Shown: positions 1-64,000 of the stretch, piece by piece
Position numbering within the stretch: position 1 is the first letter of the stretch
Layout of the letters: every line of letters begins with the position of its first letter
Source of the DNA: Deuterostichococcus epilithicus
Lineage: Eukaryota > Chlorophyta > Trebouxiophyceae > Prasiolales > Stichococcaceae
Length of the DNA: 64,000 nucleotides
Assembly: GCA_033439295.1 (NCBI GenBank)
Contig: JAVTLE010000014.1
Location: forward strand, 3,906,001 to 3,970,000
Reading direction: 5' to 3'
Translations under genes and position numbers: made by a program
The notes under the pieces: generated by a model
The model's database searches: none
Seen by the model: the letters and a program-made list of their open reading frames with translations, nothing else
What the model was told of the DNA's origin: nothing

Positions 1-1365
1 GGCGGCGGCATTGGCGGCCGCCAGCTGGGAGCCCGCCTCCTCCAGGCGCGCGTGCAGCTGCAGGATGGAGTCCGCCTGCGCAGCTGCCCGCGCCGCCAGC
101 GCCTGCGGCTTCAGGTCGGAGGCGCCTCCACGCGGGCGGCCAGGCGCGTGATCTCGGCGTCCTGCCGCCGCAGCGCCGCCTGCAAGGGCAAGAGGGCATG
201 ACGAGCATGATGATGGCAGCGATGAGCTGGACTGGTTTGCCACCAGACACGGCGGCAGCCTTGCCGCCCGAGGCGAATAGCCAGCAGGGAAAAGTATACA
301 ACCATGTACACTTCAAGGTCCAGGCCGTGAGCTGGCATTCACCTCGGCCTGGTTGACGTCCTCCCTCACGAGCTCAATGTCTGCCGTCCGGTCGAAAACA
401 ATCTTCTCCAGCTCTGCCACCCTGCGCACGTACAAGAGGACCAGGGTATACGGCAGTCGATGTCCGCCTTGCCACAATTGCTGGCTTCGAGCCGATGTGA
501 TGCTCGGTTCAGTCGACTTCATGTCAGCCAGAGTCACCTGCAGTCGATGGGGTCGCTGAGGACGTCAAACGTTGGCAGGCCATTCTGCAGCGGCGGCGGA
601 TGGCGCATTCCCTGCCCGGCTGTATGGCTCTTGACGCTGCTGCGGCCTGCACATAAGCGTCTGCGAATTCAGCTTGCGAGTCTTTCTGCGCACAAGCCAT
701 GCCGACACACACAATTGCAAAGCACGCAATACTGTACAGCTCTGCCGCAATGCCGGCAGGCGCGGCACTATCACGAATGCAGTTCACACCCGAGGCCTTG
801 TCGTCCAGACCCAGGCGGTGCAGCAGCTCGAATTTTCGCTGCTGCAGAGCATCGCGCCGTTGGGCTGCCGCCTTGTGCTGCGACACTGCATCTGAGACAC
901 GTTGCTCCAGGCCGGTGCAACCTGCTGCGTGGTGCGCTCGAAGAGGGGTTCGAGTTCATCGGCTGCGGCGATGTGCTGCGTGTGCAGGTGGTTGGTCTCC
1001 GTCGTCAGCCGCCGCGTCTCGCGAGTCAGCACCTCGACCTGCGGACAAGGCGGAATGCAGGTGTCTATCGCGACGGTTCCTTGTCAGCTTGGAGCATGTA
1101 CGGCATGCGGCACCGAGTTTGACTTCTTGCAGTGCTTTGGTACGTGTTGGCTCCCCGAAACCAGCCTGAAACACTTCCCCACCTTGTCCTGTGCAAGCTG
1201 CAGCTGGAGCGAGGTGGCTGCCTGTGCCTTGCGCAGGCCCTCTCCTGCCTGTGAAGCCTGGATCAGATCCGTCACAAGCCTTGAAACAAGAGTTTCATTC
1301 AAAAACAGGTTGTCGTGCCCGCCGTAGCCTAAAGCCTCAAGCTTGCGCTTGAGCAGCTCGCCCAT
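1..1365 (-). CDS. CEP135/Bld10-like centriolar coiled-coil protein, 5' part (cut by left edge)
   Basis: N-terminal part of a coiled-coil protein resembling CEP135/TSGA10/Bld10, which helps build the centriole cartwheel and basal body. The first exon (1365-1183) starts MGELLKRKLEALGYGG and continues with the pattern LVSRLVTDLIQASQ, which matches the conserved N-terminus of that family (a short domain ending in ...LEKLFSDLVHTTESLR in animals). Phase-compatible exons follow at 1038-788, 584-538, 421-343 and 179-1, all rich in heptad-like L/E/R/Q residues. The coding frame slips by one or two bases twice, around 905-935 and around 110-125, with no usable splice site there. I read these as assembly errors or as early decay, and I cannot tell which. 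The rest of the gene lies beyond the edge. The family call is from memory of the N-terminal pattern. Confidence 0.55.
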
Positions 1366-2333
1366 GTTGATTGTAGCATCCGCTTGGTGCGGCGCTACTC
1401 TGGAGCGGCATCTGCTGTGCTGCAGCGACCGACATCTGACGCAGGTCTGTCATTGTGCTGCACCCCCGAGCATGATGCACGCCGCAACCGCCCGCACTCC
1501 AGGTCCCACGGGGTCGTGATCACCCTCGACCCCTCCAAGCCTCAATGGCGCCAAACGCTTGACTGTGCTCTAGTTCCACTAGCGAAGAGTGATGAGGCGG
1601 GACTCTTGCCGCGTTACTCACGAGAGTCGCACATGATTTGCTCGCCACTGGCCAGGTGCTGGGCGGTCAGACACTACGCTGTACAATCATTGGAAGTGTA
1701 TCGGAGAGGCGGTAACACGCCTGCGGCAGCGCGCGCGGCGACAATTTTCTGGTTGCTGCATGTGCATCCAGCCTCGCTGGCCCAGGAGCGCTATGTGACA
1801 CGTGGCTGCAATCCGGCGTGCTTCAAGGGAGTCGATCTGATCAGCCGACCTGTCAGCCGTGGTATACGCTTCCCTCGGCACCCGTCCTTGCGCACCAGCC
1901 ACGTTACCGGACTCGTACTACACGCCCTGAACGCCCTCCTTCGCCACTGCTTGCGCCGCTCCGTTCTTGCATCCGACGCGTCGTTTCAATCTGATGTGCT
2001 GACTGCAGGCGCGCTGTTGGACAGCCAACGCGCGGCATCCTGGCTGCCATCCAGCTGGCAGGGTGCTGCCTGACGTTCAGACAGCCGTACAGCTCACTTG
2101 CGTCACAGACGTCCAAATAGCCTAGTCAGCTGCAAAGCAAACGGTGAAACCAGCGCCAGGTCCAGGCGGTATCGCGGCAGCAGCAGCCTGCATCTGCCGC
2201 CTGGGCACTGCCAGCAACGCCGCGGTTGCGCCGCTGGCGGCGCACTCAGCAGTCTAAGCATCAGCTTTGACAGCCGCTGATGCAGGCGCAGCAGGCACCC
2301 AGCCTCGTACAGCAGCCAGCGGCCCTCTGACCG
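1366..2333. other. Divergent upstream region between the CEP135-like gene and gene A
   Basis: About 970 bases between two genes that point away from each other, so both promoters and 5' UTRs should lie here. An open frame of 229 codons on the + strand (1384-2073) has no recognisable domain, is rich in Arg, Ser and His, and looks like a chance frame. Confidence 0.5.
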
Positions 2334-5300
2334 ATGGTAGGCCCTGCATGGGGCAGCGCACCGCTCAGCCTGCAGCATCAAATATCCGACGCATCCAGCT
2401 CGGCACCCACAGACACGCCCCGCGACACGCCCACAGCGCAGCTGCTGAGCACGGGCCCGCTGCGCACTTCCTCCGGCTGGGACGACGACGATGGCCCGCT
2501 GCCTGACCCACGGACCCGCACGCCCCGGTTTGGCTCTGGGGCCGCCAGATCGCGAGACGGCGGCGGCGGCAGCCCCAGCCGGCAGTCGCCGCTGNCGCGG
2601 CAGCCGTCGTGGCACCAGCGCGAGCTCGCGGCACAGCAGACCCGGCGCGAGGCACAACGTCAGCAGCGTGGGCAGGCAGCCGCGGCGCCACCGCCGCCGC
2701 GCCGCCAGTACAGCTCGCCGTTCCTCAACCTGCAGCGCATGGCGCGCAGCTGGCAGCCATTGGACCCGGAGACGGGCGGCGAGCGTGACGACCCGGGTCG
2801 CATGACACGGCGGGAGCCGGTGCGCCCGCCGGACGGCGTGAATGGCAGTACAAACGGCGGCAGGGAGATGAGCGAGATGGGCCGGCCGCCGGCGGATCTG
2901 CGGGGCCTGGACCGCATGCAGTCTTGCGGCATTGACGGCCCAAGTATCCGGCGTGTGAGCAGCAAGGTGAGATACGAGCAGCAGAATCGGTTCTTTGGAC
3001 CCAAGTCAAGTGCCATGTCTGCACTTGGCATCGAGCCCGACCCTCGATGGCAGCGTCTGAAAGTGCGGGGGCGCCATGCCCAGCCACCGAGCCACTACAC
3101 GTGTTGCCCGCCCTCTGCAGAATGGCAAAGTGCCCAGTCTTGACCAGATTCAGAGACGTGAGATGACGCGCTGGCCCTCGCCGCAGGGCTCCGTGGAGCT
3201 GGACGGCCGCGACAGTGGCTACAGCCGCCGTGCTTCACAGCTGGCGGCGGACGGCGACGCTGACATGGAGGCGGGGCGGACCAATCAGAAGGCCAGCAGC
3301 CTGCCGGGGCTGCTGGGGAATGCCCTCGGGCTGCGCATCCCCAACATCGGCGGCCCTGCCTACCAGTCGCCCTCGGGGCGGCACGCTGGGCCGCACATCT
3401 TCAAATGGGTGAGACGAGTGCAACTGATCGCGCGACTGCGGCGCCTTCCAGCGGAGCATGGCGGTCCTCGCGTGGCTGAGCACTGGGGAGCTGCAGACCA
3501 TGTGCCGAATGAAACGCAAATCGTTGCATCGTCCCACGATCATTCCCCAAGGGGCGCATGGGGCAGCGGCTGCAAGTTGGCATCGCCACCGTCTGAGCTG
3601 AGAGTTGGAGTTTGTGTGCCACCCTGCAGAACCAGAACCCGTTCGCCAGCTTCAGGGACGTGTGGCAGAGCCTGCCGCGCGTGGCGCGCGTGCTTCTAGT
3701 GTGGGTGCTGATCGAGGCAGTGCTCATCGTCATCTACGCCACCACCATCCTGGTCACGGGCACCTCCCAGCAGTTCGTGTTTCCGCTGCTGGTGCGCACC
3801 TGCACATGCTGCGCGAGACCCAGCTCCAATTTTTTCATCCCTGACAAGCACCGTCTGGTGTACGACTGACAACAGGCAGTCGACAGCACCCACGACGCAG
3901 GTTGCAGTCAAACTTCAACTTGCCTGCATGAAGAGCAGTCGACACTGGTCGGGCGTCGAAGTGTTGCTTGGTGCCTTGACGCTGCTGCTGCTACTGAGAC
4001 AGACTTTGCCTCCACTTTGCAGATCACGGGCGTCTTCCTGACATACCTGGTGTGGGACGCGGTGCTGCTGGAGAACACAACGCAGCTGTTTGCGAGCATG
4101 CTACTGGCGCTCGCGATTTCCGCCGCCCGAATCGTGTCCAACTCTGTGGGCAAGGAGGCTCTCACCTTCCGGGGGCAGGCGCTCGGCTGGTTCATCCTGC
4201 TCATGCACGCTATCACCATCGTGCGCCGCTCTCACCTGCTCCCCTGATCCTACGCTCTAGCTCGTGGCAGGCATAGACACCCCGACTCGCCGCCCCTGCA
4301 GTCATCCACAGGTTGCAGTGCGGCCTGGCTCTCGGCTCTCGGCTCTGCTGCAGCACCGCAGCCGGGGTCCTCTGTTCGCATTGCGTTCTCTGCAGCTTGC
4401 GCAAACCTTGCATTGCTGCACTTGACGCTGACCTCGATACTGTGTTCACGGCTGTTGTGGTGTGGACGGATGCTCCATGCGCATGCTTTAGGTCTTGGCG
4501 CTGCTGACGTGGCGGGACTTCGGATGGCGGCTGCACAGCCGGCTGGGGGTGGACTTCCGCCGCAAGGGTGCCACTGAGCGGCGCCACGTGTACTCCGCTC
4601 AGGCCACTTTCGTGACGCTTGTCAAGTTTGACGTCATGTGGGAGGTGCGCAAGGGGAAACGCTGGAGGAGCAGCAGCTCTGAACGGCCCTAAGGCCTGCA
4701 TCTGCCTGCTGAAACCTTGCTTTCCTTCCGCCTTTTCCTGCATGTAAGGCAATGCTGAGCTGTCTGTTAGTGGGCAGGTCAACCTCGGCTGTGTCAAGGC
4801 GAGCCTGCACCAATCCAGAAAGTCAGTCCAGAAGGCCAGTGTCTGCGCCCCTCTGCAGATCTCGCTAACGGCGGTGGCGGTCGCGCTGGCGAAGGCGCAC
4901 AGCAGCAACCTGCCGCAGGCGGAGCGCCTGCTGGCCATCAACCTCACGGGCCTGGGCACCAACATGATCATCGGCTGGGGCGCCTGGACCGTCGTCCGCC
5001 ACCGCACCTTCCGCACGTGCGGCCCCTCGCCTCCAGGCGGCCCTGGAAGTCTGGCCTGGGGCAGTTCCTGAGCACAGGGCGTGGGTATTCACAATGAATG
5101 CCAGGCGCCAGTACTGCCTCCTTGCCGACGCCTTCCCGTCAAGAGGGCAAGCGTAGCTGATTCTTTGGATTTTAAAACGGCTGCAAGCGTCCACGATTTG
5201 CATCGTTCTTTTGTCCATTGACACGGCTCCCTTACTGCGGCTCATTGCTCTCTGCTACCGCAGGCTGTGGCCGATTGTGGATGTGCTGATGCCCATCAGC

Positions 5301-8300
5301 TTCCTGCAGCCGGTGCTCACCTTTGCGCTGGTGTGGTCCAACGGCTGGGAGAAGTGGAACGCCGCCTACTGGGACAGCCTGGTGGTGTCGGCGCCCCTCC
5401 TCATCTTCAGCCGCGCCGCGGTGCGTCCATGTTGCTGCTGCCGGCCGCCTGCCCGTCTTGTTCGAAAATCACTCGCACCTCGTGCAGCCAAGACTTTGCA
5501 GTCGGCACCTGCCTAGCCGCGCAAACCTGCGCCTCTTGCACACCGTTCCTGCTCTTGCTTGGGCCGCGCTGTGCGCCGTCCACCCAGTGAACGGCTGGTG
5601 CTTGTCATGCAGCGTGGCTGATCGAGCCCGCTGCTTGCCCTGCGTTGAAGCCTGCGAACGTGTCTCAAGCGCCTGAGGATCCTGAGACTGCGAGCCCCCG
5701 CCTGCAGGTGTGGGCATGCATGCACTACATCCTCTGGCGCATCAAGAAGCTGGAGGGGCTGCAGGGCAGCGCCGATGATGACGACGACCTGCTGCGCCAC
5801 AATGCCCGTGAGCGCTGACTCCCCCTAGTCCAGGCTCTGACGGCCCAGACCAGCGCCTCAAAGGTGTCTGTAATTTTGTGGCAAGTGACCGCCGCAGTGA
5901 GCATCACACATGCTGCACATGGCTGAGGTGCAGCGCCGTCTAGCGTCAGCACTTGCTGCACGGCTCAGGTTCCACTTTTGGCAGCGAGCCAAGATCTTTG
6001 AATCTTTCGTTCAGGGTTGAGGGAAGCTCGGAGGACAGCGCACACACACCCAGAAGATTGGCAAGCCCAGAGCCTGACCATGTTCTGTCCGGATGCAGAT
6101 CTGCACGAGGAGCTGCTGCCGCTGCTGCGGGGCGCCTGGCTTGGCAAACCCAGCCAGGTGTCGCCCCGCAAGCGCTGCTTCTTCCAGCTGTCCCAGGACG
6201 GCTCGACACTGCGCTGGTGACCACCCTTCATGGAATGCTTTCAGTGCGAAACACATCGCCTGTCTCACTCGGAGCATCCGCAATGCGTGACGGCATTGAA
6301 CTCCTAGCATTACGGCTGCTCAGCAATGCGCTGCATACTGCGCGACCTCTCTGCAGCTTCTCCTGCGGCGGTCGTCCACATACTGGCAATGCCTTTGCCT
6401 GTACAGGTCGTGGAACAAGTTCATCCGGCTGTACTACGTGGATGAGATCGTGTGCAACGACACCGCGCTGACCATCACCATCACCATGACAGTGGACCGG
6501 GACCTCAAGCTGCTGTTTGCCGACCGCAAGATGTGCGCCGTCGGCGGTTCCTGTGACAGCTTCCAGCTGCAGCACCTGCGCAATGCCTGCGCCTCCCGCC
6601 CCCACCGCCCCCTCGTTCGCATTGCAGGCGACTGGCTTTGCATGAATCGGAACCATGGACCTGCCGTCATGTTTAAGTGTGCGAGCATGTAGAACCACCC
6701 TCAAGATGCGGACGGCCCTCATCACAACAGGCTGGGTGGCGTACGTCCCCCCTCCGGGCGCACGTGCCAAGCCAGCTTTCTCATGTGCATGACCACTCGA
6801 CAACAGGTTCCAGACGTGGACGGTGGGACTGGAGCGGGCGCTGAGCATGCTGATGGGCCCAGGCGGCGCCGGTCCCGACACCCCCGCCTCCCTCCTGCAC
6901 GGCGGCGGCGGTTCCGGCGGCATCATCCGCACAGAGTGCGCGCTTGGGAGAGTTCTTAGACGATTTATGGCGCCCTTGGGTTGCAAGCAACCCAGTGCTG
7001 CGCTTGTCCGATGGCTCCTCTTGCTGCTGTCTCCTGCTGACACGTTAATGCAATGCATGTCTTTGGCGACGCTTTGCGGTGCTGTGCGGCGGTGTGGCAA
7101 TGCGGGCGCAGTGTCGCAATTGGTTTTTTCAGCTTTTTGGATTGGGGACCACTTAGATCAGAGCTGTAAACCAAAGACCTTAAAGGCTGATGGCCACGCG
7201 ATCCACTGCAGGTCTGGCGGGGTGGCGACCCCCAGCGCGGCGCCGCGCGGCACGAAGTCGCGCCTGCTGCAGACGCTGGGCATCACGTTCACGCGGCAGG
7301 GCGGAAGCTCGGGCGGCGGCCCCCGGCGCAGCTCTGCCGGCGGTGGCGCCGCATCCGCAGGTGCTTTATACTGCCTCACAGCTTTTGCCTTGCTTCACGT
7401 CCGTGGGTGAAGCCAGGCTGCAGAGGCAGGTCTGCTTGAACGTGGTTGTTGCCCCTTTGCGACTGTCAGACAAACATCGGCACTTTACTCCCTGCCTTGT
7501 ATGCGCAGACGGCTCCAAACGCAGCCCCAGGGTGGACAACCGGTGGCAGTTTTGGAGCCGGCCCACAGCCGACGGCGGCACGCCACTCAGCCCCCGGACA
7601 GAGGTAGGGCGTGTCGCCAATGATCTGTGGCCGTCATTGATGGCTGGCTGGTGTCACAGAGGTAGCAGTCAAAAGTCTTGACTGCAGAGCCATGCCCATG
7701 TCTAAATGGCAAGCTCCCCAACACTGCTGCCACCTGCTCCCCTCTCCGCCCTTCAAAACCCATCCCCACTGATAGCGTGGGGCTGAAGCTGGCCGTGACT
7801 TTTGCCCAACCGCGCAGGTTCGGGTCGACCGGCTGCAGCGAGTGCGGCGCATGCAGATGGCGCACTACCTGGACGCGCTGCGGCGGGCGGTCGCGCCGCC
7901 GCCGCCTGACGTCGCGCCACCCTTCACAGAGACCGGTGCGCAGGGTGCACGACTCACGACCATGGGGCGCAGCCATCCAGGAGCCAGCGTTTTCTGTAGC
8001 TACAACTACTGGCGTCAGTGTGTCCCACCACCATGTTGACGCATCCGGCACTACACCCATGGCCAGAGGGCGATGTGATCAAGACTCCTGGTTTTGATGT
8101 GCAGCCCAAGCAGGAGGGACAACATAATCAAACAAGGAGCAGGGAAATCAGGCTCTCAAATCTAAGATGTGTTCTGTCAGGTGTGAAGTCGCCAGAGGCG
8201 GCAGCGGTGGAGGCGGCGCAGCTGGACGAGATCGCCGCGCTGGCGGATTCGGCGGCGCACGAGCCGCGGCCGGGGCGGCAGCAGCTGCGGCCTCCGTCCG

Positions 8301-11300
8301 GCCTCATGTCGTCAGGCGGCTCGCCACCGGCGGGCAGTCCGCCCAACCTGCGCAAGGTACAGGCGCTGGGCAAGCTGGAGGAGCAGCGCTGAGTGCGTGC
8401 GTCGCTGCACAGTGCAAGCCACAGACAGGCCGTCAGCTGTCTGCAGCCCTGGTGCATGAGAGTGCTTCGATGGCGTCGCGAAGCAGCTCGTGAGGCGCTT
8501 CGGCGGGTCGCAGCACGGGCTCACATCTCTGCGTGTGAACGGCGTGTCTCAGATCGCCAGCCTGCGGCGTCCGGAGCTGGAGACGCCCAGCATGGTGTGG
8601 GCGCGCATCCAGGCGGGCGCAGCAGCCGCTTCGCCGCAGCAGCCGCAGCAGCCGGCCAGCCCGGCAGCCGCGGCGCCGCCACTGTCCACCACAACGTCCT
8701 CTGTGTGGGCCCAGATCATGGCGGTGAGCGTGGGCAACAGCACACCCTGTCTGCCGTCGTCAAGTTCCCGCACCTGGCATGCTGGCAGCTGAGCAGCGGG
8801 CAGTCATGCACACCAGAGCAGCAGTGCATGGAGCGACCGGCGCTCACCAGGCAAACGTGGGAACGGTTTGTCATGATCTGCAGGGCAAGGCGGCGGCGTC
8901 GTCGGAGGGTGACGTGGTGGGGCACGACGACCAGGAGAATGTGGCGCCGCGGCCGGGCGGGCGGCTGGCAGCGACGCCAGTGCCCGAGGCGCGGCCGCTG
9001 GCGCCGGACGAGGCCCCCCTGGGGCGCTCCGTGACCGACATGTGGGCGCTGCTGCAGTCCGGCAAGCCTGTCGTGGAGGAGGTGTGCCCTGCCTCCGTGC
9101 AGTCTTGAGGATGCATCCTTCCGGCTTTGCCAGGCTGATTCCCGACCAACCCAAACAGAGGTGCTCGGTGTTTCCTCGCATCTCCAAAGCAGCATCGATC
9201 GTGTGTACGGTTGCGGTGTGGGGTGGGTTGCGCGTGGCTCAGGCAGCTGACCGTACACCTGCCAGACAAACATGACCTCGAAACGCCGTCAGAGTTGCCA
9301 ACGTGTACCTCACACGCCGTGCACTGGCGCCGCCCTCATCCCGCTCGACCACCCGTGCCATCCTCAGCCCCGCCTCGCCGAAGCCCTTGTGCCTGTTGCA
9401 GCGGCTCTGTCCCTTCCTCTTTGCAGGTGGCGCACCCGCCGCCGATTGCCACGCCGTCGGGCAGGGTGCACTTGTCATCGACGGACGGCGGGCCAACGGA
9501 GCGCAGCCCTGCGCCGAGCCCCACCGTCGACTCGGTGCTGCACTCCATCTGGGTGGACATCATCGACAAGGAGGAGCTGCGCTTTGGGCGGCGCCTCGGT
9601 GCGCCGTCTCAATGTTATTTGGGCATCTCCAGGAAGTATTTCTGCTGTGCGACGCCCCTTGCCCCTAGACCTGGCGGTGGCGCCGCCAAAAGCAACGCAC
9701 CTATTTTCTGCGCCCTGCATACCCTGGTGTGCACATCGTGTGTCGCGAGCGGTGCTTTGCATGGCTGCTCAGTACGCTCTGAGTCGCCTCAGCGCCCGTC
9801 CCAACCCGGGGCCTGGCTCTGCCCAACGCAGGCGCCGGCGCGCAGGGGGAGGTGTACGCGGCCTGGTGGCGCGGCAAGCCGGTAGCAGTCAAAAAGTTTG
9901 CGCGGGCAGCGGACGCGGTGCACGAGGTGCAGATGCACCTGTGCGCCGGGCAGCACACCAACATCGTGGAGCTGCGGGCGCTGTGCCAGAGCGACGCCGC
10001 GCTCTACATGGTCATGGTGCGGCGCTCTTGGCTGGCTGCAGTCCCCATAACGGCCAGAGCTCCTGCGCCGGCCTGCTGGCCCTGGACCGGAGTTTAACCG
10101 CCTCCACAAGGCAGCCCTGCCAATCAAGCCGTCATGTGCTGCACATCATACTCACCGCAGGGCAGCCTTTTCATCCCAACATGCTCAACGTCATCAGTGA
10201 CCGCACAACAGCATGAATGGGAGGACAGGCGCTGACGGCCCATGTTCCACCCTCGCAGGAGTTCTTCCCGCGCGGCACACTGGAGGTGATGCTGCACCAC
10301 ACAGCCAGCAAGCGGTGGGACACTGCCAAGCTGCTGCTCATCATCCGCTCCATCGCCAGCGGGCTGCAGTACCTGCACACGCGCTCGCCGCCCATCCTGC
10401 ACCGCGACATCAAGCCCGGCAACCTCTTTGTCGGCGTCAACCAGGCATGTTACCGGCCTGTCGCCAACACTCTTTGTGGTCACAGACACCCGCCTGTGGC
10501 ATTTTTGGGCTGTGCGGCAAGTATTGAACACGCAAGTGGTAACATGCATGCTTGTCGTAGACCCCTCCTTTGCGCTGAGAACAGCATCGGACTGACACTC
10601 TGTCCAGGCAGGCCGAGGCGCCGTCGCAGCTCGGACCCGCACTGCCTGCTGACTCGAGTCAACCTGGCCCATGTTGATGAATGGGTTAGTCAGCTCTGTT
10701 GCCGCCCCGCAGACCATCAAGCTGGGGGACTTTGGCATGTCTCGCTTTGTGGGGGCGGACAGCGTTGCCACCGTCACCGGGCGGCGCACCCTGGCCCGCA
10801 ACCTCACCGTCGACATCATCGGCACCGCGCAATACGCCTCCCCGGAAATGCTCAACGACGAGCTGCTGGTGCGCATTCTCTGACGCAGCAGGACGGGTGC
10901 AGATGCGTCATCGCCCCTGCATCACGTGGAAGCATTGAGGTTCAACTGAGGCTCGGCCAATGACCGACGGCCTCATACTCGCCGCGCTGGGCGACACACG
11001 CACAGCACACGTCAAAGCTGCCGTCTGCGCAAGCGTGCCTGCAGCGGCATCGTGCCCATTCTCTGCAAAGTCTGGTGCATGCTGCAATCAACCACTGAGC
11101 ATGCCGCCACGGGCTGCAGGAGGGGGTGCCGGAGGACGCCACAGGGCGGCGCCACCTGAAGATCGACGTGTACGCCTTCGGCGTGACGCTGTGGGAGATG
11201 CTCATGCGGCAGCGCCCCCACGGCGACCTGCACGCGTTCCAGATCCAGGTGCGCCCTTCTCTCAAGAATGTCCCGCTAGCTGTAAACCCCATCATGGTAA

Positions 11301-12263
11301 AATTGATTCTGCGGATCGTACTCTGCGATGCAGAATGGAAGTCTACTGTTGCAGGGTGAAAGTCTCCTATGCCTGATCGATTGCTGACAGGCAGCGTCGC
11401 TGACATGCACATGCCGCCAAACCAACAGCCTGTTTCCCCACGGCACAGGGCACTGCCTCTTTGTTTCTGCCGCTGCCTTCCCAGCCGGCCACAGCACACA
11501 GCACCAGCTGGTGCCTGCGCAAGTGTCCCGGTGTTCACAAGTCGTTGTGGCTGGTGGCGCAGGGCCTGGTGCTGCTGAACCTGGAGGAGCTGGTGGGGCC
11601 GCTATGTAGAGGCTCCCGTTGACCTGACGTCCAACATGTCCGCCGTCCGAAAGACGAGTACTATGTGGAATGTGTCCTCCGCAGGGCCTGGTGCTATTGA
11701 ACCCAGAGGAGCTGGTGCTGCCGCCGGTCAAGGTGCCGGACGACATGGCGGCGCACGAAAAGGCGGCCATCCGGTCGCTGGCGGACCTGGTCACGCAGTG
11801 CACCGCCTTTTCGCCGGATGCGCGGCCCTCCGTCGCCGAGATCCTGCAGGTGAGTGCCTCGCGCCGCGCGTGCTCGTCATCCCGGCACCTGAGCGGCACG
11901 CCGAGGCTGCGAGTAGAGCCTGAGCCTGTGGGCGCTTGAGTCAATGGCCGCTTCTGCCCCACTGACCCCTCTTCATCCTGCCTGCCACAGATGCTGGACG
12001 ATGTGTGGAGCAGCTTCGCCAACAACGCCGAGGCGCGCGCGGCGGAGACCGCCGCCAGCCGGCCGCCGGCGGCGCCCTCCGCTGGCGCCGGCATCGGCGC
12101 CGTCGGGGGGCTGCTGGGTCAGGCGCCGCCGCGCGGCGGCATGCGGGAACTGCTGCGGGGCCACAGTCGAAAAGGATCCTTCTCCCGCGCCGCGCCGCCC
12201 GACCTGGAGCGTGTCTCGGAGGTTTCGCACTCGCGGCAGGGCTCCTGGTCGCAGCCGCCCTGA
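2334..12263 (+). CDS. Gene A: multi-pass membrane protein fused to a PH-like domain and a TKL-type protein kinase
   Basis: About 1,500 residues in roughly 24 exons: 2334-3062, 3121-3408, 3630-3791, 4023-4220, 4492-4644, 4859-5016, 5264-5420, 5708-5807, 6099-6216, 6407-~6540, 6807-~6942, 7212-7360, 7509-7603, 7818-7935, 8181-8356, 8487-8723, 8884-9081, 9427-9598, 9832-10016, 10259-10444, 10713-10868, 11120-11248, 11685-11849, 11991-12263. Order: a polar Arg/Pro/Ser-rich N-terminus of about 340 residues; about eight hydrophobic helices (3650-5750); a PH-like domain (6099-6900, with RGAWLGKPS, KRCFFQLS and a closing helix TWTVGLERAL); a Ser/Pro/Ala-rich linker; and a kinase. Kinase landmarks are intact: GAGAQGEVYAA, VAVKKF, LHRDIKPGN, LGDFGMSRF, ASPEML and DVYAFGVTLWEML, the last typical of TKL/Raf-like kinases. 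Splice phases join the membrane, PH and kinase exons in one frame. The membrane part reminds me of a fungal/protist family catalogued as DUF7789 (from memory, unverified). Likely a membrane receptor kinase; ligand unknown. The start is the first ATG of the open exon. Confidence 0.72.
11559..11717 (+). repeat. Duplicated 5' end of a gene A kinase exon
   Basis: The acceptor and first codons of the exon at 11685 (gcag then ggcctggtgct..gaacc..gaggagctggtg, 11681-11717) are preceded by a close copy at 11559-11595, also behind a cag acceptor. The upstream copy would read GLVLLNLEELVG and then hit a stop. It is a pseudo-exon or an alternative exon that would end the kinase early. Confidence 0.75.
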
Positions 12264-12305
12264 GATGGCGCAGTGCCGCGCTCGCGGCACGGCTCCTGGT
12301 CGCAG
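12230..12305 (+). repeat. Direct repeat at the gene A C-terminus, second copy beyond the stop codon
   Basis: A 25-base unit at 12230-12254 recurs at 12281-12305 with one mismatch. The spacing of 51 bases keeps the frame, so past the TGA at 12261-12263 the same frame stays open and encodes SRHGSWSQ, echoing SRQGSWSQ before the stop and HSRKGSFS further upstream. The second copy is followed by gtgact, a possible donor. The annotated stop may therefore not be the true end. Confidence 0.7.
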
Positions 12306-13117
12306 CAGGTGACTGGGGCGCTGACACCCGCTCGGCGGGTCAGGAGGCCCATGGCGGCTGGGCAGCAGCAGGATGGCGCGCGCACTGCCCGGTCAACACA
12401 GTGGACGGCCAGTCGGCTGGCTGGTGCATTCGGATGTGGACGGTGGGGCGCCAGGCCGGGCGCTGCTGACAGGGCTCGATATCGTAGCGCCGCAAGCCTC
12501 TTCGAGGAGGCTGGTCTGTTGTATTGGTTTCCAGTTTGGGGGTCTCCAGGGGCAATATCATCCTCAGCACTTCCCGGCGCCACCTGAAAAGCCCTGGCGT
12601 GAAAATTCTTTGGGCGGCATCCCGTCTGAGCGCTGTGTTGCTGGACCCACAGCCTGCAGCATCACATATCAGAACACGACGGGCAGAAGTGTGTGCACTG
12701 ATGAACCACAAGAACATCACAGTTTCGAACCTAGAACTTTGTGCTGTTGCACAGTTTGCACTCTTGCTGTAGTATAAATACTTCATTGAGCACCTATTGC
12801 AGCAAGACCAGCTAAAAGTCTACAAGTCAAGCAACGACCGTTTGGCAAAGCAGGCAGAGCATTGATAAGCACTTTCACCACTCTGCGACCTCACATGCAT
12901 AGAGTTAGCATATGAAGTCTGATCTACAGCTGAACATAGGGTGGCCTCCTTTCATCGATCTGCGGCCCTTCCTGCAGCCGCTCAGCAGGTTGCTTGTCCG
13001 TCTATAGTCCCATACAGCGCTCAGTCCTCATCTCTTATTGTACACCTACGGGCCAGGAAGATATTTTGGCGCGATCACGTTCTTCGTGCATGCAGTAGGG
13101 TCGTCCAGATGCAGATT
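12264..13117. other. Convergent 3' region between gene A and gene C
   Basis: Genes A (+) and C (-) end towards each other here. The first 320 bases stay open in gene A's frame (see the repeat at 12230-12305) and may hold a further exon. The rest is lower in GC than the genes, consistent with 3' UTRs. Nothing else is recognisable. Confidence 0.4.
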
Positions 13118-14418
13118 TAGTCAATGACCCATCCTGCTGATGTGCGCACCTGCTTGCTGGAGATTGTCTGGTCACCGATGGTCATGGTGGACAGGAGGTG
13201 CATGACGGCCGGTGACTGCAGCGTATACACTTCCCTAATCTTGGCTGCGGCAGCCAGCACAGATGCAGAGAGTCGGTGTGCGAACACCAAGCATGCTGCT
13301 CGACATGAGTGGCCTCAGCCCTGTATCGTGCGCTATGCACTATGGCAACATGCATGTCAAAATTCGTCGTTCTACGCCGTAGGCAACTCGAGCCAGTGAG
13401 GGCGCTTGAGTGCGCCAGACCTGAGTAGGGGTCGCCCCAGGTCACGTCGACCTGCACGCCGCCATTGACCTTCGTCAGGGTGCCGGTCTGCTGCCCCGAG
13501 CGCCGGTCCCGGCGCCCCATGCTCGTCTGGTCGTCATATTTGTAGCTCTCCACCTCCCTGCATGCACGTCGTTCCCGGCTCGCACGTGGGGTCTCTCGCC
13601 TGCTGCTTCACGCTTGCTATGGCGAGGCTTCACAGGTGTATGGAGGGCAGCAGGCGTGGGGCGTACAGCAACACTGGACGCCCACCTGAAAACGAAGCTC
13701 GGCACCTTCTTCACCAGGAACCTGAGGGTCATGCCTGTTGAGTGCACATGCACGGTCAGACCGGCATCCAGCACATCCCAGCATACGCCAGGCCAGAGTA
13801 CACCGTCTGTGCGGAGCCAGGGTAGAATGGTGAACGGCGCTTCAAACACACGCAAACATTCAAGTCCGCATGAAGCACCTTGATTGTCTGAGTTGATGTC
13901 CAGGCCCCACATGAAATGCAAGGCGGCGTACGTCTGGACACTGCGCACAGCATATACAGCATCCTTGCCGTGAGTGGCAGCACTGCCGCGTCAGCGCAGA
14001 TTACCAGCATCCAGGTTGTGCTTGCTGCTTGACAAGCAATCGAGCTGGTTTGTGACCAAGGTCGACATGCGAACGGGGGAGCTCAAGCTTACCTGCTCAT
14101 GTGCAGCATCTCGACCTGCCGCGCATATGCAGCCATGTCGCTCGCCGCAGTGTCCTTCTCCCACCGTCCTGTGAGGTCTGAGGCGCCATTGTGCTGCTCC
14201 TCCGAGGGCTCGGGCTGTTGTTTCGAGGTCGCTGCTTGCGCCGCACATGGCAGAGGGGTCGCTGATGTGTCCGAGGCGGACGCCTTCGAGGACCATCCCC
14301 ACGATGGCAGCCAGGAGCCCAGCAGGCTGCCGGAACTGGCAGCGGCCTGGGTCTGCGGCTCAGTGGACGCGGACATGGCTGCAATGTGCACGAGGATGAT
14401 ACACACCCTGAGGAACAT
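13118..14418 (-). CDS. Gene C: secreted or ER-targeted calycin-like protein
   Basis: Exons 14418-14093, 13940-13879, 13734-13686, 13557-13421 and 13244-13118 (or ending at 13150 with one more exon not found). The first residues, MFLRVCIILVHIAAMSAS, form a likely signal peptide. A Ser/Ala-rich stretch follows, then DLTGRWEKDTAASDM. Later exons give GMTLRFLVKKVPSFVF, MGRRDRRSGQQTG and VDVTWGDPYSG. The short order (GxW, then a series of beta-strand-like segments, then RRD.R.G.QTG) is what I expect of plant lipocalin/fatty-acid-binding-like (calycin) proteins that bind small hydrophobic ligands, but no motif proves it. Gene D is a clear paralogue with two exons of identical length (137 and 95 bases). 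It lies between the facing genes A and B. Confidence 0.55.
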
Positions 14419-15030
14419 TTTGCATTTTGCTTGCGTGTCGAAGGGCCTGTCCGAGACTTATTATGGTACTGAAGTTAAGACGCAGTTGCATATGTTGCTA
14501 AGACGAGACGTTGATTGGCGTCATGTTGGTGAGGAAATTGTTTACAGTGTATCACTCATTCTTGTTCGACTGCTGTCGGTCTCATGCAAGAGTGGCATAG
14601 GTTACGCTTCTGCACCGTGGAAGTCGTCAACCAACTGCCGCAGCACCAGCAGCAGAGATGAAGAGAGGAGGATGTTTGTGCGTCTTGCCCAAGCACAGAA
14701 AACGTACTCAAACTTCGGCTGGTTACTTCGGCTGATCGCCTCCCTGTTACAGAAGCCGCAGGCACGCCGCGGCGCCAGGGGCGGCGGCGGCATCCCTCCA
14801 GGAAATGCGTTCTCCAGCTGCATGCCTCGGATGATGCTGCCAGGGCCTCATTCCTTGGCCGCTGCTAGCTTGTACTGCGACTCTATCTTGACTATGATAG
14901 TGTACACCTCCCTGCAACACAAGACAGCGCAGTCGGTCGGCACCGGCACAGGTCGCAAGACGCCAAGCACGCCAAGGCCAGGCACCTCAAAACATCAGTC
15001 GAGGATCCTGGCTAGGCACGCATCACATCG
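14419..15030. other. Upstream region of gene C and downstream region of gene B
   Basis: About 610 bases between the start of C and the stop of B, both on the minus strand. A 318-codon plus-strand frame (14099-15055) crosses it but overlaps gene C's first exon antisense and has no recognisable content. I see nothing else. Confidence 0.4.
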
Positions 15031-18000
15031 CTACGCAGGAGCTGCAGCAAATTGAGCACTTGCAGCAAGCGCAAGCGTGTCACAGGCAGGCGAGCGCGGC
15101 CGGCGCCTTGACCCCTCTGGCCGGCAGCGCGGCAGGCTTCTCGCAGGGACGCACTCGATGGTGGGGCGCTCGTTGGCAGCGGTCACGGTGCAGGCGTCCA
15201 CGAGTCCCGCCAGCGCCTGCCAGGCGGCCTTCGTTGCAGCGTCGAGCGACTCCGGCGTCTTGAGCGGTGGCAGCCGCAACTCCTCCGGGTTGATAATGCT
15301 CAGCGTCTGCACCACCAGAACTTGTTGTTCTTTTCAACCCCCTCGGGATGTGCACCATGACACAAGTGCTGCGCCGCACAACGCCCTCAGCCTCCGCGAC
15401 AGCGGCTCCAGGTGTGGTGCAAAGCAACTGCAACTCAGATCAGCAGGGTCCGGAGTCGAAACTCCTCAGACGGGCGGTGCGGCAATCGGCAGGACGACAG
15501 CCTGAGCACCTGAATCTGGTAAGGGTCCATGCCCTTGTAGGGGCGTTTGCGCTCCAGCAGCTCCCACAGCGTGACGCCAAAGGAGTACACGTCCGCCTGC
15601 GCGCGGTGCGGGATTTGGTGTTGCGGGGCATTGTAATGGAAACATTTGCAGCCCAACCCAATGCTGCAGGCGGCAAAATAATGGCGCCCATTAATGCACA
15701 GCAGCACGTGGTCGCTCGCAGCCTTGCAGTGCCTCCGTCTCGTGCTGGTCAGGCAAGGTTGACAGCACGTGCTACTGCTTGCAGTCTGTTGCTTCGATCC
15801 ATGACGAACACCCAGAAGTTTTGCCCACCAGATCAAGGTTGTCCCAGCCGCGCGCCTGGAGGTAGCGCTGGTCGGGCGTCGACCCATGCATGTTGAAGGG
15901 TGTCAGGGAAGGACGAAATAAAGAAAGCGGGCGCGCCTGGAGGTAGCGCTGGTCGGGCGACATGACATCCAGCAGGTCCTCATTCATGAGCTCGGGAGCA
16001 GCGTACTGCGCCGTGCCGATCACGTTGGGCGTCAGCCGCGCCAGCTGCGGCGGTCCCTCTGTCAGCAGCGCAGCCCCGATGGCGTGAGTTTGCTGCCGAT
16101 CCGGACATGCCCTACATGCCCCTCTTGCCTCAAATGCCTCCAATGGCAACGCTGCAAGGCCTCAGAGCGTGGAAAAGTCGCAGCCGATCAACACCTCTGT
16201 TCTGGTCTCGCAGTGCAAGTCCGCACCCAGTGCCGATGAGATGTCGCAGATACACATGCGGAAGAGAAGCATCGAGGGTGACGCGCCGCACCCGCCGCTG
16301 CGACGAGGTCCACGTACCGCGACATGCCAAAGTCGCCAACCTTCAGGTTCTGGCCCGTGCCCACGAAGATGTTGCCGGGCTTGAGGTCGCGGTGCAGCAC
16401 CGGGCGCCCCCGGGCGTGCAGCACCCGCACGCCAGCGGCGGTCGACCGCACCATGGGGAGCAGCTTGTCCATGCCCCAGGCGCGGCTGGAGGTGTTGTGG
16501 ATCAGCACGTCCAGCGTGCCCCTGCCGACCCACATCCAGATGCCAGTGGGTTTGCTGCCAGGGGCTGCAGTAGTCAGGCAGTGCCAGCAGTGGCTCATGG
16601 CCACTGCTGGTGCATCAGAGCCCGTCAGGGAGCAAGAAGGTGCGCAGCCAGGACGAGTTGCTCAAGTGCCCGAGGGGGGCCAGGGGACTCTGAAGGTGCC
16701 AAAGAAGCTCCCGCTCCTACGACTGTGACGAAACACACATGGTGGGCAGTGCGTGCTTACAGCAGTGCAAGGGACGCATCCTCACTTCCAGGGATTGCCT
16801 GACCTGTTGGAGACCCGCACCTGGGGCAGTACTCCATGACGAGGTAGACAGCGTCATCGCGGCGGCAGTAGCCGCGCAGCGGAACGATATTGTCGTCGTG
16901 CCCACCGGTACCAACCGCGGTGTGCATGCGCAGTTCGTGGATGGAGTCGGACGCCCTGTTGAAGCGCTTGACCGCCACCATGCTGTCGCGCCACCAGGCC
17001 GCGTACACCTCCCCCTCCGCGCCCGCGCCTGTACACACAGAGCAACCAGCATGTGGGAGGCAAACGATGTGTATTGTCAGGCACGCCCCACTGGCACGGA
17101 CGGTAGTCTCTGCATCCTCCACCCTGCGCATCCAAACACTCAACGCTGCAGCGACTGGCGGCTGGAAGTGTCATTGCCGGCCGTCTGCAGGGGCAGCTTG
17201 CCGCCCTCTCATAGCGACAAGGGTCTCCAAGGAGCATCCACCCAAAACTTGCACAGCAATGTCCCACACAAAACACTCACCCAGGAGCTTGCCGAATTCA
17301 AGGTCCTCGTACTCTATGGCCTCCAGGACGCCACCGCGCACGCCCGAGGGCAGGCTGAACACGCCTTTGGTTTTGCTGCTCTGCAGCCGCATCAGACCGC
17401 CGCCCTCTGCGCCGCAATTGAGTATTGCCATGTCGATCCGCGATGTGACGCACGTATGCCAGGCTGCCCAGCGGGCACGGCCCCGAGGGCATGCGCGGCT
17501 GCGTCGGCGCCGCCGACGGCTGGCGCCGCCGGCGGACTTCGACGTGATGGGCACATATCCTTGTTCCTGGTTCATGCATGAAACATGGAGGGTTGTCCGA
17601 CATGTGCAGCATGCAGCGGCACGGCAGAAGGCCGAAACTGCGAAGCCTTAAGCGGCAGCTGGGCAGCACACCTGCCGCCATGGTGGCCAGAACGTCGTCG
17701 TCTGCAAAGTCGAACAGCTTATTCGGGTCAAACGATGCCTTCTTTTCCTCCTGTATTCGCAGCAGAAAGTCATTTCTAGGTGATAGTTTCAGAGTGACAC
17801 ACATGCTGGCTAGCTGGCTGGCTTTACATTGACAGGAATGTGCAAGCCGCTGAACGCATTTGCAGGGATGGTTGCTTGTCACTGAGAGCCTCCGAGGTGG
17901 AAGTTCGTCCGCAGCACACACACACTGGCGCAGCAGGCTGCGCCGCGCTCGCGGCCAGATTGTATGGGGAATGGAACAAGAAGATAGAGTAGTGGCTCAG

Positions 18001-21000
18001 GGACCGTGACGCAGCACGGTGCGCCGCACTTGCAGCCCAATGATATGGGGAATGGACGAAGGCGACAGATGCAAAGTGGCTCCGGGAAAAACCAGGTGCA
18101 ACCAGGTGCTAAGGAGGATGTCGGGTGGGATGCTAGGGCAGGGCACCCGAACAAGCCCAGACTGCAGCGGCATGGCAAGCGGCGAGGTCGAGAGCTCAGA
18201 CCGGAGGAAGCACGAGAACAAGGATGCACACACTACCTCGGATTGAAAAGCACTGCCAGTGCTGGCGTGGCATCTGAACCTAAAAGGGGTGCAGCAGCAT
18301 GCTGTTTGGCCACGGTCAAGGGACAGGGAACTGGAGGGACAACCCCGGGGTGGGATGCAGGAGGGGTTTTGGTTCCAAAAGGCAATGCACCTGGACCAGC
18401 ACGGACTGCAGCGGCATGGCCGGCACCTCATCCGCCTCGTCGTCAGTCGACGACAGGTCGTCCATGGTGGGCCGCCGCGGCAGCCGCGGCGACGGCGGCG
18501 CCGATGCCTCCTTTGGCGGCGGCAGCGCTGCCTCAATGTCGTCTGCGCACACACAGCTATGATGGCATCACATTAGCAGCGGTGCAACACTGGCACAGAC
18601 CGTCCGGCTTTCACAAGCCAGCGGCCGTTCTGTTTGGGTGGTGTTGGAGGAACACAGTGCCGCCGGCCTGCAACAGCATGCAGTGGGGATGCAGCAACGC
18701 AGTCACCTGTGACGAGACAGAGAGAAGCAAAGAGGGGAAACCCCTCACCGGGCTCCGTCGACGCGCCGGGGTGGTGGTCCCGGATGACGATGCCCACCAT
18801 GTGGCGCAGGAACTTGCGGTTGGCGCGGCGGTCCTCGGGGCCCGCTGCGGCACCGGCGCTAGGGCGCGCCAGGTTCTGCGGCCGCGCCGCCGCGCCCGCG
18901 CCAGGGCTCATGAGGCTGCCCACCAGGGCCTCCAGGCCCTGCTGCCATGCCACGAACCTGAGTGCATGGTGAACAACGAGCGCATCAGCCTGGAAGCATC
19001 ACGCGTGCGACCGGAGGCTGCCGCAGAGAGGTGGGGGTAGTTGCAACCCGAAATGGAGGCTGCACGACGCGGCAGCCGTGCCAAGTCGGGGTTCCGGCCG
19101 GGCTTGGCGGAGAGTCTGCAGTAGCAGGCAGTTGTTCGGCCGGTGCAAGCACTGGAACTCGTGCTGGCAGGGCATCGTGCACCCACGCACTTCGTCCCAT
19201 CGCAGAATCCAGCTCGCTTGGCCCCATCGCAAATGGAAGCTCGCTCACTTGGCCTTGTCACGGAACTTGAGCGTGAGGTCCGCGTCCGTGATGAAGCGCA
19301 GCGTCAGCGTCAGCTGCTCCCGATCCACGTCCATGGCCTCCAGGTAGAAGAGCCGCACGTACTTGCGCCAGGACCAGCGCAGAGAGGCGCCGTCAGCAGA
19401 CAGCTGGAAGAAGCGGCGCTTGAGCGGCTTCCGGGCGGAGGGTTTGCCCAGCCACGCGCCGCGCACCAGCGGCAGCAGGCTGCGGTCCTTGTCTGCGACA
19501 GACCAGCGGTGCGGGGGGTGTTCAGAACCGTTCTGCGCTTGCCCAAGGCGCAGCAGCGGCGCGCTGTGAGGGGACGTAACTTTGTCTGTCGAAATGGTGG
19601 AGCAAGTTGCGACTCGCACCGCACGGCAGTGCTCCCAAGGGCATGAACAGCAGCAGTCTTGCGCAGGGTTTGGCTTACTCATGTGGCAATCCCCTCCCCC
19701 TGTTCTGCTAGATGACAGCCAAACCTACAGCAAAAGATATCTGCCGCCGCACCTGCAAGATTTGACGCCGCGCCCTGGTCCAGTCGGTTCACGGTCTGTG
19801 AGCAGTACTTCACCTGCACAGGAGGACCCGGCGACATTGGTTCAGCGTGACGCTACATTGCCATTTGCGGCCACGCGTGGTCGAACCAGGAACACAGCAA
19901 TTCACAGGCAGGTCGCCTGCATTGCGGCGCTGCAGACTGAGTTTTAGGCGACAAGCAATCCTGCCATAGCACGCTCACCAGGTGCATCATGGCCCACAGG
20001 CACAGCCTGGCCCAGATGAACAGCCCGCAGACGACGGCCATAGATGCCCTGCGTCGGTGCATGGGCATCGATGCTGCTGGACTGCAAAGGGGTTGAGACT
20101 TGCAACGTTGAGCAGCGCACAGCCAATGCACGCGCCCTGAGACAAGCCAGGCTCTGTTCAGGCAGGGATAGCAGCAACCGGCGCGGAGGAAAGGCCCAGA
20201 GCCTCACTTGGCATGCTGCACATCCTCATGGCGCTTGAACTCCCAGCAGATGTTGGCTATGGGCTGAATGAACGATATGGGCATGAGCAGGAAGTCCAAG
20301 ACGAGGGTCCTGTGTGGGTCAATCATGTCATCTTCAGCTCACAGGTACACAACATTCACCATGGTCGTGACGTGCACTGCCACACTAACTGCCGTCAATA
20401 TGTCCGTCTGCGAGTGCAAGCCTAGGCCTGTTCACCCACCCTCGAGAGGGTGGAAAGGGGCATGCTGCAAAAAGGGAGGGGCATTGCAACAAAAGCAACA
20501 GGCGCTTTACCATGAAGCGTGCAAAAGCGGGGGATCATCTGCGACGACTCACCGGCGCAGCTTTCGAGGGTACTTGAGCGCAAACCACGCCGCCATGCCC
20601 ACCAGGACATTGACGACGAACAGCACGCTGTTGTAGCCCAGGATGAACCACGTCGGCTCCCGGCACACCTCGCAGTCGTGGTTCTTGATCCAGATGACGA
20701 TGGCCGACATCGTCATGATTATCTGCGGGCCAGCCCCAGCAGGTTGCCTTGCGGTGCCCTCAGCAGGCGGACATCTAGGGTGTATTCTGACAGGGCATGC
20801 CACAAACAGGGAACTCATGTGCCAGCTAGCCAACATTCGGCGCACTTGGAACACCGTGGGTTTCTGAAACCTCATTGCTGCTGCTTAACCACTTGGAAGA
20901 CTACTCCAGACAGGTTTTCAGGGACGAGACAGGTGCTGCTCACCAGGAATTGGATGTCGAGCTTCTCAAGGGTCAGGAACAGCGCTTTGCTGAGGTACAG

Positions 21001-22152
21001 GCGCATGCGCTGATGCGCGTCCTTCTTACGAAAGTCGACGGCCTGCCGACTGAAGATGCGCCAGCCAAATTGCAGCATCGTCCACAACGCAAGGAACTGC
21101 GGGAAAGGACACAGGGTCATGTCGCAAAGACCTCGAGGGCACGACTCCCCGCAGCGCTAGAGCTGGTCATGCAAAGCGATGCGGCGGAAAGCAGGGCAGC
21201 CATATATGTCACAGCGTGGCTCAGACGCTGCAGTTGCACACGTTTGATATTCGTCAGGAGAGCTCACAGCGGCATGGATTTTGTACTCGCGCAAACGCAG
21301 GACACGTCGGACTATTGAAGATCTCACAATGACGATGACTTGCAGTGCGGTGATGCCGCTGAGCAGCACGATGCGGCCGGGGAACTCCTTCCGCTTTTTG
21401 GCGATCACGTAAAACAGCACTCGCGCCAGCACAAGCCCGTCGAGCACCACCGCCGCCAGCAGCTCAAAGGCGTTTTCGGTGACAATGCCGTCCACCACAA
21501 AGTACAGGAAGAACGCCGCCGTGACCTGCGCATCGTGTTGACCATGTGGCAGGCTATCCTTATCTGTTCGGCAGTGGCACTTCCACGGTGCGAGGTGGAT
21601 CACAACCTCCTGCAACGCCAGCACGAAACTAACCAGCGTTGCATCATCATCATTCGCGTAAAAACGTTCGCGCCAGCACCGCAATCCTGCTTACCGCCAG
21701 GGCAAGTGCGATGTGCAGCGACTCCTCGATTGCTCCGCCCGGCCGATTCACCGACCAGCCGCAGTAGGCCCACACCAGGCACACGTCCACGAGGGCCACC
21801 GCCACGAAGAGGTAGGATGTCCAAGACAGCGAGGACAGGAACTCCCCCCAGCCGTCCTTGAACGGCGCCCCCTCCTACAGCGGCGGCAATGCGACGCCAT
21901 CGAGTGTGGCATGTCGGACAGTCGGAAGTGCGCACCGGACAGCGGCACATGCAGCACACCTCAACGCATTGCGCAACACCAGCGCACCTCAAATCCCAGG
22001 TACGTTGAGCTGCGCGCCAGGGATTTTGCGGTGCCGCTGGCTGATTGTTGGGTGCTGTCATCGGTCGGCATGGGGCCGTCACCGCCATCCGGAGGCGCTT
22101 TTTCAGCTGCAGTGGTAGCAGCCTCAGGAGCCTCGACGTCCCCGCCGTCCAT
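15031..22152 (-). CDS. Gene B: paralogue of gene A (multi-pass membrane, PH-like, TKL-type kinase)
   Basis: Exons in gene order: 22152-21988, 21874-21695, 21525-21328, 21096-20944, 20722-20553, 20309-20208, 20048-19979, 19813-19753, 19492-19249, 18957-18749, 18542-18391, one near 17760-17672, one ending 17281, then 17028-16821, 16521-16292, 16058-15937, 15596-15510, 15306-15031. A short acidic N-terminus is followed by about eight membrane helices, a PH-like domain (RGAWLGKPS, RRFFQLS, SWRKYVRLFYLE, WQQGLEALVGSL), an acidic Ser/Pro linker and a kinase. The kinase keeps GAGAEGEVYAAWW, VAVKRF, LHRDLKPGN, VGDFGMSRY, AAPEL and DVYSFGVTLWELL. Two membrane exons (198 and 153 bases) equal gene A's in length. 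The linker is much shorter than in A and the N-terminus is about 55 residues. The last codons (RPTIE to the stop at 15031) may hide a further intron. The exons near 17.7 and 17.3 kb have uncertain starts. Role as in gene A. Confidence 0.68.
15850..15959 (-). repeat. Identical 29-base direct repeat spanning a donor site in gene B
   Basis: The sequence gcgcgcctggaggtagcgct plus ggtcgggcg (plus strand) occurs at 15850-15878 and again at 15931-15959. On the coding strand it encodes the exon end PDQRYLQ followed by a gc dinucleotide, so the likely GC-AG donor is present twice, 81 bases apart. Using the second donor would add 27 codons in frame. Confidence 0.85.
18144..18420 (-). repeat. Diverged duplicate of a linker exon end and donor in gene B
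   Basis: The end of the exon at 18542-18391 (reading AMPLQSVLVQ before gt) has a weaker copy about 240 bases further into the intron (18178-18144, reading AMPLQSGLVR before gt). The same intron also carries two related copies of a block containing atggggaatgga near 17966 and 18043. The intron seems to be built from diverged tandem units. Confidence 0.6.
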
Positions 22153-23668
22153 TGGTCCGACAACCTAAGGTTTGCTTCGCATTCTTGCCAGTGCCGCAGT
22201 TTATGTTCTGCTCAGCCTCCAGGCACTTTGCATGGCGAATGCCTGTACACAGGTACCCAAGCACGTTGCAAAGCCACAGCGTTCTCTCGTCCTGCTGATC
22301 AGTTGGCCAGCAGTCGCAAACGCGTCGTCTCGGCTCAAGCTTTTCAAAGAAGTTTGAGCTTGTGCTCAACGCGAGTGCCGCTCTCACTGTCTCTGGCGAA
22401 TCAAACTTCCCAGACGTCACATGCCGGACGCAAGCAGGCGCCTGGGCCCTGCACCTCGAGTTCGTACGGCAAGGGATGAGAGGAGCACTTCCGGGTTTGT
22501 AGGACTGTCGGATCGTCGCGTTAAACCCGCTACTCAATTGATTGCAGCGCGCTGCGTTGGAGTCGATGATACTGTATTGGCAACTTGGTTGCAGGCATGC
22601 GGCGAGAGCGTATTCGACGCGCGAGAGATTGCAAGAAATCCGGGCGCCCTGTAGCGATGTACAAAAGTTTCGTACCGCGGCAATTTTCCGCCGCATTGCA
22701 AAATATGTTTCTCCACGCTCAATGATGGAAATCAGCACCATACGGGGTCGGTCAGCCAGATGCACAATCTAAGAAAGCACTTGAATCAGGCAAGGTTGGT
22801 ACACCGGAGGAACGGGGTTGCGCGTGCGCGAAAGGGCGGCGGCCCGCAAACAAAACACCGTCAAGGGTTTCAGCGCGTCAGATTCATCAGGCGGTATGCT
22901 GCTGTGCATCTCACGTGGCCCCTTGGGGTATTGAGTATGTAGTGATTGTCAGGGCAAACCAGGCAGCGAGGGTGCCGGCAGCATATTCGTGGGGAACTAG
23001 CAGGCGTCAGCGGCTGAACCTTGCTCAGCAACGAGTCACCAGCTGGTGAGTCGATGTGTGCTTCTACCAGGATTTGGGCTTTTGCAGCTTCATCGCTGTG
23101 TGCACTCCAGCTGACGAGTCACATGATGTTCCAGCAGCCTTCATGTCGGCTGGTTGCTGATTGAACATGCATCATTCAGTGAGGTGTGTCAGACAAATTG
23201 TGGCGGCTGTGTAAATCACCGAAATCATGACATCTTACAGACCTCACACGTCAAAGCAGGTTTTGCGCAGATGCCTCGCTGTTGCAAAGGACAATGTCTC
23301 ACGAGCAGGTACAAGTCAAATGTTAAACCCTACGTCCCTAACCCTACTGAACACTGGTGAAACTCTCAACCTCACACTATCTCCTTCTGCAGAGGAGTTG
23401 TCTATGACAGGCTTGGTACATGCACCATTTGCGCCGCAGCATTCCTCTGTGACAACTACCTCTGGCGAAACAACAGCGGCGCTACTGGACTAGCGATGCG
23501 ACTGCCTGCAATAGTTGTCTTCTCTGACGTTGACCTTTCCAAACAATGTGGACCGCAGTGTCCGGTTCCTGGTTTGCATTGCCGCAACTAATCATACTTG
23601 CGGTAAATCTGCAATGGACAACATCTCGCGAGTCAGCTGACTGGCAGAGCTGAATTGTGCATGCACGA
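22153..23668. other. Upstream region of gene B and 3' end of gene D
   Basis: About 1.5 kb with no recognisable protein. It should hold gene B's promoter at the left end and gene D's last exon and 3' UTR at the right end. A frame continuous with D's last seen exon runs to a stop at 23482, but it crosses the probable GC-AG donor at 23727 and its sequence is unconvincing. Confidence 0.35.
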
Positions 23669-23710
23669 GGCAATGCAAGCAAGGCAATGCAAGCAAAGCA
23701 ATGCAAGCAG
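23669..23710. repeat. 14-base tandem repeat, three copies
   Basis: Unit ggcaatgcaagcaa at 23669-23682 and 23683-23696, with a two-mismatch copy at 23697-23710. It lies just past the probable last intron donor of gene D. Confidence 0.9.
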
Positions 23711-23727
23711 CAACGAAAAAGACTTGC

Positions 23728-24831
23728 CTGCAGAGTGGATGCACTCTCGCTGCCGATGGTGGTCACGGACTCAATGTGCAGCACGCCCTCCTCAGGGATG
23801 CGGTAGGTCTCCTTGAAGCCGCCTGCATTGCCAACATTGCTGTTACACGATCGCTGCTCTTGGTGCATGAGAGCTCTCGCTATTCAACTGCCAAGCTCCT
23901 GCAAGGGTGAGAGAGGCTCTGCAAGAGACACATTCTCAAGTGCTTGTGGACTTGGTGTGCTCCAGACGACTCACCGGCGTTGGGCTCGTCCCATGTGACG
24001 TCCACCTCCACGCTGCCATCGCCGGCGGTAGTGACGGCTGTCTGCTGGCCCTTGCGCTGGTCGCGTCGGGTCATCTGGACTGGCTCCTCAAAGCTGTACA
24101 CCTCGGTGGGTCTGCAGCAGATTTAAAATAAAGCTTGATGAAACCCTCAAGCTGCAACCTATTTACAAGCATGCAGGAGCGGGGATGAAGGAGAGTCGCG
24201 AGACAGAGATTAGGTGGTGATGCAGTAGAAGTTTTCACCTCCACTGCGGGACTTTGGTAAGGAACGCCGCTTTGAGGCCTGCGCTGGCCATCCAGACACT
24301 GTGTCACAGTCCGTCGAATTGATGAGATAGCTGTGCGTCCGTCGCGTCACATTCGATCTGCAAGGCTTGGCATCCGTGTGCACAACACCGCAGCAGCAGT
24401 TCACCTGACTCGTTCTGGGAGATCTCGAGGCCGTCCATCAGCACCATGGCCGTCTTCTTCTTGAAGCCGTGGATGCCCATGAGGTCCAGCGATTTACCGT
24501 AGCCGTCCATGTCGCTTGCCTGCTTGTCTTTGCGCCATTTGCCCCCCAGGTTCAGCTGCGGCGCCTGCTGCGCCTGCTGCGGCGCTGCAACCATGCGTAG
24601 TTTGTCGAGCTGTTTGCCGAGATTGCTAAACTTGTTGCCGATGATCTGGAGGCTTGCAGCGAGATTGTAGCCCAGGGACGGCCGGCCTGCGGACGAGGTC
24701 GAGGCTCGGGCGGAGTTTTCGATGCCAGGTCTTTCGTCTCTACTGTCGGAAGGAAGCTGACGGTTTGCAAACGTGTGCGAGTGAGGAACTGGAGGCTTCT
24801 GAGCTGGGTTCATCAACTTCAAGACCTGCAT
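23728..24831 (-). CDS. Gene D: calycin-like protein, paralogue of gene C (3' end unresolved)
   Basis: Exons 24831-24405, 24278-24239, 24111-23975 and 23822-23728, all phase-compatible. After about 95 polar residues comes LNLGGKWRKDKQASDMDG, matching DLTGRWEKDTAASDM in gene C; then AMVLMDGLEISQNESG, LKAAFLTKVPQW, MTRRDQRKGQQT, VEVDVTWDEPNAG and ETYRIPEEGVLHIESVTTIG. Exons three and four (137 and 95 bases) have the same lengths as in C. Unlike C there is no signal peptide, so the two products probably work in different compartments. The last intron seems to start with gc (CTGCAG then gcaagt) and I could not find the final exon. The calycin assignment is inference from the strand-like pattern. 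Confidence 0.52.
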
Positions 24832-25360
24832 TGAAGATCAAAGCATAATGCTCACACCTGCCAATCAACTTCTGAGTGTCGGTCAGAAGCGGAAGTGTCG
24901 AGACTGGACACGTGCATTGCAACATGACTTTGGTCTTACACTGTATGACGGATGCACGGCTCAGGTGCAGCGCAGCTCCAGCCATTGAATCGGCATCGCG
25001 AGAGGATCAATGATACAACATATAGTTTGCTTAGACTCGAAGCTCAGAACTCACTTTGCTAAGCTCCTTTCGATCAAGTATGCCAACACCAACGATCGAG
25101 CCGATGAACGTGCTCCTGCTGGTGCGCGCCTCTTCTTAGCCTCTTCGTCAAGCCGGTTGAAAGGAGATCAATTCCTGTCCTCTTGTAGATGTTTCAGGTC
25201 CTGGCACTCATGAAGCCGACCCCCCAACATGCGCGCCTGCGCGGCTGTCACAGGAACAAACACATGTCGCAGACGACGGCTTCTCGCTCGCTCCTGCATC
25301 AGCAGTGGTGCGAATGGCTCTGCAAAAGAAAATTCTGACCTTTCCTCCTGGTTATGACAG
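24832..25360. other. Divergent promoter region between gene D and the sterol glucosyltransferase
   Basis: About 530 bases between two genes that point apart. The first coding exon of the glucosyltransferase must be here because its first visible exon starts with an acceptor (gttatgacag at 25351-25360). A possible short exon starts at an ATG near 25230, but I cannot confirm it. Confidence 0.4.
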
Positions 25361-28300
25361 GCGGTGGGCACGCGCGGAGATGTCCAGGTGCCGCTCTGCC
25401 TCTGGCGCCGATGGGTGCCCCTGCAGTGCTGTGTTGTTGCTGCATGCTTCCAAGCTCAAGAATCTGCTGCGCACACGGTGCGCCCCGTCGACACACATAT
25501 GAATGTGCTTAGCCTCGCGGTACGACACAGTGGCATCTGGCGCGCAGCCCTTCATCGCGGTAGGGGTAAGGCTGGCGGAGGCGGGCCACAGGGTGCGGTT
25601 GGCAAGCCACGCCGAGTTCCGCGGCGTCGTGACCGCCGCTGGGCTGGAGTTCTACCCATTGGATGGCGACTCCAGAAGCCTGGGCCGTTGCGCCGCGCAG
25701 AGTCAAGGTATGTTGGCGTGCACCGGACCTCGAAAAGCCACCCGCCTGCAGAAACGCCTGCAGCAGGGTCTCCTTCTCGAACTAGCGAAAGAATCGAAAC
25801 AAGCTCGCTGCTGGACGCAGGCATCTTCCCGCCAAGAGACTTCAAAGCCGTGGACGAATTGCGGCGACAGGTGCGCATGTAGACTGTCCACCCGAACACA
25901 ACCGGTGGATGGTGGAGTTTTTGCACGGTGACGAATGACTGCTTGTCCACCTCTGGCAACGACCTGGCGTGTCTGCAAGGGTTAGGCTGCGCGGGCGCTT
26001 GACTCTGCTGCTCTGTGCCGCAGATCCGCATGTACCTGCGGCACCAGCTCAATGCGTGCACACAGCCGGACCCCGAGGCACCGGGCGTGCCGTTCCAGGT
26101 GAGGCTCACGTGTTACTCTCTGGCAGGACGAGCTGGCATCTCAAAGTATGCCAAAACAGCGCCCGTCAGCATGTTTCTCTACCGGCTGCCCCGATGAAAG
26201 TGTTGGACTCGAATGGCAGGCGGAGGCGATCATGGCCAACCCGATCAGCTATGGCCACATACACCTGGCCGATGAGCTGGGGCTGCCGCTGCACTTCTTG
26301 TGGACGCAGCCGGAGACCGCCACTCGGGTGAGGCCCTTCTGCTCGGCAGCTTCGGTGCCTGACTTCGACATAAGTGGCGCGCTTGTTGGCCAGGGCTTGC
26401 GTGCCAGTCCAGCAGCAGGGATGCGGGGCCAAAGCCTGCTGCAATGCAGCGCACCCGCTTGGTGCTTGCTGTTCCGTGGTGACCTTTGCGGCGCCTGTCT
26501 GCAGGACTTTGCGCACCCACAGGCGCGATTCCTGCACGAGAAGATGTGGCAGCTGTCGCCAAACCGCGGCAGCGTGGCTGGCTTCCTGCTCGGCTTCGTC
26601 AACCGCACATCGTATGCCGCGATCCAGAGCGCCATGGCAATGGGCGTGGTGAGCTCCATAGCAGCCCTCGAGCATGCTGCCTCCACGATGTAAAGCATTG
26701 ATTTGCCTTTGCTTGGAGGCGTAAGCTCGTAATACCTGACGCTGCACCAGGACAGTCTTCACTATAAGATCGTCATACAGCCGAGCCCCCTGGATCAGTG
26801 CAGAACCTATGCCAACCACGAACCTTGCCACCGCTGCCGCACAGGGCGACCTGGTGAGCGAGTTTCGCAGCGAGCAACTGCAAGCGCTGCCCTTGTGGCG
26901 GCTGCAGCACTATCACCGGTGAGTGCACCCTGCCCCTGTGGAGAGCCTGCCCTGCCAACTGCTGGTGCTCGCGGAGGCCTCCACGCAGCCTGTACTGCAT
27001 TGCAGCCGCCACTGCATCTCCAGCTTTTCCTAAAAGGCTTTTGCACGCCTCAGGTGGCAACAATCATGACGATCCCTTTTGCTGTGGCGTGCACAGGATA
27101 TTTGATCCACCGGTCGACAGGCGCAGCGCCCGCAAGCGGCAGAGCCGTGCAACGCCCATCCCAGCGTCATACGTCTACAGCCCAGCGCTTGTGCCGCGCC
27201 CGCCCGACTGGCCGTCACATGTGCAGGCAAGCGTGCTGCACCGCAACACAGCTGGTCCCCCTGTCTCGGGCTCCCGACCACTGACCTAGAGGTGCGCATT
27301 CAGACAGTGATGCGGTCCTGCTCGGCAGCATGCGCGGCGACTGCACCCTGACACCTGCTCAGGTGACGACCGTCCAGGTTCAAGCGCAATCTCAGACCTT
27401 GGTATGGCGCCCGCGCAGGTCGCAGGCTACTGCCGGTCGCCGGAGGACGCTGAGGCCTTCCAGCCGCCGGCGCGGCTGCACGACTTCCTGGCGGCCGGGC
27501 CGCCGCCGGTATACATCGGCTTCGGCAGCATGCCGCTCAGTCAGCCGCAGGTGCGGCAGAGGGCCTGAGCAATCGAACCCTGGCTGCATGAGTGCCGTTC
27601 AGAAACCTGGCGAACGACGGCCCGAAACGCACCTTGTGCCTGCCTGCACAGCCCAGCGCTGGCATCACACAGCCAATCCTCAAAGTGTTCAGGGGCCCAC
27701 AGAATCGGTGCCATGTGGTGACGGTCTGAGTGTGGGATGGCTGCCCCGCAGAAAGTGCTGCGCGCCATCTGCGATGCGGTGGCAGATACGCGGCAGCGTG
27801 CTGTGCTGCTGTCAGGTGAGGGTAACGAATTCAGGCTGTCTTACCTGCGCCTGCATACGGAACGACTGCGATCTCTGCTGCAACCAGTGCCTGGCAACCC
27901 GAGACTCCATCTTCAAAGCGAAGTGAGAACGACCACTGCGGAGCTGCATTGCCGATTGCGGACCAAATTTCCATGCTACAGAGCTCCCAAATCAAATTAG
28001 CATAAAAGCGAATTTTCTCAATCTTCTGAGCTGAACACCCCAAATCACATGAGCGACTGCTGCCACGCAGAGTTCGTGAGATCGATCTGACGCACGTGGT
28101 CTGGTATTGCTCATGCCAGCCGCCTGGGTGCCGGCCCGCTCGTCTCTGCCCTGTGCCTGGAGCATTCTGCGGCCTGACCCACGTGACGCGCACTGCCGCA
28201 GACGACTGGTGCGCGGCCGCAATGGCGGTCCTCAAGCACCACGAGGAGCGGGTGCTGCTGATCGATTCGGTGCCGCACGCCTGGCTGTTCCCCCGCTGCG

Positions 28301-29659
28301 CGTGCGTCGTGCACCACGGGGGGGCCGGCACCACGGGCGCGGGCCTGGCGGCGGGGCGTCCGAGCGCGGTGGTGCCGGCGTTCGCCGACCAGCAGTTCTG
28401 GGGCATGTTCGTCCAGTGAGACCTCCTCGCCACTGGCTGATCTCTCTGGCATCTGCATGCGACCCTGCCATCTTCGTACAGCGCTCCCCAGCGTCGCTGA
28501 CACACGGAGTAGTTTGCAGGCTGCTGACGCATCTGACGTATGCTGGACGTCCTGAAAAGGTCGCATGGTTCCGCGCACAGCACCGCAGGCGTTGACAGCT
28601 CACCGCGCTCGTGCCTGCAGCCGGGCGGGCGCGGGTCCACTGCCGGTGGCGGTGCAGCGCCTGAACCGGAGGCGGCTGGTCAAGATGCTGGTCTTCATGG
28701 CGCGGCCGGAGGTCATCGCCGCCGCCGCAGCCTTGGGCGACAGCATCGCGGCGGAGCCGGACGGCGCTGCGCAAGCTGTGTCGCATTTCCACCGCCACCT
28801 GGAGCTGTGGCGGCACGCGCAGCCGGCGTGGCGGCGGCGGCCGGCGGCAGAGCGCCCGGCGCCAACGCAGCCGGCGGTCGGCCAGCGGCAGGCGGCTGCC
28901 CCACCAGCGCCGGCCGTCGTGGCTCAGGCGGCACAGCAGTCTGCGAGCAGCACCGTGCAGCCGGCGCAGCTGTCGGCGCCGCAGCTGGCGCATCCATCGC
29001 CGCCGTCGCAGCAGCCAGCGGTGGGCCNGCCGCCGGCACACGGCGGCGACGGCGCGGCACCAGCAGGCAGCGACCCGGGCGCCGACAGCAGCGAGGACGA
29101 GGCACCCTGCAGCTGCTGCAGCAGCGGCAGCCGCCGCGTCAGGGACAGCTCCGGGGGCGCTCGCATCCTGCGCAACAGCGGCGGCACTGCAGCCGAGCGC
29201 TCTGAGTCCACGTTGCTCGACGATCTGGAGAAGGGTTGGAGCAGCTCCCACAGTCTGCAGGTACCGCTGTGACACACGAAACGATTTCCACACTGGACAG
29301 CCCAAACACAGTGCACGCGAGGCCAAGCTGCGCAGTAGCAGCCATGCTGTGCCAAGGGGAATGCACTGGACATGCCCCCGCCTGCAAAGTGTGCCTTCTG
29401 TCGACAGAGGTCCACGTGGTCTACTACTGTCACGGAGCTTGGTTTGAGGCAGTGTGTTGTCATGCTGCAGATGGGCACAGCTGCGGACGTCGCAGAGCCA
29501 CAGAAGCGTGCGCTGCCGGCGAGCGCCCGCTACTTCCGACCGAAGCGGGCTCCGCTGCTCAGCGCCTGGATCGAGGCAGCCAAGGCGCTGGGCCAGACGC
29601 TGCTGCTGCCGACCATCTCCCTGGTGCCCTGCAACGGCGTGCTAGCATCTCGCCAGTGA
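25361..29659 (+). CDS. Sterol 3-beta-glucosyltransferase, UGT80/GT1 type (first exon not found)
   Basis: Transfers glucose from UDP-glucose to the sterol 3-hydroxyl. Thirteen phase-consistent exons: 25361-25387, 25548-25707, 25821-25870, 26024-26098, 26220-26327, 26505-26648, 26845-26918, 27121-27226, 27419-27550, 27752-27815, 28202-28415, 28621-29260, 29471-29659, about 660 residues. Visible hallmarks: the N-terminal glycine loop AVGTRGDVQPFIAVG, the segment AEAIMANPISYGHIHLADEL, PPPVYIGFGSMPLSQPQ, and the C-terminal UDP-sugar motif HAWLFPRC..VVHHGGAGTTGAG followed by ADQQFWG. The intron after 27226 starts with gc. After the catalytic part there is a low-complexity Ala/Pro/Gln-rich tail of about 150 residues with one unresolved base (29027), then the conserved-looking end ..SAWIEAAKALGQT. 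No GRAM or PH domain is present, as in plant enzymes. The initiating exon is missing from this model. Confidence 0.82.
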
Positions 29660-30091
29660 CGGGGAGCATGGGACGTCAGTTCAGCACAGCTTGCATGATA
29701 CCATGCCGTGCCGGTGGCGTCAGTGTATGCTGTAGACTGTCAGTCTGACCCTCGAAACAGGTGCCTTTTTCTGTTGTGCGCACGCTGCTTGGCCGACCCC
29801 GCTTGAGAGCATTCTACCCGCTTGCTTCGTTGGAGACACGCTCGGGTTTGTGAGGGCACTGTATGCTGTAGAACCACTGGTTTGCTGCGAGCATGACGAA
29901 CAGATCGAGAAGACATCACCGTTTGTGAAGTCCCACTGCTTCCTGGTTTAGTCAGCCATTCGGTCAGTTGAGGTTGCCAATTGCAAGTGTCATGTGTGTA
30001 TATGTTGCTTCCAGTTTCGCAGACCATTTTTTGTCAAAGCCGACATGCATGTGTAGCAGAACCACTCCGTACACGCTGCCGAACGTGGCGA
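29660..30091. other. Convergent 3' region
   Basis: Stops of the sterol glucosyltransferase (+) and the GT4 glycosyltransferase (-) face each other over about 430 bases. Presumably 3' UTRs. No gene seen. Confidence 0.45.
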
Positions 30092-33029
30092 TCACTGCCC
30101 CTGCTGTCGCAAGGCAACGTTCTTGTGTGCCTCGATGTTGCGCAGCCGCCGCACCACCTGCCGTGCTACCACTTCCGGGGCGTAGTCCTGCACCATGCGT
30201 TCCCTTGCACGCCTGCATACCGAAGCGGTTCAGGCCAATGCGACGACAGCACCGCCTGTCGTGGGTCACAACTTCCCAGCACCCCGCAAAGTATCAGCCG
30301 GTGTCAGTTGAGCGGCACCCTCAATATCGGCCTTGCAAAGCAAACCTCAGCGCGCAGCATTCGAGTCCACTTGATGGATGCCGGTTTCTTGCCACTCCCA
30401 TGAAGCAAATCGCGTCTTGGGACCATGTGCAACAAGCAGGAGGAGAGGGGATCGAGGCACCTGCCGCGAGCTGCGGCCTTCTCGGGGTGCATGACCACCC
30501 GCCGCAGCAGCCGCTTGAGATCTACCACCGATGGCGTCGCCCACAGGTGGCCCACCCAGGGTGAGCCCGCCGGTTGCAGCCCCAGGATGGGCAGCGGGAA
30601 AGAGTTGGACTCGTCCATGAATGCCGTCGGCCCCGACCAATTCGTAGCGATCACTGCGGCACGGAACATTGTTCCCGTCCACATGCTTCTAGTTCAAACC
30701 TTGTGCCGGATGCGTCGATATAAACTTGGGGGAGGGTCATTCCGTCTAGGTGTCAGTGTGGTTGCATGCTGGCATTGGCTTGGCACCAGGAGGGCTCCTG
30801 TCCGGCCGCTCACCTGGCAGCTGCATGCTCATCGCCTCGGCGTGCGGTCGCCCCCACCCCTCGCCCCTGCCGGCAGGATAGACGCAGCAGGCCGGGTCAA
30901 TGAAGTAGTCGCAGGTGCAGCATTGAAGGCCCATGCGCGATCTGCAGGAACCTGCACTGCATGCTCAACATGCGAAGGCGCTGAGGACACTTGTATCGGT
31001 ATGCATGGCAGGGTTTTCAAACCTCGTGACCATGCGCAGATCTGACAGTTCACAGAAGGGTGCTTACCTGGATGGCAGCACGAAGGCATCCGCCGCCTTG
31101 TAGAGGCGCCGCAGGTCACCGTCCGAGACGAAGCGGCTGATGACGTACACCACGGGCAGCCGCCGCCGTGCCGCCTCACCTGCGCCGAATCACACGCGAT
31201 TCATGTCAGTCGAGAACTTGCCGTCGCTGAGCGACGGCAAGGCGCAGGCATGAGCCTGGCTGACAGCGCCCCTGCCGCCCCTGACACCCAGAAAAGCAAG
31301 CAGCGGTCTGTGGTGAGGGGACCGAAAAAAGCGCGGACAGCTGTGCTGCCACCGAACTCGAGCTCTCGTCGCCATCACAGAGGCTGCGTGACACATACCC
31401 GCCACGCCGAGGGTCCTCGCTGCCCAGTTGTGCATGCTGGTGGCAAAGTTCGACGAGCTGTGGTACGGCTGCGTGAGCAGGTACAAGGCCGTCGGCGGCG
31501 CCTGGGGCCTGCCATCAGCGCCGCTGTTGTGCTGAGTGGCAGCAAATTCTTGGAGGTATGCCGCCAGCAGCACGTCCCATGCTTTGCGCTCCTCCCACTT
31601 GAACACCTGCGGATGATCTGGTCGTCAACCTTCGAGCCGGCCAGTAGGGCAAGGCAATGCGCGCTTTGGGGGGTTTCTGCAGTTGCACTGACCAGTAGCA
31701 GAGCGTTCAAGGCTGACAATGCCATTCCAGATCTGAGTGGAGGGAGTCGGGATGCACGTCTTCTTAGGAGCTCACCGACAGCAGCCTGAAGTGCGGCAGG
31801 CCTGGCGACAGCGGCTGCCCAAACACTAGCTCCCCGGCGGGCAGCGGCAGCGGGTCAATGCCCCCGGGGTTGAAGAAGCTGACGTCGACAGGCTCCGGCA
31901 CAACAGTCAGCACCGCCTCCGTGACGCCGGCCGCCCGGAATACCTCCTATGAGGTTCAGGCAAGCAGCAGTACCGGGTGGTCAGGGTTGTCATCAAGTGA
32001 GAGGAAGTTGCGCGCGTGTGGCCCGCAGCAGCGCAAGGGCGGGCCACAGCTAAGTCGCTCACCATGACCAATAGCTTCTGCGGCCGGCAGAGGGATATGA
32101 CACGGCGCTTCGTCAGCACTGACATAGAGCATGTCGACCGTCCGTGCTCGCCAGCCAAGGCATAATGTGATGACCTCGGCACCAAGTTTGCCGGAACTTC
32201 TATGAAACCCCACCTTGCTCCACTGGGTCGGCACCCATATCTCGTCCATCCTGTTGCACCGTTGCACGTACTCTGGCGGCAACCGGTCAGTCTCGAACAT
32301 GGTCCTGCCGATGGTGTAGGCCCGCTTCAGGCCGGAAGGCGGGCATTCAGACGTCTGAAACCCCGGCTTTGGCAGTGACCATGCGAGCGGGCCGCTGTGG
32401 CAGACCACGATCGTCTGCTCGCCGCTCCCGGCCCCTGGTTGCGCCTGCCCCATCAGCTGGCTCAAAACCGCCATTGTGTCTCGGTCCATAGTCTGCAACG
32501 TTGGAAGAGCGACGCCTTGGAGTGCAGGTGCATGCATTCCGTGTTTGCGCGGCCATTTGGGATGCCGTCATATTGATGAGAATGCGCGGTATCTCTCCGT
32601 GATCAAGCATGATAGGTGCGGCACCGATCGATGCGGTCGGAGGTTTTATAAAGAAACTGGTGTTACCTGCATGATGCCAGATCGAAAGCCATCGCCGTGC
32701 TGACTGATCCACAGCCGGCCGGGCGCAATGGCTGACGAGCCCGACAAGACCAATGCAAACGAGATGGCTTCGCTGCTGTAGCCTCCGCCAGAGAAGAAGG
32801 GCGCCATCCACCACAGGCGGCTATTGAGGGGAGCTTCATAGCGCGCCCCTGGCGCATCATGGTTGCTAGCAGGGAATGCTTTGCCACTGTTGCCCTCGAG
32901 CCGCACATGGCGAAGCCAGACTGCTGCAAGGACGGCTGTGATGCAGACGATGGCACTGAGTACATGCCTGGATGAACTCTGCGGCGTCGTCGTGTGTCGA
33001 GGAGAAGCCTTGCACTGACCCTCAAGCAT
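30092..33029 (-). CDS. GT4-family glycosyltransferase with N-terminal membrane anchor
   Basis: Eight exons that join without frame conflict: 33029-32667, 32492-32175, 31943-31776, 31606-31399, 31179-31068, 30866-30814, 30653-30461, 30203-30092, giving 508 residues. Near the start lies one hydrophobic helix (VLSAIVCITAVLAAVWL), so this should be a type II membrane protein of the Golgi or ER. The early exons contain FFSGGGYSSEA and RCNRMDEIWVPTQWS, and the later ones KWEERKAWDVLLAAYL, VSDGDLRRLYKAADAFVLPS and GEGWGRPHAEAM. The last matches the GEGxGxPxxEAM donor-sugar motif of GT4 (glycosyltransferase group 1) enzymes. The following VIATNWSGPTAFM fits the region that contacts the nucleotide sugar. 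Acceptor and sugar are not evident. The model is complete, with a stop at 30092-30094. Confidence 0.82.
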
Positions 33030-33460
33030 GCTGCTCGCATCATCGGCTGCAAGCGATCATCTTTAATGAGGCAGCACTCTCGTCTGCTCCCAATGGTCTC
33101 GTGCCACTACTGGGTGCTGACGTTGGGGATCGTGTAACAGCGACTTCTACACAAATGTTGCGATGAGAAAGCAGGAGCTCACAAGCGATAGCTGTGTCTA
33201 GGCCTCCACTGCGCAAAAACGATGTAGTGCAGATCGACGTGGACTTCCTGAAGCAAATGCATGGGTCCGCTCCTGGGCGGGTGCCTGTCGTACACATGCA
33301 GCGATGCAGATTGCAGCGTCGCTACTCTTCCCTGCTACTCTTCCCTGCTTAACGATGCAACGCGCCACACTATAATGCGATCTCTAGCATCCTAGAAGCG
33401 AGCAGTCTCTCTCCAGCCGCTGCCGTCGCAAAATCCCGCTGCATCGTGCCGGAGCCAGTT
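33030..33460. other. Upstream region of the GT4 gene
   Basis: About 430 bases, moderate GC, with no recognisable coding content. Likely GT4 promoter and the 3' UTR of the next minus-strand gene. Confidence 0.4.
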
Positions 33461-35745
33461 TCACGCTTTGCTGCCATTGCGTTGCTGTGGGACAGGCACC
33501 TTGCCCTGACCCGCCCACTGCTGCGCCTTCCTGCTGCCATTTGCGTGCACGGCCGCTGCCGCGTGCTCATCTGCACCTGACGCACGTCCATTGCCGCCAC
33601 CGCCACTGCCGCCGCCGCCGCCGGCAGCAGGCGTTGCCACCTGGGGCTTTGTCACCGCCCCACTGCTGCCGCCTGCGGCCTTCGGGGGATCTTATTGCTG
33701 TTGCCGCTGCTGGCCGGTTGGTTGCTTGCCGCTGTTCCCCTGAGCGCTGCCTGAGGGAGGGGCGCCGCCAGGCTGAAGGGCCGGCTGGCAGGGTGGCAGA
33801 AAGCCCGCCTCTGGGGACCCCACCAAGCTGTCACCAAGCACCCCTGCAGGGAACAGGAAAGCCTTTTGTTTTCAGGGAACAGGGAAAGATAATTTCTGTT
33901 TTGTTCTGAAGGCCCCTCAGGCCGGACCGGCAGTCGCAGTCACAGCAGTCTAAGGCGTTGCATGAAACTGCTCACAGATTCGCACATCAGTGTTGGATTT
34001 GGGGTGCACTCACCCGCCTCGTCCAGCAGTGTGAAGTGATGGACGAACCACGCAACCAGCGGGTCCTGCGGGCGCTGGGGGGCATACTGCCGCGCATNGG
34101 CCGCCCCGCCTCGCGGCTGCGCGCCGCCTGCCGCGGGCGCCGCCGCCGCTTGGCGGCTGCCGCCGTTGCCGCCGCCGTCCGGGCGCCTCTGAAAGGCGCC
34201 CATGTGGCCATCGTCCTCGCCGTCGCTGCCGCTGCTGGCCGGGGTGCCGCCCACGGACCGCGCCTGCCGGGCCCGCTTTCGCGGCGACGCCACGTCCGGC
34301 TCCTCCTCCGAGCGGTGGCCGCGCCCGCCGCCGGGGCCGCCGGCGGCAGCCTCGGACGCCGCCGCGCCGCCGGTGCCGGAGGCGGTGGTGCCGGCTGCGC
34401 CCCCTCCGGCAGTGCGGACGCGCTTCCGGTCGCGGTCCCGTTCGCCGCCGGCGGCGCGGCTGCGGGCGGCGGCCTTGCGGGACCGGGAGCTCTTGGCCCG
34501 AGGCGCCCAGGCGCCCTTGGACAGGTACTTCCAGTCGCGTGAGGACATAGAGCCGCGCCAGATGCGGCTGCTGGTGCGCAGCACCCACTCCCGCTTGTCC
34601 TTCTTCCCTTCCGTCGGCGCTGCACACGACAAGAGGCGCACAAGGATCAATGTTGAGAAATGCTCGGTTAAACAGGATCCTCAAACAGGATCTTCTGACG
34701 CCAGCAGCGGCTGCTTGTTGAGCAGGTTTGAGGCCCAAGTTTGTGCCCCGGTACCGTGCTACCGCTTTGGCTGAGAGTTGACTGCGAGCAGCACCAACCC
34801 CGACAAACGGAGAATTACTGTCCCGCCTGCACGGCGTGCCAAGCCGCAGACAGCGCCGCCTTCAGCACCGCCTCTCAAAGTGCGTGCTGCATGCACGCCT
34901 GCCGCCACACACTGCCGCGCCGCGTCAGCCTCCGCCATCCGGCACCCCCACAGCCATCAGCGGAGCTCCCTGACGGATCTTTGACAGGCTTTCTGGGTCA
35001 TCGGCCCTGACCTGGGAAGAGGACGCGCAGTTTGGCGACACCGGACTGCAGGATGTGGGCCTGGTACCATACGTTGGAGCCGGCCACCATCTCCATCATG
35101 GGCTTGTCCAGCTTGCCGTGGAAGGGCGGCATGTCCACCCGCTCCCCTGACTGCACCACCACCTCACTGCCCGCAGGCCCCTGGAGGCAACAGACTTCAG
35201 ACTGGAAGGAGTTTAGCGGTCTGGGGCGGCAGGGCCGCCCCGCTTCCCCGAATGCACCACCGCCTCGCTGCCCGCTGGCCCCTGCTGTCGCCTGCGCCGC
35301 CGAACGATCGTCTGCACTGGACATGTAGGAGGTGAACGACAGGGGCGCTATTTCAGATGCTCGGCGCTCTCATTTCATTTCATGCACTTGTGCAGCTTGC
35401 GGCACGCACTGCAGAGTCTGCCGCAGAGCTGCTGCGGCTGCCCGAGCCCCCGGATGAAGACCCTTCGGACCTGCTGACGGCATCCCTGTCACCCTGCAGA
35501 GGCGGATGCGTACGTCCAGTCATTTCGTGAGTCGTGCTTGTCATTTTTGACACTTGAACTTCTGACACTGTGGGGGCTGCTGACACCCGCAGCATGCGTG
35601 ACACAGCTTGCTTTGCACCCAGCTCATGCAAAAATGTTGCGGAATCGAGTCGCACCGAGCTGTCTGCTGCGCCAGGCTCTGCCTGCTGGCGCGGCTTGCT
35701 CAAGGCTCCTCCGGAACCGCCCCGCTGCCGCGGACTGCCGCCCAT
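33461..35745 (-). CDS. Unrecognised, probably nuclear, protein with a Trp-rich conserved block
   Basis: Two exons are convincing: one ending at 35012 (starting about 35190) and 34620-34014. Across their junction runs MVAGSNVWYQAHILQ, LRVLFPG, then EGKKDKREWVLRTSSR, IWRGSMSSRDWKYL and SKGAWAP. The aromatic, beta-rich pattern suggests a Tudor-like or similar reader fold, and I recall related blocks in uncharacterised plant proteins but cannot name the family. What follows is Arg/Ser/Gly-rich with basic runs (KRARQARS and others), suggesting nuclear location, and includes one unresolved base at 34098. A possible first exon (35745 to about 35390, MGGSPRQRGG...) and last exon (33655-33461, Gly/Ala-rich) are weak. 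A GTGAGT donor at 34013 implies at least one further exon to the left. Confidence 0.45.
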
Positions 35746-37032
35746 GAAGCGCCCGCTACGTGCAAGATGGCTACACCAAGCGCCGTCCTGCAACCTCCGC
35801 CCTTAGGCGATGCAAGTTTGCTTCGCAGAGTGCGGCTGTCGCCCATTCACCACTATTGCGCCGCTGCAGTGCCCCTCGGCTTTAGACAGGGCCAAATTTC
35901 GGAGGAGGTGTTTATCGAATGACATTCGCTTCTGTGCTCGCGCAGACAGCAGACTGAGCACCAGGTCGTAGTGCAGGTGCTGCGGAGCGCTGCAGAAGGA
36001 AAAACGACCAAGCCCCTGGTGTCTGGTAGAGTGTCAGTCAAATTACTGGATCAATCAGGCGCTGAAACGTCTAAACGAAGTTGCTGTTCACGGAGGCGCC
36101 GCTAGACTGGACCTGCTGACGAATTGATGTCCAATCCTCAGCGAAGATGGGCTGGAGCAAATGACGCGGAACCTTGCTGCTTGGTCAGAAAGTTTAGGAA
36201 AGCATCGTGAGCTCCTTTTGGCATCACGGTCTGTACCGAGGAGTGGCAATGGTGGCGTATTGCTGACACTTGCCAAGGTAGTCAGGAATCTGCTCGGCGG
36301 GTCTGACCTGCTCGACAGTCGCCACCCCTCCGGAACTCCTGTCTCAGCAGACGTAGACAATGTCCAACGACGGAGAGTGCCTCCAACGAAGCAAGCGGGT
36401 ACCATGCACTCAAAGTGAGGTTAATGGTAAGCGATAGTGACACATATGCAGCAAAAGCAGCTCAGCCATGTGGGGTCGAGCCGAAAAAAGGTACTGCGTG
36501 GAAGGGTTGCGGCACACAAGCGAGCAGCATCGTTAGGGGTCACGTCGAGCTGGAAGATGAAGGCGGTATGCTATTCACCTAACGGGCCCCATGAGAACTA
36601 AGGTTCAAGTGGCTGTCAGAGCATCCCGAACAGCGAGGTTGCGGGTGCGGACGTAAGCCATCAGCAGGCAGCGGCTGACCAGGGCGGAAGGCTGCAGTAT
36701 GCAGCAGGTAGTGCGGCAGAATGTACCTGTATCACATCATGCAACCACGGTCAGGTGCCCGCTATTCAGCAGACGTAGACGAGAGTCTGCTCAGAAACGC
36801 TTCCTTGCGACAGGCGGTAAAGCGGCTGATGGCATTGCTACTTATATACCTACGAGTATTCCAAGGCATCTGTGGTGATTGGCATTGCGCCACTCAGACG
36901 ACACCAAGGCATTACACTGTCGGCCACAACAGACATAAGATCACCGTCGACCGCACATTTCGTTGACGCATATCTTTAAAACCACATTAGCGCATTCGAT
37001 GGGAGCGCACAGTAGATGTGTGACCATTATTG
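35746..37032. other. Intergenic region, no gene seen
   Basis: About 1.3 kb, lower in GC than the flanking genes. Short open frames on both strands have no recognisable content. A 13-base string (cagcagacgtaga) occurs near 36345 and again near 36771. It should contain the RPB3 3' UTR and the promoter of the gene to the left. Confidence 0.4.
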
Positions 37033-38806
37033 TCAGCCGACTTGCATCGGGTCTTCGCCATCCTCCTTGCTGACTTGCAGCGATGCATGGATCGTGTTGA
37101 GCTTCTGCTGGAGCACCTCCAGAGCTGTTGACACAATCTCTGCTGGCGGAAGCACCCCTGTAGACTCTACTTTGAAGATGAACACATCCTGCGGGAGACC
37201 AAAGACATGCGTATCAGCATGATCTTCGCTCTTGGCGAAGAGGCGATGGGCTCTCTCCATGCCACGTCGTTACCAGGATTCCATGCTCAGAATCAGCCAG
37301 CAAGCATTAATGCAGGGCCACGCCATTGGCAAGGACAGCATCACCGAGACGGACAACCAGGAAAGGTCACCTGCAGGGGGCGGATGTCCACGAGGCCGGG
37401 CTTGCCGAGCTCGGCTGCCTTTTCAAGGCACTCGCCATCGTAGGCGTATGCCTCTGGCGAAACGATCTCGACCTGAAAGTAGAACGGCAAGGGTTGGCAT
37501 TGTCATCACGACAACCCTGCAAGCGGCGCGGCCTCACCATGCCGGACGGGAGGGTGCCATCCAATTCGAGGTGTAAAGACACAGCGCAGGGTAGCAGCAC
37601 AGCAGCAGCGCTGTGAGAATGCTGTGCAGTGCTGCCTGTGCGATCGACCTCGTTGCTGAGGTCGTGATGTGCACCTCAACAGCAGTGCCACAGGGCACAG
37701 CTGTCGGACACATGACCACAGGCGGGGAGCTGCTGGGGGAGGAGTGTGCCGACCTGCTGCGTGGCCTTGTTGAGGCGGAACACCTCAGAGCCGGGCGTGG
37801 CGTTGACCCACTCCTCCCGCTGCGCGTCCGACAGCGTGGACAGCAGCGCGTGGTTGAGCTTGATCTCCGGCATGTACTGGAAGCTGACAGTGGCCACAGG
37901 GATCCACTTGGCGTGGTCCTTGCCGATGCCCTTGCGCGCGATGGCCCGCAATCGCAGCTCCTGCGCGGCAGGGCAGGCAGGAGCGTGTCAGCCCTCTGAA
38001 CCTGCAGCTGGGCTGACGATCTCCTTGCAGCACAATGTCAACTTAGGGCGGCGGCCGGGCGTGCCTGCCCACGAAGCGGCGCGGCGTGTAAGCCGCCGCC
38101 ACAGGCAGTCAAACCCTGATGCGACTGCCGTCCTTCGAAAGGCCCGACCTGATTCTTCCGCATCTTCACGATCAGGATGCCCTTCTGGTCCGCCTCCACG
38201 CCGCCCGCATTGAAGCCCACCGGCGTGATGTCCGTGAAGCGCGGGTCCAGCACGAAGTCGTTCGACGTCACCTGGAGGTCGGTTCGACACCTCTGACTCT
38301 TTCTGACAGAGATCAGGTCCACAGCACCGCAATCAGGCCACATGCACCTGCAGAGCAGCCGCTCGCAGAGGCACATCATGCACGCCTGCAAGCTGACATG
38401 CGCCCCTCCGGCTCCATGCTGCAAGTCAGGCTGGGCAGGATCCACCACACACTCGAGAACCGGAACGCACATCGAGCGTCTCGTCCGAGGTGCACTTTAC
38501 GTCCAGGTTGAACTCGATGTCTGTGAAGTCGTCATCGCCCTCAGACTCAAAAGGAGACTTCATCTCCTTGACGCGGTGTGACAGGATGGGGATGAGGCCC
38601 AGTCGGTGCGCAATGAACTCGTCGTTGAGCACTGTGCTGTTCTCCTCAATTTCCACCAGGTCCACCGCGATGGTCGGCACATGTGATAGGATAACCCGCC
38701 GCAGTGCATTGGCGACGCTGACGTCCGTGTCGCTGAGCACGAATTCGCAGAAGTCCTCCGTCAGCGTGCGGAGCTCTACCTTGGGCTGCCGCCGCAGCGC
38801 GGCCAT
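37033..38806 (-). CDS. RPB3: RNA polymerase II subunit RPB3
   Basis: Alpha-like assembly subunit of RNA polymerase II that pairs with RPB11. Five exons in clean phase: 38806-38471, 38271-38149, 37960-37754, 37472-37371, 37188-37033, encoding 306 residues, close to the 318 of plant NRPB3. Hallmarks: VANALRRVILSHVPTIAVDL (alpha motif), STVLNDEFIAHRLGLIPI, LRLRAIARKGIGKDHAKW and VEIVSPEAYAYDGE. In the domain 2 loop the usual zinc-binding Cys cluster is absent: after the IPILSHR segment comes an acidic stretch (about 38570-38515, FESEGDDDFTD) directly before IEFNLDVKC. The gene shares a 445-base upstream region with the CS-ankyrin-TPR gene on the other strand. Confidence 0.93.
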
Positions 38807-39251
38807 GCTGGCCGGCCACGGCGCCAGCTGCGCTGTGTGCTAGGCTGCACTGAGGCGGCGTGCGCCGATTCGAACTAGGTCACAGCATGGCCTGCCGCCA
38901 ACAAGTGTCGCCCCTCACCAGTGCAATCAGCAGAATCAGTCTGCTGCTTGTTGATGGGCAATTCGTCGCTCCTGTCCTTGGCAAAGCAAGCAATCAACCG
39001 TTATGGTCCCGCTTTACTCAGCCGATGGCACGGCAGCTGTAGATCAGCGAGCAGGGACGCACATTGCAGGTCAGAGGAGGCCAAATAGTGCTTAGAACCC
39101 TCACTGCGGATGCATTTTGTTCTTTGCATGCCAGGGGGAACTCGCTGGCGAGGGCCGCCACCAAGGTGTACACAAACGGCAAGTGCAGTGCCTCAACCAT
39201 CCTCGCATCAACCCTGTTGCTAGTCCCAAGCCAGTTGTGGATCATTTGGCG
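38807..39251. promoter_or_regulatory. Bidirectional promoter region, RPB3 and CS-ankyrin-TPR gene
   Basis: 445 bases between two start codons on opposite strands. It must contain both 5' UTRs and promoters. I see no TATA-like element I would trust. Confidence 0.5.
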
Positions 39252-42200
39252 ATGTCGAACCCGGCGACGCCGTCTGGACAGGCTCACGTCGTGGACAGGG
39301 GAGGGACGGTCGATGTCCATGTGCGTTTGCCACCCGACACCTCGGACACGGATGTGACCGTCTCGGGAGGCGCAGACGCGCTGCAGGTGCAGGTTAAGGG
39401 AGCGCCGGAGCCACTGCTGTCGGTGCTTCAGCTGTATAGCACAGTGGACCCGGCACTCACCAGCTGGCGCATTGACGACGGCGGCCAGCTATTCGTCTCG
39501 CTGCACAAGCTCGACGCCTCGCTGCGCTGGCCCGGACTGGACGCAGTTCGCGAAGATCCAAAGTCGCAGCAGGTGCGCACGCCGGCACTGGCCATGTGGC
39601 ACCATGCATCCGGCATAAGGCATGCAGCGCAGATGCTCGCCCTGGAGATGGCACATCGTGGAGTCGCCGCGTTCGTGCAATAGTGGTCTCATGCGCTCAA
39701 GCAGATCTGGAGCAAAGAATGCAACGAACGGCTGCAGCCCAGACTGTGCTTGGTCGCAGGAGGCGGAGGCGCCTGAGGGCGCGGGCGCTGCGTTACAGGA
39801 GCGCGGGCGGGTTCGCGACCTCCTGCAGGCCGCCCAGGACGGTGACCTGGATGCCTTCAAGGTATCGGCAGCCTGGGAGTAGTTCAAGCTGCTGCAAACC
39901 CTAGACCCAACCATGGCTGCTGTGCATGGAACGGCACCACGTCCATCTGCCTCATGGCTCGAGCCGCAGCAGAGGTCGCCAAAACCATCGGTTGTCTGTG
40001 CCGCTCGTGCGCAGGCGGCGGCCCGGCACTACAGTGGCAGCGACGTGGGCAGGGTGCGGGACGGCAATGGCCGCACTGTCCTGCATTTTGCAGCGCAAGT
40101 GGCCAAGCTGGCCATGTGCAGCCACCTGCTGGACGAGGGGCTGAGTTACGTCAACGCCCAGGACGATCATGGTGCGGAGCACCACTTGCCGCCCTGCTCC
40201 AGCACCTGCGACTTGTGCAAGCATTTTGCGCGCTCGTCACGCTGCCGCGCAGCAGGCGTTTTGCAGCGGGGCTAGCAACAGCAAGCATGCCTGAGCCCAT
40301 GCACACGAGTCAGCTGCCAACAAGAGTGCTCAGGTGGGGCGGCCAACTTCGAGTCTCTGGATCTCCGAGAGCCTGAGCCATGCGTCTGCTGGACAGGTGA
40401 GACCGCGCTATCGCTGGCGGCGGGCGGCGGGTTGCTAGACACGGTCGAGCTGCTGCTTGCGTCCGGAGCGGACCCCAACCTACGCAAGGAGGGCTGCGCC
40501 GCGCCCATCCACCGAGGAGCCTCTTCCGGTGCGCACACGACGCGCCCTGCACTATTTAGGGTTTAGGGTCTATGCAGGGTTCATGTGGTGCAAAGGTCCA
40601 AACGAAGTGCTGGTTCGTCGCAGCAAAGCGTCAATGCAAATGCACTGCTCATGCGCCTTGCTGCTGCTGACTGCTGGCATGCTGCAGCTTTTGCCGTCGC
40701 CATGCTGGCGGCAGGTGTGAGCACGCGCCTTGCAGATTTCATTCTCGTGCAGCCATGTGTCGAGTCGAAGGCCAGGCAACAGGGGTCCTGACCTGCAGAC
40801 TCCAGTGCAGGCAGCGTGGCGGTGGTCCAGGCCCTCGTACGCGCCGGTGCGGATGTGGAAGCCTCCAGCGACGCTGGCACCGCACTGGTGTGGGCCGCCG
40901 GCAGCGGCGCAGCGCCGGTCGTGCAGGCGCTGTTACATGCTGGAGCGTCCCCGACAGCCACCGCAGAAGGCAACGTCAGCGGCGTGTTCATGGCGGCAGC
41001 CTCGGGTGAGCCTCCGGAGGCGCCTGAAGTGCGCCGCGACTGCAGGATGTGGTCGTTCGTTGGTGATACAAGCCGTGTGTATGGTGCCGGGAGGTAGGGA
41101 GGAGGGGGAGACAGCTGCAGACTGTGCACTGCGCCGCAGCTCTGCGGCAGCCACATGCCCATGCGTGCTCCGGGAATGTACCAGCCGATCCGCATCTAGG
41201 TGACGCTGTGACCCGGCGCCTTTGTTCATCATACGGAAGCAGATGTATCTCCATGACAAGAGCCTTGTGTGCCCTGTGGTGTTGCCATTTCCGAGGCGAT
41301 TTCATTGGGGACATGTACAATGCCGTGCAGGGTCGGAGGACGTCGTCGAGCTGCTGCTAGCGGCAAAGGCGGACCCGAACACAGCAGCCACCGGCGGCGC
41401 CACTGCGCTGCACGCGGCGGCCGCCAGCGGCAGCCTCTCCATCGTGCTGACGCTGCTGCAGGTGTGCAGCTGCGCATTGCCGTAGCTTTGCACCTGTCCC
41501 AGGAGCCGAGCATGGTCAACATCCTGTCTCACGTTCGAGCTATTGCTGACAGACAGGAAATCGGCTGCAACTTAGCAGACGTCTTTGCTGTGCTGCAGAC
41601 CATCAGTGTCTGGCATTCTCAAGTATGTCGCTGGGTTTGCCACATCCAGGCTCTCAGGGCCAGCTGCTAATCATGCACAGGCGGGCACAGACACCCCCTG
41701 AACCCTGAAACCTAAAAACTACCCATGCACAGGCGGGCGCGGACACCAGTGCCACAGACGAGTATGGCGCGCGGCCCATTGAGGCGGCGGCGGAGGCTGG
41801 AGCCCGCGAGGTCGTGGAGACGCTCCTGCCGCTGACAAGCCCCCCGGACGGTGAACTTCCGTGCACATCCGCCGCAAGGCGCTGTTCATCGAACGCAGAA
41901 TAATTTCTTTGCCCTGTACTCTGCTAGAGGGTCAGTCTGTGGACCGACCGCGTCCTTTAAAACCACTTTGTGGCCAGGCAACCTGATGTTGCTCGTGCGG
42001 GTCCAGCATGCAGCTTGCTGCTGCAGCTACGCTGTGATGCGACCTTCCAGCCTTGGCTCACTGAATCGCAGTCGCGAGCGCCCTCGGACTGTCACCATGG
42101 ACCTGCTGCTGATCCCCGATGCAGGTCACAGCGGCGAGTGGAGTGCCGTCGCCCTGATGGACGCCTTTGCGCTGTCTGCCGATGCGCCCACTGGGGCCAG

Positions 42201-43510
42201 CCCTGCAGCCAGCCAGGTAGGCATGGATCTGACCGTTGTGCTTCAGCGATGCATGCCAGCGGCTTTCTGCAGGAGCTCGTCGCACTGATTTGCCATCGGC
42301 TTCGCGCATTGGACAGGACGCTGCCGCTGCAGCGCCCGGCAAGACCCAACGTCGAGCCCTGCTCGTGCATGTCCGTGTCCTGAACCATGTGCACTTCACT
42401 ACCAACATCAACATGCTGCAGCTGCTGCGGTGCCTAGACAAGGCACAAGACTCGGTAGAGGAGTCGAACCTCTGACGCAACAGGATGCCCCGCATTCCCG
42501 CAGGAGGTCCTCGTGCCACGGCCGGAGCGGGAAGACCCTGCGGCGGCGGCGGAGCACAAGATGCAAGGCGACGTCGCCTTCCGAGCGGGCCTCTTCGAGG
42601 TGTACTGCTTGCCCCTGTCCTTCCCTGCGTGCAAGGCCGGTAGAGAAAGCTGCCTCCAGGGCTTGCCCGCCCCTCCTGCATGACCGACATCCGAGAGAGC
42701 GGTTTGAAATAGGATGTCCAGCTCCCCGGGGCTGGTGGCAAGGGTGCTGCCCCTGCCAGCCAGCTGGCTCGCAATGCACTTTCACTCGAGCTGATGCATC
42801 CGCACGAAGACCAGTCCAACCGTGCCACAGGCGGCGGTGCGGGAGTACACCGCCTCGCTGGGGGCCGCCACCAACGACGCGCGCGTGTGGGCCAACCGCT
42901 CGGCGGCGCGCCTGGCGGCGCACGACGCCGCGGCTGCACTGGAGGACGCCCGCGTCGCCCGTGCCGTCGACCCATCCTACGCCAAGGTAAGAAACTCGCA
43001 GTGGGCCATCTCGTTGTCGGCCGTGTGGTGGGGGGACCAGCGCTGGCACCCCTTGGCGCTGGGACCCTGCAAGGCGGCCCTGAAAGGCATTGCGTGGCTG
43101 GCCCGGCCTTGCTGTTGTCGGACGGCAATGACGGACCGGTCGGCTGTGTCGTTGGCGCCCTGTCTGCTGGTTCCTTGCTGTGCTGGCGACCAGCCCCTGC
43201 AGCGATGGCGGCAAACCTGCCTCCTGTGAGCCCATCAACAGACGGGCGGGGACATGCGCAAGCCGTGACGCTTTAGCCCCTAGATAACATACGAGAGAGA
43301 GTCGAGCTGGGCTCAGCAGCCCCTGTTTCTGCGCAGGCATGGTACAGGGAGGGCGCGGCGGCGGCGGCCCTGGAGCGGTGGGAGGTCGCGGCGCAGGCCT
43401 TCTTCGAAGCCTTCCGGCTGGACCCCGGGAACACGGGGCTCAGCGATGCCTTCCAGAACGCCGTCGCTCGCGGGCAGCAGGCGCACGCAGTGACGCAGGC
43501 CCGCGGCTGA
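39252..43510 (+). CDS. CS domain - ankyrin repeat - TPR protein (probable Hsp90/Hsp70 co-chaperone)
   Basis: Eleven exons in consistent phase: 39252-39572, 39760-39861, 40015-40171, 40397-40528, 40811-41005, 41331-41461, 41733-41850, 42125-42216, 42504-42599, 42831-42986, 43337-43510, about 557 residues. The first exon encodes a CS/p23-like fold (VDVHVRLPPDTSDTDV, LQVQVKGA, SWRIDDGGQLFVSLHK, LRWPGL). The next six exons each carry about one ankyrin repeat (GRTVLHFAAQVAKLAM, GETALSLAAGGGLLDTVELL, DVVELLLAAKADPN, GATALHAAAASGSLSIV). The last three encode TPR units (KMQGDVAFRAGLF, VWANRSAARLAAHD, YREGAAAAALERWEVA). Plants have ankyrin-TPR proteins (Arabidopsis TPR10-like, from memory); the CS domain in front is an addition I do not recall. 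CS and TPR both bind Hsp90-type chaperones, so a co-chaperone role is a reasonable inference. Confidence 0.78.
40555..40568 (+). repeat. Two perfect TTTAGGG telomere-type units inside an intron
   Basis: TTTAGGGTTTAGGG lies in the intron after the exon ending at 40528. It is the plant and chlorophyte telomere unit, here at an internal site. Confidence 0.9.
41672..41747 (+). repeat. Duplicated splice acceptor before an ankyrin exon
   Basis: catgcacaggcgggcacaga plus cacc (41672-41695) recurs at 41724-41747 with two mismatches. The second copy is the acceptor and first codons of the exon at 41733. Using the first copy as acceptor would shift the frame (52-base offset). Confidence 0.85.
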
Positions 43511-44308
43511 GCGGCTGTCGTCTGCGCAATCGACCGCGATCGGCCGTGGCTGCAGGGGTGCCCGCCGCGACCGTGACAGATGCCTCACCCAGGAGAGAGT
43601 GGCTCTGACAGACGCGCAGAGCAGCACGTCTTCTTTTGCGGCGCCATCAGTTTCAGGGCGTCAACCATCAGGAAGTTGATGTGGTTTGTAGCAACGCGGG
43701 ACGACAATGCTGTGGTTGTACCGAGTAGGTAGGTAGGGGTCTGCAGGGTGTGGTGTCTGACGAGAGCAGCTGACCTGACATGTTGTTGTTTTCTGAGATA
43801 GGTAGATGTGTGCAGAGCAGCGGTGCAAGCCGCTGATGGAACAGCTGCACATTCGATCCAAGTTATCTGGCATGTGCCGGAGGTGTTTGAGGCGACGCGC
43901 AGCAAGGGTAACGCTGACGATGTGGGAGCGCTGAGTTGGTAGGTGTGACCTGCTCGATGAAACATCTGTAGGTGCAACACGAAGGTCTGGTAGTGCGGCG
44001 TCTGACAGCTGGGCTCACCAGATCACAACATGCAGCAAGTACAGAGATCACGCACCACAGTGCTCAGCTATCACAAGACTGCTCTACTATATTTGGCTAG
44101 CTCGCAGGCGCCTGGCGGTGACATTGACAGCGCTCGAATGCATTCAGTCACGAGTTTATATCTGTATAGGCAGATCCGCTAGCCCAGGCGGTGGAACGCC
44201 CGCCTCCAGTTGAGTGGTGCTCGCCTCCAGTAAATTTCATGCGCCGACCCTGCTTGCTTTCCCCGCGGATGAAGCCTCCACTGGTGCCGTCACCACGACG
44301 CGGTTTGC
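43511..44308. other. Convergent 3' region
   Basis: About 800 bases between the stop of the CS-ankyrin-TPR gene (+) and the stop of the first FAS1 gene (-). AT content rises, as expected for 3' UTRs. Short frames here have no recognisable content. Confidence 0.4.
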
Positions 44309-46010
44309 CTATGCGCCCACGAAGACCCCCGCCACCGCAAGGGGCAGCAGCGACAGCAGCACCGCGCAGGGCGCAGCAATGCTGGCGGAATTAGGTGGCG
44401 GCGGCGGCGGCGGCAGGGCGGCGGGCGCCGGCGCGGCGGCGGACNAAGGGCTGCTGCCCGGCGCGTCAGCGGGCGAGCCGGCAGGCGCCTCGGCGGTTGA
44501 GTTGCCGCCAAGGCTGGCGGCGGCTGCCTGCACAGCTTCTGCGCAGTGGGCAAGCAATTAAGGTGAGGCTGCAGTCATGCATATTGCTGCGTTTCAAAAT
44601 TGGGTTTCATCGGAGCTACCTTTCGGCAGCAGGCCAGACGTTCCTGGACTGTGCTAAATTGATAGGCAACAAACATCATGCATATATCAACAAGGCCCAA
44701 CAGGATCGACGATTGGCAGCAGCGGCCGCTGAAAGCAAGCTGGAGCTGCATATCGTTCAGCCAGCAGACGCACCGAGCGACACGGACGGCACTGCCGAGA
44801 TGTTGGATGCCGGAAGCAGCACCGCGTCCACGACGTGCACATAGGAGGTGCAGACCGGGATGGTCCGCAGCACGTTTGCAGGCATTGTGTTTGCCCGCGC
44901 AGCGACGGTCACCTGGTCAGCACATGAAGCTTGCAATGTCAGAAAGCTGAAATCGTAATGGCTGCCTAGTCCGGTGCGGCATGTCATGATGCCATCGTAC
45001 GAGTCGCAAGGCATTTCGACATTCTCCTGCTGCGCCAGAGCGTGCTGGCGCCGCAGCACCATTGCCAGGACTGGATTGCCGTATCACCCCCTGTCCTGCT
45101 GCCGCAAGCTTTGTGCCAGTCGAGGGCAACTGCAAGACAGATGGGGCAGCAGGACCGAGTTGTCAGCAGAAGGCTGCGCACAACTTACGTTTCCGTCGGC
45201 CTCCTTGGCTGTAATCGGATACGACTGATTAAGCAGCATCCCCAGGGCGGATTGAAAGGTGCCTCCCGCCATCAGCTGCGCAGTCGTTGTCGCATTGAGC
45301 AGGACATGCTGCAGCAGCACGCTGGTCAGCTTCGTGGTGAGCGTTGACACCGACCCCAGCGTCAGTCCTGCAGGGCACAGTGTCATTGACAGTCGGGATT
45401 GCAAGCTGCATGCGGCACAGGGTGGCGGCACAGGGAAAGCGCAGCTTCGTGCATTTGGCACATGGCGGCCTGAAAGACGTGGCAGGTCAGCATTCGATGT
45501 CGGATGTGCTCGACGCAGCTGTCATGCACCTTGGCTTTGAAACAGCGCCAGGAAGGCATCATCTGTCGGCGCAAACACAGTGATGTTGGACTCTGGCGAC
45601 GGAATTATGCCGGCAGTCTGCGACGGCGACAGCGAGCTGACGGCAGTCGTGAGCAGTCCCAGGCTGGGGTCCTTCGATGCTGCCGAAAAGAATGACTCGC
45701 TGCACTGCACGTCGGACAGAAGATCATCAGCACACGCAACAGCGTCCAAAGGGTGCTATTGTGAGCCGAGAGGCGTTGCTGTGACTTGAAGCTGTCAACC
45801 AGGTGACAATGGTCAATGGCAGAGCTTGGCAGACTTTTGGCCGCCACACGAGCAGCTGTCAGTGTCGTCGTCAAGCACTTATGTCTTCGTGCACCACCTC
45901 TGCGCTTGGTGGAATACCAGTCATGGACCCGTCACCTGCTGTGCTGCAGCGTGGGACGTGCATGCGGCAATTGCGAGCGCTGCAAGTACGCCAAAGCGCC
46001 CGTTGATCAT
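44309..46010 (-). CDS. Fasciclin-like (FAS1) cell-surface protein with predicted GPI anchor
   Basis: Five phase-consistent exons: 46010-45936, 45755-45530, 45367-45189, 44912-44774, 44538-44309, giving 282 residues. A signal peptide (MINGRFGVLAALAIAACTSH, cleavage after AAA) opens the protein. A single FAS1 domain follows: NITVFAPTDDAFLALF is the H1 motif, LTSVLLQHVLLNATTT the central helix, TFQSALGMLLNQSYPI the next segment and SYVHVVDAVLLPASN the H2 end. The tail is Pro/Ala-rich with nine consecutive Pro (one unresolved base at 44445) and ends in a hydrophobic stretch (CAVLLSLLPLAVAGVFVGA) that fits a GPI-attachment signal. Role: adhesion or matrix protein on the outer plasma membrane or wall, by analogy with plant fasciclin-like arabinogalactan proteins. 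A second FAS1 gene lies directly upstream. Confidence 0.85.
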
Positions 46011-46435
46011 GCCTTCCCTGGCTGTTGGGCCACAGCAACCCGGCTGACAAAGCTCACGGCCTGACAAGAACCACGGCGCCGAACTTGAATCGGATTCTGT
46101 GGTATGAGTATGCTGCATCTCAACCACAGTGGGAAAAGTACGTTGGAGGCAATGTACGGCTGTACGGCAGAGCTGTATGCGCATTTGTCTACTTCCACGT
46201 TTCCTTCGAACAACTTCCATTGCTTTAAAGGAAGCCAGAAGTTTGAAACCAAGATCACACCGAGATCACAAGGCTCAACAAACCAGATAGCAGACACAGC
46301 AGTGCACGGTGAGGACGGCAATAACTGAGTGGATTGCGGTGAACTGATTTACGACAACTGACATGCTTCTTTTCACTTCAACTGCAGTCATACTGAGGCG
46401 GCGGCGGGAAGACAGTCGCTCGATGCCGTGACGCC
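46011..46435. promoter_or_regulatory. Promoter region of the first FAS1 gene and 3' UTR of the second
   Basis: 425 bases between two tandem minus-strand FAS1 genes. No coding content seen. Confidence 0.45.
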
Positions 46436-48505
46436 TCAGAGCATGCCGCCGCCGGCGAGCAGCGCCACAGCCCCCGCAACTGCGCTTGCAAGGACCACCA
46501 TGGAAGACACCGCAGTGGCGGCTGCACCCTGGGGCGCGGCTGCTGGCGCCAGTGCGCCAAACGCTGGCAGCACCGACGGCGATGTGGTGGGCGCTGGCGC
46601 CGTCGCGATGCTGGCGGGTCCGGTCGTGGGTACTGGCGCCAGCGCCACAGACGGCGCGGGGGCAGAGTCCGGAGCCGCAACGGGTGCAAGCACACCAACG
46701 GCAGGCGCAGCGCTAGGCCCGCCAACAGCCACCGGCGCGGTGTCCGGAGCGGCAGCAGCGATGGCCTGACCCTCTGGCCCGGCTGCCACAGCCACCGCGG
46801 GCCCCAGAGCCGGTGACAGCGCAGGAGCTGCGGCAGGCGCGCCTGCGGCAGTGTGATTGACGTCTGAGGCATGTCTTTAAGAAGCTGCAAGAAAGCAGCC
46901 ATGCAGTGCTGTGGTAACCAGGCGCAGGCTTGCTGGCATTAGGCACAATGGCTGCGGCAAGGATGGGCTGAGCTTGAGCGACATCGACTGGAGAAGAGGG
47001 GGGTTCACGTGCGGGCGTGGCTGCTGGCACCGTCGCAAGCGTGCGGCTGGGCAGAAGAACAGCGTCAATCACGTAGACGGTGCTAGCACAGACCGGGGTG
47101 GGAGCCGACAGTGTGCCTTCGTTCGCGACGCCCGATGCCACGACCTAAATTGCCACACGAGATACTTGGCACGAAGGCGATTCACCCCTCTTGCAAGGTC
47201 GTGAGCAGCATGCACCTACAGCATCATCAGCGGGTCTCTGCTTCTGAAAGCTCAATTTCTGAAAGAGTACACCCCAGAAGCCATCATCTGAACATACTGA
47301 CAGGGATGGGCCGCCGAGTCCTGGCAGAGCAATTGCATGCACGCACCGTGCGGGCGGCAGCGGGAGGCCCAACGCCAAATGTCAGCGGCAGCTGCACGCC
47401 CAGTGTCCTGCCGAGTTCCGACTGGAAGGCGGTCAACCCCACCAGCTGCGCCGGCGTATAAGAAGCAGCCAACAGGTGGTACAGCAGTAGGGACACGCCC
47501 TTTGCCGCCAGCGTCCGCTGCGCGACAGCCGTTGACAAGCCTGCACAGAGCACCGTGGGCGTGGGTGCCTCGGCACCGGCCGAGACGCAGGCCTGACGTG
47601 ACAGACTAATGCTTGCCACCATGCAGCGTTGTCCAGGGCATTAAGCTGCTACCTGAAGCCGAGAGAAGCGTAATGAAGGCTGCATCGGTCGGCGCCAGGA
47701 ATGTGACGCCATCAGCAGGTGTCGGCACAGCCGTGCTGTTGGAGGCCTCCAGCGTCTTGACGATCTGGGCGACAGCGTCGAAAGCCACTCGTGTGTCAGC
47801 GTGTGCCCCGCCCATTCCGTGCAGTTAGCACGCGAGCCATGTGCACTGAATGGCACAGCATGCTGTGCCGGGCGCCTCAGCGACACTGACATGCAAGCTG
47901 CAGTTACAGGCGCACCTGCGTTAAGATCGTCAAGCCGGGCTGGGCTGCCAGGATGGGCTGGAAAGACGCGAATCGGCAAGTCTGCAGGAGGGAACAACAC
48001 ATCCAGCTTAGTTTGAAAAGTAGCTCTCAACTTCCGAAATCGCCCGAGCACGGCCGAATGTGAGATCCCGACGATGTGCATGGCTAAAAGCATCAGTCTC
48101 AGGGCTGCAAAGCGTGCGAAGCCGGCACGCGGCAGCAAGGCTGGTCCAGGGCAACACGAATCACATCAAAGAATCTCATCGGGCGCAACCGCGACCAGTA
48201 AAACAGCTCCAGGGTTTCGGCATGCGTCGGGACGAGTCTCTCTTAGTGTATGCATAGTGTGGCACTCATTAATGTGCCAGCATGCAGCCGCGGCTCGTGG
48301 GTTAGAGGGAACTTTCGCGCGGTAGACGCCGCGTGCTACCGCCGTGATCAGTTGAGCTTAAGCATACTTGCAGGCCTTGCGAGGGGCGCGCAGGTATATT
48401 CTGCCAATGCGGAGGCTGGGTTCTGGTTATCACAGCTGTACCTACCTGAGCGTGCGCCCATGACGAAAAGGAGAAGAGGGTTAGCACGGCTAGAATCGCC
48501 CTCAT
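46436..48505 (-). CDS. Second fasciclin-like (FAS1) protein, arabinogalactan-like tail and predicted GPI anchor
   Basis: Signal peptide exon 48505-48446 (MRAILAVLTLFSFSSWAHAQ). Further exons: probably 47981-47916 (FQPILAAQPGLTIL), one ending 47653 (VAFDAVAQIVKTLE, then VTFLAPTDAAFITLL, the H1 motif), 47540-47374 (LLLYHLLAASYTPAQL, AFQSELGRTLGVQL), one starting 47144 (TVYVIDAVLLPSRTLATV, the H2 end), and a last exon ending 46436. The start of the exon holding VAFDAV did not give a clean phase. The last exon is a long run of Ala-Pro, Ser-Pro and Thr-Pro, the glycomodules typical of arabinogalactan proteins, closing with a hydrophobic GPI-type signal (VVLASAVAGAVALLAGG). It shares the layout of its neighbour (one FAS1 domain, GPI tail), so the two are probably tandem duplicates, but sequence similarity is modest. 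Confidence 0.75.
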
Positions 48506-49160
48506 CCTGAACCTTCCGCAACCCTCTCCTGAGCCGCAGCAGCACCTCGAACGCCTCTGAGCTAGCACAGCGCGCTGCGCATGACGCTGTTGACGCAGAG
48601 GGCATGGGCATAGCCAGCTGTTGACGAGGAAATTCTTATTTGTAAGTCTTCATTTCTGGGCGCACGTGCCAGGGCGCACAAAGTGCTGCATCGGAGAACC
48701 CATGCATGGAGCATGCAGGGGAGCTTTTCGGCCGTGCTAAACCACCGACGTTGAGACTTGCTGACCAACGACAGTACATCCACTCGATCTGGTCACTGTA
48801 TCGGAGGCTGCGCAGCAGCTACCTGAGCGACAGGCGGGGCCATACGCCGCTGGGTGACACGCAGCAGTTGAAAGACACGCCCACAGCTGTCTGGGCATTT
48901 CTTTGACAAGGTTGAGTTGTCGCTGTCAACACTGTTCTCGTCGCAAGTCTGCAATCTTTGTTTGCACCGCTGCCAGTGGTATTTGGCTGCGGCGCTCTAG
49001 AGTGAGCAGACGGGCCGCGCACTCTAGGTCTGCTTCCTGGGCGTTTCCTGCATCCAAGGGGCATGAATATTCTCAGACCTGTTCAAAACCAAATAAACAT
49101 GGAACTGCACTGAGCATACATGCGCTGCTGAAGTCTGCGCATCAGTCCTCTGTCAGGTTT
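48506..49160. other. Upstream region of the second FAS1 gene
   Basis: About 650 bases between the FAS1 start and the stop of the GHMP kinase, both minus strand. Nothing recognisable. Confidence 0.4.
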
Positions 49161-51812
49161 TCACACCTGTGCTTGCGCAAGGCTGTCGGAGTCGCCGATT
49201 TGTTGCAGCGTCAATTTTGTGCAGTGGACGCCCAGCTCCCTTTCCAAGAGTTCGCACACCGCCTGCTGTTCCGTCAGCCCCCGGCAGATGAGCTGCGCCG
49301 TGCCGTCGCCCTGTTTAGATAGGATGGACTGTCAAGAGGGGAATGTTGCAAACCTAGCACCCAGCTCTGCTGTGGCCCCTGCTTCTGCGGCGCGCTAGCC
49401 AGTCGACAGCCACCCTTTTGAGAGTCGTATGCTCCATACATAGCAGTGACTAAAGCGAAGACCCCACTGGCTCCGCCGCATCCGCTGGGCGCAGGCGTCT
49501 GAAGAGACCCTACCTGGGAGCCGACGCCCTTGCCGCCCCAGATGTGCCGCTGTATGCCCTCGAAGGCCAGCACACGGTGCAACGCCGGCGATGTCAGGTG
49601 CTCCGGGCAGAGCGGCGCTGCCTTTGCATCAAACTCCCGCTGCGCCTCTCGCATCAGTGCACCTGGCGCAGAGAACAAGATTTGATGTCATTGACTGCTG
49701 TCGCCGCCGGGTGTGCTGTGCGTGTGGACAGCTGCTGCACACTCCAGCACTCGACCTTCCGACAGATCAACGCAGGCGCAAGCCGGTGCAAGCTAGCAGC
49801 AGTTGCAGCAGCTCCAGCGCATGCCACGAGCCGCCCAGCCTCGTTGGGGAATGGACATCAAGGGCCACCCACCCAGCGCCTCGGCGTCGCCGCGGCCGAG
49901 CAGGCTGATGGCACGCGCCGTGATGCGCTCGTTGACGGGGCCCAGCAGCTCGTGCAGTGCCGCCTGCTGTGGCGTGTTCGCCTCGGGGTACGCCGCCTGC
50001 AGGCGCGCAAGAATCTGTACCGTGTCCTTCGCAGCCCTGCACCGGCAGAGCCATTGAAATTAAAATAATCAAAGTTAAAGTTAGAACATGCACAGTCGGC
50101 CGACTTGCTGCATTCAACAGAAAAATAAAATCAACGACGAGTTGCATGGGCCGACGACCCTTGAACGAAGTGCAGAACAAGCAGCTCAGCTGTGCTTGTG
50201 GCACCTCATCGGTCTGCACCGAGGTGAAGGTCGGGTGAATCTGCAGCACCTGAGGTCCACGAGCACGAGGTGCAGCGGGCAGCCCAGCAGCAGCAGCTCG
50301 CAGTCCAGCACCTCGTCCTCAAATGTCATAAGCAGCGGCACGCGGCCAAACGCCCCGCACTGGTCCTGCAGATCCAGCAGTAGAGGAGTTCCAACATGTC
50401 CTTGAATGGGCTGGCTCAATCTGTGTACGGATTTCACTCCAGAGCAAGGCACTGTGCCGAGAGTCAGCCACTCATTGCCAGGCAGCACTAGTCATGCAGC
50501 TCACCATCCGGCCGCACAGCGACGGCGTCAGGCGCTCGCCCTGGTAGGCGTATTCCATCTCGCCGCGTGTGCTGAGCTGCAAGCCGTACGCTCCGTTGAA
50601 GGCGCGAGCGACCTACTTACGAGCACTGAAGTGCTTGTCAGTGCCAGGGTGCAGAGGCCGCTGACGCGCAGCCAGAGACAGGCGGGCATGACTCCCATTG
50701 CTACCACGAGACCAAGCCCTCTGTGCCACATACTTGCACTGCCCTCAGGCAAGTTGATCGAGTGCATATGTGGGCACTGAAGCTTGGAAGCATTTCTCAC
50801 CGCCACGCAGATGGCAGCCGAGGAGCTGAGGCCCTTCTTGAAGGGCAGCGTCGTGCGGTGGTTGGCAATGCGCAGGCCGCCGACAGTGTGCTCGACAACC
50901 AGTTTGTAGGTCGTGCCAGCGACATACGACCAGAAGCCACCAGCTTTGGCCTCCCTGCAGTCGCCAGGCATGCTACGTCAATCAGGGCAGATCAATGTTC
51001 CATCACAACATCTAGGTCCCACTTTTGACGGGAAACGCTCTCAGGCCTCCAATTTCCGTCCCAATCGCCATCTCCTGGATTTAAACCGGAGATCCTTGCG
51101 ACCGGCCTTATTTCCTCTATTCCCTCCTCTATTCCCTCCTCCAACAGAAACACCGATTATGTGATGCACCCACAACCTTGTTAGGAGACCAGGCCTTCAC
51201 CGATCCACTGCGGACAAGAGCTCTGCGATTCAGCTTGACTACAAGTATAGGCACCAAATGTTGACGATCAGGAGGAGTCCCGGCTCCAGAGCAAGCAGGG
51301 ATCACATGGTTGAGCAGAGGCGCACTCCAGGAGTTGCCGCGGGTTCCGCAGGTCCAGCTCGTGTGGCCCGAGCGCCTCGCCGTCCTCAGTCACCGTGCTG
51401 ATGACGAGCCGTGGCTCCGCAAGCGCCTGCACCCTGCAATATAGCCCCTGCTCCGTTCCAATGACGATCGTGCGGCCCGGCCGCACGCCAGGGTTGGCTC
51501 TGCAACCGCATGCCGCTAGTGTCACTGAACTATCGAGTGTTGACAACACATGCAAACATAAGGCCTTGTAAACTCAGATTCAGCTGCTGCCCTGACCGCA
51601 GCGGCACACCTGCAGTAGCTCCCCGCCCAGTCTGAGTGCTCGCCTGCAAACATGGCAGCGGCTCGTCAGAACGGCGATTCACGATCTAGGTCTGGCATCA
51701 GGAGTTGCAACACCAGGCGCGTTGACGCACCGAACAAGCAAAGTCTTCCCGGCACGAATATGTCATGCTCCCGTGGCTCGCCGTCGGCACCGCCATGCGG
51801 CGCATTGGCCAT
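49161..51812 (-). CDS. GHMP-family sugar kinase, bacterial/cyanobacterial type
   Basis: Nine exons join in perfect phase: 51812-51731, 51643-51610, 51499-51326, 50954-50801, 50612-50505, 50365-50250, 50036-49873, 49662-49514, 49310-49161, giving 376 residues. GHMP kinases phosphorylate small sugars or polyols with ATP. Motif 1 reads VPGRLCLFGEHSDWAGSY (split by two introns), motif 2 LPFKKGLSSSAAICVA (phosphate loop), motif 3 GGKGVGSQGDGTAQ. The DQCGAFG segment supplies the likely catalytic Asp. I recall a bacterial and cyanobacterial kinase group with the same FGEHSDWAG signature and C-terminal ..KLTL, so a plastid-ancestor or lateral origin is plausible. The true substrate is not evident; galactokinase, arabinokinase and glucuronokinase have different first motifs. 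No obvious transit peptide, so it is probably cytosolic. It shares a promoter region with the cyclophilin gene. Confidence 0.85.
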
Positions 51813-52405
51813 TTCCTGTGCTGCCTTGGATTGCTGCGTGAAGGTACCGACGGTTTGCTTGATGCAGCAATATGTGTTATCGGCCGGTCTTCATGCAGCA
51901 ATGCCAACGCTTCACGCGAAGTTCAAGCAAACGGGTGGCGTGCACAGCTGGGGGATCCGGCCAGCGCGGCAAGATGGTGCTGCTATCAATGCGTCCCGAA
52001 GATCGTAATGGCAGTGATATGCAACAGTAGGAACCGGCAGACTGTTACAAGATGTCAGTGCAAGCAGCAACCTGGCCGGGGCCATGCATGACGTTCGAGG
52101 CATGCTGCCATGCTGGAATTGCACGCCATGCTGTGAGCCGTGGGCTTGTGATGTGCACCCTGCAACACAAGCTCGATATACCTTCTCAAGCATTTGCAGC
52201 AAACCAACGCTCCTTGAAACAGCAAAGTTTGCAGCTGACAGGCACTTCGCTCCCTGCGAACTCCAACGATAATTGCGGACAGTCACATTGCGTTGCTTCA
52301 TCCCCGCACACGTACGGTCGAAAGCCGCGATACGAGTCAACAGCAAGCCGGTTGAAACGGCAGGACGCCGGCAGATGCGGACCTGAAAGACATCAGCTCG
52401 TTCGG
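51813..52405. promoter_or_regulatory. Bidirectional promoter region, GHMP kinase and PPIL3
   Basis: About 590 bases between start codons on opposite strands. A weak open frame on the minus strand (to 52739) crosses it antisense to PPIL3 and looks spurious. Confidence 0.45.
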
Positions 52406-53493
52406 ATGGTACACCGCCGCGCCGCAGACCAGCGCTTACCCACACACTCACGATCATTGAGAGGCACTGGCAACTGCGAAGAAGACGAATCTGTTCTTGC
52501 TTGCAGGCCGTGACTTTGCATACAACCCTAGGAGACCTGAAGCTCGAGCTTTTTTGTGAATCGGTGCGTTCTGCTGCGGCAGTGGCGAACTTGAGTTTGT
52601 GCTTCAGCTGTGCTTCAACGCCTGTGGCATCAAGCCTATCTAGATGAGCAATCCAGTGCTGACCTGACAGGTGCCGAGGGCAGCAGAGAACTTCCTGGCG
52701 CTTTGTGCCAGCAACTACTATGATGGCACCATTTTCCACAGGTGCGGGTTAGCTGCGAGACATCCACATTCAACTGTTGCAAGCAGCTACAGGATGGGCT
52801 GTTGAAAGATTGTTGCAGCAGTGCTGCGTATGCTGGAACGGAGGAGCCAGGCGGCTGACGTACGCGCAGGAACATCAAGGGCTTCATGGTACAGGGCGGC
52901 GACCCGACGGGCTCAGGCCGTGGCGGCAAGTCCATTTACCCGTCGCCCAACGGCAAGTTCGAGGACGAAATCCGGGAAAACCTGAAGCACGCCAAGCGCG
53001 GGACCGTCTCTATGGCCAATAGTGGCCCCAACACCAATGGCAGCCAGTTCTTCATCACGTACAGCAAGGCGCCACACCTCAATGGTACTTTCTCAACTCT
53101 AAACGTGAAGTGAGGTTGCGTGCTGTAGCGTAAAACCGGTATGGCCATTCACACGAGTTGCATGGACCGCTCGTGCATGCATGCGCAGCCGTGCGAGCAC
53201 TGGCGTCGCCCAGTGGTCACTGACTGGTGATGTGGCTGGCGGCTTGTGTGTTGCGCAGGGAAGTACACGGTGCTGGGGCAGGTCATAGACGGCCTGGATA
53301 CGCTAGATAAGATGGAGAAGGTTCCAGTAGGTGCGCCTGCTGCTGCCAAGTTGCTTGACTCGTGGCTTCCAGCGGCACTCTGCCGACCAAGCTGAATGCG
53401 GTGGATTGTTGCACCGCAGGCGCTCAGGACCGACCGACGCAGGAGATCAGGCTGAACCGCGTGACGGTGCACGCAAACCCCATGGCAGGGTGA
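52406..53493 (+). CDS. PPIL3: PPIL3-type cyclophilin (peptidyl-prolyl isomerase, spliceosome-associated)
   Basis: Exons 52507-52563, 52671-52741, 52870-53084, 53259-53330 and 53420-53493 join in phase. A one-codon first exon (ATG at 52406-52408 directly before gt) would give [17 protein letters not shown] and 163 residues, against 161 for PPIL3; this start is a proposal. Catalytic landmarks: [19 protein letters not shown] (Arg, Phe and Gln of the active site) and [10 protein letters not shown]. The position of the cyclosporin-contact Trp is His (APHLNG), as in other PPIL3 proteins. PPIL3 is found with the spliceosome. The end, [11 protein letters not shown], matches the family's C-terminus. 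Confidence 0.92.
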
Positions 53494-54358
53494 CACCGGG
53501 GGGAGGGGGCTTTTGACGTCAGCAGTCAATGAGGACGTGTGCCGCGCGACCGCCTACATGATCGCATTTGAAATCTCATTTGGCACCAGGTATCCTGGGT
53601 ATCCTGGGTATCCTGAACCCGGTCATTTGGAAAGCGAGCAACTGACTATCTTCTTGGTGCACCCCTTTCCCTCTGCAAACGGCAGACAGACCACACAGCA
53701 GCGTACCTGTGAAGTGTGAACCTGTCCCCCTTTTCACTCTTTCCCTGATTACCTGATGCCACCGTGGCAGTGTCTGCAAGTCCTGCGCCTTCCTCGGCTA
53801 CTTCCTCTGATCGCGATGTCAGCCGCCCCAATGCACCAAGAGTTCACATGCCAACTTGAAGCTTCGCGTATTACTCGGTGTATAGTTCCACTCTTTGTCA
53901 ATCGGGCAGCGTACGAGCCGGCGTTTTACGGCCACAAAGTCGCGTTCGATCTGCTGTCCCGAAAATTTCGCTTGCGGGCTGTGCAGCCAGTCGGCAGCAT
54001 GTCGTTCGCTGCACACCGATCCGCTGGCGTCGATGGTCTGCTGCAGGGGCCGTCAGTAGACCGCGGCTTCGACAGAGGGGCGGCTCGGCGCAGCCGTCAC
54101 GGGCAGTCTGCGTGTCAGCAGGCAGCAATAATTTCCAGCCGCAGTCGATCCGATGTCTCCTGCGAATCCGCCACGTGCGACAGTCTTCGCATACTCAGAG
54201 ACAGCAGGTGGGCTGCACAAGCGGTGCTCATGCCTGCATCCTGCACTCGCACGAGCTTTCGAGGCAAGTTTGCTGCAGACACTGAGCAAGGCACCCGACT
54301 CTGCGCAGGCGGGCCACACAGCTGCAAACAATCTGCAGAGCGGCCGAGTCGCCTGCAG
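53494..54358. other. Region between PPIL3 and the aminotransferase
   Basis: About 860 bases. It should contain the PPIL3 3' UTR and the promoter and first exon(s) of the aminotransferase, which I could not define; an open + frame from 53756 is unconvincing. Confidence 0.4.
53591..53617. repeat. 9-base tandem repeat, three copies
   Basis: tatcctggg occurs twice in a row, followed by a third copy ending in aa. Confidence 0.9.
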
Positions 54359-57039
54359 AGATCTACGAGGCGACAGAGCTTGGTGAGCGGGACGACCAGA
54401 ACGGCGCTGACTACGAGGTGCCAGATGATCTGCTGCGTCAGATCGCGCCCGTGACCGTGCCCACGCCCATCTTCGACAGCGATGAGGTGCTCCCCTTTCA
54501 TCCCGTCAGCTTTGGCTTGTGCCTCACAGGTCTGGCCTCCCTTGATGGAGTGCCGTCAATTGCGCTGGGGCGCTGCCGCCTGCAGGATACCTCATCAGCT
54601 TGCAATGCTGGTCAGCGCTCTCAAAGCCGTTTTGATGCGACAACGAAACAGGTGTGGGCGCTGCTGGAGGAAACCGTGCACGACAAAGCACGAAAGCACT
54701 ACAGATCATTCTTCAGCAGCGTGGTCGGTGGTATCATCACTGACCCTGCACTCATGTCAGTCCACATCGATGACCACATGGTGCACAGGTGATCAGATTC
54801 CGCAACACTCCGTTGCCATACGCATGTGCATGAGCACCACGCCCCAATCCGGTGCATCCGCAGCCGCGCGAATGATGATCAAATCCGTATTGTCCGTACC
54901 ATCAGACGCCTTTGTGCAATGGTGAATAAACAAGGAATCTCGTTAGACTGACGCTAGCGGCTGCGATGCGCATGCATTGCCACACACCACTTGCCTGCTT
55001 TGACAGCACCTGCGGTCAACCAACCTGGAACCCTGGTCGAATGCTGCTTGCCAAACTGTTCACAGTTTGCCTTGATGCAGGGGCCACGGCGTCTTCGACA
55101 CGGCAAAGCTGGTCGATGGGCACCTGTACGAGCTGACAGCACACATGACCCGCTTCCTAATGTCGGCGGGCAAGGCGGGCATCACCGCGCCCATGTCCAA
55201 CGAGCAGATGGTGCGCACCATCATGGAGACGGCGGCCGCCAGCAACGCTGCAAACGGTGCGTGCTTCACAAACATGCCTGCCCGAGCAGCCACAACTCGG
55301 ATGCCTGCCTGAGCAGAAGTGCCCCACAGCGTCCTGGTCGCGCCGCTGGACGTGTCCTCCCGTCGTAGGTCAAATCAGACCCCCAAAGATTCACGTGCCT
55401 GACTGCCATTCTTCATGTGTCTGCAGGCCATGTGCGCTTCTGGATGTCCGCCGGGCGCGGCGGCTTTGGGCTTTCCACTGACGAGTGCGAGTACGCCTCC
55501 TTTTACGTCATGGTGTACACCGACGACAGCGAGCGGCACGACCTGTCCAAGGGCTGGACGGTGCGCGCTGTTCCAGTCTATAAGGCTCGTGCATCACAGC
55601 GTGATTGCTCACTGAAAGCATGCGTTGTCAGGAAAACTTGCTTTCAAGTGTTGCATCTGCTGGAATGCGTTCCTTTTGAGGAAAGACCGTGGCTGCAGGA
55701 CGGTGGCAGGCGAGATTTGCAGACTGCACCTGCAGAGTGCCTGCGGTCTTCGAGGATGCCTGTTAGAAATCTCGTGCCCGCGCCTGCCGCCTGCAGGTCA
55801 AGACCAGCCCTGTGCCGCAAAAGGACGTGTACTTTGCTACCCTCAAGTCCACCAACTACCTGGTGAACGCGATCAACGTGCTGGACGCGGAGGTGGAGGG
55901 CTTCGACCAGGGCGTTTTTGTGGACCCTGACGGCAACGTCGCCGAGGGGCCCAACATGAACCTGGCCATCCTCACGCAGGACAACTTCATCGTGGTGCGT
56001 GCCGCCATTGTGATGAGCCTGCTCCCGCGCCTGCGCACTTTTGTACCCGTACATGCATGCGCAGCATGCTTGTGCTTTTGCACCAGCATCCCTGGTCAGC
56101 TGCTGGATGCGTGTTGCACCTGCATGTTTCTGGACCATGCATCTTTGATGTTTCGAAAGTGCTCAGCCGCTAAGATTCTGACTTGGATGATCCCTTGAAT
56201 GCCTGCAGACGCCGGTGTTCGAGTATGCGCTTCCTGGCATCACAATGTCGCGCCTGCTCGAGTTGATACCCCCGGTGAGCTGCAGACCAAAATCTTCAGT
56301 CTCTCAAGTCACCTCCAGCTTTCTTGGCGGCCAAAATGGCGCTCCTTGCAGCTCTGAGCTCTCGGTGGCTGGGATGATGACTCACCAGTCATAAAACACA
56401 CCATCTTTCGGATATGAGCACTCGTGCTTTGATTCGACGACCGGGTCTGACCATCCACCAGAGACTCATCATGAGCTTGCCTGCCGTGTGTGTACGCGAT
56501 TGAAGCCGCCTCCGGGGTGATGATACATGAACTGCAATCACCATCTTTCACATGAGCCAAATGGCGTTGATTCGAAACAGTCCCAACAGTCTGACCGGAG
56601 GAGCAGCTTTCGACTTGTCCTGCGTTGGAGGCATCGCCACTGGCACGAGCCCGCGCCGTCGCCAGTCATGCGCGACACGGGTCACACGACATCCGGAGGT
56701 TGACACACGACCTGCCTGCCTCTGACACGCTTGCTTTGTGCGGCACAGAACATGGAGAAGGGGCTGCTTGAGGGCATCGAAGGCGTCGACCAACGGCCCA
56801 TCAGCCTCGAAGAGGCCAAGGGCGCCAAGGAGGTCTTCTTCACCAGCAGCAGCCTGCCGGTCATGCCCGTCGTGTCATGGGACGGAGAGGCAATTGGGAA
56901 TGGCGAGGTGGGGCCTGTGGCGGTCAAGCTGCATGCGATGATGGACCGCGACGCGACACCGTCGGACGGCACGGGCGATCACGTGCCCGTGCCTTACGGC
57001 TACGTGACCCGCATGGAAGCGCCAGATGATGACGAGTGA
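54359..57039 (+). CDS. Class IV (D-amino-acid/branched-chain type) aminotransferase-like protein, 5' end missing
   Basis: PLP-dependent enzyme of fold type IV. Seven exons in perfect phase: 54359-54486, 54652-54788, 55081-55256, 55427-55560, 55797-55994, 56209-56274, 56749-57039, about 376 residues. The first visible exon starts at an acceptor, so a leader exon is missing. Segments VHIDDHMVHRGHGVFDTA, HLYELTAHMTRFL, RFWMSAGRGGFGLS, FATLKSTNYLVNAI (the Lys that holds PLP), FVDPDGNVAEGPNMN and SLPVMPVVSWDGEAIGNGE closely follow the Arabidopsis At3g05190/At5g27410 group of D-amino-acid-aminotransferase-like proteins as I remember them. Substrate in that group is not settled, so I do not name one. 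Transit-peptide status cannot be judged without the first exon. Confidence 0.87.
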
Positions 57040-58388
57040 GCTTCGAGCCCTGCTGCGGAACCAGCTGTTTCTGCAGAGCGCCATGGGGCGGCGCGAGCTT
57101 CAGTTGAGCAGGGTGTGATCACTTGTACATGGAGACCTGTTGGCCGGTTGTGACCGTTGTGAATCGTCCCGATGACATCTCGAGGCGTTGCACCGATGTC
57201 TGCCAAAGCCGCTGTGAAACCCAAAGACATGAATGCCCCCATCGACCTAAAACCCTGATAAACAGGGTACGGGGTCATTAAAAACCCTTAACGATAGGGA
57301 AGTGGCGCACATACTGGGTGCTGCTCGTCTTTGGCATCTCGCAAGTTCGAAACCTACAGAGTGCGGTGATAGGGAACCCGTCTTTCGGGCTCCTGCCGAG
57401 GCGCACTCCTGCTCGAACGGCGCGGCGGCGGTTCGCACGTTGTCAGAGGGAAGCTGACCCGTCCACTTGGGCCGGGACAGCCTGCGACATAGACCCCACG
57501 ACCTTTGCGTCTCGGCTCGGAGAGACCAGCAGCGCATTGCAACCGCACGCGTGTGGCGTTCAGCCCCACTGTTCGCTGCTGCGCCCCGGCTGTGACGAGG
57601 TGGGTGGCCTTTTGGTGCTGACCAGCAAAGCAACGTGCTCTTCACCACGTGCTTTGGCCCGGCTCGCACAGCATCGCTTGGCAAAGAGGTGCAATTATCT
57701 TGTTGTATCGTCTCCTTCAAGGGCACAGGTTCCTGCAGCCGCGTGTTCTCCTGCGCCGCGCTGCACCTGGTTTGCTCGATGCACAATTATTTTTGCACGC
57801 CTTGACTCGCGCATCACGCGTAGTCTCGGGGCGTACGACCTGCTGAGACCTTGTCGTGCTGCGCTGATGCACGCCCGGCTGAGCCGTGAGCACGCATGCT
57901 GACACACCTGAATGCTTGAATCAATGTTGTTTGGCAGTCGTCAGTCGTACTTGTGCACATGGGGCCAAACCCAAGCGACCTTGCGTCTACAGTAAGATGT
58001 GCGGGGTTCGCTGACCGACGGCTCCACTGGACCTGCACAGCTGTTGCGTTCCGCGACGAGCTGGAGCGTGTTGATGAGCGTGTACGGCAGCTGCACAGCA
58101 TCGCTGCGATCAGCTGCTTGCATGCGCAGATGTTTCTCGGGTTGCAGAGCACATAGGGCAACATGTCAGACGAGGAAGAGGAGCATAGGAGCGCGCAAAT
58201 CCCGTCCGCAGCAGTCGCTCAGGACGGCGCTTCGCCGCTCGCGCATGCCGTGCAGCTGCTCGTTTAGTTCAAAACCAAGCTCAGCGAAGCACATAACGAT
58301 TTCCTGAGATCTTGCATGCGACATCCCGTCTTGTTGAAAGGCCTTCAACGTGTCTGATCCCCTGTCTGCAGGGTCTGCCGCAGGCGCT
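57040..58388. other. Region between the aminotransferase and the SPX-RING gene
   Basis: About 1.35 kb with no recognisable gene on either strand. Expected to hold an aminotransferase 3' UTR and the SPX-RING promoter. Near 57240-57300 there is AT-richer sequence with imperfect aaaaccct units. Confidence 0.4.
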
Positions 58389-61284
58389 ATGAAGTTCGGG
58401 CATGAGCTACTGGCGCTCGAGGCGGGATGCCCAGAGGAGTTTTCAGGGCGTTTCCTGAAGTACAAGCAACTGAAGAAGCTCATTAAGCGCATCCGAGACA
58501 TGGAGGAGGAGGGGTCGCCCGACAGCCCCGAGGAGCGGGAATTTCTCAACCTGCTGAACGCCGAGGTGGCCGCCGTCAACAGGTGGCGCTCCTCACCGTT
58601 TCTTCTGGTTTCATTTCAAAGTATATCATGTCGGGGCATGGCATGTCACACACCAACTCACTGTGCCACGCACTGTGGCAGACACCGGCGGATGCTAGTC
58701 AGTCACCCGCTTACTTCCCGTCGGTCCAACCTGCATGCATGCAGGCAACTATCTGACATTCATCGTGGCACCCTGAATTTGGCTCTAGAAACGACTGCAG
58801 CTGATTTTGCATCGCGTGCAGGACGTTCGAGCATCACGCGCAGCAGGTGGTACACATGGCAGCCAGCAAGCGCCGCCGGCGCCGCGGCTGCTGCCTGCCG
58901 TCCTTTCGCAAGCGCAACGGTCTGAAGGTGCGATTTTCTTCAAATTCATGTTTGAACATTACTTGTGTCATGCTCGCTGGGATGACCTTGCTGGGGCGCG
59001 GGACTCCTCTTTTGCCGTCTTACACATTGCGCACAAACACCCCCTCCCTTGGTTCAGCTGGCGCCTGGTCACTCTGCCTCAGCGTGGCACCGTCCTGCTG
59101 CCTGGCAGCGCACGCCCAGAACTGCACTGCAACCGGGAGGCACAGCAGCGGTGAGTGTGCCTCTATCATGAACCCGAAATCCTGACTAGGTGTCCGTCCA
59201 ATTCCTGCTCAGGAAGAGGAGCTGGCGCGCCATGCGCTGTGGTGCCGCCGCTTTGCAACCGTCAATGCTACCGGGCTGCGCAAGATCGCCAAAAAGCACG
59301 ACAAATATGCCCGCAACTCCGCTGGCCAGCAGTTCCTCAAGGTGGGCGAAGCTCACGCGAAAATGTGGAGGCTCACGCAAAATCCTGGAAACCACAATGC
59401 GCTTGGGCTCGAGTAAAGATAACGGGATCATTTCCCTTGTGTCGTGTGTGCACTCAGGGGTCAACTGCACGTTGCGATCATGCATGTCAATGGCCTGCGT
59501 ACACATGGCGCATGAAATGCACGGCGCAACCATTTTGTGCCTAACAATGGCCTGCGCGTACACATGGCGCATCACAGCAGCACCGCCATCGATGGGGAGC
59601 CTCGTGGGAATTGACAGGGTATCAACAGCTGTGGTCGGAGCTGATTACACGTCTCAATGAAGTCGAAGATCGCTCACCAAACTTTTCTTCTTCGCAGGCG
59701 TGCTGGGACTGCCGCAACCGGGAGCTGGGCGCGTTCCTGCACAGCCCGCTTATCGACGAGCTGCGCGCCCTGGAGGCGCTCTCCGAGGCACACCGCACCG
59801 ATGCTTCAGACGCCAGCAACTCCTCGCAAGGCGCGACCTCCGGCGCAGCCGCGCCGCCGCCCTTCGAGTCGGCAGCCGCCATGCGGGCGCAGCCGCAGGG
59901 TGCGCACTCCTATCCCCCTTGTGCTTGTGACTGTTTGCATGGCTGTGTGCGGGTCAACCCTTCGGCGGCTGTGGCCGCCTGGAGGGGGTTGGTTAGGCCC
60001 CAGAGTTGCACCTGCACTGCCCGTCACCCATCTGCGCGGTTATGCACCACCAACTTACCGGTGCAATGGTGCATCGCGCACAGTGGGAGACCCTGCCGAT
60101 CAATGAACCAGTCACGTTGAGTGTACCCTGTGGCCAGGCGGCATGCACCGGGAGGAGGAGGTTGCCGCGCCACCGTCCCAGGGCGAGTCCCGGCGCAGCC
60201 TGCGGCTGCCGGCGGCAGCGTCCTCGCACGCCGCCATGGACGACGCGGACGACTCGCCGCGCTCCGGCGACTCGGCTGAGTCGACTTCCTTTCGCTGCGC
60301 CATCTGCCTGGTGCGTCGTGCTGTTCGGATCCCCCTTCTGTCGAAGACTCTGCTTGGGGCTTCATTGCCGCAGGATCCCGTCAGGCTCTCAGGTCACTGC
60401 CGTCTGGCAGTGTCGTTTCCATCAAGGCGCTGGCTCTTTTGCGTTTGGCTGTACAATCTCTGCAGCCTCGTAGGGGAACTCGGACTTCATACCGATACTA
60501 CACTGCGCTTGCAGGCGCCGATGTGGATGCCGGTGGGGCTGAGCTGCGGCCACATCTTCTGCACCGAGTGCGTCTTCCACGCTGTGGGCATCACCTCCTG
60601 GGTGCGGCCGCTGCACGAGGTGAGGACCCTGTCGCCGTCTTGGCTCTTCCCCCGTCCCACCCTTCCGCAGCCAGGCTGCAGCAGAGCGTATCTGGCATAT
60701 GCAAGCACAGCTGCGTCTGCCTGTCAAGCTCATGTCAGAAATGAGACGCAAACCCTGCTCCCATTGCGCAACACAGGTGCTGGCAGACGTGCCGCCAACG
60801 GCGACATGCCCCAAGTGCCGGCAGCGCTACGTGTTTCGAGAGGTGCTGGAGCTCAAGGAGCTGGGCGCTGTCATCCGCTACAAGTGCGTGCCCTCCCCAC
60901 CTCCCCAGTCAGCCCGGCTGGCTCAAATTACCTCGAGGAAGGAGTGTGAATGCCGTTGAGGAACATGCGAGGGGCGGCTATGTCATCTTGGTCAGGCGCA
61001 GTCTTCTATTCGCCTGCAAGGCGTCGCAGCCCTTGAGCATTCGGTAGTTAATTGTGTGCCTGCTGCTCGCTGCGCCCAATCCAGACTGCTGACCCTGGGA
61101 GTTGCGACTGCGTGCTCACCAACCCTCTGCAAGTTCCTGCAGGTACCCGGAGGAGGTGGGCCAGCGAGCGGCGGAGGTGGCCGAAGATCTGGAGGCCAAG
61201 CGCAAGGAGAAGAAGCGGGCCGCCGCCGCCGCGCGCCGCAGCCGCCTGTCGGAGCTCATGGAGCCCTTCCCGCGCGGCCTCTAG
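58389..61284 (+). CDS. NLA: SPX-RING E3 ubiquitin ligase of the NLA/BAH1 type
   Basis: Eight exons in perfect phase: 58389-58582, 58822-58927, 59213-59341, 59698-59899, 60138-60310, 60515-60619, 60777-60883, 61143-61284, giving 385 residues. The N-terminal SPX domain begins MKFGHELLALEAGCPEEF, has the basic helix YKQLKKLIKRIRDM and closes with TGLRKIAKKHDKYARNS, whose lysines bind inositol pyrophosphates in this family. A C3HC4-type RING follows, with CAIC, LSCGHIFCTECVF and CPKC. Arabidopsis NLA ubiquitinates phosphate transporters and is the natural comparison. Between the SPX helices sits a very basic stretch with adjacent cysteines (SKRRRRRGCCLPSFRKR). After the RING comes a short Lys/Arg-rich helix (about 61190-61250) ending MEPFPRGL. 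Likely role: phosphate-status control of membrane proteins. Confidence 0.92.
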
Positions 61285-62210
61285 GGTTCTAGGGCTTGTG
61301 GAGCCGCCCGGACCCATGGGGGCGCCCTTGCGCCATCAAATGAATGCCAGTCATGCTGTTGAGATGACTACGGCCGAGCTCACAGCTGGGGAGGCTCCAG
61401 CGGCCATGCCGCGAGGCGCAGCATGCGGCTGCACCTCCTTTCCTCCAATTTTTCGGAGAGCGGCACACTGCAGCTGGCGGGTGGGCGCACAACCAGCGCT
61501 AGAGAACGGAAATGAGTGTGGAGACATGTGCAACATGCTTTTGAAATACGGATGTAGTCTTCGCACAATCAAACGTGAGCCTTGCATGTCTTGGTTTCTG
61601 ATTGCAATGCTCTTTTGCGCCTGTCAAGGTCGGCATGTTTGATGTGCCGCCATGTTTTTTCTGGTTGCACAATGATGGTTTTTCAGTACCATTCTTGAGG
61701 AAGATTGTTTTCCTCATCCTGTGCGCGCCGCGTGACGGTCAGACGTGTAAGCAGGATATCTTTCAAGCTTGAACCGTAAATCAGTCTAATTGTTGTACGG
61801 ATACAAATTCGCAGCTCATCATTGAGCAACATCACTCACACCAAAGATGATTCCTGAAATACTGACAAGTTTGCGTTCAGGGCACTATTTGGTAGCATGC
61901 AGCACAGTTCGACACGGTCTACGCCAACGCCGCTGTTGCCTGCTGCACCTCCAGCCGTGCTCGCCATTTGTTTTGCTGCATGATGACGTACCATTTGCTT
62001 TGGTCGTTGCGTGTGAACTGCCTGCACCGCACATCAATTGCGGGTCCTGTACGATCCTGCTAGGTAAGGTTGAATGGATGAACGAGCACCTCGCCCAGCA
62101 AGGCCAGAGGTCACTGTCCACATTGTAAGACACGAAGCCAAGGCCAGGCGAAGTCATTCATCCGAAATGCTTGTCAGCACGGCATGTTTCGCCAGCCATC
62201 GTCGAGCCAG
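61285..62210. other. Convergent 3' region
   Basis: About 930 bases between the stop of the SPX-RING gene (+) and that of the last gene (-). AT-rich in the middle (61540-61860). No gene seen. Confidence 0.4.
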
Positions 62211-64000
62211 TCACAGATCCTGCGTGTCTCCAGTGCCTCGCCTGTAGGAGCCGTTTGCGCTGCGCAGCACGATGACTGCGACGGCGTCGCCGTCGCGGCT
62301 GTCCGAACCGTCCGGCGACAGTTGCCGCTCTGTGCTGTCCAGCAGGATCACATCTTCGTCGTCCGCTGCGCGCGCCACACCAGACAGCAGCCTCAGGTGC
62401 GGCAGGGGGTTGGGCAGGGGCCGCGACCTCGAACGGTGCAGTGGAACGGTGCCGCAGGCTGTGCAGCTGCCCGCTGCGGACCGCAGGAAGCTAAGCGAGT
62501 GGCCCGGCTAGCGGCGGCATGACGCGCAGCTCGATGCACACGCCGCCTGCGAGGCAGCGGGCAGCGGCGCCGGGCTCTCGGGAGGGCCAGGACCACCGCA
62601 GCAGGCGCTATCAGCAGGCACCCGGGCGGTGCGAGGCGGTGCAGGCTGCGCGGACGGCAGGCGTGGGCACTGTAGCCCTGACAGTAAAACCCACGAAATA
62701 AGATCAGCGACAACAGCAGAAACGTACCGACGTCGCGGCAGACGAGACCGATAGGGGCGCGTGTGGCCACGTCATACTCCACCAGCATGTGCGCCTGCCG
62801 CGCCAGCGCCGTGGTGCGCCCGACAGCAAACCAGGCTGCGGCGTTACGGCGGGGCATCAGCGGGTTGTCGCCGAAGGGCACATCGCACGCCAGCTGGCTG
62901 CACAGCCAGCCGCCCTGCCGCGGCACGTGTGCGGGTCAGGGTTTTTGCCGGCAGCCAGAGCAGTGGCGCGCAAAGCACAGGAGGGCGCGATGCTGGTTCC
63001 GGTGGTTTTCCGGTGGCAATGCGAGTGCGGCGCACGATTGCTGAGCCGCGTAGGGCGGTGCCTGTAGGCCAGTGCCCGTTCCGGTGCCAGGTTTGCGGCT
63101 GACAAACTGGCGCTCGGGGCGTCCGACGGCCAGCCCCTGGAATGCTGTTCAACAAAGCCGTCGCGCTGGAGAGTGCACCATCTTCTCAAGGACGCACCGA
63201 GTTGGGGTCGCACAGCAGCTCGCCCTCGTGCAGCACCGGGCGCGGCTGCGACGCATCGGCCCACCGGTGCGCCAGGTCCAGCCGCAGGGACCCGTCCTCG
63301 TGATCCAGTGTGAAGAGTTCGTAGCCGCTGCCGTCGCCTGCACTCGAGAAAGCTGACAATGAGAACTTGCGGTCGTGAACATTATGAAGGGGTTGTCCTC
63401 GTGGTGCAGCTTGAGCGCCTCTCAGTCGCAGCCATCGCCGTGACAGGTCGGTGTCAGGCCCCTGGATCTGTGCGCAATCTAGATCCACAGCGCGGACGGC
63501 GCGCCGGGCCTTGAGGCTCAGAGGTGGGCTTCGGCTTGAGGACGCAGGTGTGGAGGCGGCCCGTGAGGGGTCTCGGCACAGGTGCGTTGCGATGCTCAAC
63601 ACGAGAATGGGCCGGAGGAAGCTGCTGTAAGAGATTCCCAACTCCCAACCTAGCTCTTGGTGCAGCCAAGCGATGCAGCGAGGTTGCCAACATGCGTGCC
63701 TTTCAGGATGCGCGAGTGTCGGTGCCCATCGCGGTTGCAGTCGCCGATGACGCCGACTTGCACGAACGCGCAGCCGCTGACCACCGAGATGGAGTCCGCG
63801 TAGTTGTGGCTCAGGTGAAAGTGCTGCACGCGCGCAGGTGACTCTGTCTCTCAGGATTCTGTCTCTCAGGATCCTGACAGTCGCGGCAATTGGCCAGCGC
63901 AACAAACATGAAGCATACGTGTAAGGTGTCAGGTTTTCACACGACTGGCAGGTCGCCCGCGCGCTGCAGTGCACCGTGCACAGCGCCGCCATTTTTACGC
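62211..64000 (-). CDS. Unrecognised gene, 3' part (cut by right edge)
   Basis: Several exons on the minus strand, in gene order: one around 63830-63710 (HFHLSHNYADSISVVSGC, VQVGVIGDCNRDGHRHSR), one 63337-63198 (GDGSGYELFTLDHEDGS, then LAHRWADASQPRPVLHEGE), one around 62930-62728 (FGDNPLMPRRNAAAWFAVGR, then MLVEYDVATRAP, IGLVCRDVG) and a last one ending at 62211 (LRLLSGVARAADDEDVILLD, STERQLSPDG). The repeated Gly/Asp/His turns suggest a beta-propeller or other all-beta enzyme fold. I do not recognise the family. Exon joins other than 63337-63198 were not tested for phase, and the 5' end lies outside the window. Confidence 0.5.

Follow-up and report, generated by a model that had tools for sequence, protein, structure and literature searches.

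A gene pair predicted to join a multi-pass membrane domain, a PH-like domain and a TKL kinase in the alga Deuterostichococcus epilithicus

Within the window, a stretch of 64,000 nucleotides of Deuterostichococcus epilithicus DNA (GCA_033439295.1, contig JAVTLE010000014.1), we observe two genes, A and B, that share their domain order, a continuous spliced frame, an intron at the junction of the membrane and PH-like domains, and the kinase motifs. In both genes the three domains very likely form a single polypeptide. We assign a probability of about 0.6 to the reading that each gene encodes a single Ser/Thr kinase embedded in the membrane, whose membrane and PH-like parts may serve in sensing; this reading includes the mechanism proposed below.

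Two paralogous genes

The protein of gene A starts with an N-terminal tail, followed by an eight-segment membrane domain, a PH-like domain, a linker and a TKL kinase (Table 1); the same order is found in gene B, which was located by searching the alga's own genome with parts of gene A. The initial annotation had the exons of gene A reading in one continuous frame, and the 24-exon model bears this out, with an in-frame stop at 2328 immediately 5' of the start codon (ATG 2334). The two junctions singled out there, 5807/6099 and 9081/9427, are as claimed: the exon ending at 5807 leaves phase 1 (C), and the one starting at 6099 supplies AT. The donors of gene A are GT, in one case GC, and the acceptors are AG; as the splice sites of both genes were picked for GT/GC-AG, splice-consensus counts provide no independent support. 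The boundary between exons 10 and 11, previously set at 6539/6814, was replaced by 6532/6807, since gene B has the same phase-2 intron; the Pfam search of gene A, one structure search with the PH part and the PH genome search used the earlier boundary. The letter N at position 2595 gives an X in the N-terminal tail of protein A. In gene B, an 81-base segment (15936-15856, exons 16/17) is modelled as a GC-AG intron; it is open in frame and may instead be an exon, in which case the protein would have 970 residues.

Table 1. Features of the gene pair (positions in the window).
Feature	Coordinates	Strand	Description
Gene A	2334..12263	+	24 exons, 1,486 aa, one frame, ends at TGA 12263
Gene A exons 1-2	2334..3408	+	low-complexity N-terminal tail, 307 aa
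Gene A exons 3-8	3630..5807	+	membrane domain; eight hydrophobic peaks within residues 325-588
Gene A junction intron	5808..6098	+	phase 1; joins membrane domain to PH-like domain
Gene A exons 9-11	6099..6935	+	PH-like domain (residues 617-714); linker begins
Gene A linker	6807..9598	+	exons 11-18, 395 aa
Gene A exons 18-24	9427..12263	+	predicted TKL (RAF/CTR1-like) kinase domain and C-tail
Gene B	14848..22152	-	20 exons, 943 aa; diverged paralogue of gene A, tail-to-tail
Gene B exons 2-8	19753..21874	-	membrane domain with eight hydrophobic segments, of which 1-4 match DUF7789
Gene B junction intron	19752-19493	-	counterpart of gene A intron 5808..6098
Gene B exons 9-10	18749..19492	-	PH-like domain, then linker
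Gene B linker	17281..18957	-	exons 10-13, 159 aa
Gene B exons 13-20	14848..17406	-	predicted TKL kinase domain

Identity between the two proteins is 30% in the membrane domains (90 of 298 aligned residues), 49% in the PH-like domains (48 of 98) and 52% in the kinase domains (153 of 293). Nine of the 15 gene A introns that fall in aligned codons match gene B in both codon and phase (expected, 0.10); the first of the nine sits at the alignment edge, and the safer count without it is 8 of 14. Among the shared introns are those at the membrane-PH junction (phase 1), at the end of the PH-like domain (phase 2) and in the G-loop (phase 1), and the codon interrupted at the junction lies five residues before LLPL in both genes. 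When the genome was searched with the gene A kinase, the exons of gene B gave matches up to 4.4e-24 (best other place, 9.1e-7). The pair is best explained as an old tail-to-tail duplicate, and the three-part layout probably predates the duplication. A comparison of the two genes could readily show which features each domain has to retain.

Beyond genes A and B, a search of the genome with the membrane domain gave one non-significant match (0.71), and a search with the PH part found no further copies. Pattern searches yielded 44 stretches in viral contigs and 60 in prokaryote genome contigs with no confirmed relatives among them, as expected for a eukaryotic gene.

Kinase domain

An intact TKL kinase had been claimed for gene A, and both the Pfam match to Pkinase (1.6e-38, residues 1118-1396) and the motifs read directly (G-loop LGAGAQGEVY, VAVK, HRDIKPGN, DFG, SPE, DVYAFG) agree with this. 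Gene B matches Pkinase as well (2.1e-34), and the G-loop, VAVK, HRD.KPGN, DFG and [SA]PE occur in both kinases. Among solved structures CTR1 comes first for gene A (3ppz, 1.5e-28) and second for gene B (2.2e-23), behind an EGFR chain; MLT and B-Raf stand near CTR1 in these rankings, which order similarity matches and also place EGFR and ABL high. The best explanation is that both genes encode predicted Ser/Thr kinases of the TKL (RAF/CTR1-like) type with complete catalytic motifs.

Membrane domain

The proposed eight-helix domain is matched by hydropathy, which gives eight 19-residue peaks at KD of at least 1.1 in the membrane domain of each protein; outside these domains the maxima are 1.01 and 0.94, neither protein reaching 1.1. 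Loop 4-5 is the most basic one in both genes (8 K/R), which fits the cytosolic side. In gene B, loops 3-4 and 7-8 contain 5 K/R each and should be outside if all eight segments cross, hence the topology is unsure.

The membrane part has relatives. In gene B, segments 1-4 match DUF7789 (PF25044) in Pfam with E-values of 3.8e-7 and 3.9e-8 and scores of 27.9 (whole protein), 30.5 and 33.8 bits, the curated cut-off being 25 bits; the match spans profile positions 6-126 of 129. In this search, reversed-sequence controls gave a best E of 0.014, to other families. For gene A, Pfam gives no match to DUF7789 even when E-values up to 10 are allowed; its link to this domain runs solely via gene B. A genome search with DUF7789 yielded one subthreshold exon match, at gene B (0.05, 18.6 bits). 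A distant relationship of the eight-segment domain to DUF7789 seems the best explanation. Pfam lists DUF7789 as a domain of unknown function, and our literature search found no paper naming it; against solved structures the membrane domain gave no significant match.

Each gene could also encode one protein whose membrane domain is merely an anchor or a transporter-like scaffold, the kinase being controlled from the cytosol and no receptor being involved. Consistent with this, hydropathy finds no hydrophobic stretch N-terminal to the membrane domain that might act as a signal peptide, both proteins have no ectodomain and short loops between the membrane segments, and neither membrane domain matches a GPCR or transporter family in Pfam. 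However, eight segments exceed an anchor's need, and the identity level given above, together with the motifs FGWR, DFR.K and LMPISF.QP, is kept between diverged copies, so that we regard an anchor or scaffold as unlikely, while deserving attention.

Alternatively, the genes might be an algal version of the GPCR-TKL bigrams, G-protein-coupled, in which only seven of the eight hydrophobic segments cross the membrane. The overall layout is like that of the bigrams (PMC5784254, PMC6033456), and the basic loops 3-4 and 7-8 of gene B, along with marginal segments, leave room for seven crossings. However, Pfam gives no GPCR family for gene B or the two membrane domains when E-values up to 10 are admitted, and none for the whole of gene A with a limit of 1; the genome has no G-alpha match over the cut-off and two partial ones (profile positions 167-232), a weak argument, as the controls were prokaryotic. 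We hold a GPCR-TKL bigram to be highly improbable, and prefer a membrane-embedded kinase with a DUF7789-like domain.

PH-like domain

PH_12 (PF16457), the ELMO-type PH domain, is the sole Pfam family that responds to the PH parts of genes A and B; the matches cover the first strands and stay under the cut-off of 27 (gene A, E 0.024, 15.5 bits; gene B, E 0.0017, 19.2 bits). The ELMO domain itself is absent among the Pfam matches of both genes. For the joined gene A protein, the Pfam search that the initial annotation had suggested supports the kinase, leaves PH_12 under its cut-off and gives no DUF7789. Against solved structures the PH part yielded five non-significant matches, the first three being ELMO1 and PLC-delta1 chains; matches to UVR8, RNA polymerase V and an antibody chain, also not significant, were taken as chance. 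PH domains tend to have basic first strands (K...K.RFF.L) and a C-terminal helix with a conserved Trp; the PH parts of both genes contain GKPS..P.KR.FFQLS..G..LRWSW and W..GLE. The genome search with PH_12 matched nowhere, controls included, and is thus uninformative.

One polypeptide or several genes

If the membrane domain, the PH-like domain and the kinase were encoded by two or three separate head-to-tail genes per locus, co-duplication alone could have kept their order without any fusion. The junction intron of gene A indeed contains a TGTAA (5869) as well as a stop (5816-5818) and an ATG (6080) that are both in frame. In gene B, a 640-base linker intron (18390-17751), longer than any other in the pair, carries a TGTAA at 17828 ahead of the kinase exons; gene B also has one in-frame ATG in its junction intron (19682) and another in exon 12 (17681). 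However, such signals are common elsewhere in the pair: TGTAA occurs in 6 of the 42 introns, an in-frame ATG ahead of 20 of the 42 downstream exons (for 18 of these, within the immediately preceding intron), and both in 5 of the 42, while the junction intron of gene B has no TGTAA. Thus, neither signal marks the membrane-PH junction.

Coding potential bears on the same question. The spliced frame was the best of three in 21 of the 22 held-out exons, i.e. those outside codon training, and the best-frame scores of the introns that were long enough, 41 of 42, lay between -0.83 and -0.22 bits/codon. The background of the codon score was drawn from the same introns that served as controls, a choice that by itself pushes their scores down to some extent; the best-of-three outcome for held-out exons is independent of this background. 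The weak held-out exons are B1 (-0.30), B7 (-0.25) and B8 (-0.16), the latter being the last exon ahead of the gene B junction. The spliced frame is also the best of three in exons 1-2 of gene A (0.06 and 0.19 bits/codon) and in the linker exons of both genes (gene A, eight exons, 0.10 to 0.55; gene B, 0.36 to 0.47), the latter arguing against separate genes. Moreover, exon 18 of gene A, the first of the kinase exons, has no in-frame ATG for a start, either within the exon or in the stretch between it and the preceding stop (9136), and the junction introns of the two genes sit at the identical codon and phase. Separate genes therefore appear quite improbable, and the joining of multi-pass membrane domain, PH-like domain and TKL kinase in one protein, as initially annotated, gains from gene B, a paralogue in which both the domain order and the junction intron recur.

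Possible mechanism and meaning

In a single membrane-embedded kinase, both ends of the protein would lie in the cytosol. Placed at the inner face of the membrane, the PH-like domain might recognise a lipid of the bilayer or a GTPase close to it, and hold or release the kinase, from which it is separated by a flexible linker of 395 (gene A) or 159 (gene B) residues. A change in the membrane domain, caused by a small molecule, a lipid, tension or a partner protein, would be passed to the kinase, which could start a MAPK-type cascade. The receptor role of both genes is putative.

More broadly, green-lineage algae may have independently built a class of receptor kinases consisting of an eight-segment DUF7789-type sensor, a PH-like domain and a RAF/CTR1-like kinase, and this class would stand outside both the single-helix receptor kinases of plants and the GPCR-TKLs; we offer this whole reading tentatively, at somewhat worse than even odds. 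If true, it would open a first functional route to the membrane proteins with DUF7789, tie this orphan domain to kinase signalling with a testable readout, and add a multi-pass, non-GPCR receptor-kinase layout to the photosynthetic lineage.

Comparison with known systems

In a narrow literature search we found no described family with a DUF7789-like membrane domain, a PH-like domain and a RAF/CTR1-like kinase in this order. The proposed "new receptor class" is not supported as it stands: the layout underlying it holds, but multi-pass membrane TKL kinases as such are already published for oomycetes, amoebozoans and choanoflagellates (PMC5784254, PMC6033456, PMC12716839), hence the one-helix plant receptor kinases are too narrow a yardstick. 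As described there, the GPCR-TKL bigrams of oomycetes and amoebozoans and the choanoflagellate GPCR-TKL/K likewise have an N-terminal multi-pass domain and a C-terminal TKL kinase in one chain; the 2018 mBio survey (PMC5784254) states that it has no evidence for GPCR-TKLs beyond the oomycetes and amoebozoans, and reports a C-terminal DEP domain in nearly half of the oomycete ones. Genes A and B have no DEP match in Pfam. The membrane domain of GPCR-TKLs is of the seven-helix GPCR type, while genes A and B have eight hydrophobic segments and no GPCR match; they also differ in the PH-like domain between membrane and kinase and in the DUF7789-like segments of gene B.

The DUF7789 (PF25044) membrane proteins resemble segments 1-4 of gene B, with no direct match in gene A, and the ELMO-type PH domain (PH_12) resembles the PH part over the first strands, below the curated cut-off, the ELMO domain being absent. 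Plant receptor-like kinases are membrane proteins with a related TKL-group kinase, a single helix and a large ectodomain; in contrast, genes A and B have eight hydrophobic segments and no ectodomain. The kinase domains of CTR1/RAF-like TKL kinases are similar to those of genes A and B, judging by the matches to solved structures. CTR1 is a soluble protein recruited to the multi-pass ethylene receptors, whereas genes A and B put the kinase and the membrane domain in one chain. By analogy, a single chain would do the work of these two separate proteins, and, if real, would be a natural one-chain counterpart of the two-protein ethylene receptor/CTR1 module.

Gene structure and a second copy

Gene A, rebuilt from the sequence, reads in a single frame as the one continuous gene that the initial annotation had claimed, leading from a multi-pass membrane domain via a PH-like domain to an intact TKL kinase, with both of its proposed junctions (5807/6099 and 9081/9427) correct. 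When the membrane, PH and kinase parts of gene A were searched exon by exon against the 21 contigs (46.8 Mb) of this organism's genome, a second copy, gene B, emerged on the opposite strand of the same window. The two copies have the same domain order, with identities of 90/298 in the membrane domain, 48/98 in the PH-like domain and 153/293 in the kinase. Among the best candidates scored, there was no further copy of either the membrane or the PH part.

Coordinates of the genes, their membrane-PH introns and other features of the window
Feature	Position (strand)	Description
Gene A	2334-12263 (+)	24 exons, 1,486 aa, stop at 12263
Gene B	22152-14848 (-)	20 exons, 943 aa, tail-to-tail with gene A
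Membrane-PH intron, gene A	5808-6098 (+)	
Membrane-PH intron, gene B	19752-19493 (-)	
Partial exon copy	11558-11602 (+)	45 bases, 39/45 identical to the start of gene A exon 23 (11680-11724), upstream of it
Repeat in gene B	about 15960-15829 (-)	CCCGACCAGCGCTACCTCCAGGCGCGC present twice
Tandem array	23668-23709	three copies of a 14-base unit
Open frame	60107-60946 (+)	weak matches to RING zinc fingers, the best (0.00035) falling short of the cut-off
Four long open frames	28235-29641, 34013-34861, 42061-43272, 42411-43439 (-)	no Pfam match at E 0.01

Donors in the two genes are GT (40/42) or GC (2/42) and all 42 acceptors are AG, although the sites were picked to fit and these counts are thus no independent evidence. 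The 81 bases that separate gene B exons 16 and 17 form an open frame, hence the two exons may in fact be a single longer one with no GC-AG intron. The partial copy of gene A exon 23 has its own acceptor-like CAG, and its codon 20 in the frame of that exon is TGA; it looks like a dead duplicate.

Predicted splicing across the domain junctions

For the comparison of intron positions the alignments were cut at motifs, giving 685 aligned codons with 15 gene A and 14 gene B introns. Nine introns are common to both genes in codon and phase, the chance expectation being 0.10; as one of them lies at an edge where the alignment was begun, the safer count is 8/14. The shared introns include a phase 2 intron after the PH strands, a phase 1 intron in the kinase G-loop and the membrane-PH intron itself, also of phase 1, which in each gene interrupts the codon five residues ahead of LLPL. 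Some alignments of the two proteins have a gap just before LLPL, which is absent from the motif-cut and PH alignments. Since the membrane-PH intron matches in both codon and phase, splicing across this junction most likely predates the duplication.

Signs that the membrane, PH and kinase parts might instead be separate genes were sought. TGTAA is a green-algal poly(A) signal. The membrane-PH intron of gene A contains an in-frame stop (5816-5818), TGTAA (5869) and an in-frame ATG (6080); that of gene B has an in-frame ATG at 19682, and the 640-base intron before the gene B kinase has TGTAA at 17828, followed by an in-frame ATG at 17681. However, such signals are not confined to these places: TGTAA is present in 6/42 introns of the pair, an in-frame ATG precedes 20/42 downstream exons (for 18 of them the immediately preceding intron contains one), five of the 42 introns have both, and the membrane-PH intron of gene B lacks TGTAA. 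TGTAA lies 97 bases beyond the gene B stop, unlike gene A, where none follows the stop on the plus strand (12264-14847, 2.6 kb). We consider separate genes unlikely.

The link between the PH-like domain and the kinase rests on the coding signal of the linker exons, which align poorly between the genes. Codon scores trained on domain exons (1,196 codons) were computed for the remaining 22 exons. In 21 of them the spliced frame scored highest of the three, gene B exon 1 being a near tie, and in 19 the score of the spliced frame was positive, the others being B1 (-0.30), B7 (-0.25) and B8 (-0.16). All linker exons were positive (gene A exons 11-18, 8/8; gene B exons 10-13, 4/4), and for the introns (41 of 42 tested) the best-frame scores lay between -0.83 and -0.22. 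In gene A the exon that opens the kinase contains no in-frame ATG, nor does the sequence between the stop at 9136 and this exon.

Domain content

In a Pfam search of the joined gene A protein only the kinase was strongly matched, by Pkinase (1.6e-38, residues 1118-1396) and PK_Tyr_Ser-Thr (5.3e-35), with a weak ABC1 match (0.036) inside it. The catalytic motifs of the kinase are intact in both genes. The nearest solved structure for the gene A kinase is CTR1; for gene B an EGFR chain is first and CTR1 second, and MLT and B-Raf are near. HRD followed by.KPGN is a sign of Ser/Thr kinases and suggests this activity here.

The PH part matches PH_12 alone, below the cut-off (0.0017 in gene B, 0.024 in gene A), and its five hits to solved structures, the first three being ELMO1 and PLC-delta1 chains, are not significant; judging by these matches, "PH-like" is the right word.

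Each membrane domain has eight hydrophobic peaks, with none as high elsewhere in either protein. Loop 4-5 is the most basic (8 K/R in each gene). Contrary to a plain eight-crossing layout, gene B loops 3-4 and 7-8 have 5 K/R each, hence there may be seven or eight crossings. Segments 1-4 of gene B match DUF7789 above the family cut-off (2.4e-6 with the whole protein as query, 3.8e-7 with the membrane domain, 3.9e-8 with segments 1-4 by themselves), the best match of two reversed controls being 0.014, to other families; gene A had no DUF7789 match in the Pfam search. This family is named nowhere in the literature searched. Similar motifs are presumably carried by fungal proteins.

With 39 exon-level chlorophyll a/b-binding matches the genome is photosynthetic, probably that of a green alga. 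No G-alpha above its cut-off was found in it.

Comparison with known multi-pass TKL kinases

A membrane-tethered kinase is the best, and well, supported step of the proposed mechanism. Next in support, the PH-like domain could plausibly position or gate the kinase at the bilayer; third, the membrane domain would sense; and last, kinship with RAF/CTR1 would point to a MAPK-type output.

A 2010 kinome paper counts 99 kinases of P. infestans that carry between one and nine membrane segments, every one of them TKL (PMC3019232). An mBio paper gives 17 GPCR-TKLs in this species, and its authors saw no GPCR-TKLs outside oomycetes and amoebozoans (PMC5784254); an eLife paper adds choanoflagellates to the bearers of multi-pass TKL kinases (PMC12716839). 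Multi-pass TKL kinases are already in print. The layout is common to these kinases and the pair described here, whereas the membrane family is apparently not the same, as far as tested, and the pair has an extra PH-like domain and belongs to a photosynthetic lineage; hence the pair is a variant of an already-known layout.
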